DNA of 44,182 nucleotides from Candidatus Levybacteria bacterium CG_4_9_14_0_2_um_filter_35_21. GTDB taxonomy: Bacteria > Patescibacteriota > Microgenomatia > Levybacterales > UBA12049. Location: positions 1-44,182 of the forward strand of contig PFRF01000039.1 in the NCBI GenBank assembly GCA_002788395.1. The letters are read 5' to 3'. The translations under genes and the position numbers were made by a program. Positions 1-44,182 of the stretch are shown piece by piece. Within the stretch, counting starts at the first letter, position 1. The number at the start of each line of letters is the position of its first letter. The notes under the pieces are model-generated. The model saw nothing but the letters and a program-made list of their open reading frames with translations. It was not told the DNA's origin and searched no databases.

Positions 1-2
1 CA

Positions 3-20
3 CGTCTTCTGAATTGTCTC
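3..20 (+). repeat. IS left terminal inverted repeat
   Basis: Eighteen bases matching the reverse complement of 1229-1246 with one mismatch at the ninth base. It marks the left boundary of the insertion sequence. Confidence 0.9.
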
Positions 21-74
21 TTTAAAACGACATCTCAATTGTCCTAGACTTTTCATTATCTTTTAGGAGAAGAG

Positions 75-1190
75 GTGATGAAAATGTTAAAGAAAGAACT
101 TTCTTTTAAGCAAGATGTTGTTGGAAAATTACTCAAGGGAAAAATCAGCAGAAAAGAAGCAGAGCAATCTCTTGGTTGTTCAAAAAGAACAATTGTCCGT
201 TATGTTGATCTTGTAGGGAAAGGCGGATTAGCAGCGTTAAAAGATAAACGGCGTAGCAATAATCATAAGCTTTCTCCAAAGCAAGAAAAAGATTTAGTGG
301 AGATAAAAGAGAAAGGAAGATGGCGTTCTGCCAGGAAAGCATTGGAATTAACGGGAATTACTATCATTAAGCCCCGGCAAGTACAAAGAATTTGGGTTAA
401 GCATAATCTTCATCAGGAAAATATTGAGAGATTAAAACCAATTGTCCGCTTTGTTGCCCCTTATCCAAATGACTTATGGCAATCAGATATTCAGGGAAAG
501 ATACACTTCCCTTTTCTTGACGATGCATATTTAGTTGCAACTATTGATGATCATTCCAGGTTTATCCTTGGCGGCAAATGGTTTAGTAACCAAACACAGA
601 TGAATGTCTTTAGAGTTTGGTATCACTGTTTGTTTCAGTGGGGATTGCCAAAGAAGATGCTTCAAGATAAAGGATCACAATACAAAGCAAACGCAAGGTA
701 TACCCAGACCGGTGAATATGCTCAATCAACCTTTCAATTTTATGCAAAAGCCTTAGGAATTGATTTGATCTTTGCTCATAGAGCGCAGACTAAAGGAAAA
801 ATTGAGAAGTTTTGGAGGTTTGTTCAGCAAGATTTTGCAAGAGAAAATATGAAGATTAAATCCTTTGAAGAGTTAAACAAGGCTTTCTTCAAATGGCAAA
901 TTCACTACAACGAAACATTTAAGCATAGCGGTATTGGCATGAACGGGAGAACTCCTGCTGAAGCTTATCAGCCATCTGAAAAAAGAAAACCTAAGCAGGA
1001 GCTCTCAGAACTTCTGACAATTACCATTAGAAGACTAGTTTACCGTGATTCTACTATATCTTTGTTTGGTAAAAGATACAGAATTCCCAACGAATTTATT
1101 ACCTGCAGGATATGGGTCAGGATTAAAGGAGAAACAGTCAGAGTTGAATCAATGGGTAATGTCGTTTACAAGTTTAAACTGAGGGCTTAA
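75..1190 (+). CDS. IS481-like DDE transposase
   Basis: This 371-residue integrase-fold transposase catalyses movement of the surrounding element. The N-terminal ~60 residues form a helix-turn-helix (the KRTIVRYVDL segment), followed by a second winged-helix-like stretch to about residue 115. The rve catalytic core shows D in LWQSDIQG (~137), D in MLQDKGSQY (~195) and E in KGKIEKFWRFVQ (~245), the expected DDE triad. It ends with a C-terminal beta-rich tail. The frame is intact with no stop or shift, so the copy may be active. A GTG at 75 and an ATG at 78 are both possible starts; an AGGAG at 65-69 favours the ATG. IS family assignment is from motif spacing and inverted repeats. Confidence 0.9.
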   Translation: MMKMLKKELSFKQDVVGKLLKGKISRKEAEQSLGCSKRTIVRYVDLVGKGGLAALKDKRRSNNHKLSPKQEKDLVEIKEKGRWRSARKALELTGITIIKPRQVQRIWVKHNLHQENIERLKPIVRFVAPYPNDLWQSDIQGKIHFPFLDDAYLVATIDDHSRFILGGKWFSNQTQMNVFRVWYHCLFQWGLPKKMLQDKGSQYKANARYTQTGEYAQSTFQFYAKALGIDLIFAHRAQTKGKIEKFWRFVQQDFARENMKIKSFEELNKAFFKWQIHYNETFKHSGIGMNGRTPAEAYQPSEKRKPKQELSELLTITIRRLVYRDSTISLFGKRYRIPNEFITCRIWVRIKGETVRVESMGNVVYKFKLRA

Positions 1191-1204
1191 TCAGCCCTCA
1201 GTTT
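1176..1204. terminator. Hairpin over the transposase stop codon
   Basis: A perfect 12-bp stem (1176-1187 with 1193-1204) and a 5-base loop that contains the TAA stop of the transposase. There is no clear T-tract directly after it on either strand. It could end transposase transcription or block read-through from the convergent ftsA operon into the element. Confidence 0.55.
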
Positions 1205-1228
1205 GGACATTTTAGAGTTCGCAAAATG

Positions 1229-1246
1229 GAGACAATTGAGAAGACG
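1229..1246 (-). repeat. IS right terminal inverted repeat
   Basis: Inverted copy of 3-20 with one mismatch. It marks the right boundary of the insertion sequence, 16 bp before the end of ftsA. Confidence 0.9.
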
Positions 1247-1262
1247 CATCACAATAGGGTTT

Positions 1263-2543
1263 TTATGGGATAAATGATTTTAGAAAAGAGATAATTTTAG
1301 AAAATGATTTATTAAATTTTAATCCGGAAAGATTTGGCAAAGAAAATCCAAATGGAAGTGAAGTTTTTCCGTCTAAACTACCACCGTATTTTACAAGACC
1401 AACAACCGTAGGAAAAGATGAACTTTGAATTTCATCTATAATTCCTTTAATTCCTACCGGAGAACCAATCCTAACAGGCATGGCCAACATTCTCCTGGCA
1501 GCCTCCTTAATACCAACCGTATTTGCCCCTCCACCGGTAATAACCAAACCGGATGGAATTTGACCGGCGTAACCACTTTTTTTAATTTCCAACCCAATGA
1601 ATGTAAAAATTTCGTTAAGACGAGGTCTAATGATCCCATCAACCAAAGTTTTATAAGAAACTTTACTTATTTCTTCGGGCAAATTTAGCGAGCCAAGGTC
1701 AATTTCGTCCGTATTTTTTCTATCCGTTGTTTCTTGAGTTACTCTTCTTGTTTCCCCGGAGAGATCGGAGAGATGAAGTTTAATTTTTTCTGCAGATTCC
1801 AGGGAAATTCTAAGACCAATGGCAAGATCATTTGTTATATGCCTTGCGCCTATCGGAAGAACAGCAGAATAAGCGACCGAACCCTCTACAAATACTGAGA
1901 TATCAATAGTACCTGCTCCAATATCTATTAATACAACTCCTAACTCTTTTTCCGTGTCCGAAAGAGCACTTAGAGAACTTGCATAACCGCTAAAGACAAC
2001 TGCATCGACATCTACTCCAACTTCGGAAAATGCTCTTTCTAAATTTCTAATAGCAGTACTGCTTGCCGAAATTATATGCGTATCTACCTCTAACCTTATC
2101 CCGGTCATTCCGATTGGATCTTTTATACCTTCCTGACCATCTACCGTATAACTTCGAGGTAAAACATGGATTATTTCCCTAGTTGATGGTAGAGATATCG
2201 CCTTTGCAGCATCTATTACCCTGGCAAGATCATTCTCTGTAATCTCCCCATCCGGATGCGAAACAGCCACGACCCCCCTTGAATTTTGTGACTCTATGTG
2301 ACCTCCTCCAATTGAAATAACAACTTTTGAGGCGGAATATCCTGCCATTCTTTCTGCAGATTCAAGAGAATTATTAATGGAAGTAACTGCATCTTCTATG
2401 TCTACTATCTGACCTTTCTTAATTCCGGACGATTTTACTTCCGAGACACCCAAAACATTAACAACCTCGTTAATTCTTGCGATAAGTGACACTATTTTGG
2501 ATGTCCCTATGTCAACGCCCACGACAATTTTGCCTTCAGTCAT
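1263..2543 (-). CDS. ftsA: Cell division protein FtsA
   Basis: Actin-like ATPase of 426 residues (usual length ~420) that tethers FtsZ to the membrane and recruits the later divisome. The phosphate-1 motif VGVDIGTSK is at residues 8-16, the phosphate-2 motif LIDIGAGTIDIS near 205, and the adenosine motif ITGGGANTVG near 335. The last ~15 residues (KSFSKIISFLKSFIP) form a short amphipathic helix like the FtsA membrane-targeting sequence. It is the last gene of the dcw run and starts 5 bp after the ftsQ-like gene. ftsZ, the usual next gene, is not present because the insertion sequence and the window edge follow. Confidence 0.95.
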   Translation of the reverse strand: MTEGKIVVGVDIGTSKIVSLIARINEVVNVLGVSEVKSSGIKKGQIVDIEDAVTSINNSLESAERMAGYSASKVVISIGGGHIESQNSRGVVAVSHPDGEITENDLARVIDAAKAISLPSTREIIHVLPRSYTVDGQEGIKDPIGMTGIRLEVDTHIISASSTAIRNLERAFSEVGVDVDAVVFSGYASSLSALSDTEKELGVVLIDIGAGTIDISVFVEGSVAYSAVLPIGARHITNDLAIGLRISLESAEKIKLHLSDLSGETRRVTQETTDRKNTDEIDLGSLNLPEEISKVSYKTLVDGIIRPRLNEIFTFIGLEIKKSGYAGQIPSGLVITGGGANTVGIKEAARRMLAMPVRIGSPVGIKGIIDEIQSSSFPTVVGLVKYGGSLDGKTSLPFGFSLPNLSGLKFNKSFSKIISFLKSFIP

Positions 2544-2548
2544 ATATT

Positions 2549-2974
2549 CTAATATTTAATCAACTCAATTATGGGCTTATCAAACCTAAAATCAAGCTTT
2601 TTAAGCCGTTTCCCTTCTATTGTAAGCCTAGAAAGGATTAATTGTAAAGAGGAAGTTTGGGTAGAAAGATCCCTCTTTAAAGAAAAAATTACCAAGCCTT
2701 CATCTTTAAGAGTTATAAATAAACTTAGATCGTTTCCTGGTAAAACCTTTTGATATTGAATATTTTTTTTCTTAAGAAGTATCTCTAAATCTATAAGTGC
2801 AGACATTCTTGTTTTTGATACCGGATTTTTGGGAAGATCTTTAAATAAAACATTATAATAAACACTCAAAAATAACGAAAGAAAAGACAAAAAAATACCT
2901 AATAGAAGAATAAAAATCGCAATTCTTTTTCTCCTAATTATTCTATTTGTTCTTTTTTTTACTATTTTTTTCAT
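2549..2974 (-). CDS. Minimal FtsQ/DivIB-like divisome protein
   Basis: A 141-residue single-pass membrane protein in the slot normally held by ftsQ, between murG and ftsA. It has a very basic N-terminus (KKIVKKRTNRIIRRKR), one transmembrane helix at about 20-43, and an extracytoplasmic part of ~95 residues. The C-terminal phrase LKKLDFRFDKPIIELIKY resembles the end of the FtsQ beta domain, where a strand of the type 'IDLRF..' is common. FtsQ is usually ~250 residues with a POTRA domain after the membrane helix; here there is no room for one. It overlaps the 3' end of murG by 32 bp. The FtsQ assignment rests on position and weak C-terminal similarity. Confidence 0.6.
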   Translation of the reverse strand: MKKIVKKRTNRIIRRKRIAIFILLLGIFLSFLSLFLSVYYNVLFKDLPKNPVSKTRMSALIDLEILLKKKNIQYQKVLPGNDLSLFITLKDEGLVIFSLKRDLSTQTSSLQLILSRLTIEGKRLKKLDFRFDKPIIELIKY

Positions 2975-4064
2975 TTGCCATTGCTCTTATTACTGCTTCT
3001 ATATTTTTTGCAGCGTTTTTGAATATGTTTTTATCTTGTCCGGAATTTAAAACGTATTTGTCAATATTTTTTACCATTTTATCAATTTCGTCAAATAATA
3101 TTAATGGATTAAGCTTATCCTGTTCTATTATTTCAGCTAGCCCAAGATTTTTTATAAAAAGGGCATTCTTAAGCTGTTCGTTTTTCTGAGAAAAAGATAA
3201 TGGAATCAAAATACACGGCTTGCTAAAAAAAGTTAATTCCGTAACCGTATTTATTCCTGATCGGGATATAACCATTTTTGATTTTTTAAAAGCTTCCGAC
3301 ACCTCATCCGAATCTAAAAAATCTTTTATCCGATATTCTCCTTTTGTTACTCTTAATGAATCTTTTAGTTCTCTTGCTTTTTTGAAATCATTAAATTCTT
3401 TTGCTCCACCTGTTTGATGGATAATATTTGCAAAATTTAATAGCCTTTCGATACACCCAAAAACTGCTACGTTTAATGTGTGAGATCCCGAACTTCCACC
3501 TGTAATGTAAATAACCGGCAAATCATTTTTAAAATTAAAATTGTTACTATGTGATTCCAAGAGCTCTTTTCTAATTGGATTTCCTGTTAAAATAATTTTG
3601 TTTTTAGGAAAATATTTTTCATCCTCTTTCCAGGATGTACATATTTTATTAGCAAATTTAGAAGCAATTTTATTTGCAAGACCTGCTTCTAATGTTTGCT
3701 CGTGAATTACAACCGGAATACCTAAAAAGGATGCAGCAAAAATTACCGGTAATGAAAGATACCCACCAAAACCCATTACAATATCAGGTTTAATCTTTAC
3801 AAGTGTACTTAATGATTGAGTAAATCCAACCGGAGATTTTAGTAAAGAAGTGAAGGTATGTTTTGAAAGTCTTCTTTGTAATCTTCCCGTTGTTAATGGT
3901 ATAAACGGAATTCCCAGTTTAGTTATTAACAAGTACTCTAAGGAAAGCGCTTTGTCCCCCTCGAATGAATATTTCCTTCCAATAAAAAATATCTCATTAG
4001 ATCTTAGCTCTTCAATTAACGACAATGCCGGAGATAAATGTCCTCCGATTATAATTATTTTCAT
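2943..4064 (-). CDS. murG: MurG, lipid II synthase
   Basis: UDP-GlcNAc:undecaprenyl-PP-MurNAc-pentapeptide GlcNAc transferase, a GT28-family GT-B enzyme on the inner membrane face that turns lipid I into lipid II. At 373 residues it is near the usual 355. It shows the N-terminal loop GGHLSPA (7-13), the HEQTLEAGLANK segment (121-132; HEQN in most relatives), the second glycine loop GGSSGSH (189-195) and the donor-site motif SRSGINTVTEL (~266-276). The lysine-rich tail may contact the membrane. It lies 5 bp after ftsW. Confidence 0.95.
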   Translation of the reverse strand: MKIIIIGGHLSPALSLIEELRSNEIFFIGRKYSFEGDKALSLEYLLITKLGIPFIPLTTGRLQRRLSKHTFTSLLKSPVGFTQSLSTLVKIKPDIVMGFGGYLSLPVIFAASFLGIPVVIHEQTLEAGLANKIASKFANKICTSWKEDEKYFPKNKIILTGNPIRKELLESHSNNFNFKNDLPVIYITGGSSGSHTLNVAVFGCIERLLNFANIIHQTGGAKEFNDFKKARELKDSLRVTKGEYRIKDFLDSDEVSEAFKKSKMVISRSGINTVTELTFFSKPCILIPLSFSQKNEQLKNALFIKNLGLAEIIEQDKLNPLILFDEIDKMVKNIDKYVLNSGQDKNIFKNAAKNIEAVIRAMANEKNSKKKNK

Positions 4065-4069
4065 ATGTT

Positions 4070-5137
4070 TTAATGTCCTTGTTTTGAAATATTTATTAAA
4101 ATTCCTATCGCTCCTAAATTCATTATCAGTGCAGATCCTCCATAAGAAATAAACGGCAAGGGAATTCCAGTTAAGGGTAAAAGGGCGGTTTGCGCTGCTA
4201 AGTTAATTAATATCTGAAACGCTAAAAATGAGGTTATTCCCCCTGCCAAAAGCTTGCCAAAAGTATCTTTTGCCCTAACGGCAATATAAAAACCTCTCCA
4301 GACAACTACTAAAAATACAAGAATAATTAAAGTTGTCCCTAAAAAACCCAACTCTTCTCCAATTATTGCAAATATTGAGTCTGTCATATTTTCCGGCAGA
4401 TAAGCATATTTCTGTAACGAATTGCCAATTCCTACCCCTGTTAAACCTCCCGATCCGAAAGCAATTAGTATTTGCCTAACATGATAAGAAAAACTATCCG
4501 GAGAATTATTAAAATTAAGAAATGTTGCAAGCCTATTTGCCCTATAAGGGGCAATTTTAATCAGAATAAATGTAAGAAGTCCTACGACAGGAGCAAGGGA
4601 AAGAAGGTACAGAATACTTCCCCCGGAAAGGAAAAAAATTACCATAGATTCTGCTAAGATAATTGCCGCCGTCCCCATATCCGGTTGGAGCAATATTAAA
4701 AATAATATTAATCCCGTCAGCATTAAAAATGCCCAAAATCTTCCCTTTTCCTTGGTTGAAAACCAAGCAGAAAGATAAATCGCTAAAGCAAGTTTTGCAA
4801 ACTCGGATGGCTGAAATAAAAAAAGCCGAAAATCAATCCAACGCCTTGCGCCCAAAAGATTTACTCCTAAACCGGGAATAAAAACTATAATTAAAAAAAT
4901 TATAGCAATAATAAGTATGGGAATAGCTAGGTTATAAAATCTGCGGTAGTCAAAAATAGAAAAAAGCCCTAGAGATATAAAACCCACAATTATCCAGAAC
5001 GATTGAACCTTTAAATAATGATATTTATCGGCAAAATCCCTAAAAGCAACGAAAGTGGATGCGTCGTAAATCATAAAGAGACCAAAAAATGTTAAAAAAA
5101 TAGTAGCAAAAAAAAGAGGTAAATCTATTTTTTTCAT
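4070..5137 (-). CDS. ftsW: FtsW/RodA-type SEDS glycosyltransferase
   Basis: A polytopic SEDS protein of 355 residues that polymerises lipid II together with a class B PBP. About ten hydrophobic segments span the length. The family signature near the end is clear (ISYGGSALIMNLGAIGILINI), as are the LLQPDMGTAAI segment and the central loop with PYRANRLATFLN. Its position between mraY and murG with ftsI in the same cluster points to FtsW rather than RodA. The start codon overlaps the mraY stop by one base (TAATG), so translation is probably coupled. Confidence 0.92.
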   Translation of the reverse strand: MKKIDLPLFFATIFLTFFGLFMIYDASTFVAFRDFADKYHYLKVQSFWIIVGFISLGLFSIFDYRRFYNLAIPILIIAIIFLIIVFIPGLGVNLLGARRWIDFRLFLFQPSEFAKLALAIYLSAWFSTKEKGRFWAFLMLTGLILFLILLQPDMGTAAIILAESMVIFFLSGGSILYLLSLAPVVGLLTFILIKIAPYRANRLATFLNFNNSPDSFSYHVRQILIAFGSGGLTGVGIGNSLQKYAYLPENMTDSIFAIIGEELGFLGTTLIILVFLVVVWRGFYIAVRAKDTFGKLLAGGITSFLAFQILINLAAQTALLPLTGIPLPFISYGGSALIMNLGAIGILINISKQGH

Positions 5138-6147
5138 TATTTAATGAAAGCAATATATAATCCTATAATTGCAAACAAAAAACCCAACAGCCATGATCTC
5201 ATAACAATTTTTGGTTCGTCCCATCCCCGTTTTAAAAGATACAAATGAAGTGGGGCAACCGGAAAAATCTTTCTCCCTAAAAACCTTTTGCCTAAAATTT
5301 GAATTAAAGAAGATCCTACTTCGATAACAAACACTCCTCCTATTACGGCAAGGGCAATTATTCTCCCGTTTAAAAGACCAATTACTCCCAATGAAGCTCC
5401 TAAAGACAATGAGCCAACATCTCCTAACCAAATTCTTGCTTTGTAGATATTAAAATACAGAAAAGCGGCTACGCTCCCTGCTAAAAAAGCAATAAAAATT
5501 CCCAATGCAGGATCTACTGCAGTTGATGAAATTGCTAAAAACGCAAGAAGACAAATTAGAAATAATCCCGGTGCCAATCCGTCCAGTCCGTCTGTAATAT
5601 TAAAAGCGTTTGCAAAAGAGACAATTACAAACGCTGCAAAAGGGATAAACAAAAAACCTAAATTGGTTAGACCAATTCCCCGGATGAAAACGAACGAATA
5701 TCCAAGTTTAAAATATAAAGCTGTTGCAATAACTAGAGCCAAAACTATTTGTATTGCAAGTTTATGTCTAAGCCTTAAGCCAAAGATCATTGTTTTTTTT
5801 CCATTAACAAGTTTTTTTACATCATCATAAAGTCCTAAAAGTCCAAAACTAATAAAAGTAAAAAAGATTACAAATAAATCCCAGCCTCCAACTTCAACAT
5901 TAAACATTCCATATGCCCAAATAGTTAGAATAGCTACGACACAAATGATAAGTACGCCTCCTCCAAACGGAGTGCCAACTTTCCACGCATTAAGCTTATC
6001 GAAAACATGAGCCCTGTTATTTAGAAAATCTTTTGTTACTTGATTCTGACGTCTAAATTTAATCTTATAAAGAAAATCTATAAATGGGATAAGTAGCATT
6101 GCTGTAATAAAGAAAGACAATATTGTAAATCCCAAAAGCTGTGACAT
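5137..6147 (-). CDS. mraY: MraY-family phospho-MurNAc-pentapeptide transferase
   Basis: A polytopic enzyme of 336 residues (usual ~330-360) that makes lipid I from UDP-MurNAc-pentapeptide and undecaprenyl phosphate. Family motifs seen: the Asp pair in LGLYDDVKKL, NAFNITDGLDGLA, and the Mg-binding loop ARIWLGDVGSLSLGA. The C-terminal region keeps RGWDEPKIVMRSW, but the preceding HHH motif reads PLHLYLL, with only one His (residue 301), which is unusual. It has its own promoter and is separated from the glmU-like gene by 57 bp. Confidence 0.92.
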   Translation of the reverse strand: MSQLLGFTILSFFITAMLLIPFIDFLYKIKFRRQNQVTKDFLNNRAHVFDKLNAWKVGTPFGGGVLIICVVAILTIWAYGMFNVEVGGWDLFVIFFTFISFGLLGLYDDVKKLVNGKKTMIFGLRLRHKLAIQIVLALVIATALYFKLGYSFVFIRGIGLTNLGFLFIPFAAFVIVSFANAFNITDGLDGLAPGLFLICLLAFLAISSTAVDPALGIFIAFLAGSVAAFLYFNIYKARIWLGDVGSLSLGASLGVIGLLNGRIIALAVIGGVFVIEVGSSLIQILGKRFLGRKIFPVAPLHLYLLKRGWDEPKIVMRSWLLGFLFAIIGLYIAFIK

Positions 6148-6161
6148 AAGCTATAATTATA
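6148..6161 (-). promoter_or_regulatory. mraY promoter, -10 box next to the start codon
   Basis: A consensus TATAAT on the minus strand (6161-6156) ends 8 bases before the mraY ATG. Transcription would start at or within a few bases of the start codon. No good -35 box was identified. Confidence 0.55.
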
Positions 6162-6204
6162 ATACGAATGGTGCTTATAAGCAATTAAATTTTTAGGTCA
6201 ATAC

Positions 6205-6966
6205 CTATTTTTTAGCAGTTAAGAAGAGATGTTCTGCTTCCAGTAACTCATCCTTTGTATTAACGCCTCTCCATGGTAATAAATTAATTTTCAAAGTTTC
6301 AATTTTTTCCTTATGCACAATACCAATATCAAGTAAGCTTGTTAAATAATATTCTCCTGTAATATCACTTTTTTTTACTTGTTTTAGATATTTTTTTAAA
6401 AAATCTACTTTAAATAGATAACACCCGGGATTTATCTCGTTTATTTTTCTTTGAACTAAAGTTGCATCTTTTTCCTCAATTATTGCTTTAACCTTACCGT
6501 TTTTGTCCCTTATGATCCTACCAAGACCAAAAGGATTTTGTTTTTTAATAGTTAGCAAAGTAAACGATGAATTAGTCATAAAATGTGTTTTAACAAGACT
6601 TTTAATCGTTTTGTCGCCATAAAATGCAGAATCATCTCCGTTAAGTACCAGTACGTCTTCTACTTCTTTCGGCAATTTTTTTAACGCACATATTACTGCA
6701 TGCGCTGTTCCCAATCTTTTCTTTTGCTCAGCATATATAACTCCTCCGTCTAAAAGCTTCATAACAGATTGCTTTGCAAAACCCACAACTACAACTAAAA
6801 ATTTTATCTTAATTTTTCTAAGAAAATGAATTGTATGAAGAATCATCGGTTTATCTGCTAAATGAAGAGCTACTTTGTTAACTCTTGTTGAATTCATTCT
6901 TTTTCCTTTTCCTGCAGCTAAAATAATTGCCCCAAGACTTTTATGTTTTTTTACTAATATATTCAT
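6205..6966 (-). CDS. GlmU-type UDP-GlcNAc pyrophosphorylase domain
   Basis: A 253-residue nucleotidyltransferase matching only the N-terminal half of GlmU, which makes UDP-GlcNAc from UTP and GlcNAc-1-P. Seen: LAAGKGKRM (G-x-G-T-R-M loop, Lys in place of Thr), KVALHLADKPM, GTAHAV, NGDDSAFYGD, and the GlmU-like stretch GLGRIIRDKNGKVKAIIEE followed by INEINPGCYLF. The C-terminal left-handed beta-helix acetyltransferase domain is absent, so acetylation would need another protein. It overlaps the end of murA by 4 bp (ATGA), placing substrate supply next to MurA, which uses UDP-GlcNAc. Another NDP-sugar pyrophosphorylase specificity is possible. Confidence 0.82.
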   Translation of the reverse strand: MNILVKKHKSLGAIILAAGKGKRMNSTRVNKVALHLADKPMILHTIHFLRKIKIKFLVVVVGFAKQSVMKLLDGGVIYAEQKKRLGTAHAVICALKKLPKEVEDVLVLNGDDSAFYGDKTIKSLVKTHFMTNSSFTLLTIKKQNPFGLGRIIRDKNGKVKAIIEEKDATLVQRKINEINPGCYLFKVDFLKKYLKQVKKSDITGEYYLTSLLDIGIVHKEKIETLKINLLPWRGVNTKDELLEAEHLFLTAKK

Positions 6967-8297
6967 TCTGTAATTCTCCTAATATCTGCACCTAGATATC
7001 TTAATCTCTGGTCGAAATTTTCATATCCCCGGTCTAAATGCTCTAAGCCAAAAATTATACTTTCTTTTTTTGCCGCTAACGCCCCTAGGACTAATGTTGC
7101 ACCTGCTCTTAAATCGGATACTGTAACAACTCCATTATGGAGTCTTGCCGGACCGGAAATTTTTGCTGCATGAAGAAAATTTATATCATCTCCTATATTA
7201 AAATTATAAAATTCTTCAGGGTTGCTTACCTTAGGGTTAAATAATTTTATTTTTGCTCCCATTTTCTCTAGTTCTGTTGCATAAGTAAATCGGTTCTCAT
7301 AAACTGTTTCGTGAATTTGCGATACTCCTTTTGCTTTTGTCATAAGCACTGCCCATGGTCCCTGCCAGTCTGTCATAAAGCCTGGATAAAAATTTGTAAC
7401 AATTGTTGTCGGCTTTAGACTGCCTTTGTAAAAAAACCTTATTCCGTCCGGTTTTTCCTCAAAGCCTCCATTTGCATCTTCAAGCTGATTTAAAAATTCA
7501 GTGATACCGGTTCTGCTTATTCCTTTTATAAGGATATCCCCTTCTGTTATTATTCCGGCCACGGCAAATGTAACAACTTCATTTCTGTCCGGACTAATTG
7601 TAAATCTTGTCCCCTTAAGTTTTTTTACACCCTTAATAACTATTACTCTTGTTTCTGTTCTTTTTACATCTGCTCCCATTTTATTTAAAAGCAAAATCAA
7701 TTCATCTATTTCCGGTTCCCGCGCAGCATTTCTTAAAATTGTTGTACCTTCTGCCAAAACCGATGCAAGAATCATTGTTTCTGTTCCCGTATGCGTATTT
7801 TTAGAAAAAACGTAATGCGTTCCTTTTAATCCGGAGCTTGCGCTAGTATGAAAATAACCGTCTTCGCTTTCGTAATCCACACTTGTCCCCATTTTTACCA
7901 ATCCATCTATAATTCTGTCTATCGGTCTTGCTCCGATTCTGCAGCCACCGGGATTAGGAATGATTGCCTTACCTGTTCTTGCAAGAAGGGGTGCTAAGAA
8001 CATGTAGGAAGCTCTAATTTCCGCTGCTTTTTCAAGCGTAATTTTTATTGTTTTGAATTCACCCATTTTTATAGAAATAGAATGATCAACAATCTTAACT
8101 TTCCCACCCAGTTCTTCTATAATTTCTGCCATAATCTTAAAATCGGAAATTATCGGAATGTTATCGATAATTACTTCTTCCTTCGTTAGGCAAGCAGCAA
8201 CCAGTGCCTTTAAGGCAACATTTTTAGATCCCGAAACAGAAACTGTTCCTGATAATTTTTTTTGCCCGTTTATAACTAATTTTTCCAGATTAAGCAT
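6963..8297 (-). CDS. murA: MurA, UDP-GlcNAc enolpyruvyl transferase
   Basis: Adds enolpyruvate from PEP to UDP-GlcNAc, the first committed step of peptidoglycan synthesis in the cytoplasm. At 444 residues it has the usual EPSP-synthase-like two-domain length. The loop NPGGCRIGARPID carries the catalytic Cys119 (a Cys, so probably fosfomycin sensitive rather than the Asp form). The N-terminal SGSKNVALK provides Lys25 and Asn26. DLRAGATLVLGALAA lies near the end. It overlaps murC by 8 bp and the glmU-like gene by 4 bp. murB, the next enzyme, is not in the window. Confidence 0.96.
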   Translation of the reverse strand: MLNLEKLVINGQKKLSGTVSVSGSKNVALKALVAACLTKEEVIIDNIPIISDFKIMAEIIEELGGKVKIVDHSISIKMGEFKTIKITLEKAAEIRASYMFLAPLLARTGKAIIPNPGGCRIGARPIDRIIDGLVKMGTSVDYESEDGYFHTSASSGLKGTHYVFSKNTHTGTETMILASVLAEGTTILRNAAREPEIDELILLLNKMGADVKRTETRVIVIKGVKKLKGTRFTISPDRNEVVTFAVAGIITEGDILIKGISRTGITEFLNQLEDANGGFEEKPDGIRFFYKGSLKPTTIVTNFYPGFMTDWQGPWAVLMTKAKGVSQIHETVYENRFTYATELEKMGAKIKLFNPKVSNPEEFYNFNIGDDINFLHAAKISGPARLHNGVVTVSDLRAGATLVLGALAAKKESIIFGLEHLDRGYENFDQRLRYLGADIRRITE

Positions 8298-9714
8298 TAT
8301 TGTTAAATTTTAGTTTACTATTTACTTTATAAATGTCTCCTGCGCCCATTGTTATTATTACAGAATTCCTTTTATAACTTTTTTGCCCGATATATTTTAT
8401 CACATCTTCCAAACCGGGCATGAATCTAACGTTAGGATGTAATTTTGCCATTGATTGAACTAAAAGTTGTGACGAAACCGAAGGGTCAATCCCTTCCCGC
8501 TCGGATGAAAAAATATTTGAAATAATTACTTCATCCGCATCGGAAAATGAATATAAAAATTCATCGAATAATTTTTTTGTTCTGGAATAAGTGTGAGGTT
8601 GAAAAAAACATATAATTTTTGATTTAGGAAATCCTTCTTTAAATGCTCTTAATGTTTTTTTAATTTCCGTAGGGTGATGAGCATAATCATCAAAAAGAAG
8701 TGCTCCCGAATTTAGACAACCAATATATTCTGCTCTTCTTTTGCTGCCTTTAAATTTTACAGCTTCCTTTTTTATTTTATCCATCGAAACACCAAGTTCC
8801 AGGCAAGCTATTATTGCAGCAAGTCCGTTTAGAACGTTATGCTCACCCAAAACGTTAAGAGTAAATTCACCTAAATTTACTCCCCTACCCTCTATCCAAA
8901 AAAAAGATTGTGTATTTGAATAATTTATTTTTTTTATTTTATAATCATTTGTATCTGAAAAACCGTAAGTTATTACGTTACCTCTATAATCATTTATTAG
9001 CATTTTTATCTGAGGATCGTCTCCGCAAGCAATTAAAATTCCGTCTTCCGGAAGATTTTGGGCAAACTTTAAGAAGACCTCTCTTATTTCATCAATCGAT
9101 GAATAGATATCCGGATGGTCAAAGTCTATATTTGTAAGAACTGCAATTTTGGGATGTTGCCACAAAAGCTTTGGAGTTTGATCACTTAGAGGTTCTGTAG
9201 CATATTCATCCGCTTCTGCAACAAAATAAAAACCTTTTCCAAAATAACCGGCATTTGGTAGAGACGGCAGAGAAGAAGTACCTATTACAAAAGTCGGATC
9301 AAGACCAACTCCCCTAAGAATTGTTGCAATCATACCGGTTGTTGTTGTTTTACCATGGGTCCCGGCTACGGAAATACCATAGAATTTTCTTGAAAAAAGC
9401 TCACCGTCCATAAATTTCCCAACCGCTTTCCCTTGTGTCCAAACCGTTACTCCTCTATTTCTTGCCGCCTCCGCCTCTACATTATTAAAACCACCGTGAG
9501 CGCCGGTAATTATTACAAGATCCGCATCTTTTATGTTCTCCTTTGCAAAACCTAAATAAGGTACAATTCCGGCTTTTTTTAAAGATTCGTCGGTGATAAA
9601 TTTTTTATCTACATCCGAACCTGTAATATAAAATCCCGCTTCTTTTGCGATAATTGCAAGAGGTGTCATGCCAACACCCTTAATTCCGGTAAAATGAATG
9701 TTTTTTATTTTCAT
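8290..9714 (-). CDS. murC: MurC, UDP-MurNAc-L-alanine ligase
   Basis: ATP-dependent ligase of 474 residues adding the first amino acid to UDP-MurNAc. The full three-domain layout is present: UDP-binding domain 1 with GIKGVGMTPLA (10-20), the P-loop AGTHGKTTTT (117-126), AEADEYATEPL and LTNIDFDHPDIY in the middle domain, and a C-terminal domain with FDDYAHHPTEI and FFQPHTYSRTK. This is the only Mur ligase in the window that keeps domain 1. Its start overlaps the end of pgeF by 4 bp (ATGA), linking ligase and proofreading enzyme. Mpl-type recycling ligase is less likely given the dcw context. Confidence 0.94.
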   Translation of the reverse strand: MKIKNIHFTGIKGVGMTPLAIIAKEAGFYITGSDVDKKFITDESLKKAGIVPYLGFAKENIKDADLVIITGAHGGFNNVEAEAARNRGVTVWTQGKAVGKFMDGELFSRKFYGISVAGTHGKTTTTGMIATILRGVGLDPTFVIGTSSLPSLPNAGYFGKGFYFVAEADEYATEPLSDQTPKLLWQHPKIAVLTNIDFDHPDIYSSIDEIREVFLKFAQNLPEDGILIACGDDPQIKMLINDYRGNVITYGFSDTNDYKIKKINYSNTQSFFWIEGRGVNLGEFTLNVLGEHNVLNGLAAIIACLELGVSMDKIKKEAVKFKGSKRRAEYIGCLNSGALLFDDYAHHPTEIKKTLRAFKEGFPKSKIICFFQPHTYSRTKKLFDEFLYSFSDADEVIISNIFSSEREGIDPSVSSQLLVQSMAKLHPNVRFMPGLEDVIKYIGQKSYKRNSVIITMGAGDIYKVNSKLKFNNNA

Positions 9715-10430
9715 ATCATTCCTACAATAGTAGCAAACTCACCATATCTTTTGTTTTTACTTTTTCTTGCAGAATACAGGAAAGAGGAATTATCTTTTGT
9801 ACAAATAGCAGAGAATTCCATATTTTTCCCGGAAATTCCCGCCGCCAGCAGAATTTCCTTAATTATAAATTTTAAATCTAAAAAATATTTATCTTCTTTT
9901 TTAGAATAAAATTTTTCAATATTTAAAAAGTTTTTAGAAAATTCATCAATTATCTTTTTACCAACCTCATAGCAGCATAGACCTATTGAGGGTCCTACTA
10001 AAACTTTTACTTCTTGCAAAGATTCGCCATCTGCTTTAAAAATTTTAACCGCTTCATTTAGAATTCCCGATAATATTCCCTTATATCCCGCATGAAAAAC
10101 CCCAATCATTTTATTTTTAGAAGAATAGAACACAATAGGAGCGCAGTCTGCTGTAACAACTCCTAAGAAAATATTTTTATTTTTAGTTACAAGACCGTCT
10201 TTTTTGGGTATTATTTTTCTAGTAGCATTTTTAATAAATTCAATCTTATTTCCGTGGACTTGTTCGGGGAAAACCAGATTTGCCGGCTCTAGATTATTAA
10301 GCTTCATTGCTTTTTCCAAATTTTTCCACTTTAATTTACCATCTGTTTTTGTTGAACCGATTGCTCTTGTTGTAGAAAAAACTTTTATATTATCCCGACT
10401 AAATAATCTATAAGTTAATAATTTACTCAT
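9711..10430 (-). CDS. pgeF: PgeF/YfiH-type peptidoglycan editing factor
   Basis: A 239-residue protein of the multicopper-oxidase-like laccase-domain family (YfiH, DUF152). E. coli PgeF hydrolyses UDP-MurNAc-L-Ser made in error by MurC. Metal-site residues are seen at His59 (QVHGN), Cys96 (TADCAPIVFY) and His113 (FHAGYKG), followed by VGPSIGLCCYEVG. The gene lies between murE and murC, sharing 4 bp with murC and abutting murE, which agrees with an editing role on the MurC product. Related proteins have also been described as adenosine phosphorylases or polyphenol oxidases, so the substrate is inferred from context. Confidence 0.87.
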   Translation of the reverse strand: MSKLLTYRLFSRDNIKVFSTTRAIGSTKTDGKLKWKNLEKAMKLNNLEPANLVFPEQVHGNKIEFIKNATRKIIPKKDGLVTKNKNIFLGVVTADCAPIVFYSSKNKMIGVFHAGYKGILSGILNEAVKIFKADGESLQEVKVLVGPSIGLCCYEVGKKIIDEFSKNFLNIEKFYSKKEDKYFLDLKFIIKEILLAAGISGKNMEFSAICTKDNSSFLYSARKSKNKRYGEFATIVGMI

Positions 10431-11626
10431 TATAGGGATTTATTTCTTACTTCCAAAGCTTCTTTAACCATTTTGTACTCATCCCAAGGTTCTTCTCCTT
10501 TACCATAATTCATAGATCCCTCCTGAGATTTACCTGTAATTAAAACCAAATCATTTTTTTTAGCCATTTGTATTGCAGCCTGAATTGCTTCTTGTCTATC
10601 CGGAATTCTAATAACTTCGCACTTTCCTTTTTTTATGCCAACCTCTATCTCTGCAATAATTGTATTAACGTCTTCTCTTCTTGGATCCTCGGCAGTTAAA
10701 ATAACAATATCGCAATACTCCGAAGAAATTTCTCCTAGAAACGGTCTTTTTAGTACGTCTCTTTCTCCGGCGCTTCCAAAAACATGAATTATATTACCTT
10801 TAACAGTTGGTCTTACTGCTTTTAATATTTGTTCCGATGCATTTGAGGTGTGAGCAAAATCGATCATTACGCTAAAATCTTCTTGGTAAACATAGTCAAC
10901 TCTGCCTATTGGTATATGAAAAGTTTTAAGGGCTTTTTTGATAGTTTCATCCGTTATCCCTAAGGCCTTACAGGTTGCAACCGAAGCTAGGACGTTATAC
11001 TTATTAAATTCCCCTAATAAATTATTTTCTTTAATATCAAATGTACCTTCGTTATAATCGGCACTTTCGGAAAGTCCGTAAGTTATCCAATTTTTCTGGG
11101 TTTTTTGGCTTTTAATTTCCGGTAAAAACATATATGAGCTATCGTCGTTATTAACGACACATATTTTTGATTTTTTTAATAATTTAATCTTTGTTTTTAA
11201 ATAAATATCATATGTTTTATGGTAATCCAGATGTTCATTCGTTACATTAGTTAGAACTCCCACTTTAATAGGAATTCCTACGATTCTGTTTTGATCAATT
11301 GCATGAGAAGTAATTTCTAAGACAAAATATTCCGATTTTTTCTCCCGGGCTTTTCTTAAAAATTTTTGCAGTGGAAAGGCATCAGGCGTGGTAACGTGAG
11401 AACCTGTATCATACACTTTGCCATCGATTACGGCAGCTATGCTTGATATCATTGAGACTTTAGCTCCCGAACGTTTTAGAATATGATAAATTAAACTTAC
11501 CGTAGTTGTTTTTCCATCCGTTCCGGTTACAGCTACTACCTTCATTTTTCTCGAAGGAAAAAAGAATATAATATTAGCAGAAATTGCTACAAAAAAATGG
11601 TAAATATTTTTAATTCTTTGCCACAT
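10430..11626 (-). CDS. murE: MurE-like ligase lacking the UDP-binding domain
   Basis: A 398-residue Mur ligase, against ~490 for typical MurE. The P-loop VTGTDGKTTT is at residues 33-42 instead of ~110, so N-terminal domain 1, which binds the UDP part of the substrate, is missing. In its place is a short hydrophobic stretch (about 9-24, HFFVAISANIIFFFPS). The middle domain is clearly MurE-like: HVTTPDAFPLQKFL, LEITSHAIDQNRI, LTNVTNEHLDYHKTY and the Lys-containing YLKTKIKLL. The motif that selects the diamino acid reads AEDPRRED, with the Arg of the meso-DAP type 'DNPR' motif kept. It adds the third residue of the stem peptide if it acts as standard MurE. It has its own divergent promoter. Confidence 0.8.
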   Translation of the reverse strand: MWQRIKNIYHFFVAISANIIFFFPSRKMKVVAVTGTDGKTTTVSLIYHILKRSGAKVSMISSIAAVIDGKVYDTGSHVTTPDAFPLQKFLRKAREKKSEYFVLEITSHAIDQNRIVGIPIKVGVLTNVTNEHLDYHKTYDIYLKTKIKLLKKSKICVVNNDDSSYMFLPEIKSQKTQKNWITYGLSESADYNEGTFDIKENNLLGEFNKYNVLASVATCKALGITDETIKKALKTFHIPIGRVDYVYQEDFSVMIDFAHTSNASEQILKAVRPTVKGNIIHVFGSAGERDVLKRPFLGEISSEYCDIVILTAEDPRREDVNTIIAEIEVGIKKGKCEVIRIPDRQEAIQAAIQMAKKNDLVLITGKSQEGSMNYGKGEEPWDEYKMVKEALEVRNKSL

Positions 11627-11638
11627 CGCTATATTATA
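11627..11638 (-). promoter_or_regulatory. murE promoter, leaderless layout
   Basis: TATAAT on the minus strand (11638-11633) ends 6 bases before the murE ATG at 11626. The mRNA would begin at or very near the start codon. Confidence 0.6.
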
Positions 11639-11677
11639 CCTCTTATTTAAAGCTTTCTCTACTCTTTTTAGGCTGAG

Positions 11678-12025
11678 ATGTATAATGAAATTATGATCAA
11701 AAATATAAGTAAGAATACAATAATTTCTATGGATTTTAATTTGTTAAAAGACTTCTGGAATAAAAGCAAAGGCCTAATTAATAGCAACATTCCGAAAACC
11801 ATTGTTTTCTATACCAGGTTTGGCATCCATACATTTGGTATGAAATATCCGATTGACGTAATAGTTGCCGATAAAAAATTTAAAGTTATTGCAATCTCCG
11901 AAAGTCTTAAACCAAATAGGATTTTTCTATGGAAAAAAAAAGGCAATCTGGTGATTGAATTGGAAAAAGATGTAATTTTAAAAACCCAAACAGAAATAAA
12001 TGATTTTTTGGAATTAAACTTATAG
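11678..12025 (+). CDS. DUF192 family protein
   Basis: A small protein of 115 residues of the DUF192 family, function unknown. The conserved centre is seen: FYTRFGIHTFGMKYPIDVIVAD, then VIAISESLKPNR and ELEKD. Most DUF192 proteins have a signal peptide; this one has none. A consensus TATAAT at 11681-11686 sits inside the upstream reading frame, and an ATG at 11693 lies 6 bases after it, so the true start is probably 11693 (110 residues). It is the only plus-strand gene inside the dcw cluster, divergent from murE and convergent with murF, whose 3' end it overlaps by 6 bp. Confidence 0.85.
   Translation: MYNEIMIKNISKNTIISMDFNLLKDFWNKSKGLINSNIPKTIVFYTRFGIHTFGMKYPIDVIVADKKFKVIAISESLKPNRIFLWKKKGNLVIELEKDVILKTQTEINDFLELNL
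11681..11692 (+). promoter_or_regulatory. DUF192 promoter, leaderless layout
   Basis: TATAAT at 11681-11686 is followed 6 bases later by the ATG at 11693. It lies back to back with the murE promoter across a ~43 bp divergent gap. The layout decides for the internal start codon at 11693. Confidence 0.5.
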
Positions 12026-13339
12026 GGATAGTTGACGTTTTTTATCCCAAAACTGTCCTCGTCTGCACAATTTTTTTACGTTTTTTTTATCGTCCAATAG
12101 CATCTCAACAGCCCGTTCTAAAAAGAGAGTGTTTTGGGAACTTTTTACTAAGATAACATCCCCCTTTTTAATATTATCTATAATATATTGTTTTGAAGAA
12201 GAAAAATCTTTAAATGCAGCAAACTTTAATTTGCTTTTTTTTAAAATCGGTTGAGCATATTTTAACATTAACGGACCAATTAGAATTGCAAAATCTACGG
12301 TTTCCGATAGCTTACGCGCAACGGTTTGATGCATTTTTTCACTTAATATTCCCAATTCTCGCATATCACCCAATATTGCCACTTTTCTTCTTATCCCCGA
12401 TTTTTCTTTTAGAAAATCTAAAAGATCAATAATCGGCCGGAGAGTTGCATTATTGTACGAAGAGTCAATAATTGTAGTCTCCCTAATTCCTTTAAAAATA
12501 GTCATTCTTCCCGGAGGAAGAGCAAAATTCTTCTCCAAAGTTAATATTGCCTCATCATCTGCAATTCCTACTGATTTTGCAACTCCAACCGCCAGGGCAA
12601 ACGAATATGCATAATGTTCCGGTAATGGATTTTTAAGATTTATCTGATATATTTTTCCACTAATTAACAATTGAGTATTAAAAGTGTGTAAATCCGAATC
12701 AATTTTTTTAATAAAAATATCAGCATTTTTGTCTTTTTTAGAAACCGAAACAACATTAGCCTTGATTTTATCCATGTTGTCCTTAATAAGGGCATCATCC
12801 AAATTAACAATTGCGTAACCTTTTTGGGGAATTGATGAAAGCAGAAGATTTTCTTCTTTAGCCGTTAATTCCAGGATTTTTTTTTCTGAACCTTTTGCTT
12901 CCGCCTCAAAGTATTCACTGTGTTCATAAGAAATATTTGTTAAAACCCCAACCGACGGAGTAATAATCTTTAACAAATAGCCCATATTGTTGGGCTCTTT
13001 AGGTCCGTCAATTCCCATTTCGGCAATATAAAAATCAAATTTTTGCCAACTGGTTAATAGTTTTATTTTGCATTCGATTAAAATCCTAAGCCAATCAAAA
13101 AAACTATAATTACCCGGGTCAATACCCAAGACGCTTAAGGGTATTCCGGTATGACTATTTTTACCGTAACTATTGCCAACGTTATACTTTTCTGACAATA
13201 AAATCCCTATAATTCCGGCAAGAGAAGTTTTCCCGCTACTTCCACCAACCCCAATGACTGTAGTATTATTTTTTTTAAGCTGTATTTTTGCTGATTTCTT
13301 TAGTATCCAAAAAATGATTTTTCCAAAAAATTTATTCAT
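12020..13339 (-). CDS. murF: MurF-like ligase lacking the UDP-binding domain
   Basis: A 439-residue Mur ligase. MurF normally adds D-Ala-D-Ala to the UDP-MurNAc-tripeptide. The P-loop GVGGSSGKTS lies at residues 30-39, not ~110, so domain 1 is absent; the N-terminus is instead short, basic and hydrophobic (FFGKIIFWILKKSAKI). MurF-type signatures follow: AEMGIDGPKEPNNMGYL, LTNISYEHSEYF, TIIDSSYNNATLRP, LGDMRELG, and VLVKSSQNTLFLE. The insert between the P-loop and the AEMG motif is longer than usual. It follows ftsI, has its own -10 box, and is convergent with the DUF192 gene. A MurF role fits motifs and position; substrate form is uncertain. Confidence 0.8.
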   Translation of the reverse strand: MNKFFGKIIFWILKKSAKIQLKKNNTTVIGVGGSSGKTSLAGIIGILLSEKYNVGNSYGKNSHTGIPLSVLGIDPGNYSFFDWLRILIECKIKLLTSWQKFDFYIAEMGIDGPKEPNNMGYLLKIITPSVGVLTNISYEHSEYFEAEAKGSEKKILELTAKEENLLLSSIPQKGYAIVNLDDALIKDNMDKIKANVVSVSKKDKNADIFIKKIDSDLHTFNTQLLISGKIYQINLKNPLPEHYAYSFALAVGVAKSVGIADDEAILTLEKNFALPPGRMTIFKGIRETTIIDSSYNNATLRPIIDLLDFLKEKSGIRRKVAILGDMRELGILSEKMHQTVARKLSETVDFAILIGPLMLKYAQPILKKSKLKFAAFKDFSSSKQYIIDNIKKGDVILVKSSQNTLFLERAVEMLLDDKKNVKKLCRRGQFWDKKRQLSL

Positions 13340-13355
13340 ATAGCCATATATTATA
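13340..13355 (-). promoter_or_regulatory. murF promoter
   Basis: TATAAT on the minus strand (13355-13350) ends 10 bases before the murF ATG at 13339, which gives a leader of only a few bases. An ATG nearer the box is followed at once by TGA and is not the start. Confidence 0.45.
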
Positions 13356-13362
13356 GCTTAAA

Positions 13363-15042
13363 TCACTCGCCGGGTGGTATCCCGTAATAAATTAACAAAT
13401 CTTTGGCAATATCAAAAAATATCGGAGCGGCAGTCTCCGCACCGTAGATCGAGGACGTCGGGCGATTTAGAATTACAAGCATGGCAAATTTCGGATTATT
13501 CGCCGGAGCAAAACCAATAAACGATGCTATCGTTTTTGTCTGATCATAATGCCCTGCAATAGGAATAGACGCTGTTCCAGTCTTTCCGGCAATCCTATAC
13601 TCCTTCAAACGTGCCCATGACGCCTCTCCTTTATCAACAGCGTTAACCATTATTTCCGTCATTACTTTAGCAGTTTCCGGAGAAATTGGGTTTCCTAAGG
13701 ATTTAGGCTGAATTTTTACAGTCGAGCCGTCGGGATTTTTAATCCCGATAATTATATGAGGCTGCATTCTTTCCCCTTTATTTGCAATTGCAGACGTAGC
13801 ACTTAAGAGTTCTATTGGTGTAATTGAAATTCCCTGTCCAAATCCTGTAGTTGCCAAATCTACCGGGTACCATAAATTTTCCGATTTTATTGTTGGAGAA
13901 ATTTCTCCCTGAAGATCAATTCCCGTTAGATCGCCTATTCCAAAACGCTTTAGATATTTAATCATTCCGCTAACCCCTAGCTTCTGTGCCACAAAAACCA
14001 TTCCTGTATTATCCGAGTGCATAATTACGTCAATCATGTTTATATCTTTGTAATACTTATCATTCCAGGTGTGAATATCGTAACCACTTACGGAAACAGG
14101 TCCTGCACATGCCGAACATTTTGTTTGCGGAGTTATGAGCTTTAAATCAAGAGCCGAAGACATAACTAATGGCTTAAAAGTTGATCCAGGCTCATATAAA
14201 TCGGAAATAAAAGGATTTTTATAAACACTGTCGGGAGAATCTTCATAATTTTCCGGGTTAAAATTTGGAAAACTTGACATTGCTAATATTTCTCCTGTCT
14301 TAGGGTTAATTACCGCAGCCATTCCGGATTGAGCTCCAAATTTTTCCACACCCTCTTTTAATCTTTTTTCAACTAAAAATTGAGCCGAGCGGTCTAGGCT
14401 TAAAAGCAAATCGCTTCCATCAATTTGTTTTTCCAAATCTCCCAATTTTGCCAGAATTGGACGCCCAAAAGCATCGTGAATTTGTATTGCTTTTCCCTCT
14501 CTCCCTTTAAGAAGAAGATCGTAATATCCTTCGAGTCCAAAATAGCCTTTAGGTCTACTTAAATCATCTTTTCCGACAAATCCAATTAAGTGCGCTGCCA
14601 TAGATGCTTCAGGATAAAATCTTGTATATTGTTCTTCAAATCCAACCCCCTGAAGACCTAGTTTTTTTAAATCGTTTTTAGCCTTAGGCTCAACTTCTGT
14701 TGCGATAGAAATCCAAAATCTGTCAAGCGAAAGATTTGCACTTACCGAAGCATGGTCAATCCCCAAAGTGGTTGATATTAATTCCGCTGTTTCTTTTAAA
14801 TCTTTTACTTCTTTTGGATTTGCAAAAACCCGGTATGTTATTTTATTGGCTGCAATCGGAAACCCATCGGAAGTTTTAATCTCTCCTCTTTTAGAGAGTG
14901 TCGTAACTACTTTTCCATACTGAAGCTGTCCCATTGTTGAAAGCTCTTGAGCTTTAACAACTTGCCAGTAAAAAAGTCTAGCTATAACAACAAAAAAAGA
15001 TAGGGTTATCAAACCGAGGATAAAACGGAATCTCCAGTTCAT
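13363..15042 (-). CDS. ftsI: FtsI-type class B penicillin-binding protein
   Basis: Septal peptidoglycan transpeptidase of 559 residues, anchored by one N-terminal transmembrane helix (~7-27). The PBP dimer domain starts with KRGEIKTSDGFPIA (~51-64) and contains GYFGLEGYYDLLLKGREG (~166-183). The transpeptidase domain carries all three active-site motifs: S287-T-F-K290, S343-D-N345 and K487-T-G489. No PASTA domains. A pair of cysteines (KCSACAG, ~308-314) lies in the transpeptidase domain. It overlaps the ftsL-like gene by 4 bp and pairs with FtsW as the septal synthase. Confidence 0.95.
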   Translation of the reverse strand: MNWRFRFILGLITLSFFVVIARLFYWQVVKAQELSTMGQLQYGKVVTTLSKRGEIKTSDGFPIAANKITYRVFANPKEVKDLKETAELISTTLGIDHASVSANLSLDRFWISIATEVEPKAKNDLKKLGLQGVGFEEQYTRFYPEASMAAHLIGFVGKDDLSRPKGYFGLEGYYDLLLKGREGKAIQIHDAFGRPILAKLGDLEKQIDGSDLLLSLDRSAQFLVEKRLKEGVEKFGAQSGMAAVINPKTGEILAMSSFPNFNPENYEDSPDSVYKNPFISDLYEPGSTFKPLVMSSALDLKLITPQTKCSACAGPVSVSGYDIHTWNDKYYKDINMIDVIMHSDNTGMVFVAQKLGVSGMIKYLKRFGIGDLTGIDLQGEISPTIKSENLWYPVDLATTGFGQGISITPIELLSATSAIANKGERMQPHIIIGIKNPDGSTVKIQPKSLGNPISPETAKVMTEIMVNAVDKGEASWARLKEYRIAGKTGTASIPIAGHYDQTKTIASFIGFAPANNPKFAMLVILNRPTSSIYGAETAAPIFFDIAKDLLIYYGIPPGE

Positions 15043-15323
15043 CGTACAGCTGCAATTGGAATTGCATTCGTTAAGGAATAGCCGGATTTTTGATTAACAA
15101 AACCCAATTTTTCTGCCCTGGAAGCTATATTGCTTAAAGAAGATTTGTCATAGACTTGCTCGCCAAGTATTGCATTTTCCGACTCGTAAAAGCTTAGATC
15201 ATTTGTTACCTTTGCCAATAACGAACCTGTTGTTGCCATACTATTCAGTAGAATTGTTCTCGTAAGCGATAATAAAACCGTTACTAAAATTAAAAATCCT
15301 ATTATTGCAAATGGTTTTTTCAT
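15039..15323 (-). CDS. FtsL/DivIC-like divisome protein
   Basis: A 94-residue bitopic protein with a transmembrane helix at about 5-22 and a following stretch suited to a coiled coil (LLAKVTNDLSFYESENAILG), then a septum-initiator-like tail ending SLSNIASRAEKLGFVNQ. This is the layout and size of FtsL and DivIC, which bind FtsQ and activate FtsWI. It sits between rsmH and ftsI, the standard ftsL position, and overlaps both neighbours by 4 bp. Sequence conservation in this family is low, so position carries much of the call. Confidence 0.75.
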   Translation of the reverse strand: MKKPFAIIGFLILVTVLLSLTRTILLNSMATTGSLLAKVTNDLSFYESENAILGEQVYDKSSLSNIASRAEKLGFVNQKSGYSLTNAIPIAAVR

Positions 15324-16222
15324 ATTAATTTTTCAAATACTCTCAGTTTTGCGCTCGCACTTCTCCTGTTGTTTCTAATTTCCTCCTCATTGGGAATCAT
15401 TGGTTTTTTTGTAATTATTTTTCCCTGTTTGTTTTTCTCGAATTCTAAAAAACTATGCTTTACTATCCTATCTTCTAAAGAATGAAACGTTATAGTCACA
15501 ATTCTTCCTCCCTTTTCTAAAAGATCTATTGCCTGAGGTAAAGATTCTTTTAAATTTTCAAGTTCGCTATTTACCGCCATCCTCAGGGCTTGAAACACTC
15601 TTTTACTTATTGCCGCTTTTATAAAAGGCGAAAGTGTTTTAGTTTTCAGACCGTACGCATCTTTAATTACTTCTAATAATTCCTCTGTTGTTTGTATCGC
15701 CTTTATTCCACGGGCCCTAACAATACGATCAGAAATGACCCTAGCACGACGTTCTTGACCCAATCTAGAAAATAATTCATACAAATCTCCTTTCGTTAAA
15801 ATATTTATTAAGTCGCTTGCCTTTACCGCATTTTCCTTATCCATCCTCATGTCAAGCGGTCCATTTTTTAAATAACTAAACCCACGTTCTCCGGAATCAA
15901 TTTGGTGAGAAGAAACGCCTACGTCATAAATAATTCCATCTACCTTTTCAAATCTATTTAAACGTGCAATTCTTGCAATATCTTTAAAATTACCCTGGGT
16001 CAAAATTAACTTTTGATTTTTGATATTTGATATTTGATTTTGGTTAATAAAGTATAATGCTTCCTGATCAAGATCAATTCCTAAAACCAATCCGCCATTT
16101 TCCAGCACTGCCCTGGTGTGTCCGCCTCCGCCCAGAGTCGCATCTATATACTTTCCGTTTTTTTTAACTTGTAAAAGTTCAATTGCTTCTTTTAAAAGAA
16201 CGCTAACATGATAATCGTTCAT
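15320..16222 (-). CDS. rsmH: RsmH, 16S rRNA m4C1402 methyltransferase
   Basis: SAM-dependent methyltransferase of 300 residues that methylates N4 of C1402 in 16S rRNA. Motifs seen: HVSVLLKEAIELL at the start, YIDATLGGGGHTRAVLE (SAM loop), LGIDLDQEAL, GIIYDVGVSSHQID, RGFSYLKNGPLDMRMD, and ITFHSLEDRIVKHSF near the end. A 7-bp-period array (16014-16041) encodes the Asn/Gln-rich segment NQNQISNIKNQK between the second and third SAM motifs. The start overlaps the mraZ stop by one base (TAATG). Confidence 0.95.
   Translation of the reverse strand: MNDYHVSVLLKEAIELLQVKKNGKYIDATLGGGGHTRAVLENGGLVLGIDLDQEALYFINQNQISNIKNQKLILTQGNFKDIARIARLNRFEKVDGIIYDVGVSSHQIDSGERGFSYLKNGPLDMRMDKENAVKASDLINILTKGDLYELFSRLGQERRARVISDRIVRARGIKAIQTTEELLEVIKDAYGLKTKTLSPFIKAAISKRVFQALRMAVNSELENLKESLPQAIDLLEKGGRIVTITFHSLEDRIVKHSFLEFEKNKQGKIITKKPMIPNEEEIRNNRRSASAKLRVFEKLI
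16014..16041. repeat. 7-bp-period array inside rsmH
   Basis: Four head-to-tail units of the type TGATTTT / TGATATT. It encodes a polar linker in RsmH and stays in frame. It is the only such array found in the dcw cluster. Confidence 0.75.
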
Positions 16223-16668
16223 TATTTGCTCTCTTCATTTCTGTTTTCTTCTACCAGTTTTTTTGAAATTGACTCAATGTTTTTTTCAAGATTTTTTCTG
16301 TATTCTTCCCAACGTTTTTTATCCCAAACTTCTACGTATCTTGAAAGACCTATAAAGACAACCTCGCTTTTAATTTGCGCAAATTCTCGTAAGTAACCAG
16401 GTAAGATAAACCTTCCCTTATTGTCAAGCTCGACATTGCTTGCCCCTCCAAGTAAAAATCTTTGAGTTTCTCTTGCCTCTCTATGAATAAATGGCTTACC
16501 TTCTGTTCCTTCGAGAAGCGATTTCCAACCTTTTTCCGATACGACGATGAGCGAGTTTTCATATCCTAAAGTTATTATTAATTTATCTCCCAGTACTTCT
16601 CTAAATTTTTTTGGGAAGGCAACTCTTGATTTTTCCCCAACTATGCCTTCATATTGACCTATTAACAT
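16222..16668 (-). CDS. mraZ: MraZ, dcw transcriptional regulator
   Basis: DNA-binding regulator of the dcw cluster, 148 residues (usual ~145-150), with two AbrB-like half domains. Both conserved D/E-x-x-x-R signatures are seen: EKSRVAFPKKFRE (~12-24) and DNKGRFILPGYLRE (~81-94). The C-terminal ~40 residues are charged and helical. It is the first gene of the cluster and lies directly behind a five-box operator it would bind. The ATG at 16668 has a GGGG stretch 8 bases upstream as a weak ribosome site. Confidence 0.96.
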   Translation of the reverse strand: MLIGQYEGIVGEKSRVAFPKKFREVLGDKLIITLGYENSLIVVSEKGWKSLLEGTEGKPFIHREARETQRFLLGGASNVELDNKGRFILPGYLREFAQIKSEVVFIGLSRYVEVWDKKRWEEYRKNLEKNIESISKKLVEENRNEESK

Positions 16669-16705
16669 ATGTTAACCCCGAGTGCTTCGAGGCCCTGCCT
16701 TTCTA

Positions 16706-16750
16706 TCCCACCTTTTCCCACTTTAGACCACTTTAAACCATTTTGGATCA
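16706..16750 (-). promoter_or_regulatory. MraZ operator: five boxes with 10-bp spacing
   Basis: Read on the minus strand, five pentamers recur exactly every 10 bp: TGATC (16750-16746), TGGTT (16740-16736), TGGTC (16730-16726), TGGGA (16720-16716) and TGGGA (16710-16706), the last four preceded by AAA(A/G)-type spacers. Known MraZ operators are direct TGGG(A/N) repeats with 10-bp periodicity; in Mollicutes the site includes AAAGTGG. The boxes lie 38 bp upstream of mraZ and over the likely -10 and start region, which suggests autorepression. Confidence 0.85.
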
Positions 16751-16769
16751 TTTTGAGTATCTTTGTCAA
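16740..16769 (-). promoter_or_regulatory. dcw promoter upstream of mraZ
   Basis: A consensus TTGACA (16769-16764) is followed after 18 bp by CAAAAT (16745-16740), a 4 of 6 match to the -10 box. Transcription would start near 16733, inside the MraZ boxes, giving a leader of about 65 bases. The -35 box is strong; the -10 assignment is tentative. Confidence 0.5.
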
Positions 16770-16854
16770 TAGGGGAAATAGATAAAATAGTGTATTTTAA
16801 AATAAAAAAACACTAAATAACTAGAAATTTAAAAAAATGTTTTTAAAGAGGACT

Positions 16855-17313
16855 CTAGAGATCTAATTTTTCTTCTGCTTGATACACTTTTCCGTCCACT
16901 TTGGTTATCTTAACTACCAATTTTACCGACTTAACATCTTGATCATAATGACAAACATCAGAGCAGGTTCCAAGAACAATTTCCTGACTTACGCTTTCAC
17001 CAGGCTCCTTTATATCTATATGACCAATTGCTCCTCTTGGAAGATCTCCTTTTGCAGTATAAGAAAGCTCATAATCAACCCCCGTAATATCTTTTGTGTT
17101 TGTAATTGTCATAATAACCTTTTTTCCGTCTGCACTTGCTTTTAGAGATAATCCGATCTCCGAAGGAATAATTGTCGGAATAACTTCAATTGTCGGTTGA
17201 ATGTCCGTAGGAGCAGAGGAACCTCTTCGGGCGTTAAAAAGATAGACTCCCCCAATTAATACAAGAAGAACTACTACGATTAATGGAATTAATAATTTCT
17301 TATTTTTTAACAC
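16855..17313 (-). CDS. Membrane-anchored extracytoplasmic protein, unknown function
   Basis: A 152-residue protein not recognised as a known family. It has one N-terminal transmembrane helix (~8-27), a Pro/Thr/Ile-rich linker (~34-52), and an outer domain of ~100 residues rich in beta-strand patterns, as in an immunoglobulin-like fold. Two cysteines (GTCSDVCHYD) could form a disulfide. The start is GTG at 17313, 6 bp after the purF stop, so it is probably co-transcribed with purF. The 187 bp after it hold the mraZ promoter and operator. Function cannot be inferred. Confidence 0.7.
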   Translation of the reverse strand: MLKNKKLLIPLIVVVLLVLIGGVYLFNARRGSSAPTDIQPTIEVIPTIIPSEIGLSLKASADGKKVIMTITNTKDITGVDYELSYTAKGDLPRGAIGHIDIKEPGESVSQEIVLGTCSDVCHYDQDVKSVKLVVKITKVDGKVYQAEEKLDL

Positions 17314-17319
17314 GTCTTA

Positions 17320-18822
17320 TTAAATTGTAACAAAGCAATTAGTTTTGTCAACAACAGTTTTTGCGTCAAAGATCGGGTGCTCATGGGTTAGACAATGAGT
17401 GCAGAGATCCTCTTTTTTCCTTCCGATTGCCTTAACTAGTCCATCCAGACTAAGATATCTTATGTAATCAAGACCAATTCTTTTTGCTATGTCCGTCATT
17501 TTCCTTTCTTTATAATGTTCTCCCTTTTTATAAACAGCCGCTAATTTTTCTTTATCCGGGATATCGATTCCCAGATCACAAATATCTACAAACGGAGGAG
17601 AACCGGATAACAAGCCAACTTTTAAAACTCCTGCTTTTCTTAACGCTACCACAAGTCGCTTTGAAGTAGCACTTCTAATAACCGAATCATCAATTAAAAC
17701 TAAATTTTTCCCTCTTACTCCTTCTGATATGGAAAACTTATATTCAAGCAGACTATCTCTTTGCTCGTCCGTATCTGCAATAAAAGTTCTAATTCCCGCT
17801 CCATACCTATCTTTATGGATTAAACCACTCCTGTATAGTATTCCTGATTTTTCTGCATACCCTTCGGCCACATGATTGCCCGATTCGGGAATACCACAAA
17901 CAATTGTGTTTCTATCCGCAATTGGAAATTCTTCAGCAAGCTGCATTCCCATTCTTCTTCTAATTTCGGAATTGTCAAAACCATTTTCTCTGGAAGTTGG
18001 AAAAGCAAAGTATACAGGTTCTACAATACACCGGGCTGTTCTATCTCTACGGGCAAATTGAATTTTATCTATGTTTCCATTTGCAGCTATAATCATTTCT
18101 CCCCCCTTTATCTCTTCCCAATGGTTTACTTTTTCCATATGATGTTCCAGTCCGCGGGTTTCGGATGCCAAGATCATTCCATCTTCCGTATATCCAACAA
18201 CTAACGGTCTTATTGAATACTTATCTCTTGCGCCAATTAATTCCCCATTATCTGTTGCAATTGTCAGAGCATATGACCCTTCTATACCGGAAAGGGCATT
18301 TTTAATTTTTTCCGGCCATAAATCCCCTTTGGAAAACATTATTCTCCAGGCTAAAACTTCTGTGTCTGTGTTTGATTTAAAAGGTATATTATCAGGAAGT
18401 TCTTTCCTAATGCGCGCAAGGATTTCATTCGGAATATTACCATTATGGGCAACTGCCAGACTTCTTCCTTCCCATTCAACTACATGCGGCTGTAAACAGG
18501 ACTCTAACCCTCTTGATCCGGCTGTAGCATAACGGTTTTGTCCAATCCCAATAAATCCGAATAAATTATTTTCTGTTAAAACAGAATGGCGGGCAAAGAC
18601 ATTGCCTACTAATCCTTGTTTTTTATATAACCCAATTTCTCCTGCTTTACGAACGACTGCAATTCCTGTTCCGTCTTGTCCGCGGTGTTGCAGGGCCGCA
18701 AGAGAAACAACTATATCTTTTGCTACATCACGACCTTTAAAACTAATTGCACCTACTACGGCACACTTATCATGGGGTTTATCAATTTCGGTATAGCTGG
18801 AAGGAGCTTCGGTTTTTGCCAT
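17320..18822 (-). CDS. purF: PurF, amidophosphoribosyltransferase
   Basis: First enzyme of de novo purine synthesis, making phosphoribosylamine from PRPP and glutamine. At 500 residues it has an N-terminal Ntn-type glutaminase and a C-terminal phosphoribosyltransferase domain. The nucleophile is Cys20 in HDKCAVVGA, so a 19-residue propeptide should be cleaved. The glutaminase shows LQHRGQDGTGI, GQNRYAT and AHNGNI; the PRPP loop is LVLIDDSVIRSATSKRL. Four cysteines (ARCIVEP, VDICDLGI and CTHC near the end) match the Fe-S ligands of the Bacillus-type enzyme. No other pur gene is nearby. Confidence 0.95.
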   Translation of the reverse strand: MAKTEAPSSYTEIDKPHDKCAVVGAISFKGRDVAKDIVVSLAALQHRGQDGTGIAVVRKAGEIGLYKKQGLVGNVFARHSVLTENNLFGFIGIGQNRYATAGSRGLESCLQPHVVEWEGRSLAVAHNGNIPNEILARIRKELPDNIPFKSNTDTEVLAWRIMFSKGDLWPEKIKNALSGIEGSYALTIATDNGELIGARDKYSIRPLVVGYTEDGMILASETRGLEHHMEKVNHWEEIKGGEMIIAANGNIDKIQFARRDRTARCIVEPVYFAFPTSRENGFDNSEIRRRMGMQLAEEFPIADRNTIVCGIPESGNHVAEGYAEKSGILYRSGLIHKDRYGAGIRTFIADTDEQRDSLLEYKFSISEGVRGKNLVLIDDSVIRSATSKRLVVALRKAGVLKVGLLSGSPPFVDICDLGIDIPDKEKLAAVYKKGEHYKERKMTDIAKRIGLDYIRYLSLDGLVKAIGRKKEDLCTHCLTHEHPIFDAKTVVDKTNCFVTI

Positions 18823-18827
18823 TAGCT

Positions 18828-18850
18828 GTTATTAGCAAGGCAATAATAAC
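18828..18850. other. Small hairpin upstream of purF
   Basis: A 7-bp inverted repeat GTTATTA / TAATAAC with a 9-base loop. On the minus strand it overlaps a possible -10 box (TAATAA, 18834-18829) placed 6 bases before the purF ATG. It may be an operator or only part of the promoter. Confidence 0.3.
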
Positions 18851-18889
18851 TTATTAATTTGTGTTTAACAATACAACAAAAAGGGTCAG

Positions 18890-20317
18890 CTAGAGGTTTT
18901 TACTAAAATATTCGGGTAGTTTTGTAATTTTGATTCTTTCCTGTTTCATTGTGTCGCGGTCACGCACTGTTACGGTCTTATCTTCCAAAGTTTCAAAATC
19001 TACGGTAATGCAGTACGGCGTACCTATTTCGTCTTGCCTTCTGTATCTTTTGCCAATACTCTGAGATACATCGTAATCAACCATATACGATTCTTTAAAG
19101 CTATCAAATATATCTTGAGCAATTTTTTCTAACTCCGGTTTTTTAGATAAAGGCAATATAGCAATTTTAAAAGGAGCTAATTCTTTCGGAAGTTTTAAGA
19201 CAATTCTTGTTTCTTTTTCACCCGTTGCAGTCGAAACCTCTTCTTCGTTATATGCCGCAACCAAAGTTGCCAAAAGAGTTCTTTCTACTCCAAACGTAGG
19301 TTCAATAACATGAGGTATGTAAGCTTCGTGCGTCTCCTGATCGAAATATTTCATGTCTTTACTGCTATGTTTCTGATGAGCTGAAAGATCATAATCTGTT
19401 CTATAGGCAATTCCCCAAAGCTCCTTTTGACCAAACGGAAAATCGTATTCCAAGTCAACTGTTCTTTTAGAATAATGAGCTCTCTTTTCCGTAGGTATTT
19501 CATGTAAGTGTAGTTTATTTTTATCAAGACCGATCTTATCTGCAAATTTTTGCATAATACCTAACCACTCGTCAAAAATCTTTTGCCAATCCGCTTTAGG
19601 ACTTATAAAGTATTCAAATTCGGCAATCTCAAACTCTCTGGTTCTAAATATAAAATTACCCGGAGTAACTTCGTTCCGGAAAGCTTTTCCAATTTGAGCA
19701 ATTCCAAATGGAATTTTCTTCCGCGAAGTTGCCAAAATCAATTTAAAATCCGCAAACATCCCCTGAGCCGTTTCTCCCCGCAGATACGCTAAAGATTTTG
19801 CATCATCCAAAACTCCTATTTGGGTTTTAAATAAAAGATTAAAATTCCGTGGCTCTGTCCAGTCTATCTTTCCGCAAGTTGGACATTTTACTTTATTTTT
19901 ATTAATAATTTCTAAAACTTCTTTTGGAGACTTACCTTCTACGTCTATTCCTGTTGCATCTTCGACTAAATGATCTGCCCTAAGTCTATTCTTACAACTT
20001 TTACAATCTACCAACTGATCCGTAAAACCGGAGACATGACCTGAGGCTTCCCAAACTTTTGGATTCATAATAATTGCGCTATCTAAACCAACCATGTCCA
20101 TCCGCTCTTGCACAAAAGTCTTCCACCATAGTTTTTTAATATTATTTTTAAGCTCAATCCCAAGAGGTCCAAAGTCCCAGGTATTTGCCAATCCACCGTA
20201 AATTTCCGAATCCGGAAAAACAAATCCTCTTTTTTTAGCTAAATTTGTAATCTTTTCCATTAGATCTTCCATAAAAATCACTATAGCATAAAAACCGGTC
20301 TTTTGAAAACCATCCAC
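18890..20317 (-). CDS. glyS: Glycyl-tRNA synthetase, single-chain type
   Basis: Class II aminoacyl-tRNA synthetase of the alpha-2 type that charges tRNA-Gly. Motifs: KRGFVFPDSEIYGGLANTWD at the start of the core, a zinc-binding pair of CxxC (CKSCKN and CPTCGK), LRGETAQGMF (motif 2 region), FRNEVTPGNFIFRTREFE, and a motif 3-like FGVERTLLATL. The C-terminal anticodon-binding domain has IAILPLSKK and QSIGKRYRRQDEIGTPYCIT. The frame is open from 20317, but a -10 box 7 bases before the ATG at 20272 and the family N-terminus favour MEDLMEK as the start (460 residues). Confidence 0.95.
   Translation of the reverse strand: MDGFQKTGFYAIVIFMEDLMEKITNLAKKRGFVFPDSEIYGGLANTWDFGPLGIELKNNIKKLWWKTFVQERMDMVGLDSAIIMNPKVWEASGHVSGFTDQLVDCKSCKNRLRADHLVEDATGIDVEGKSPKEVLEIINKNKVKCPTCGKIDWTEPRNFNLLFKTQIGVLDDAKSLAYLRGETAQGMFADFKLILATSRKKIPFGIAQIGKAFRNEVTPGNFIFRTREFEIAEFEYFISPKADWQKIFDEWLGIMQKFADKIGLDKNKLHLHEIPTEKRAHYSKRTVDLEYDFPFGQKELWGIAYRTDYDLSAHQKHSSKDMKYFDQETHEAYIPHVIEPTFGVERTLLATLVAAYNEEEVSTATGEKETRIVLKLPKELAPFKIAILPLSKKPELEKIAQDIFDSFKESYMVDYDVSQSIGKRYRRQDEIGTPYCITVDFETLEDKTVTVRDRDTMKQERIKITKLPEYFSKNL
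20273..20285 (-). promoter_or_regulatory. glyS promoter, decides the start codon
   Basis: TATAGT on the minus strand (20285-20280) ends 7 bases before the ATG at 20272. A transcript from it could not carry the upstream start at 20317, which supports the shorter protein. Confidence 0.5.
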
Positions 20318-20333
20318 GGGAATATAACTAAAC

Positions 20334-20368
20334 GCTGATGGCTAGAGGCTAGTGGCTGATTGCTGGTT
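20334..20368. repeat. 7-bp-period array between recO and glyS
   Basis: Five units of the type GCTGATG / GCTAGAG, and a sixth degenerate unit (20369-20375) that includes the recO stop codon. It is richer in G and C than the surroundings and the other arrays, yet keeps the same period. Confidence 0.85.
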
Positions 20369-20370
20369 GT

Positions 20371-20907
20371 TTAGCAAAACGCTACTTGGCGGGTTTTTAA
20401 TTTCTTTTCCAAAATCTGTTCTATAAAAGAAATTGTATTAAAATTTTCATCAACACTTATTGGCTTTAAAAAACCCAATTGAACCAGAATTTTTATTTCA
20501 AAAGCTCTTATTATTTTTTCCGGATCGATAGTGATAATTATTAACGATAACGTTTCCTTAAGAAGCATAAAAACATCCCAATTTTCTTGATTATCCGGAC
20601 ATAGATTATCAACTAATTCACAGATGTGATAAGCGGAAGAAATTTTTTTAAGGTCACTTTTTATATCCGAAAACGGCTCAATTGTTTTTGCTTCTATTAA
20701 AATTGGCAGGTTTTTACCATAGTATAGCGATATTGCCGAATAATTTAACAATTCTACATGCGGAGATCTTCTGCTATTTATCTTTCTTATTCCCGGAGCT
20801 TTAACCTGAATCTTGCCATATCTCTTGGTAAAAATTGTTAAAATCTTATCTGCTTCACCTAAATTACGTCTTTTTATAACAATTCCTTCGGTCTTATAGC
20901 TATTCAT
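20371..20907 (-). CDS. recO: RecO, short form
   Basis: Recombination mediator that helps load RecA on SSB-coated DNA with RecR. The N-terminal OB fold is clear: YKTEGIVIKRRNLGEADKILTIFTKRYGKIQVKAPGIRK. A helical domain follows (YHICELVDNLC). At 178 residues it is shorter than usual (~240); the C-terminal cysteine zinc-binding part found in many relatives is missing, and after AFEIKILVQLGFLKP the protein ends in a short lysine-rich tail whose stop codon lies in a 7-bp-period array. Its start is 2 bp from the end of the upstream DUF4012 gene. Confidence 0.88.
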   Translation of the reverse strand: MNSYKTEGIVIKRRNLGEADKILTIFTKRYGKIQVKAPGIRKINSRRSPHVELLNYSAISLYYGKNLPILIEAKTIEPFSDIKSDLKKISSAYHICELVDNLCPDNQENWDVFMLLKETLSLIIITIDPEKIIRAFEIKILVQLGFLKPISVDENFNTISFIEQILEKKLKTRQVAFC

Positions 20908-20908
20908 A

Positions 20909-22870
20909 TTACCTGGGAAAAACCAGTCTAAATTCCTTATCTGTTAAAAGATCAAACTTCTCAAGACTTTTTCCGCCCGCGTTAATCGTGTAGGTAAATC
21001 CGGCAGTACCCGGTTGTTTTTGTATTAATAGGGGCAAAGGAGATGTTTTTTCCAGTTTAAACGGTAATTTATAGGTAAGAGTAAACTTTGCCGACCCTCT
21101 TGGCCTTACTGTTAAAAAACCTTCGAAAACAGTTTTGTCTAATTCGTCATAAGAAGTAACCTTAGCTTCCGAACCTAATGAACTAATCAGTTGACTTCCT
21201 TTTGGCACATAAATTCTAAACCAGTTTCTTAATACCGCGTTTAAACAAAGATTTCCTCTTTCCAAATTGCAATCGGAAGGAGCATATGGATTTTTGTAGG
21301 TAATAGTAACTGTTTTTGTAATTTCTCCGTCACTTTTAACTTCATAATTTTGATCAACTGCTTCAGATACAAACATATTTGATTTTGCTCCTCCAAAGTT
21401 AGACTCATTTATATGGAAATAGTCTCCTTCTGCTCTCATTATTCTTCCGGAAGCATTTAAAGACTCAAAGCCTAGCTGTGCATCGGTATTATATGAATAA
21501 AACAGAATGTGCTTTTGAGCAGTCTGTTTTAACATTTCTTGAAACAACGGTCCCCAATAAAGTTTAGGAGAAGAAGAAAAAGCCTTCTCCATAATCGCGT
21601 ACATTAACTCACCTATAATCCCTTTACGGTTTTCCCTAGTGCCTTGAACCGGCTTATCGGAAAAAACTTCCAGCATATAAATTACCTGAGGACAATCGCA
21701 TCTTGGATCTATTTTAGTTGTAAATTTAGTTCCATTTACCTGAACGTCTCCTAAAATATTCATCGCCGAAACTAGTGCCTGAGTATCTACCGCGATAATA
21801 CCATCCACTTTAGGACCGGGTGATTTTGCATATAATTTATTAAATTCTTCCATGGAAACAACAAAATCCGGAGAAAGATTTGTATCTCTTAAATTAAGTC
21901 TTGGCACATTTGCAAGATATTTTAAAATCGGTTTAGGAGCAACAGGTTTATTGGGAACAGTTGCATCCAAAGTATAAATATCACCGGAAGTATCGACATG
22001 AATTATTCCTCTGTCAAATCTAAAAACCGAATATGCGGTAATAAAACCTCCCGTAGATCTTAATTCTTTGTCATTTTGAAATAGCACTAAATATTTTTTC
22101 TCTTTTGGTTCACCAAGAATTTCCGGAAGAACTTTAATAAGCGGCTTTGCTTCATCAACAAAAGCTACTCCCTGATCCGTTAGACTCCTTGCCATATCAA
22201 GATTTTCTCTTATTTTTTTACCAACCAAAAAAGACGGATATCTATTCGGATCTACATTGTCCACTTCTTTTTTTGCGTTAGAAAGTTTTATTGCAATTTC
22301 ATCTATCTTCGGTGTAATTTTTCCCATTGTTTTAACTGCAGTCTGCACTCTATTTTCCGCAGATCCGGAAACAAAACTTCCTTGACCTTTTAGTCCTAAA
22401 ACGTCGGCATACGGCTTTACCGAGTTAACCATTATTATGGAAGCATCAAGTCCATATGAACCGGCACTAATAAGATGCACTGCATCGTTATAATATGCAT
22501 TTGCAAAAGGAACATATCCAAGATAACCCATTCTGTTTAAATCTTTTTGAGTAACCTCTAAATTTTGTTTTGCTTTAACAAGTTCAACCGAAGCAAGCTC
22601 TACATTTTGTTTTTTAAGAGCATCCGCTGCAATTTTTGCCTGAGCCATTGTCTTTTGGGCAGATTTATAAACTGCTCTCGCAGGAAGCGCAACTCCAAAA
22701 ATAGCAAATAAAAGAAAAATCAGTATTAAACTTATTAATACTTTGCCTTTTTTACTTGTTGTAAATTTTTTAAAACGATTTCTTTTATGTGCCATTTGCT
22801 TAGCTTCTCCTTTTTTTACTTCTACTACGGGTTGTGCCGTGTCCAGATCTATTTTTTCAAAACCTTCCAT
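20909..22870 (-). CDS. DUF4012 membrane-anchored surface protein
   Basis: A 653-residue protein of the DUF4012 family, often found beside surface-polysaccharide genes; biochemical role unknown. It has a cytoplasmic basic N-terminus, one transmembrane helix (~44-66) and a large outer part. The helical stretch at ~70-250 is followed by the family core: YLVLFQNDKELRSTGGFIT, VDTSGDIYTLD, and VDGIIAVDTQALVSAMNILG. The last ~150 residues look like beta-sandwich (KTVTITYKNPYAPSDC). It begins a new transcription unit with a good promoter and precedes recO by 1 bp. Confidence 0.88.
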   Translation of the reverse strand: MEGFEKIDLDTAQPVVEVKKGEAKQMAHKRNRFKKFTTSKKGKVLISLILIFLLFAIFGVALPARAVYKSAQKTMAQAKIAADALKKQNVELASVELVKAKQNLEVTQKDLNRMGYLGYVPFANAYYNDAVHLISAGSYGLDASIIMVNSVKPYADVLGLKGQGSFVSGSAENRVQTAVKTMGKITPKIDEIAIKLSNAKKEVDNVDPNRYPSFLVGKKIRENLDMARSLTDQGVAFVDEAKPLIKVLPEILGEPKEKKYLVLFQNDKELRSTGGFITAYSVFRFDRGIIHVDTSGDIYTLDATVPNKPVAPKPILKYLANVPRLNLRDTNLSPDFVVSMEEFNKLYAKSPGPKVDGIIAVDTQALVSAMNILGDVQVNGTKFTTKIDPRCDCPQVIYMLEVFSDKPVQGTRENRKGIIGELMYAIMEKAFSSSPKLYWGPLFQEMLKQTAQKHILFYSYNTDAQLGFESLNASGRIMRAEGDYFHINESNFGGAKSNMFVSEAVDQNYEVKSDGEITKTVTITYKNPYAPSDCNLERGNLCLNAVLRNWFRIYVPKGSQLISSLGSEAKVTSYDELDKTVFEGFLTVRPRGSAKFTLTYKLPFKLEKTSPLPLLIQKQPGTAGFTYTINAGGKSLEKFDLLTDKEFRLVFPR

Positions 22871-22907
22871 AACTTATATGATATCTAAAAAATAACGATT
22901 CTGTCAA
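22871..22907 (-). promoter_or_regulatory. Promoter of the DUF4012-recO unit
   Basis: A consensus TTGACA (22907-22902), an 18-bp spacer and TATCAT (22883-22878) end 7 bases before the ATG. This is one of the two promoters in the window with a perfect -35 box and a -10 box next to the start codon. Confidence 0.65.
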
Positions 22908-22924
22908 CCGTATTCCTAGTTAGA

Positions 22925-22959
22925 ACTTAAAATTTAGGATTTAAGATTTAAGAATGACG
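22925..22959. repeat. 7-bp-period array upstream of the DUF4012 promoter
   Basis: Five units of the type ATTTAAG / ATTTAGG. It lies in the 210-bp gap between the DUF4012 gene and the sugar transferase. Apart from the array and a hairpin further on, nothing else is seen in that gap. Confidence 0.75.
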
Positions 22960-23000
22960 AGGGGAATGTGGAATTTTCGCGACCTGCACTAGCACCAATT

Positions 23001-23023
23001 AACTTTATTTACAAAATAAAGTT
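23001..23023. terminator. Hairpin in the gap after the sugar transferase
   Basis: A 9-bp stem AACTTTATT / AATAAAGTT with a 5-base loop, 58 bp beyond the stop of the sugar transferase gene. There is no clear T-tract, so a terminator role is only likely from position. Confidence 0.4.
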
Positions 23024-23080
23024 CTTCCGCGTTGCAAATAAAAAAATTTATATTGACCGAGACGAAAGAAAATTTGAAAT

Positions 23081-23746
23081 TTATAGCGCACCTTTTCCGG
23101 AAATCATCGCCCAGGGGGTTTTTAGAATAATCCACAAATCGTAAAAAATCGATCTTTTCCTAACATATTGTGCATCCATTTCTATTCTTTTATCAAAATT
23201 AATTTCGCTTCTTCCCGAAACCTGCCAATATCCGGTTAAACCCGGCTTAACAGAAAGCACTACCTTTACCGAATCTCTGGTTGTAGGATATTTTTTTTGT
23301 TGTTCCCTTAGCTCATCCGGATAATACGCTCTTGGACCGACTAAACTCATTTCTCCATTTAAAATATTAAAAAACTGAGGAACTTCATCTAAAGAATGTT
23401 TTCTAATAAAATGCCCAATATTAGTAATACGGGGATCATCTTTTAGCTTGTAACTTCCTTTTCTATATTCGGCGTAATATTTAGAGAATTTTGGATTTTT
23501 TCTAAGCATGTCGTGGGCATTTTGAACCATTGATCTAAATTTATACATTTTAAACGGATTTCCGTTTCTACCAACCCTTTCCGGGGTATCGGCAAGAACC
23601 GGACCGCTTGAGTCTAGTTTAATAGCAATTGAAACAACAACAATTACCGGGGAAAAAATTATTAGTAAAATAAGGGACGCCAATATATCTAACACTCTTT
23701 TTGTAATTTCGTAAAAAACACTTTTTTTTATTTCGATATAAGGCAT
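23081..23746 (-). CDS. Polyprenyl-phosphate sugar-1-phosphate transferase
   Basis: A bacterial sugar transferase (PF02397, WbaP/PglC-like core) of 221 residues that starts glycan assembly by moving a sugar-1-phosphate to polyprenyl phosphate at the inner membrane face. It has one N-terminal hydrophobic helix (~15-40), followed by KMYKFRSMVQNAHD, LKDDPRITNIGHFIRKHSLDEVPQFFN, MSLVGPRAY and KPGLTGYWQVSGRS. The Asp-Glu pair of SLDEVPQ is the expected catalytic site. It is a short form without the extra N-terminal membrane domain of WbaP. It lies 4 bp after the GDP-mannose pyrophosphorylase gene. Confidence 0.93.
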   Translation of the reverse strand: MPYIEIKKSVFYEITKRVLDILASLILLIIFSPVIVVVSIAIKLDSSGPVLADTPERVGRNGNPFKMYKFRSMVQNAHDMLRKNPKFSKYYAEYRKGSYKLKDDPRITNIGHFIRKHSLDEVPQFFNILNGEMSLVGPRAYYPDELREQQKKYPTTRDSVKVVLSVKPGLTGYWQVSGRSEINFDKRIEMDAQYVRKRSIFYDLWIILKTPWAMISGKGAL

Positions 23747-23750
23747 AATT

Positions 23751-24833
23751 TTAGGTAAGATTCTCGTGTTCTGTTCCGCTTAGACTCTCTACCAATTTTT
23801 TAATTTTTGGAACAGAATCTTTTGAACAAACCAAAAGAACATCGTCTGTATTAATAACAAGCATCTTTGTTAAATCAATACCTACAACTAATTGATCCGT
23901 ATAATTAAAAACTAAATTATCCGAAGAATCCTCAATAAGTACTTTTCCCTTCGTAACATTTTCATTTTTTGAGACCTCCAAAGCTTCCTTTAGTGCTTCC
24001 CATGCGCCAACATCGCTCCATCCCAAATCTGCCGCAATTACATAAACATATTGAGGATCTATCTTTTCCAAAACTGCGTTGTCGAAACTGATTTTTTCAA
24101 AAGTAGGATAAATCTTATTAAGAACATCCTTATAACTATTTTTACCAACTGCATCTTGAATTTTTATAATTCCTTTCCATGTTTCAGGAGCAAATTTTTC
24201 ATATTGAGAAAGTATAAATTTGGGGGTAGTAACAAAATAACCGGGATTCCAGGCATAATGTGGACTTGCCAAAAATTTTTCCGCGTCTTCGAGACTTGGT
24301 CTATATATAAGTTTTTTAAACCTAAAAATTTTAGTTCCTCTATCCTGATCCACTTCTTCTCCAAATTCCAACCAGCCTAAATTTTGGTTTGCAAATCTTG
24401 CCCTTTGCCCAATAAAAACAATTGAGTTCTCTTTTTTTAAAACCAATTTTTCAGCAAATCCTAATACTTCTCTAAAGCGCCTTTCTTTTTTAACAAAATG
24501 ATCACTCCAGACAATTGCCACAGGCGAATTAGGATGCTCTTTACCAATAATCCCCATGGCAACTCCCACTGCCGGTCCGACATCCCGCATCTCCGGCTCT
24601 AAGATCAAATTATTACCGGGGATTTGCGGAAGATGAGTCCTGATTAAATTTTCATATTTTATACCTGTAGATATATAGATATCTTCAGGCTTAAAATCGG
24701 GCTGTAATCTTTCGACTGCAAGTTGTAGCGTAGATTTATCTCCGAGTATTTTTTCGAATTGTTTAGGAGTATTTTTTCTTGATAATGGCCAAAGTCTTGT
24801 TCCTACTCCTCCGGCAAAAATAACTACTTTCAT
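23751..24833 (-). CDS. manC: Mannose-1-phosphate guanylyltransferase
   Basis: Makes GDP-mannose from GTP and mannose-1-phosphate for the glycosyltransferases of this locus. The 360-residue protein covers only the nucleotidyltransferase domain (ManC without the isomerase cupin). Motifs: VIFAGGVGTRLWPLSRKNTPKQFEKI at the start, LILEPEMRDVGPAVG, VWSDHFVKKE, GWLEFGEE and ADLGWSDVGAWEAL. A GGAG ribosome site lies just before the ATG. It begins the sugar transferase transcription unit. Other hexose-1-P guanylyltransferase activity is possible. Confidence 0.92.
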   Translation of the reverse strand: MKVVIFAGGVGTRLWPLSRKNTPKQFEKILGDKSTLQLAVERLQPDFKPEDIYISTGIKYENLIRTHLPQIPGNNLILEPEMRDVGPAVGVAMGIIGKEHPNSPVAIVWSDHFVKKERRFREVLGFAEKLVLKKENSIVFIGQRARFANQNLGWLEFGEEVDQDRGTKIFRFKKLIYRPSLEDAEKFLASPHYAWNPGYFVTTPKFILSQYEKFAPETWKGIIKIQDAVGKNSYKDVLNKIYPTFEKISFDNAVLEKIDPQYVYVIAADLGWSDVGAWEALKEALEVSKNENVTKGKVLIEDSSDNLVFNYTDQLVVGIDLTKMLVINTDDVLLVCSKDSVPKIKKLVESLSGTEHENLT

Positions 24834-24895
24834 GCTCCTTCGCTCCTTTTATTCTTCTTATTCATAATTCTCTGTTTCCTAAACTTAAAAAATTT

Positions 24896-24942
24896 AAGCT
24901 TCGGAAGCTTGACCCTTCCGTAGTTTTAACGAAGAAGGGTCA
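24896..24942. terminator. Bidirectional double-hairpin terminator
   Basis: A 9-bp stem (24910-24918 with 24934-24942) and a smaller palindrome AAGCTTCGGAAGCTT (24896-24910). On the minus strand the small hairpin is followed by AAATTTTTT and would stop transcripts of the GT4 gene ending at 24945. On the plus strand the large hairpin is followed by a T-rich run. Confidence 0.65.
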
Positions 24943-24944
24943 TT

Positions 24945-26036
24945 TTATTTTTTTATATTCCTCTTTATAAAACTCTTAATCTGTTTTTCAAAAACCGGAA
25001 AGGCAAAACGCTTCACGTTTCCCTTACATAATAAACTATTATATCTCCTGCTGTCGAATTTTTTCAATACATTTTTAAGAGAATCAACGCTTTGCTTACT
25101 AAAAAATTCTCCGGTTGTTCCTTCTTTTATAATATCTAAAGCTCCTCCACCTTTAAAAGCAATTACCGGTTTACCGAATGCCTGGGCTTCGACCATTGTC
25201 AGTCCGAAGTCTTCTCTTCCCGGAAAAATTAAGGCCTTACTGTTTTTATAATAAAGAGCAAGCTTTTCATCGGATACGTTCCCTAAAAATTTAATCGTTG
25301 GTCCGGCAATTTTTTTAAGTTTACTTTCGTCCAGACCTGTCCCAATTATCTTAAGATTTAGATTTAAAATATTACAGGCTTTTATCGCTATATCAACCCT
25401 TTTATAGAAATTAGTTAATCTTGATACTACCAAAAAATAATCATCATTTTTAATTTTCTTTGTTTTTTTATTTAGAAATTTATCAAACATTGTAAACGGC
25501 GGGTAAATAATTTCCGATTTTTTGTTGTAATATTTTTTTATCCTTTTCTGAACTTCACTGGATATCGCAATATATTTATCAGGTCTTCTAGAAGCCTTTT
25601 TATCCCATTTTTTTAAATATTCAATTGTAGGAGTAGCCAATAAGCGAAGCACCGGATTTTGAAAATAATCCTTAATTCCACTCCATAAATATCTTGTCGG
25701 AGTAAGACAATAACAAATATGTAAAGTTTGAGGATTTGTAATTATTCCTTTTGCCGACTCACTTGTGATCGAAATCACAAGATCATAATCATCAAAAACA
25801 AAACTTTCAAATGCATGCGGCATAAAAACCGCAAAGCCCTCATGGAAAGAACTTGCTAGAGGAATACCTTGCAAAAAAGACGTTTTTACGTTAAACACTT
25901 TTGCCCAAGGAGCTTTTTTTTTATTATAAACCGAAGTGTAGAGATTGGCATTCGGGAAAATTTTTCTAAAAGCAAGTAAAACTCTTTCTCCCCCACCCCA
26001 TTTATTTACACGGTCATATACTAAGGCAACTTTCAT
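24945..26036 (-). CDS. GT4 glycosyltransferase, WbaZ-like
   Basis: A GT-B retaining glycosyltransferase of 363 residues, probably a cytoplasmic mannosyltransferase building the lipid-linked glycan. N-terminal acceptor domain: VALVYDRVNKWGGGERVL, HICYCLTPTRYLWSG, and KYIAISSEVQKRIKKYY. C-terminal donor domain: YFLVVSRLTNFYKRVDIAI, KFLGNVSDEKLALYYKNS, and the E-x7-E site FPGREDFGLTMVEAQAFGKPVIAFKGGG. The pattern resembles WbaZ-type mannosyltransferases; the exact sugar is inferred. It overlaps the next GT4 gene by 23 bp. Confidence 0.9.
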   Translation of the reverse strand: MKVALVYDRVNKWGGGERVLLAFRKIFPNANLYTSVYNKKKAPWAKVFNVKTSFLQGIPLASSFHEGFAVFMPHAFESFVFDDYDLVISITSESAKGIITNPQTLHICYCLTPTRYLWSGIKDYFQNPVLRLLATPTIEYLKKWDKKASRRPDKYIAISSEVQKRIKKYYNKKSEIIYPPFTMFDKFLNKKTKKIKNDDYFLVVSRLTNFYKRVDIAIKACNILNLNLKIIGTGLDESKLKKIAGPTIKFLGNVSDEKLALYYKNSKALIFPGREDFGLTMVEAQAFGKPVIAFKGGGALDIIKEGTTGEFFSKQSVDSLKNVLKKFDSRRYNSLLCKGNVKRFAFPVFEKQIKSFIKRNIKK

Positions 26037-27141
26037 AAGCTTCTAGCGTTTTCTCTGCAACCTTTTGCCAAGAAAAATCGAAAACATGATTAAATGCTCT
26101 CTGAATTAAAATTTTAATTTTCCTGTCCGATTTATTAAGATATACAAAATTTATTTTTTTGAATATCTTTTCCGGATCATCAGGATCAAAGAATATAGCA
26201 TTTTTACCGCATATCTCATGAAGTGCGGGAATATCCGATGCTAAAACTAAACATTTATTTGCCATTGCTTCCAAAACCGGCAGACCAAATCCCTCCATAA
26301 GCGAAGGCATTATTAAGGCAATTGCATTTTTATAAAGCTTTGCCAATTCTTCATCCGTAACGTTCTCGCGGAAAATAATTCTATTACTAAGCTTCATTCT
26401 GGATACTTTTTCTTTTAGCCTTTTATAGAAATAATCTTCCTTACCAACTAAGATTAGTGGGATATCTTTTTTATTAAATTTTGAATACGCCAGAATTAAA
26501 TTATTAAGATTTTTATGCGGATATGCATTTCCAACATATAAAAAATATTTCTTTCTTAAGGAATTTTCTTGCAAGGTTATAACCTTATCGTCTACCGCCT
26601 CGTAAATTACTTCTATTTTATTTGGCATAATCTTAAGATGGTCAACTATTTCCTTTTTTGTTTCCTTGGAAACTGTAATTATTTTTTTTGCATTATCGGA
26701 TGCTTTAGTAATTACATATCTGTATCCAATTAATTTAAGTTTATATAAAAAAGGCATTAAGGTAGAGGCCTTCCCTGTGGGGAAATGATCTATTATCAGA
26801 TCGTGAATTGTAATTATGTATGGTTTTTTATAAGATACGGGCACGGAAAAATAAGGAAAATGAACAAGATCTAATTTTTCTTTCTCTAAAACTTTAGGGA
26901 AATTAAGTTGTTCATCCAGGGTATGCCATCTAATATCTGCTTTTACTATTTTCCATTTTTTATTTTTGCCCGTTTTTACACAAGATAAGATTTCAGATTT
27001 TATTAATTTATAGTCGCCGGACAATACAAAAAGAACATAATTATTGTTTGAATCTATTAGTAGAAGATTTTTAACCAGATTTCTAATATACCTTCCAACA
27101 CCTGATTCACTCCAAAGACGGGCATCAATTCCAATTTTCAT
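26014..27141 (-). CDS. GT4 glycosyltransferase
   Basis: A 375-residue GT-B enzyme, likely mannosyl or rhamnosyl transferase of the surface glycan. Seen: MKIGIDARLWSESGVGRYIRNL with the acceptor-side glycine turn, ITIHDLIIDHFP, KIITVSKETKKEIVDHL, FLYVGNAYPHKNLNNLI, FRENVTDEELAKLYKNA and the donor site MPSLMEGFGLPVLEAMANKCLVLASDIPAL. No array is seen in its inter-domain linker, unlike two other GT4 genes here. It has its own promoter and overlaps the following GT4 gene by 23 bp. Confidence 0.9.
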   Translation of the reverse strand: MKIGIDARLWSESGVGRYIRNLVKNLLLIDSNNNYVLFVLSGDYKLIKSEILSCVKTGKNKKWKIVKADIRWHTLDEQLNFPKVLEKEKLDLVHFPYFSVPVSYKKPYIITIHDLIIDHFPTGKASTLMPFLYKLKLIGYRYVITKASDNAKKIITVSKETKKEIVDHLKIMPNKIEVIYEAVDDKVITLQENSLRKKYFLYVGNAYPHKNLNNLILAYSKFNKKDIPLILVGKEDYFYKRLKEKVSRMKLSNRIIFRENVTDEELAKLYKNAIALIMPSLMEGFGLPVLEAMANKCLVLASDIPALHEICGKNAIFFDPDDPEKIFKKINFVYLNKSDRKIKILIQRAFNHVFDFSWQKVAEKTLEAYESCLSI

Positions 27142-27153
27142 AAGCGCATTATA
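27142..27153 (-). promoter_or_regulatory. Promoter of the GT4 pair, leaderless layout
   Basis: TATAAT on the minus strand (27153-27148) ends 6 bases before the ATG at 27141. The rest of the 161-bp gap up to 27302 is AT-rich with no gene or array seen. Confidence 0.55.
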
Positions 27154-27302
27154 ACCAATAAAAACCTATTAGACAATAAACTAAAATATTCTTATTTTTT
27201 AAAAAACAACTACTTAACTTTTTTTAATTTTCTAAAAATTCTAAGCCTATATATTTAAATGAGGAATTATTTTGTTCGAGTAGAAATACTATACAATAAA
27301 AA

Positions 27303-28493
27303 CTAAGCACTCTTGTAGACAGACTCCAAAACAGAAACTATCTTTTCCCAATCATATTTTTTTTCAATCAAATTTCTCGCATTTTTTGTTAGTTCTCTCA
27401 AGAGATTATTTTCTTTAATAAGTCTAATTACCTGTTTTGCCAGTTCATTCTCATTATTCCCTACCAACACTTGTTTTCCATTTACGGCTCCAAGACCTTC
27501 AATTCCCAAATCCGTTGTTACCACGGCAACTCCGCTTGCCATCGCCTCTAATATCTTAAAGCTTGTTCCACCGCCGATTCTTATTGGAGCAAGTAGAATA
27601 TCAGCTCTTTTATAAACATCGGCCGAATCCAAAATATTTTCATCAAAAATAATACCTTCTTTTCCAAAAGATTTAATTTTTTGAGGAATTTTTTTACCGA
27701 CGATTAATAACTTTGTTTTTAAATTTTCTTCTAAAATAATAGGCCAGATTTTAGATAAAATTTGTTCAACTGCGTCGATATTTTGCATCCATTTAAAATC
27801 TCCTATAAACAGCACCGTTTTCTTCCCTTCAGTTTTAAGTTTTATGTTTTTAGTTTTAAATTTATCTAGGTCGACTCCGTTTGGAATAACTACAACATCG
27901 CTTCTATTCATTAATTTTTTTTCTATTTCCGATACTGCAACAAGCTTTGTCGCTTTTTGCCAAAAAAGTCTTTCCAATCTTTTAAGTTTTAGAACATCTA
28001 AATATAAGAGCGGCTTAAGCATAAAAGAAGCTTTATCGGCATATTTTTTATAAACCAAATGTTCAATATTATGCTCAACTAAAACTACAGGCAAGGAGCG
28101 GAGCGACGCAGTGAGCAACAATGTCTTAGGCAAATTTTGCATTACGTAAAAAGTCTCTACATGAATTAAGTCGTAATTTTCATTTTTTGTCTCATCTTTT
28201 ATTAATTTTTGCATTTCCTTACTAACATGTCCTGTTACCAAGAATGAATTAAAAGAAAATCCGGTTTTAATAATATTAGAAAGCGACCATTGTTCTTTCC
28301 TTTCTACGGTTAATACCTTTTTGCAAAATTTTTGGAGTTCTTCTATATCCCGGTCTGTCTGATAATTGCGCTTTTCACAAATCAAAGTAATTTCGTGTTT
28401 AGCAGAAAGTTTTTTTATAATATTATAAAGTCTTATCTGCCCTCCGGAAAAAAGCGGAAAGGGCAGAAATGACGCGACCATTAATATTTTCAT
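27303..28493 (-). CDS. GT4 glycosyltransferase with array insert in the linker
   Basis: A 396-residue GT-B glycosyltransferase. N-terminal domain: FPLFSGGQIRLYNIIKKL, DLIHVETFYVMQ and LVEHNIEHLVYKKY. The linker after VVVIPNGVDLDKF carries the extra segment KTKNIKLKTEGKK, encoded by a 7-bp-period array (27826-27867). The C-terminal domain follows with TVLFIGDFKWMQNIDAV and a donor site APIRIGGGTSFKILEAMASGVAVVTTDLGIEGL. A second extra stretch before LVEHN is encoded by a GC-rich patch (28090-28119). It overlaps the GT39 gene upstream by 4 bp. Confidence 0.88.
   Translation of the reverse strand: MKILMVASFLPFPLFSGGQIRLYNIIKKLSAKHEITLICEKRNYQTDRDIEELQKFCKKVLTVERKEQWSLSNIIKTGFSFNSFLVTGHVSKEMQKLIKDETKNENYDLIHVETFYVMQNLPKTLLLTASLRSLPVVLVEHNIEHLVYKKYADKASFMLKPLLYLDVLKLKRLERLFWQKATKLVAVSEIEKKLMNRSDVVVIPNGVDLDKFKTKNIKLKTEGKKTVLFIGDFKWMQNIDAVEQILSKIWPIILEENLKTKLLIVGKKIPQKIKSFGKEGIIFDENILDSADVYKRADILLAPIRIGGGTSFKILEAMASGVAVVTTDLGIEGLGAVNGKQVLVGNNENELAKQVIRLIKENNLLRELTKNARNLIEKKYDWEKIVSVLESVYKSA
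27826..27867. repeat. 7-bp-period array in a GT4 inter-domain linker
   Basis: Six units of the type TTTTAAG / TTTTATG (42 bp, 14 codons). It encodes a Lys/Thr-rich insert between the two Rossmann domains of the glycosyltransferase. Confidence 0.85.
28090..28119. other. Short GC-rich patch in a GT4 gene
   Basis: Thirty bases with 20 G or C (67 percent) in an otherwise strongly AT-rich gene, built from GGAGCG / GAGCGA-like steps. On the coding strand it gives extra residues (TASLRS) between LPKTLLL and the conserved VLVEHN. Confidence 0.55.
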
Positions 28494-29932
28494 TGTTTTT
28501 GTCTTAAGTTAAAGATAACATAATCCGGAGAATTTTTAATTATTTTATAGGTCTTCCCAATTCCTAAATCTTCTTTTGTAGGATTAACAAAAATTAAGTA
28601 TTCCGCTCCCATGCTAATCATTTCCGGAAGGGGTTTTTCAAAACTTGCCCATCCGGACCTATTTGTTTGATATAGAAATGATGTATCCCCGTTATAATTT
28701 GCAATAACTTTTGCATTTTTAGGAGTAATTTTATCGACCTCTATTCCTGCACTGACTATTGCCCGATTATTAATGTTAAAATAATCCTTAACCTGATTCC
28801 AGCTAAAGATATACATTAATATAAGCGGAATCAATAAACTAATTAAGACAAAATAATTCCTTTCTTTTTTAAAGTTTCGCAAAACTTGTCCTATCCCTAA
28901 ACCTAAAAAAATTACAATTGAGGGAATTATTAATATTTGGTAATAATCATGCTGGACATTTCCTCTGGCGATTACAAAAACATAAATAAGAGATGCAACA
29001 GCAAAGGATAAGAAAAATAAGAAGTCCTGTTTTTTAAGTTTTGGTATAAATCCTAATAAAAGAAAGAAGATTCCAAAGTAACCTAGGATTAACTTAGTTA
29101 GTCTTTCAAAAAATATCCATCTAAAAAATGCCGGTCTAAATCTTATATTTCCTTCGTTAAAAAGCCAATTGCTTGCAGGAATTCCTTCCGGGAATTGCAT
29201 TATCCACTTTCTCCAGAATATTAACGGAGCAATAGAAATAATAACCAGTAACCATAATTGCCATTTTTTAAAAGCTGAAAATTTAAATTTTTCAAATGCC
29301 AAATAAATTATTGGCAAGGTAAAAAACAACGCATACGGTTTTAATAGAAAAGAGCAAGAAACAAAAAACAACGACAAAATAAATCTTAAGTCGTAAATCT
29401 TAAGTCGTAAATCTTTTTTCATCCATAGTTGAAAAAAATAAATACTGCCTAGCGAGGCAGTAACCATAGTCTGGTCCGGAAGAATCGTTCTTCCATAAAA
29501 TACAGAAAAAGGAATGGTAGCATAAAAAAATGCCGCTATAAATCCTGCGAGACCATACCCTCTATTTTTAAGAATTAAATAAATAAAAACAGTAGCAAAA
29601 AGCGAAGAAATAATAGAAATAATTCTCCCCCATTCTTCTAAGGTGAAAATGCCAAAAAATTTAAACCCTCCTGCCTGAAGGGCATTATAAATAGGAAATT
29701 CAACAAATCTATAGCCTTTTGGATTATCTATTCCGGATGGAACATTAGACAAATCATGATATGTCGGATGAAGAAAATCAAAACCATTTTTAACAAAATT
29801 TCGGGAAACAGAAGATGTATCGGCCTGCCGCCAAGAATGCCAATCGGCAATTGGACCGTCAAACCTGTAAAGTCTCGTAACGAGTGCGCATAGAAGAATT
29901 GCCCCCAAGACTACAAATTCTAATTTTTTCAT
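28490..29932 (-). CDS. GT39-like membrane glycosyltransferase
   Basis: A polytopic protein of 480 residues resembling ArnT/PMT (GT-C fold), which moves a sugar from a polyprenyl phosphate to an acceptor outside the membrane. The first outer loop has DGPIADWHSWRQADTSSVSRNF, with the acidic and basic residues expected at the active site, and FVEFPIYNALQAGGFKFFG. About ten hydrophobic helices and a short C-terminal outer domain follow. A 28-bp 7-bp-period array lies in the loop KKDLRLKIYDLRF. Coupled by 4-bp overlaps to both neighbours. Donor and acceptor are unknown. Confidence 0.85.
   Translation of the reverse strand: MKKLEFVVLGAILLCALVTRLYRFDGPIADWHSWRQADTSSVSRNFVKNGFDFLHPTYHDLSNVPSGIDNPKGYRFVEFPIYNALQAGGFKFFGIFTLEEWGRIISIISSLFATVFIYLILKNRGYGLAGFIAAFFYATIPFSVFYGRTILPDQTMVTASLGSIYFFQLWMKKDLRLKIYDLRFILSLFFVSCSFLLKPYALFFTLPIIYLAFEKFKFSAFKKWQLWLLVIISIAPLIFWRKWIMQFPEGIPASNWLFNEGNIRFRPAFFRWIFFERLTKLILGYFGIFFLLLGFIPKLKKQDFLFFLSFAVASLIYVFVIARGNVQHDYYQILIIPSIVIFLGLGIGQVLRNFKKERNYFVLISLLIPLILMYIFSWNQVKDYFNINNRAIVSAGIEVDKITPKNAKVIANYNGDTSFLYQTNRSGWASFEKPLPEMISMGAEYLIFVNPTKEDLGIGKTYKIIKNSPDYVIFNLRQKQ
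29385..29412. repeat. 7-bp-period array in the GT39-like gene
   Basis: Four units alternating CTTAAGT and CGTAAAT, so also a perfect 14-bp tandem repeat. It encodes a charged cytoplasmic loop of the type DLRLKIYDLRF. Confidence 0.9.
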
Positions 29933-32900
29933 TTTATTTCCGCTATCATTCCATCTTTATCAAAGTAAAATACATAGTTATCTAAAACCTTAGCAGCTGT
30001 AAGTTCTTCTTTAATTCTTCTTGCTTCTTCTATATCTTTTAGCTTAACAATCTTTAAAGTTGAATCTCTGTAAACAAACCAAATCCCATCTTCAAGTCCA
30101 ACAGGAAAAATCCATGCCTGCCCCTGTTTAGTTGGAATGTTGGCAATATAAAAAGTGGAATTTTTCTTAACATCCTCATTATATATTCTTAAATAAGCAA
30201 GTGTTCTATTAGTTATTCTTCCGGATCTTGCCCATTCTTTTCTTTCCATTTGCTGTTCTCTCCAATAAAAAATTCCCAGTAAAAAAACTAATATTACAAT
30301 AATTAAAGCTTGATATTTCTTGTTCCTTAATTTCTTAGCACCAAAATTCGAAATCCAAATAATTAAAACACTTAGAGCAAATACGAAGCCTATTGACGAA
30401 AGGTAACCATATCTCTCGGCAATATTTCCAAGACCTAAGAAAGTAAGTAGGGATGTAAAAGAAAATATTATCGAATATATAAAAATTCTGGATAATTTTT
30501 CGTGGAGTAATTTTTTAAACCTCTCTTTATTTAGATAAACAACAATTGCGGCAACTGTTATGAAAAATAATAAAAATATTATGACTATTCCGACATTCTG
30601 TCTTAATACTAATCTGGAATAATCATAAACTGCAAAAAATCTCTCTCCAAATATATACACTCCCCAATATCCGGCAAAATTTCCAATTACATTTTGTGGA
30701 AGATGAACTAGGCTATACGAATAATCTCCGCCAATTGGAGCAGTGTTGCTAAGTTGTCTTACGAAATAATAAACAGGAATTAATAAAACAAACGGAAAAT
30801 ACGATAAATAAAATTCTTTGTCCTTTTTATTTTTTAAAAATAAATCAATCGTTATTATCAGAAACGGAAAAACAATTCCCATTTCATAAGATCCTAAAGC
30901 CAGTAAATAAAATAGCAGAGATAAAACATAAAAAATAAAAGATTTTGTTTTTCTAAACTTTACAATCAACATTAGTCCGTAAACTATAAAAAGGACGCAT
31001 AAAAGAGTTGATATTGTTGCAAACCAATAAAGAGTTTCACCCTGAATAGGTAAAACTAGAAATATAAAGCTTGTTATAAAAGCAATTAACTTATTCTTAA
31101 AAAGTTTAAAAGATATTATGTAAACTACCAGTCCGGTTAATAAATGAATCAATAAGGCGAATAAGTGATATCCGTAGGGCTGGAAAGAAAAAAGACTCCA
31201 CAAGAAGAAAACTATAGTTTTCGTAACCGGTCTATAGAAAAATCCGTCCGAATTAATAAAGTATCTCGGCAAATCCTGAATCGTTGTATTGGCAGCCCAT
31301 CTAAGCCAGGAAAAATCATCTCCCACAAAAAACGTCCCGATAGAAGGACCAAAAAAGACTAACGTAATTACAAAAAGATAAATTAAAATAAATACATGGG
31401 AAGTAAATATCTTTCCAAGACTGTCCCTGAGATTAAACTTATTTTTATATAAAAGAATTGTTCCCAATGCAATTCCCAGTAAAATCCAGAGTGTCTCGGC
31501 AACCTTGGATGCCTCAAACACATCAATTAAAGTTGCATTTAAGAAAAGTCCCAATACTCCTCCGGCAATACCCAATAAGTACCCTTTTGCAAGTTTAGAT
31601 TCAATTTTAGGCAAAGCACTTTTAAGAATCAATCCAAAAACAATAAATATAAATATAAATGAAAAAAATCCAAATGTTCCTGTTTCTCCAAGCATTCTAA
31701 GATAATCATTATCAGATGCAAGAGTAATCGTAGAAAAACCACTTCCAAAAAGCGGATTTTTTAAAAAAGCTTTCCAAGCATTCGGCCATTCCGCCTGAAA
31801 ACGAGTTGTTAAAGAAATATCGTAAACTAAGACTTGTTTAATTAAAAAAGTTCCGGAAACACTGGTTATTTCTACTCCTCCATTCTCCAATTTCAATCTT
31901 CTTGCTTCTTCTATGGATAATCCTTTACTAATTAACGCGCTATTCGTAGATATCTGCATTCCCGATTGAGGTAGTCCTATAAACCCGGTCCCTTCCGGAA
32001 GTCTCTGAGACGGAATATTTTCCAAGATAGATTTATCTTTTGCCAATCTACTTTTTAATTCATCCGATAAATCTGCCTGTCCGACAATTTGTCCTTGGTT
32101 ATTGGTTACAACAGATGCAAACCTTAAAGTCTGCATAAAACGTGATGCCATAGATCCACTAAACAAAAGCATTAAAAATACACTTAATAAAATAAATGGA
32201 AAAATATATTTTTTCTTATTTATAAAAGAAAGGGCAAAAGAAAGACCGCCCAGATAGGCAACAAAAGCGTTTCTGGAGGAAGTAAAAATTAAGATTGTTA
32301 TAGAAAGAATCGACAAAATAAATAAAAGTTTTTTCGTTATAGATTTTTTTAAACTGAAAAAAACTCCGATTAAAATTGGGATTACCAAAACAAGGTATGC
32401 AGATAAATCGTAGTGTCCTGCAAAAGTAGATGTTACGCGGGCATTAGAAGGCAAGCAAAGAGGAATTCCCTTTGCAAATTCTTCATTTCCTGTCTGAAAA
32501 GACGGAAAGCAAAAGGAAAATTTTTCAAAAAACTTCGGGAATGCTCCCCAAGCAGATAAATAAAAGTGCTGACCAACTCCATATAAAGAAAATCCTAAAA
32601 TTGTTGCCGAAAGAACGATTAAATAATCTTTTAAATCTTTTACGCTTTTAATTGTAGAAAACGCAATAAAAAAAAGAATCATGTATTCTATTCTTCTTAC
32701 GTAAGAAAGGATTGCTACTCTTGGAAAAAAATTTTCAAAACTAGGTCCAATGTAAATTAAGGAAAAAACTAAAGATATAAGTCCAACTCCCCAATAAATA
32801 AAAATTGACCAGGAGATAGAAGTATTTATTTTAGCCCTGCGGAAAATTAATTGAATAAACCAAATTATGGTTAATCCTAAGATAAAAAAATCCTCTAGTC

Positions 32901-33042
32901 TTATATATACCCAAGTATGAGCAATATTAATGCTTGGAAGTTTTGGATACAGAGCAATTAATCCTATTAAAAAACAAATTCCAAATTTTAAAATATTTTT
33001 ATTTAAGTATTTTAGAAACCTCAGCATACGTTTTAACACCAT
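29929..33042 (-). CDS. O-antigen ligase / GT-C glycosyltransferase fusion
   Basis: A 1037-residue polytopic protein with two enzyme-like halves. The first ~540 residues look like a WaaL/Wzy-type ligase or polymerase: many helices, SYVRRIEYMILFF, SNARVTSTFAGHYDLSAYL, TSSRNAFVAYLGG, a large outer loop of ~110 residues (~315-425), then NPLFGSGFSTITLASDNDYLRMLGETG. From ~565 a second module starts with an outer loop VGDDFSWLRWAAN and FYRPVTKT, like GT39/TMTC-type transferases, and ends with an outer domain. It overlaps the next gene by 4 bp. A second start (MLRFLKYL) lies at codon 6. The function of each half is by resemblance only. Confidence 0.8.
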   Translation of the reverse strand: MVLKRMLRFLKYLNKNILKFGICFLIGLIALYPKLPSINIAHTWVYIRLEDFFILGLTIIWFIQLIFRRAKINTSISWSIFIYWGVGLISLVFSLIYIGPSFENFFPRVAILSYVRRIEYMILFFIAFSTIKSVKDLKDYLIVLSATILGFSLYGVGQHFYLSAWGAFPKFFEKFSFCFPSFQTGNEEFAKGIPLCLPSNARVTSTFAGHYDLSAYLVLVIPILIGVFFSLKKSITKKLLFILSILSITILIFTSSRNAFVAYLGGLSFALSFINKKKYIFPFILLSVFLMLLFSGSMASRFMQTLRFASVVTNNQGQIVGQADLSDELKSRLAKDKSILENIPSQRLPEGTGFIGLPQSGMQISTNSALISKGLSIEEARRLKLENGGVEITSVSGTFLIKQVLVYDISLTTRFQAEWPNAWKAFLKNPLFGSGFSTITLASDNDYLRMLGETGTFGFFSFIFIFIVFGLILKSALPKIESKLAKGYLLGIAGGVLGLFLNATLIDVFEASKVAETLWILLGIALGTILLYKNKFNLRDSLGKIFTSHVFILIYLFVITLVFFGPSIGTFFVGDDFSWLRWAANTTIQDLPRYFINSDGFFYRPVTKTIVFFLWSLFSFQPYGYHLFALLIHLLTGLVVYIISFKLFKNKLIAFITSFIFLVLPIQGETLYWFATISTLLCVLFIVYGLMLIVKFRKTKSFIFYVLSLLFYLLALGSYEMGIVFPFLIITIDLFLKNKKDKEFYLSYFPFVLLIPVYYFVRQLSNTAPIGGDYSYSLVHLPQNVIGNFAGYWGVYIFGERFFAVYDYSRLVLRQNVGIVIIFLLFFITVAAIVVYLNKERFKKLLHEKLSRIFIYSIIFSFTSLLTFLGLGNIAERYGYLSSIGFVFALSVLIIWISNFGAKKLRNKKYQALIIVILVFLLGIFYWREQQMERKEWARSGRITNRTLAYLRIYNEDVKKNSTFYIANIPTKQGQAWIFPVGLEDGIWFVYRDSTLKIVKLKDIEEARRIKEELTAAKVLDNYVFYFDKDGMIAEIK

Positions 33043-33108
33043 AAACCATTTGTAATTTTTTCTATGGATTTAATATTATAAAATGTAGACATCTCGTTCA
33101 AGCAGAGC

Positions 33109-33663
33109 TTACCTAAACCAAGCTGCCCTTCCTAACTTATAACTTGGATTTTTTAGTTCTCTTTCTTTAATATGCTTTGCGGGCACACCTCCAACAATCG
33201 TAAAAGGCTCAACGTCCTTTGTTACTACTGCACCCGCTGCAACGATTGCGCCTTTTCCCACTTTTACGCCAGGCAAAATTACCGACCTCGGTCCAATAAA
33301 AACATAGTCTCCTATAATAACAGATTCAATTCTTGTTTTAAAATCCGGATCATGCACATCGTGCTCTGCATTATAAATCATAACCTCGCTTGCAATATCA
33401 ACATGATCTCCAATGGTTAAATTTCCTCTTCCGTCCAGAACTATTCTTTCACCTATTATCGTGTCTTTTCCTATGGAGATATTAGGAGGATAGTAAAATA
33501 TCGCGTTCATATGAATTACCGAACCTTTCCCAATTTTTACTCCACACAATCTATAGCAAAACCTTCTAAAATAATGCGAAGGAATATACCCAACAATTTT
33601 TAACTTAAAATTTATTAATTCCCAAAAAATTGTTTTTAATCTTCTAATAATTCTTCCAATCAT
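33109..33663 (-). CDS. Hexapeptide-repeat acyltransferase
   Basis: A 184-residue left-handed beta-helix O-acyltransferase of the WbbJ / maltose acetyltransferase type, probably acetylating a glycan sugar with acetyl-CoA. The hexapeptide pattern runs from about residue 45 to 160 ([38 protein letters not shown]). The catalytic His lies in [11 protein letters not shown], and the end shows [31 protein letters not shown]. The start codon is inside the first unit of a 7-bp-period array. Confidence 0.9.
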
Positions 33664-33717
33664 ACTTTATATTTTATACTTGATACCTCATACTTTATTC
33701 TTCATAATTTATACTTT
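33662..33717. repeat. 7-bp-period array, eight units
   Basis: Eight consecutive units of the type ATACTTT (first, fifth and eighth identical; others differ by 1-4 bases). It fills the whole space between the acyltransferase and the GT4 gene, contains the stop codon of the latter (33709-33711) and touches the start of the former. The clearest example of the family. Confidence 0.92.
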
Positions 33718-34893
33718 TTTTCCAGTTTCTTCCAAAACATTCAGTGTTTTGTGCGCCGTTTTTTCCCAAGAAAACTTTTTAACCTGCTCATATCCTTTTT
33801 TTATCATTTCTTCCCTCAATTCTGAATTCTGAATAATAGATTCTAAATTATTTTTTATGTCTTCGACATCTTCCGGGTTGCAATACAATGCGGCATCTCC
33901 TCCTGCCTCAGGAAGGCTCGAGACATTACTTGTAACAACCGGACATCCATGTTGCATTGCTTCCAAAATAGGTAAACCAAAACCTTCGTAAAGGCTTGGT
34001 AAACAAAAACATAAAGCATTTTTATAAAATGACTGTAGATCTTCGTCGGAAATGTTTTCTAAGAATTTTACACATTCTTTTACGCCAAATTTTTCAGGTG
34101 CTGCTAAAATTTCCTCATATTGCCATCCCTTTTTCCCCACAACTACCAAATCAAGGTCCTTTTTAAGGTCTATGTTTTCAGTTTTAAGTTTCGAAAATGC
34201 ATCCACAAGCCTTACGATATTCTTGCGTGGCTGAAGCGTCCCTACAAAAAGAATGTAATCTCCATTAATCCCAAACTTCTTTTTTAGTAGTTTTGAATTT
34301 TGCATTTTGAATTTTGAATTTGTTTCGGATTTAGTATTTTGAGTTTCGAATTTTAAACCTGGATAGATAACTTTTAGTTTGCTATCCGAAACATTGTACG
34401 CTTTAATTATATCATTCTTGCTGGACTCACTTATTGTAATAATTTTTTTAGCTTTCTTTATTGAGTATTTTCCCCAGACTTTTAACTGGTATAAGTCCTT
34501 TTTTTTAAAAAAATTAGGAAAGTATAGATAAGAAACATCTAAAATTGATATTACCGACGGTTCCAAAATATGTAGGGGAAGATAATGCGTCGGAGAGAAA
34601 AAAACATCAATTTTATTTTTGTAGGCTAATAGTTTTCTCGATAAACCAATCATTGTCCAAAGTTTTTTAGAAGTTACTACTTCGTATTTCCAGTTTTCAT
34701 TTTCTTTTGGTAAATCGGCAGAGGGTTTAACGGGTAAAAAAATTGTATATTTATTTTTCTTGTCTAAATTAAAAAGACTAAGCAACATTTGATAGCAAAA
34801 TTCACTGCTTCCGACTCTATTTGGAAGACCTGTTTTTTTGTTAAAGCCGAAACGAGGCACAACTGCCTCATAACCGTTTATTCCAATATTCAT
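33709..34893 (-). CDS. GT4 glycosyltransferase with three array inserts
   Basis: A 394-residue GT-B glycosyltransferase. N-terminal half: MNIGINGYEAVVPRFGFN, SILDVSYLYFPNFF, KKIITISESSKNDIIKAY. After LKVIYPGLKF a 21-residue insert rich in Lys, Asn, Ser and Thr is encoded by an array (34291-34353) before the donor domain resumes at ILFVGTLQPRKNIVRL. A second array (34161-34195) encodes SKLKTENIDLKKD before LVVVGKKGW, and a third (33819-33853) encodes IIQNSELREEM near the end. The donor site FCLPSLYEGFGLPILEAMQHGCPVVTS is intact, so the enzyme may still work. The stop codon lies in a fourth array. Confidence 0.88.
   Translation of the reverse strand: MNIGINGYEAVVPRFGFNKKTGLPNRVGSSEFCYQMLLSLFNLDKKNKYTIFLPVKPSADLPKENENWKYEVVTSKKLWTMIGLSRKLLAYKNKIDVFFSPTHYLPLHILEPSVISILDVSYLYFPNFFKKKDLYQLKVWGKYSIKKAKKIITISESSKNDIIKAYNVSDSKLKVIYPGLKFETQNTKSETNSKFKMQNSKLLKKKFGINGDYILFVGTLQPRKNIVRLVDAFSKLKTENIDLKKDLDLVVVGKKGWQYEEILAAPEKFGVKECVKFLENISDEDLQSFYKNALCFCLPSLYEGFGLPILEAMQHGCPVVTSNVSSLPEAGGDAALYCNPEDVEDIKNNLESIIQNSELREEMIKKGYEQVKKFSWEKTAHKTLNVLEETGKKV
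33819..33853. repeat. 7-bp-period array in the GT4 C-terminal region
   Basis: Five units of the type ATTCTGA, the first two perfect. It encodes a helix between the donor domain and the C-terminus of the glycosyltransferase. Confidence 0.85.
34161..34195. repeat. 7-bp-period array in the GT4 donor domain
   Basis: Five units of the type TTTTAAG / TTTTCAG. It encodes a charged insert between the first helix and second strand of the donor domain. Confidence 0.85.
34291..34353. repeat. 7-bp-period array in the GT4 inter-domain linker
   Basis: Nine units of the type TTTTGAA / TTTTGCA, 63 bp in all, which is exactly 21 codons. Because three units make seven codons, the protein shows a seven-residue near-repeat. 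The second half of the array is more degenerate. Confidence 0.9.
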
Positions 34894-34996
34894 ATTAAAA
34901 ATTTAAAATTTAAATTCTAAAACCTAAATCTTAGTTTTATATTTTAAGCTTTATGTTTATTTTTAAGTTTTCAGTTTTACGTTTTAAGTTTACTTA
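34894..34996. repeat. Long 7-bp-period array between two GT4 genes
   Basis: About 14 units in blocks (ATTTAAA type, then TTTTAAG / TTTTACG type) with one or two phase slips. It fills the 100-bp gap, begins at the base next to the ATG of one GT4 gene and includes the stop codon of the truncated GT4 gene. Confidence 0.8.
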
Positions 34997-35527
34997 AGTT
35001 CCGGGATATATTACAGATAGTCTATCTTTTCCTATATTAAGAATATTTTCCGCGTCTTCTGCGGTTGAATTAGAAATGCAAAAGATCTTGCTTGATTCTT
35101 TCTTAACCCATTTTAATTTTCTTTTTTGCGTGTTTACAATTTTTAAATCTGTTTCCTTTGGATATTTATATACTACTAAATCATAAAGAATAGTCGCTTT
35201 TTTTGCTTTTTTGGTTGGTGGCTCTGTCCAGTCCGAAGTAATAAACACATCAATATCTCCAATATACCATTCAATCGGAGCAATATGCAGCTTATTCCAA
35301 AGTATATCTAAAACCGCCGGCGGTATTTTGAATTGTCTAATTGTGACATTCGGGCTTGATTTGATTTTTAATATTTGATTTTTAATATTCTTTCTTAACG
35401 ATGAATAAAATAAAACATAATTATTTTTTTTATCATACTTAATTAGATTTTCAACAAGGTTTTTAAGAAAGATCGCTACTCCTGTCTTCTCGTACGCAAT
35501 TTGCGAAATATCTATTCCAATCTTCAT
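34994..35527 (-). pseudogene. GT4 glycosyltransferase truncated after the N-terminal domain
   Basis: A 177-residue open frame matching only the acceptor half of a GT4 enzyme: MKIGIDISQIAYEKTGVAIFLKNL, ATILYDLVVYKYPKET, KIFCISNSTAEDAENIL, and then RLSVIYPGT and stop. Complete relatives continue from this VIYPG point through a linker into the donor domain (~200 residues), which is absent. The break coincides with a long 7-bp-period array. A further array lies inside the frame (35354-35388, encoding KNIKNQILKIK). Without the donor domain it should not bind a sugar nucleotide; a residual binding role cannot be excluded. Confidence 0.8.
35354..35388. repeat. 7-bp-period array in the truncated GT4 gene
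   Basis: Five units with the alternating pair TTGATTT and TTAATAT repeated twice. It encodes a Lys/Ile-rich insert near residue 50. Confidence 0.85.
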
Positions 35528-35620
35528 CCTGTTAAATAAGATTTATGTTTAAATCTTAATTTTAATTTTTTGTACATATGTATAGTAAACCATAAAATTT
35601 AAAATTATTTAACAGGATGA
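35524..35620. repeat. 16-bp perfect inverted repeat in an intergenic region
   Basis: The 16 bases at 35524-35539 recur inverted at 35605-35620. Each copy contains an AACAGGATGA core, that is a ribosome site and start codon, reading outward on the two strands. The minus-strand copy starts the truncated GT4 gene; the plus-strand copy opens a frame that stops after eight codons. The DNA between is AT-rich. Confidence 0.7.
35538..35572. repeat. Possible 7-bp-period array
   Basis: Five degenerate units (AAGATTT, ATGTTTA, AATCTTA and so on) inside the inverted repeat. Weaker than the others because of the plain AT composition. Confidence 0.4.
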
Positions 35621-35633
35621 ATATTTTACTTTC

Positions 35634-35673
35634 GACTTTATAACCTTTTAACTCGTTAACACTTTTATAATTT
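35634..35673. repeat. 8-bp-period array over the end of the 3-dehydratase gene
   Basis: Five 8-base units of the type AACCTTTT / AACTCGTT. It includes the stop codon at 35648 and the last codons of the gene. It resembles the arrays that flank the toxin-antitoxin pair. Confidence 0.5.
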
Positions 35674-36823
35674 CTTTTAATTCCTTTTCCGTAAGCTCCG
35701 GATTATTCCCCAAATAAAATCCATTCTCGTAAATTAAGGCCGCGTTAGTATTTTCATTTTTAAATCCTTTTACGTATTTTATAAAAAACGGTTGTTTTGT
35801 AATGTCTCCTCCGACAATTGGCCTAATCTCTATTCTATTATTACACTTTTCTACCAATTCGTCTCTAATCTTTCTACTTCTGCAAATTACAGGAATTGCA
35901 AAATTAGAAATAAGATCAATGTGGCTAAAGCGGATCGGATAATATTTATCGCTCTTTTTATAAACTTCCGCAGCTATCCTTAGAAAATTCTGTTGCCTTT
36001 TTCTAACGATTTCGTCTAAAAATTCCAATTGAGTATTGCCGATAAAACCGTTTATCTCTGTCGGTCTAAAATTATACCCCAGATCATAAAAAGTATATCT
36101 GGAATAAAAAGTAGAGTTTACTTTATGGCTGTTTCTAATCTTTTCTTGCTTTTTTTTTCCCAAGTTTCTGTCCCAACCGTGCGCTCTAACTATTCTAAGC
36201 ATCGTAGAAAATTTTTCGTTATCTGTACAAACTGCACCACCTTCTATTGTGGACATATGGTGTCCGACATAAAAAGAAAAAGTAGAGGCAAATCCAAAAT
36301 TTCCCAACTTTTTGCCTTTATAAACTGTTCCTAAACCTTCGCAATTATCTTCTATTAAAATTATATTTTTCTCTTTGCAAATTTTTGAAATTTTATCTAT
36401 ATCATCACAAAAGCCCAAAAGATTTGTTAAAAACAATACATTTAGTTTATATTTTTTTAGGCTTTCCAGTAATTTTTTACTCGATACGTTAAGCGTGTTT
36501 ATTTCAACATCTATTGGCACGGGCAGCAGTCCAAGTTCTACCAGAGGCATTGTGTTTGTAGACCAAGTAAGGGCGGAAAAACCTATACGATCACCTTTTT
36601 TAATTTTTTTAAGGTTTAAAAGTGCTTGGATTAATGCCAAATTTGCAGAACTACCACTATTTACAAAAATGCAATTTTTTCTTCCTTGGTATTGTGCAAA
36701 GCCTGACTCAAATTTCTCGCATTCCTTTGAAAAACTTAAAATTTTCGCTTTAGTTATAAAATTAGCTAGTTTAATTGCGGTTTCTCTTTCTTTATAAAAA
36801 GTGGATTTGATTAACTTAATCAT
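35648..36823 (-). CDS. ColD/RfbH-type PLP-dependent sugar 3-dehydratase
   Basis: A DegT/DnrJ/EryC1 fold protein of 391 residues. The position of the PLP-binding lysine is taken by histidine: SFYVGHHMSTIEGG, with His188 five residues after Ser183. This is the mark of ColD and of E1/RfbH 3-dehydratases, which remove the C3 hydroxyl of a 4-keto-6-deoxy sugar, rather than of aminotransferases. PLP-site residues fit: NSGSSANL, LLGFCDDID, IEDNCEGLGT. The length matches ColD (388) better than the Fe-S E1 enzymes (~437). It suggests a 3,6-dideoxyhexose in the glycan. It overlaps the GT2 gene by 4 bp. Confidence 0.85.
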   Translation of the reverse strand: MIKLIKSTFYKERETAIKLANFITKAKILSFSKECEKFESGFAQYQGRKNCIFVNSGSSANLALIQALLNLKKIKKGDRIGFSALTWSTNTMPLVELGLLPVPIDVEINTLNVSSKKLLESLKKYKLNVLFLTNLLGFCDDIDKISKICKEKNIILIEDNCEGLGTVYKGKKLGNFGFASTFSFYVGHHMSTIEGGAVCTDNEKFSTMLRIVRAHGWDRNLGKKKQEKIRNSHKVNSTFYSRYTFYDLGYNFRPTEINGFIGNTQLEFLDEIVRKRQQNFLRIAAEVYKKSDKYYPIRFSHIDLISNFAIPVICRSRKIRDELVEKCNNRIEIRPIVGGDITKQPFFIKYVKGFKNENTNAALIYENGFYLGNNPELTEKELKEIIKVLTS

Positions 36824-37785
36824 CTTTCTCCTTTATACTTAAGTAGAGTATCTTCATCCGCAGTCTTTTTCGAAGATTCGCTGGAAACATTAAGTATAAG
36901 ATCTGCAATAAAACCGGTGAATAAAGCCTGAAAACCGGAGATTACAAAAAGAACTCCAAAAACAAGTAAAGGTCTATTTCCAATCTGCTCTCCTAAAAAA
37001 CGCAGCATTGTTAAGTAAATAAGAAAAACAAGACCAATAAAAATCAGCACAATGCCTACTAATCCAAAAAAATGCATTGGCCTAGACTTATATCGGGATA
37101 AAAAAAGCATGGTGAACATATCGGGAAATTCCTTAAAACTCTTGGAAAAACCGTATTTTGATTTACCGAATTTTCTTACTTCGTGGACAACAGATGCCTC
37201 AGCTATCTTAAAGCCATTTTGATACAAAAGCAGGGGAATAAAGCGCTGCATACCCCCATATAAATTTAATGATTTTGCCGCCGTACTGGTGTAAACTTTT
37301 AATCCGCAATTATAGTCATGCAACTTAAGTCCCCAGAAAAAACCTGATAGGAAATTAAATAGCTTAGAGGGAAGGTTAATAAATAGCTTTGAGTCTTTTC
37401 TGTGTTCTCTCCAACCCGAAACTAAATCGTATCCTTCTTTTAGTTTATTTAAAAGTTTTCCAATTTCTTCCGGTCGGTCTTGTAAATCCGCATCCAGAGT
37501 AACGATGTAATCGCCGGTTGCTTTTTGAAATCCAAAAGTTAAAGCCTCCGCTTTCCCCTGATTCCTCCTAAACGAAAATATTCTAATATTCCCTGTTCTT
37601 TGTTTGCTGTTTATTGCTTTTTGTCCTATGCTCTTGAGTATCTCAAGTGTCCCATCCGTAGATCCGTCATCCACAAAAATTATTTCGGGACTGTGGTCTA
37701 ATTTTAATAAATTAGGTACCAGCACTTTGTAAAAAGCTTCAAGACTTTCTTCCTCGTTAAAAGCAGGAATAACTACGGAAATCAT
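36820..37785 (-). CDS. GT2 polyprenyl-phosphate glycosyltransferase
   Basis: A dolichol-phosphate-mannose-synthase-like enzyme that loads polyprenyl phosphate with a sugar, the donor for GT39 proteins outside the membrane. It shows ISVVIPAFNEEESLEAF, IIFVDDGSTDGTLEIL, DYIVTLDADLQDRPEEI, GLKLHDYNCGLKVY and two C-terminal transmembrane helices (VGIVLIFIGLVFLIYLTML and a second). The start is taken at 37785: the open frame continues up to 37884, but those 33 codons read through an 8-bp-period array (residues like KLLSYKVLYKLSTLQLYK), and a TATTAT box lies 5 bases before this ATG. A 7-bp-period array sits at 37593-37634 (321 residues in all). Confidence 0.9.
   Translation of the reverse strand: MISVVIPAFNEEESLEAFYKVLVPNLLKLDHSPEIIFVDDGSTDGTLEILKSIGQKAINSKQRTGNIRIFSFRRNQGKAEALTFGFQKATGDYIVTLDADLQDRPEEIGKLLNKLKEGYDLVSGWREHRKDSKLFINLPSKLFNFLSGFFWGLKLHDYNCGLKVYTSTAAKSLNLYGGMQRFIPLLLYQNGFKIAEASVVHEVRKFGKSKYGFSKSFKEFPDMFTMLFLSRYKSRPMHFFGLVGIVLIFIGLVFLIYLTMLRFLGEQIGNRPLLVFGVLFVISGFQALFTGFIADLILNVSSESSKKTADEDTLLKYKGER
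37593..37634. repeat. 7-bp-period array in the GT2 gene
   Basis: Six units of the type CTGTTCT / TTGTTTG (42 bp, 14 codons). It encodes the insert around INSKQRTGN between two core strands of the GT-A fold. Confidence 0.8.
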
Positions 37786-37795
37786 ATTCGATAAT

Positions 37796-37866
37796 AGTTT
37801 GTAAAGTTGTAAAGTTGAAAGTTTGTAAAGTACTTTATAACTCAATAACTTTATGAACTTTATAAC
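37796..37866. repeat. 8-bp-period array upstream of the toxin-antitoxin pair
   Basis: About nine units of 7-9 bases (AGTTTGTA, AAGTTGTA, then AACTTTAT and AACTCAAT types). It lies between the GT2 start and the antitoxin promoter and is an inverted relative of 38506-38579. Confidence 0.75.
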
Positions 37867-37927
37867 TAAGGATGATTTTATCACGTATTAGCTTCGGAGT
37901 CTATTCTTGGTCATTTTAAATTGTCTA

Positions 37928-37962
37928 TTGACAAATTGTACATAGAGTTGTACATTATTTTT
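37928..37962 (+). promoter_or_regulatory. Toxin-antitoxin promoter and twin TGTACA operator
   Basis: TTGACA (37928-37933), a 17-bp spacer and TACATT (37951-37956) end 6 bases before the antitoxin ATG. Two TGTACA palindromes (37937-37942 and 37949-37954), 12 bp centre to centre, cover the spacer and -10 box. The E. coli yefM-yoeB operator has the same hexamer core and spacing, which points to autorepression by the antitoxin-toxin complex. Confidence 0.8.
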
Positions 37963-38217
37963 ATGAGCAATTTAATATCAATATCAGATGCGAGGACAAA
38001 TCTTCCAGACCTTGTTAATAAAGTAAGTAATAATATGGATAGGATAATTATTACTGTAAATGGAAAACCAAAAGCAACTCTTTTAAGCGCAGAGGAACTA
38101 GAATCACTTGAAGAAACTGCAGAAGTTCTTGCGATCCCAAATATCAAAAAAGATATATCAGAAAGCCGCAAGCAAATAAAAAGCGGAGAATTTGTTTCCC
38201 TCTCCGACTTAAAGTAA
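37963..38217 (+). CDS. Phd/YefM-family antitoxin
   Basis: A short DNA-binding antitoxin that represses its own operon and neutralises the toxin encoded next. The N-terminal fold is typical: MSNLISISDARTNLPDLVNKV, then RIIITVNGKPKATLLSAEELESLEET. The C-terminal ~30 residues (KKDISESRKQIKSGEFVSLSDL) are the toxin-binding tail. The frame is open from 37921, but that region is the promoter and operator; the ATG at 37963 gives 84 residues and matches the family start. It is 9 bp ahead of the toxin gene. Confidence 0.92.
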   Translation: MSNLISISDARTNLPDLVNKVSNNMDRIIITVNGKPKATLLSAEELESLEETAEVLAIPNIKKDISESRKQIKSGEFVSLSDLK

Positions 38218-38226
38218 CCGTTTTTT

Positions 38227-38475
38227 ATGAACGTTGTTCTCTCCGAAAATGCATTAAAACAATATAAAAACCTCCCGAAAGCTGCACAGATAAAAGTGAA
38301 GAAAAAACTTCTAGCATTAGAAAAAGACGTATATTTAGGCAAAAAACTAGTCGGAGAATTAAAAGATTTTCGGTCTGTTAGGGTTTGGCCATATAGGATT
38401 ATTTACGAAATTAATAAAAGCAAGACGAGAATAGAAATTCACGTAATTGCCCACAGGCAAGGTGCCTATAAATAG
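38227..38475 (+). CDS. RelE/ParE-superfamily toxin
   Basis: An 82-residue toxin with the compact RelE-like fold: VVLSENALKQYKNLPKAAQIKVKKKLLALE (two helices), then LKDFRSVRVWPYRIIYEIN, and IEIHVIAHRQGAYK at the end. The basic and aromatic residues in the last part (Arg, His, Arg, Tyr) fit a ribosome-dependent mRNA nuclease, though ParE-type gyrase poisons share the fold. The frame is intact. It follows the antitoxin by 9 bp and is followed by an inverted partner of the upstream array. Confidence 0.88.
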   Translation: MNVVLSENALKQYKNLPKAAQIKVKKKLLALEKDVYLGKKLVGELKDFRSVRVWPYRIIYEINKSKTRIEIHVIAHRQGAYK

Positions 38476-38505
38476 AGTTACTAAATATTAGTTAAAAGTT
38501 ATAAT

Positions 38506-38579
38506 GTTATTGAGTCGTCGAGTTATTGAGTTCATAAAGTTATTGTGTTCATAAAGTCTTACTTTACAACTTTATAACT
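38506..38579. repeat. 8-bp-period array downstream of the toxin gene
   Basis: Nine units: GTTATTGA (twice exactly), GTTCATAAA (twice exactly, 9 bases) and variants. Inverted relative of 37796-37866. It fills most of the 176-bp gap before the next gene. Confidence 0.85.
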
Positions 38580-38651
38580 TTTTATTTTATAAACTTCTTC
38601 TGTGTTGCGCAGAATAATGTGCCTAATGTATACTCTTGTTATATTTAAGTT

Positions 38652-40763
38652 GTGAAAAAAATAAAGCACATTCTTCTTAAAAACTGGCTGCTAGTTTTTT
38701 GTTTAATTATTATTGTTCTTCAGTTTTCGCAAATTGCATATTTTAAAAGAGCACTGCTTCTGGATAATTATGATTCATCTTATTGGAAGGATAGGTTCGA
38801 ACATTCACAATACGCTTTACCAGCGTCTGCGAGAACTATTGGAGACGATGGTTTATATAGTTATGCAGGATATCGCCTTACAGTAGGCAATGAGAGCATA
38901 GAAAAAACTGCTACCTTTAAACCCCCGGTTGGTATTTATTCGCTTGGATTTTCTACTGTAATATTTAATAATCCACTGATTACAACGTTTCTAATTAGCA
39001 TTGCAACAATAATTATTTTCTTTTTTCTTTCACGAAAATTATTAAACGGTAAAAAACCGGCAATTATAGTAACTACTCTCTTAGCTTTAGATCCCTTTAT
39101 CTTTTCTAATTTTACGATTGCGCTCTTAGATCTCCCTCAATTATTTTTTCTAATTCTCCATCTTCTTTTCTTTGTTTATTCAACAGAAAAGAAAAGGTTT
39201 GCACTGCTCTTTGCACTAATCAGCGGGTTAAGTCTTGGCTTTTTTACAGAAACAAAACTACCCCTACTCCTCCCCATAATCATTCTCCTCGAAACCCTCT
39301 ATCTAATTAAAAAACGTCTCTTTTTAAGTTTTATATTTTTAGTTTTAAGTTTTTGTTTCGGCGTTCTCGTTCCTTATTTACGCTACTTTGAATTAGGAAA
39401 CAGTTTGATAGATTATTTAAAACTACATAAGTATTTTCTGTCTTATTACGCTTCCGGAAAAAACCAGCTTTTTCCATTAGCCATTTGGCAATCTCTTTTT
39501 ATCGGCTACTTTCCCGACGTAGTTTCCGGCAAACTAAATAGAATTACCGATTGGTGGCCAATCCTCCCCTTGGCAACATTTTTCGGCTTAGCGGGAGGGA
39601 TAAAAGTATTTTTTCAGAAAAACAGTTTAATTTTTTTAAAAGGATTATCTATTTTAGTATTTGCGCTTTTAGCAATTTATACTCTAATACCTTCTTATGC
39701 CCGTTACCTTGTTATAGTCATTCCATTTTTATATATTCTTGCAGCAAGCTTATTTAAGATATATACACAGAATATTGTTTCTTGTTTATTGTTTATTGTC
39801 CTCTGTTTCTTTGGATTAGCTTACTCCTCATACTTACTTCTTCCTAATCCGGAAAATACACTTTGGAATTTGCGGTATAATTTTTCCCACCGGTATTTGC
39901 AAGATGTCTATCAAGAGCAACTTTCTTTAATAGACCACAAAACTTACAGCAGACAGGAGTTTAGGGCTATCGCGCAGAGCGCTTTAGAAAAAGCCACAAT
40001 TAAGAACGTTGATTTTAAGGAACTTTCCAGGAACATCCCTGTTTTTGGAGAAAAAGGATATGTTAAGTACCTTGTTACCTACACTACGCAAAACTTAGGA
40101 AAATTTTCGGAAACAAAAACAATAGACCTTGTTAAAGAACAGGATCAATGGAAAATAGTTTGGAACTGGAATATAGTTTTTAATTCCTTTAAACCGGACT
40201 ATACTTTTAGTACTAATCTCCTACCGGGAAAAAGAGGAACAATACAAGATAAGGAAAGAAATATTCTCGCAACAGATGCGCCTTCAATTCTAATAAGCAT
40301 TAATCCGGATAAAATAGACACAAAAAGAGAGCAAAAAATGCTTAAGCTGTTGCAGGACATTACCTCTAAACCGGGAGCCAATCTGCAAAATGCTTATTTG
40401 GAAAATCCACTGCCAAATACCTATATTCCCGTTGCAACACCTTTTATTGAATTAACTACTCAAGAGCTCGATCAATTAAATTCATTTCCAGGCCTTAAAA
40501 CCGAGCCCTATATTTCCCGTTTATACACTCAAAAGGAAAATTTGAACGAATTTACAATCGTAAATACTGTTTATCCGGAAAATAGCAGTAGGATCTACAG
40601 TAGCTCTAACTATCATGGCATTAGCGGCATTGAAAAAAAATATGATAAAGAACTCAGTGGCTACAATGGAGGCACATTACAAATGCTGGACGGCAACGGA
40701 AACATAATTAGAACACTCTTAAACCGGGAACCAAAAAACGGAGAAGATATCACACTTCCCTAG
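38652..40763 (+). CDS. GT39-like membrane domain fused to a PBP stub (MecA_N + dimer domain)
   Basis: A 703-residue protein with an unexpected layout. Residues 1 to ~400 are a polytopic GT39/ArnT-like module (IGDDGLYSYAGYRLTVG, FKPPVGIYSLGFS, ~10 helices). From ~405 an outer region looks like the N-terminal part of a class B penicillin-binding protein: an NTF2-like MecA_N domain (YVKYLVTYTT to WKIVWNWNIVF), the dimer-domain opening LLPGKRGTIQDKERNILAT (~525), and GISGIEKKYDKELSGYNGG near the end. It stops at NGEDITLP, where PBPs continue 'LTID' into the transpeptidase domain; no SxxK motif is present. The start is GTG, with TATACT 17 bases upstream. Two arrays lie in the membrane part. It ends 4 bp into a convergent gene. 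Confidence 0.78.
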   Translation: MKKIKHILLKNWLLVFCLIIIVLQFSQIAYFKRALLLDNYDSSYWKDRFEHSQYALPASARTIGDDGLYSYAGYRLTVGNESIEKTATFKPPVGIYSLGFSTVIFNNPLITTFLISIATIIIFFFLSRKLLNGKKPAIIVTTLLALDPFIFSNFTIALLDLPQLFFLILHLLFFVYSTEKKRFALLFALISGLSLGFFTETKLPLLLPIIILLETLYLIKKRLFLSFIFLVLSFCFGVLVPYLRYFELGNSLIDYLKLHKYFLSYYASGKNQLFPLAIWQSLFIGYFPDVVSGKLNRITDWWPILPLATFFGLAGGIKVFFQKNSLIFLKGLSILVFALLAIYTLIPSYARYLVIVIPFLYILAASLFKIYTQNIVSCLLFIVLCFFGLAYSSYLLLPNPENTLWNLRYNFSHRYLQDVYQEQLSLIDHKTYSRQEFRAIAQSALEKATIKNVDFKELSRNIPVFGEKGYVKYLVTYTTQNLGKFSETKTIDLVKEQDQWKIVWNWNIVFNSFKPDYTFSTNLLPGKRGTIQDKERNILATDAPSILISINPDKIDTKREQKMLKLLQDITSKPGANLQNAYLENPLPNTYIPVATPFIELTTQELDQLNSFPGLKTEPYISRLYTQKENLNEFTIVNTVYPENSSRIYSSSNYHGISGIEKKYDKELSGYNGGTLQMLDGNGNIIRTLLNREPKNGEDITLP
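39322..39356. repeat. 7-bp-period array in the GT39-PBP gene
   Basis: Five units of the type TTTTAAG / TTTTATA. It encodes a hydrophobic segment (LSFIFLVLSF), so here the array reads as part of a membrane helix. Confidence 0.8.
39775..39809. repeat. Second 7-bp-period array in the GT39-PBP gene
   Basis: Five units of the type TTGTTTA / TTGTTTC. It encodes IVSCLLFIVLCFF, the last membrane helix before the outer PBP-like region. Confidence 0.85.
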
Positions 40764-42271
40764 CGGAAAAATAAACCATTAACCAAATTTGGATCCGATG
40801 GAACCTTAATCTCCCCATCTGTCAAAATATATTTTTCCACTCTATACCCATTTGCGTAATTTATTACATTTTCTGGATTTTTATTTATTCTCACTCTATT
40901 CTTAATCCACCATTCTCTATTATTTTCTCCATTTATCGGAGGCGACATAATAATATTTACAACATGTTTTTTAGTATTTGGATATATTTTTATATTTGAA
41001 TACTCTTTATTCGCATATGCTAAAGCATATCTTGGACCATGTCCTTGTTCATCGGGGGTAAAAACGAAATAACCAAATTCCGAAGGTCCGTCTTTAAATA
41101 CCATCTTGGCAAGCTGATAATTAAATTTCCAAGATGCCGCACTGTTACCGGCATCAGATACAAAACCATCTACTTTATTTTTAGCCGGAATAAAATTAAA
41201 GAATAGCACGCAAAGGATAATGATTAAATAAATTTTCCTAGAAAAAACAAGATAACTAGAAGACAAGATTATTATTGCAACCGGAACAAAAGGGAAAACA
41301 TGAAATCCAAGTACATAGCCATTCAAATAAAATGATAATGGCCAATATGCTAAATAAAAATATCCATATAGCAAGTAAAATTCTCTATTCTTAAAATTTT
41401 TATCTTTATAAATTTTTACCATTAGATAAACAAACACTATAAATATTGCCAGTATTAATAGGTATGGAGCATAAGGAATTGGTAAAATATTATTTGTCAG
41501 TCCCTCAAGTCTATTCTGCAAAAATGAAGAAAAAGGTACTTTTTCACTCCCGGTTTCAGAGCCAATATGCATAAAAATAGATCTTATTTGCAAGAAATTA
41601 TGCCGAAGGTCAAAAAGAATATATGTTGATAAAGGAACAATTAAGGCAACTATTGAAAGTAAATGCTTAAATTTCTTTTTCTTGTAAAGGAAAAAAAGTA
41701 AATAAACTAAAGAAAAAATTAAAATTGGTCCTCCAAATGCAACTTCAAATTGAATAAGCAAACCAATTATAAAAAATGCCAATAGTAAAAACTTAATCTT
41801 TTCTAATTTTATATATTTATAAAAGAAGTAAAAGAACAACGGCGAAAAAAGAATAGCTCCAAATGGATTAAGGAGGGAGCTAGAATACTGGACGCTCATT
41901 ATTACCATTAAAAGCCCACTCAAAAGCCCTACGTACTCGTTAAAAAGTTTTTTACCAACATAATAAGTAGCAAAAACGGAACAGGTAATTAAAAATATCC
42001 AAAACCAACCTGTCGCCACTGGATTACCATGGCCAACAATAAAAGCCGGCAAGTTAATCCATGGCCATAGCGGACCGTGAAATAATCCATCAATACCTCC
42101 TGTGCGTGGACCAATTAAGGTTAATTTATGAGTATTTACAATATCTTGCAGAATTAGAAAATCCCTTGCAATATCCGTGTTATATCCTAAATCATTATGC
42201 AGAACAGGATAAGCACATAGGTAAAGACTAAATATAATAAGTAATAAAAGTAAGATTTTTAAAAATTTCAT
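40760..42271 (-). CDS. GT-C-like polytopic membrane protein, paralogue 1
   Basis: A 503-residue membrane protein, probably a GT39/PMT-like glycosyltransferase. The first outer loop contains NTDIARDFLILQDIV and GGIDGLFHGPLWPWINLPAF, conserved with the next gene; the Asp of ARD is a candidate catalytic residue. About ten helices follow and a ~120-residue outer tail with FGYFVFTPDEQGHGPRYALAYA and DPNLVNGLFFR at the end. It starts 4 bp after its paralogue ends and is convergent with the GT39-PBP gene, overlapping by 4 bp. The substrate is unknown. Confidence 0.75.
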   Translation of the reverse strand: MKFLKILLLLLIIFSLYLCAYPVLHNDLGYNTDIARDFLILQDIVNTHKLTLIGPRTGGIDGLFHGPLWPWINLPAFIVGHGNPVATGWFWIFLITCSVFATYYVGKKLFNEYVGLLSGLLMVIMSVQYSSSLLNPFGAILFSPLFFYFFYKYIKLEKIKFLLLAFFIIGLLIQFEVAFGGPILIFSLVYLLFFLYKKKKFKHLLSIVALIVPLSTYILFDLRHNFLQIRSIFMHIGSETGSEKVPFSSFLQNRLEGLTNNILPIPYAPYLLILAIFIVFVYLMVKIYKDKNFKNREFYLLYGYFYLAYWPLSFYLNGYVLGFHVFPFVPVAIIILSSSYLVFSRKIYLIIILCVLFFNFIPAKNKVDGFVSDAGNSAASWKFNYQLAKMVFKDGPSEFGYFVFTPDEQGHGPRYALAYANKEYSNIKIYPNTKKHVVNIIMSPPINGENNREWWIKNRVRINKNPENVINYANGYRVEKYILTDGEIKVPSDPNLVNGLFFR

Positions 42272-42275
42272 AAAA

Positions 42276-43820
42276 CTATCTAAATATTAATCCCTGATAA
42301 TAGTTTGGGTCAACATCGGGTTCTTTACCCTCGATTAATAATTTTTTTACAGTAATTCCCCCAAAGAAAGTTTTTGTTAAAATTACTTTTCCGTTAGTTC
42401 TAAGAGTATTCTTCTTCCAAAAATTATAAGCACCTTCGTCATTTGTCATATGGGGATATAAAATTAGGTAAGTTATTGTGTCCTTTTTATTTTCGAAAAT
42501 AATTGCAGGATTATTTTTACCATACCAAGACAATAAATAATCCATTCCATGGGTATAGGTTTCGGGAGTGTAAACAAAATACCCAAATCTCCCTTTCCTC
42601 GCATCTTTGTAGACCCAATCGGCAACTGCCTTTTGATTAAGATAAGATCCCGAGGAATTATTCCGAGTGTATGCGCGAAAATATTGACTTTGAACAAAAA
42701 CAGAAACGTTTAAAAAAGTAATTGCAAAAAATAATATTACTAAAATTTTTCCAAAAAAATTTTTCCAAACCGTAATTATGGCAAGATAAAAAGCAAGTAC
42801 GACTGGAACAAGAAGTCCTAGGACATATTCCGGCCAAATAGGGTAAGAGTAAAAGACAAAAAATACAAAGATTAAAACCGGAAATAAAAGTAAAAATAGA
42901 AACTCTTTTCTTCTCTCTTTTAACTGATTATCTTTTTTAGCTTTTAAAATTAAAAAAACGGCAAAAATAAAGATAGCTGCAAGTAATATACTCATAAGCG
43001 GAGTTTCCTTAAATAGAATGCTTTTGTATGTTCCCAATAAGCTATTAAAATGAGCAGGAATCCTATCCGTTAGCTCCAAATAACCTTTTTGCTTTTGTCC
43101 TCCCGTAAAAGAATTTAATATTGAGGTCGTCATTAAAAATTTGTGCCGGAGATCAAAGAGGATGAAAGTACAAAGAGATAAGATATAAGACGTAAGACTT
43201 AAGACAATGAGACGAAGGTTTTTTAGTCCCTTCCTATTTAAAAAGAAGACGATAATCATTGTGGGGATTAATACTAAAGAGAGGGCTGTTTCAAATTGAA
43301 GAGAAAGACCTGCAAAGAATGCGGCAAGAATATAAGCATTGGCACCACCCCTTAAAAATTTAATAAGGAAATAAAATAAACCCAGAAAAACAAGAGGCAC
43401 GACATTTACGCCTATCGTGTTGGAGACTGTGTTCCAGGTTATGGGTGAGATTGCTACTAGAACAGATATAATTAGGCCTCCTTTTTCCCCATATAGTTTT
43501 GAACCAACTAAAAAAGCCACTAAAACTGTTACGAGTTGCAGACCTATATAAAAATATACAAAAGAGAAAGGATTTCCTCCTCCAAACATATATACGGGCG
43601 CTAGCATGTAGAGCCACAGTGGACCATGAAAAAAACCACCCAAGCCACTATGAGTACCTATTAAAACAAGATTACGTGTTTCAACGATATCTTGTATTAA
43701 CAAATAATCTCTTGCTTGATCAAAGAGATAGAAAAAGTCCCCGGATAAAATCATCCTCGCCCCAAGAACAAAAGATAATAAAAGAATAAAAAACAGAAAT
43801 AAATATTTAAATCTTTTCAT
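42276..43820 (-). CDS. GT-C-like polytopic membrane protein, paralogue 2
   Basis: A 514-residue protein sharing the whole layout of the previous gene: FDQARDYLLIQDIV and SGLGGFFHGPLWLYMLAPVY in the first loop, ILFDLRH after the central helices, FGYFVYTPETYTHGMDYLLSWY in the outer tail, and DPNYYQGLIFR at the end. The two arose by tandem duplication. A 7-bp-period array (43177-43211) before ILFDLRH makes this copy about four residues longer than its partner at that point. The start lies 7 bases from another array. Confidence 0.75.
   Translation of the reverse strand: MKRFKYLFLFFILLLSFVLGARMILSGDFFYLFDQARDYLLIQDIVETRNLVLIGTHSGLGGFFHGPLWLYMLAPVYMFGGGNPFSFVYFYIGLQLVTVLVAFLVGSKLYGEKGGLIISVLVAISPITWNTVSNTIGVNVVPLVFLGLFYFLIKFLRGGANAYILAAFFAGLSLQFETALSLVLIPTMIIVFFLNRKGLKNLRLIVLSLTSYILSLCTFILFDLRHKFLMTTSILNSFTGGQKQKGYLELTDRIPAHFNSLLGTYKSILFKETPLMSILLAAIFIFAVFLILKAKKDNQLKERRKEFLFLLLFPVLIFVFFVFYSYPIWPEYVLGLLVPVVLAFYLAIITVWKNFFGKILVILFFAITFLNVSVFVQSQYFRAYTRNNSSGSYLNQKAVADWVYKDARKGRFGYFVYTPETYTHGMDYLLSWYGKNNPAIIFENKKDTITYLILYPHMTNDEGAYNFWKKNTLRTNGKVILTKTFFGGITVKKLLIEGKEPDVDPNYYQGLIFR
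43177..43211. repeat. 7-bp-period array in paralogue 2
   Basis: Five units of the type TATAAGA / CGTAAGA. It encodes a hydrophobic segment (LTSYILSLCTF). The matching place in the tandem paralogue has no array. Confidence 0.85.
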
Positions 43821-43826
43821 ATAATT

Positions 43827-43889
43827 TTAGATATAAGATATAAGACTCATCACTTAAGAGCCTCTTACCTCTTACTCCTTCTTACGTTT
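43827..43889. repeat. 7-bp-period array, nine units
   Basis: Nine units passing from TAAGATA / TAAGACT types into CTCTTAC (twice exactly). It fills the gap between paralogue 2 and the membrane gene at the window edge and reaches the stop codon of the latter. Confidence 0.88.
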
Positions 43890-44182
43890 TATCTCTCAGA
43901 TCCTTTTAATTCTAAAAGGATCTGTATCGTCCCAGCAACCAAAAATAAATATGCCCAAACCGCCATATTTTCTGCGATTTGGCCTAAATTAAACTGTAAA
44001 AAAACAGGCGGGAACAAAAGCATACTTATTCCAACAATAAAAGTTTTTCTGCTGGTAAACCTAAAATATCTTTGGACAAAAATCCAAAGAATAGGAACTA
44101 AAAGATAAACAAAATCATTGCCTAGTCGAAGATATAATCCATCGATTAAAACCGCACCTAATAAAATCACATCAAAAATAAC
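43889..44182 (-). CDS. C-terminal part of a membrane protein, cut by the window edge
   Basis: The frame stays open to the end of the window, so this is probably the end of a longer gene; an ATG at 44170 would give 93 residues. Three hydrophobic helices are seen (VYLLVPILWIFV, VGISMLLFPPVFL, MAVWAYLFLVAGTIQILLEL) with a short charged tail. It may be the end of another polytopic glycosyltransferase, as the neighbours are, but nothing specific is recognised. Its stop codon is at the edge of a 7-bp-period array. Confidence 0.55.
   Translation of the reverse strand, partial: VIFDVILLGAVLIDGLYLRLGNDFVYLLVPILWIFVQRYFRFTSRKTFIVGISMLLFPPVFLQFNLGQIAENMAVWAYLFLVAGTIQILLELKGSER

Follow-up and report, generated by a model that had tools for sequence, protein, structure and literature searches.

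Why should a sugar transferase of the membrane end in half of a penicillin-binding protein (PBP)? The question is posed by an open reading frame at positions 38652-40763 (+ strand) of a 44,182-nt stretch of DNA, hereafter the window, which is contig PFRF01000039.1, positions 1 to 44,182 of the forward strand, in assembly GCA_002788395.1 of Candidatus Levybacteria bacterium CG_4_9_14_0_2_um_filter_35_21 (GTDB lineage Bacteria; Patescibacteriota; Microgenomatia; Levybacterales; UBA12049). The frame runs from a GTG start to a TAG stop and encodes 703 aa, in which a GT-C glycosyltransferase is followed by a transmembrane helix, an NTF2-like MecA_N domain and a class B PBP pedestal, without a transpeptidase. 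A first-pass annotation had proposed that a polytopic sugar transferase is joined here to MecA_N and PBP dimer-like domains, and Pfam, NCBIfam, AlphaFold2 and Foldseek all agree with that architecture. We found no description of such a fusion in open-access papers. All parts of the fusion given below lie on the + strand.

Several lines of evidence place residues 1-370 (38652-39761) among the type A GT-C glycosyltransferases. Pfam PMT_2 matches residues 90-242 with 27.7 bits (cut-off 26.1), and PF02366 is found in some relatives only. Modelled alone, the module has an AlphaFold2 pLDDT of 89, and its best Foldseek match is ArnT (GT83; 5ezm; E 5.8e-5, TMq 0.59), followed by PglB, OST, ALG9, Pmt4 and PimE. 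ArnT, PglB, ALG9, Pmt4 and PimE share with the fusion the GT-C type A fold, the loop-1 aspartate and an extracytoplasmic C-terminal domain; they differ in sequence, as a profile of the fusion's GT-C module matched no chain in the PDB at E<=1. To our knowledge, none of these five enzymes has an NTF2-pedestal ectodomain. The earlier label "GT39-like" is loosely right, the module being of GT-C type A with ArnT (GT83) as the nearest solved structure.

The assignment to type A rests on the transmembrane fold together with the conserved aspartate of extracellular loop 1, where a DD motif (HSQ...S.R.IGDDGLY; D65-D66, 38844-38849) occupies the position of the essential aspartate that is common to all GT-C type A enzymes (PMC12041299). 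D65, the putative catalytic residue, is invariant in 22/22 members of the fusion family, and the DD motif is present in most of group A. Downstream, K90-P-P-V-G-I95 (38919-38936) is, in the alignment of family members, a variant of the family motif N.E.PPLGK, from which the window copy is missing E and K, two residues that are nearly invariant elsewhere in the family. An adjacent-cysteine motif, ECC, is present in 13/14 group A pedestals (L002, L003, L021, L004 and L031-L039), and the window copy has ENS in its place (residues 644-645). Because it lacks both the E and K of PPLGK and the CC pair, activity can be ascribed to the window copy with less certainty than to its relatives.

The ectodomain corresponds to the non-catalytic half of a MecA-type class B PBP. 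Its NTF2-like MecA_N domain spans residues 400-515 (39849-40196), where the Pfam MecA_N match (residues 427-515) reaches 16.7 bits and stays below the cut-off of 22; the same model scores above its cut-off in the relatives L038, L039, L043, L006, L041 and L044, and membership in the window copy is indicated by fold and profile matches to PBP2a and PBP3. The pedestal, or PBP_dimer domain, spans residues 518-703 (40203-40760) and is recognized by Pfam at residues 525-688 (72 bits, E 1.1e-19). Both motifs expected of class B PBPs are present: the N-terminal-module motif KRG.I.D..... at residues 527-541 (40230-40274), with R528 and G529 invariant in the 14 members of group A, and the pedestal motif G..G.E......L.G..GG at residues 654-674 (40611-40673), with G656, G659, E661, G673 and G674 likewise invariant. 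Residues 411-702 align by NCBIfam with the N-terminal half of PBP4(5) (profile 44-337 of 668), and in the relative L021 residues 367-691 are colinear with the PBP2a model (3-327) from the membrane anchor through the end of the pedestal. This latter alignment suggests that the extra transmembrane helix at residues 375-396 (39774-39839), which is missing from standalone relatives, is probably the PBP membrane anchor.

Structure prediction gives the same picture. The AlphaFold2 model of the whole fusion, built on the 22-member alignment, has a mean pLDDT of 87.5 and a pTM of 0.84. The first-pass annotation had staked its proposal on an NTF2 or PBP-dimer fold after residue 400, and NTF2 and pedestal elements are indeed modelled with confidence beyond that residue. 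Foldseek matches the fusion model to PBP2a, B. subtilis PBP3 and E. faecium PBP5 (E about 1e-14, about 318 columns). The rmsd of these long alignments is high, about 10 A, so that the domains match PBP2a but the NTF2-pedestal arrangement may differ. Searched against the PDB, the group A ectodomain profile matches B. subtilis PBP3 (E 2e-24) and PBP2a (E 1e-19), in each case over the full 300 residues. The fusion therefore has the anchor-NTF2-pedestal order and spacing of the MecA-type class B PBPs (PBP2a, B. subtilis PBP3, E. faecium PBP5 and PBP4(5)), with a sequence match that spans about 300 residues, and differs from them in having a polytopic glycosyltransferase in front and neither a transpeptidase nor an ordered SxxK/SxN/KTG set behind. 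Pfam gives no transpeptidase (PF00905) match in the frame at E<=1, the ectodomain has no K[ST]G motif, and the stop codon falls where PBPs enter their transpeptidase domain, as had been noticed from the sequence at the outset. Since the defining transpeptidase is absent, the protein is not a PBP; rather, its ectodomain is of a kind new among GT-C enzymes. A PHROGs search returned no match, and promoter and terminator scans did not rise above shuffled expectation.

The same fusion recurs in related genomes. A profile search of 374 genomes of the host's class recovered 21 full-length members, the window counted and genome G034 left out, or 22 with G034, from 8 families of this one class. They are 610-718 aa long (open frames of family members in this search, 611-734 aa); the C-terminus of all 22 coincides with the end of the pedestal or lies just beyond it, and a transpeptidase is absent throughout. 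Partial pieces occur in five further genomes of the class, at contig ends or broken by frameshifts. A search of 100 relatives gave three near-complete members at 34-41% identity and two divergent ones; none was seen outside the class among 380 genomes of the phylum at E<=1e-60, and a separate public collection holds two full-length members, one titled Candidatus Levyibacteriota. A fusion kept in so many species is not a sequencing error. A larger fusion that includes a transpeptidase was also sought and none was found. The sole long frame (L094 2653-5391, - strand, in genome G116; a frame of 922 aa, a protein of 912 aa) is a double fusion of a YfhO-like GT-C with a GT-C of this same family, has no PBP part, and, as assigned by sequence inspection, represents a second fusion kind of the same enzyme module.

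Conservation of the ectodomain differs across the family. In group A (f1, f9 and f10; 14 members) the RG.I and G..G.E motifs are retained and mean pairwise identity is 39% for the GT-C module, 33% for the NTF2 domain and 38% for the pedestal; a pedestal as conserved as the enzyme module argues against decay. In groups B and C (f5, f8, f23, f29 and f39; 8 members together) the pedestals are shortened and G..G.E is absent, and these divergent members still score 30-80 bits with the group A ectodomain profile. In group C the pedestal is less constrained than the GT-C module (31% vs 49%). The f30 members and L052 retain the GT-C module after loss of the ectodomain, and the PBP half is therefore dispensable in part of the family.

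A maximum-likelihood tree of the GT-C module groups the fusions in one clade (support 97/95), with 14 standalone GT-Cs outside it and four truncated members nested inside, and parsimony on this tree requires three changes, which a single gain followed by two losses would supply. The standalone relatives end just before helix 375-396, whereas the nested truncated members retain it, those of f30 together with a stub to about the NTF2 start. Because the standalone relatives stop before this last transmembrane helix, the addition is most readily interpreted as everything that precedes the transpeptidase in a MecA-type PBP: anchor, NTF2 domain and pedestal. The helix would then be homologous to the PBP anchor. 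MecA_N was screened for in 233 genomes of the class, where 12/12 matches lie inside fusion loci, and in the 380 genomes of the phylum, where none passes. No resident MecA-type PBP that might have been the donor was thus found in either sample. With the pedestal profile, MecA-type PBPs reach 36-43 bits and the resident class B PBPs reach 17 and 10. Given that these scores favor MecA-type PBPs, of which neither sample yielded one, the sequences point to a donor of the PBP half outside the phylum. It is possible that the transpeptidase was lost anciently, at or before the founding fusion.

The window brings together on one 44-kb contig a division and cell-wall cluster at 1263-16668 (MraZ, MraW, FtsI, Mur ligases, MurA, MraY, FtsW, MurG and FtsA) and a large surface-glycan gene set at 23081-40763 (a GDP-mannose pyrophosphorylase-like protein, a sugar transferase, GT4s, PMT_2s, an O-antigen ligase-like protein, DegT and a GT2). 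In the first of these, FtsW lies at 4070-5137 and FtsI at 13363-15042; in the second, the gene for the GDP-mannose pyrophosphorylase-like protein lies at 23751-24833. The GT2 (36820-37884, - strand; Glycos_transf_2) matches the NCBIfam ArnC and PgfS models with 157 and 131 bits, both below the equivalog cut-offs, and is a probable polyprenyl-phosphate-sugar synthase that could supply the donor. Between it and the fusion lies a pair of genes for a Phd/YefM-like antitoxin and a ParE-like toxin (37921-38475, + strand). On the far side of the fusion, 40760-43820 (- strand) encodes two adjoining PMT_2-like proteins of 503 and 514 aa, which fall below the Pfam cut-off, match no NCBIfam model and have similar C-terminal ends (FGYFVYTPE/FGYFVFTPD and ...GLFFR/GLIFR).

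No flippase was matched among the window genes scanned. A Polysacc_synt_3 flippase lies near the fusion in 7 related loci of f1, f8, f23, f29 and f39, whose loci are in glycan clusters with GT2, GT4 and YfhO neighbors; five of them have a nearby GT4 of one conserved cluster, directly adjoining in four. Glycan clusters are absent around the nine f10 loci, which have neither a synthase-like GT2 nor a flippase. Next to the fusion gene in f10 genomes (L067 6458-7506 and the corresponding places in the others), two small conserved proteins of about 172 and 139 aa recur that neither Pfam nor NCBIfam recognizes.

We propose, with a probability of about 0.62, that the fusion works outside the cytoplasm as a lipid-phosphate-sugar transferase and that its PBP half binds the acceptor or a partner in wall synthesis. 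The outward-facing GT-C module would move a sugar onto a surface acceptor from a polyprenyl-phosphate carrier, and the probable source of this donor is an ArnC/PgfS-like synthase, for instance the one at 36820-37884. The ectodomain would stem from a MecA-type class B PBP, of which an ancestor of the class acquired the anchor/NTF2/pedestal half, minus the transpeptidase, in a single fusion; it would probably bind or position, either holding the acceptor (nascent wall or a wall-linked glycan) or docking on a wall-synthesis partner. Catalytic activity, donor and acceptor are inferences, and so is what precisely the PBP half does, for which we rely on its likeness to the C-terminal binding modules of other GT-C enzymes: GT136, EmbC and AftD bind the acceptor through such modules (PMC11127046). 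The proposal also has a parallel in the three-component extracytoplasmic glycosylation systems (synthase, flippase and a GT-C such as GT136). A GT-C with a C-terminal module is common to both, and candidate parts of such a system lie near the fusion, a synthase-like GT2 in the window and a flippase beside several relatives; in place of a carbohydrate-binding module, the fusion's C-terminal module is the PBP half. The ectodomain is most economically explained as a binding module. Points against the proposal as a whole are the missing PPLGK residues and CC pair of the window copy, the position of the nine f10 members outside glycan clusters, the high rmsd of the long PBP alignments and the loss of the ectodomain from some family members.

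A special case, in which the binding partner is the wall synthase, deserves separate consideration. Class B PBP pedestals are scaffolds that position the transpeptidase and switch on SEDS polymerases. Here the pedestal, freed of a transpeptidase and placed in cis with a non-SEDS glycosyltransferase, might dock on, or compete for, complexes of SEDS proteins and class B PBPs in the host (FtsW/RodA with FtsI/PBP2), or the activators of these complexes. Decoration with sugar, as a second transfer of a lipid-linked glycan, would then be timed and placed with peptidoglycan synthesis. The host genome encodes two SEDS proteins along with two class-B-size and three class-A-size PBPs, and the two core pedestal motifs are invariant in group A. 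In known systems SEDS proteins are activated through contact of the pedestal with ECL4 (PMC8078798), and MreC binds the pedestal of PBP2 (PMC10257715). The suggestion, made in the first-pass annotation, that glycan transfer is coupled to the wall synthase is for this reason plausible by analogy with the class B PBP pedestal's activation of SEDS polymerases, and the data fit equally well with an ectodomain that binds an acceptor glycan. However, the shortened pedestals of groups B and C have lost the G..G.E motif, which argues against a SEDS contact throughout the family, and the pedestal is nearer to low-affinity MecA-type PBPs than to the resident class B PBPs by the profile scores given above. 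We therefore hold docking on the SEDS machinery as a tentative idea, possible rather than probable.

It is also conceivable that the PBP half binds nothing itself and acts purely as a stalk or spacer by which the active site of the GT-C module is held or capped. The motif loss in groups B and C and the missing ectodomain of the f30 members and L052 are in keeping with this, as is a GT-C enzyme whose C-terminal module is dispensable under the conditions tested (PMC11127046). The invariant PBP motifs and the mean pedestal identity of group A nonetheless exceed what a spacer needs, and we consider a purely structural role unlikely.

The earlier suspicion of a frameshift, or of a recent remnant left by a longer GT-C-PBP protein with a transpeptidase, fares far worse. 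The exact coincidence of the end of the frame with the point where a transpeptidase would start is what such decay could leave behind, but the same domain boundary closes the protein in all 22 species, the group A pedestal is conserved, and no member of the family has a transpeptidase. Moreover, the convergent PMT_2-like gene at 40760-42271 (- strand; ORF list, Pfam) overlaps the fusion's stop codon by 4 bp, so that there is no room for a transpeptidase downstream. The five transpeptidases of the host genome are all in open reading frames of normal length (576-807 aa), and hence there is no orphan catalytic half. The conserved C-termini and the lack of such an orphan rule out frameshift or truncation, and a decaying remnant is highly improbable. 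An assembly chimera or chance domain match, which the incomplete assembly of 60 contigs might invite, is negligible in the face of strong sequence and fold matches. The fusion's recurrence across 8 families, in independent genomes, and again in a separate collection rules the chimera out.

In tiny, uncultured bacteria about whose envelopes little is understood, a PBP pedestal has long been kept without a transpeptidase and on a sugar transferase to which it is unrelated. The fusion is thus a natural test of what the pedestal and the NTF2 domain do by themselves, and it may directly link the addition of surface glycans to wall synthesis. If docking on the SEDS machinery were true, the PBP pedestal would be a portable regulator of glycosyltransferases.
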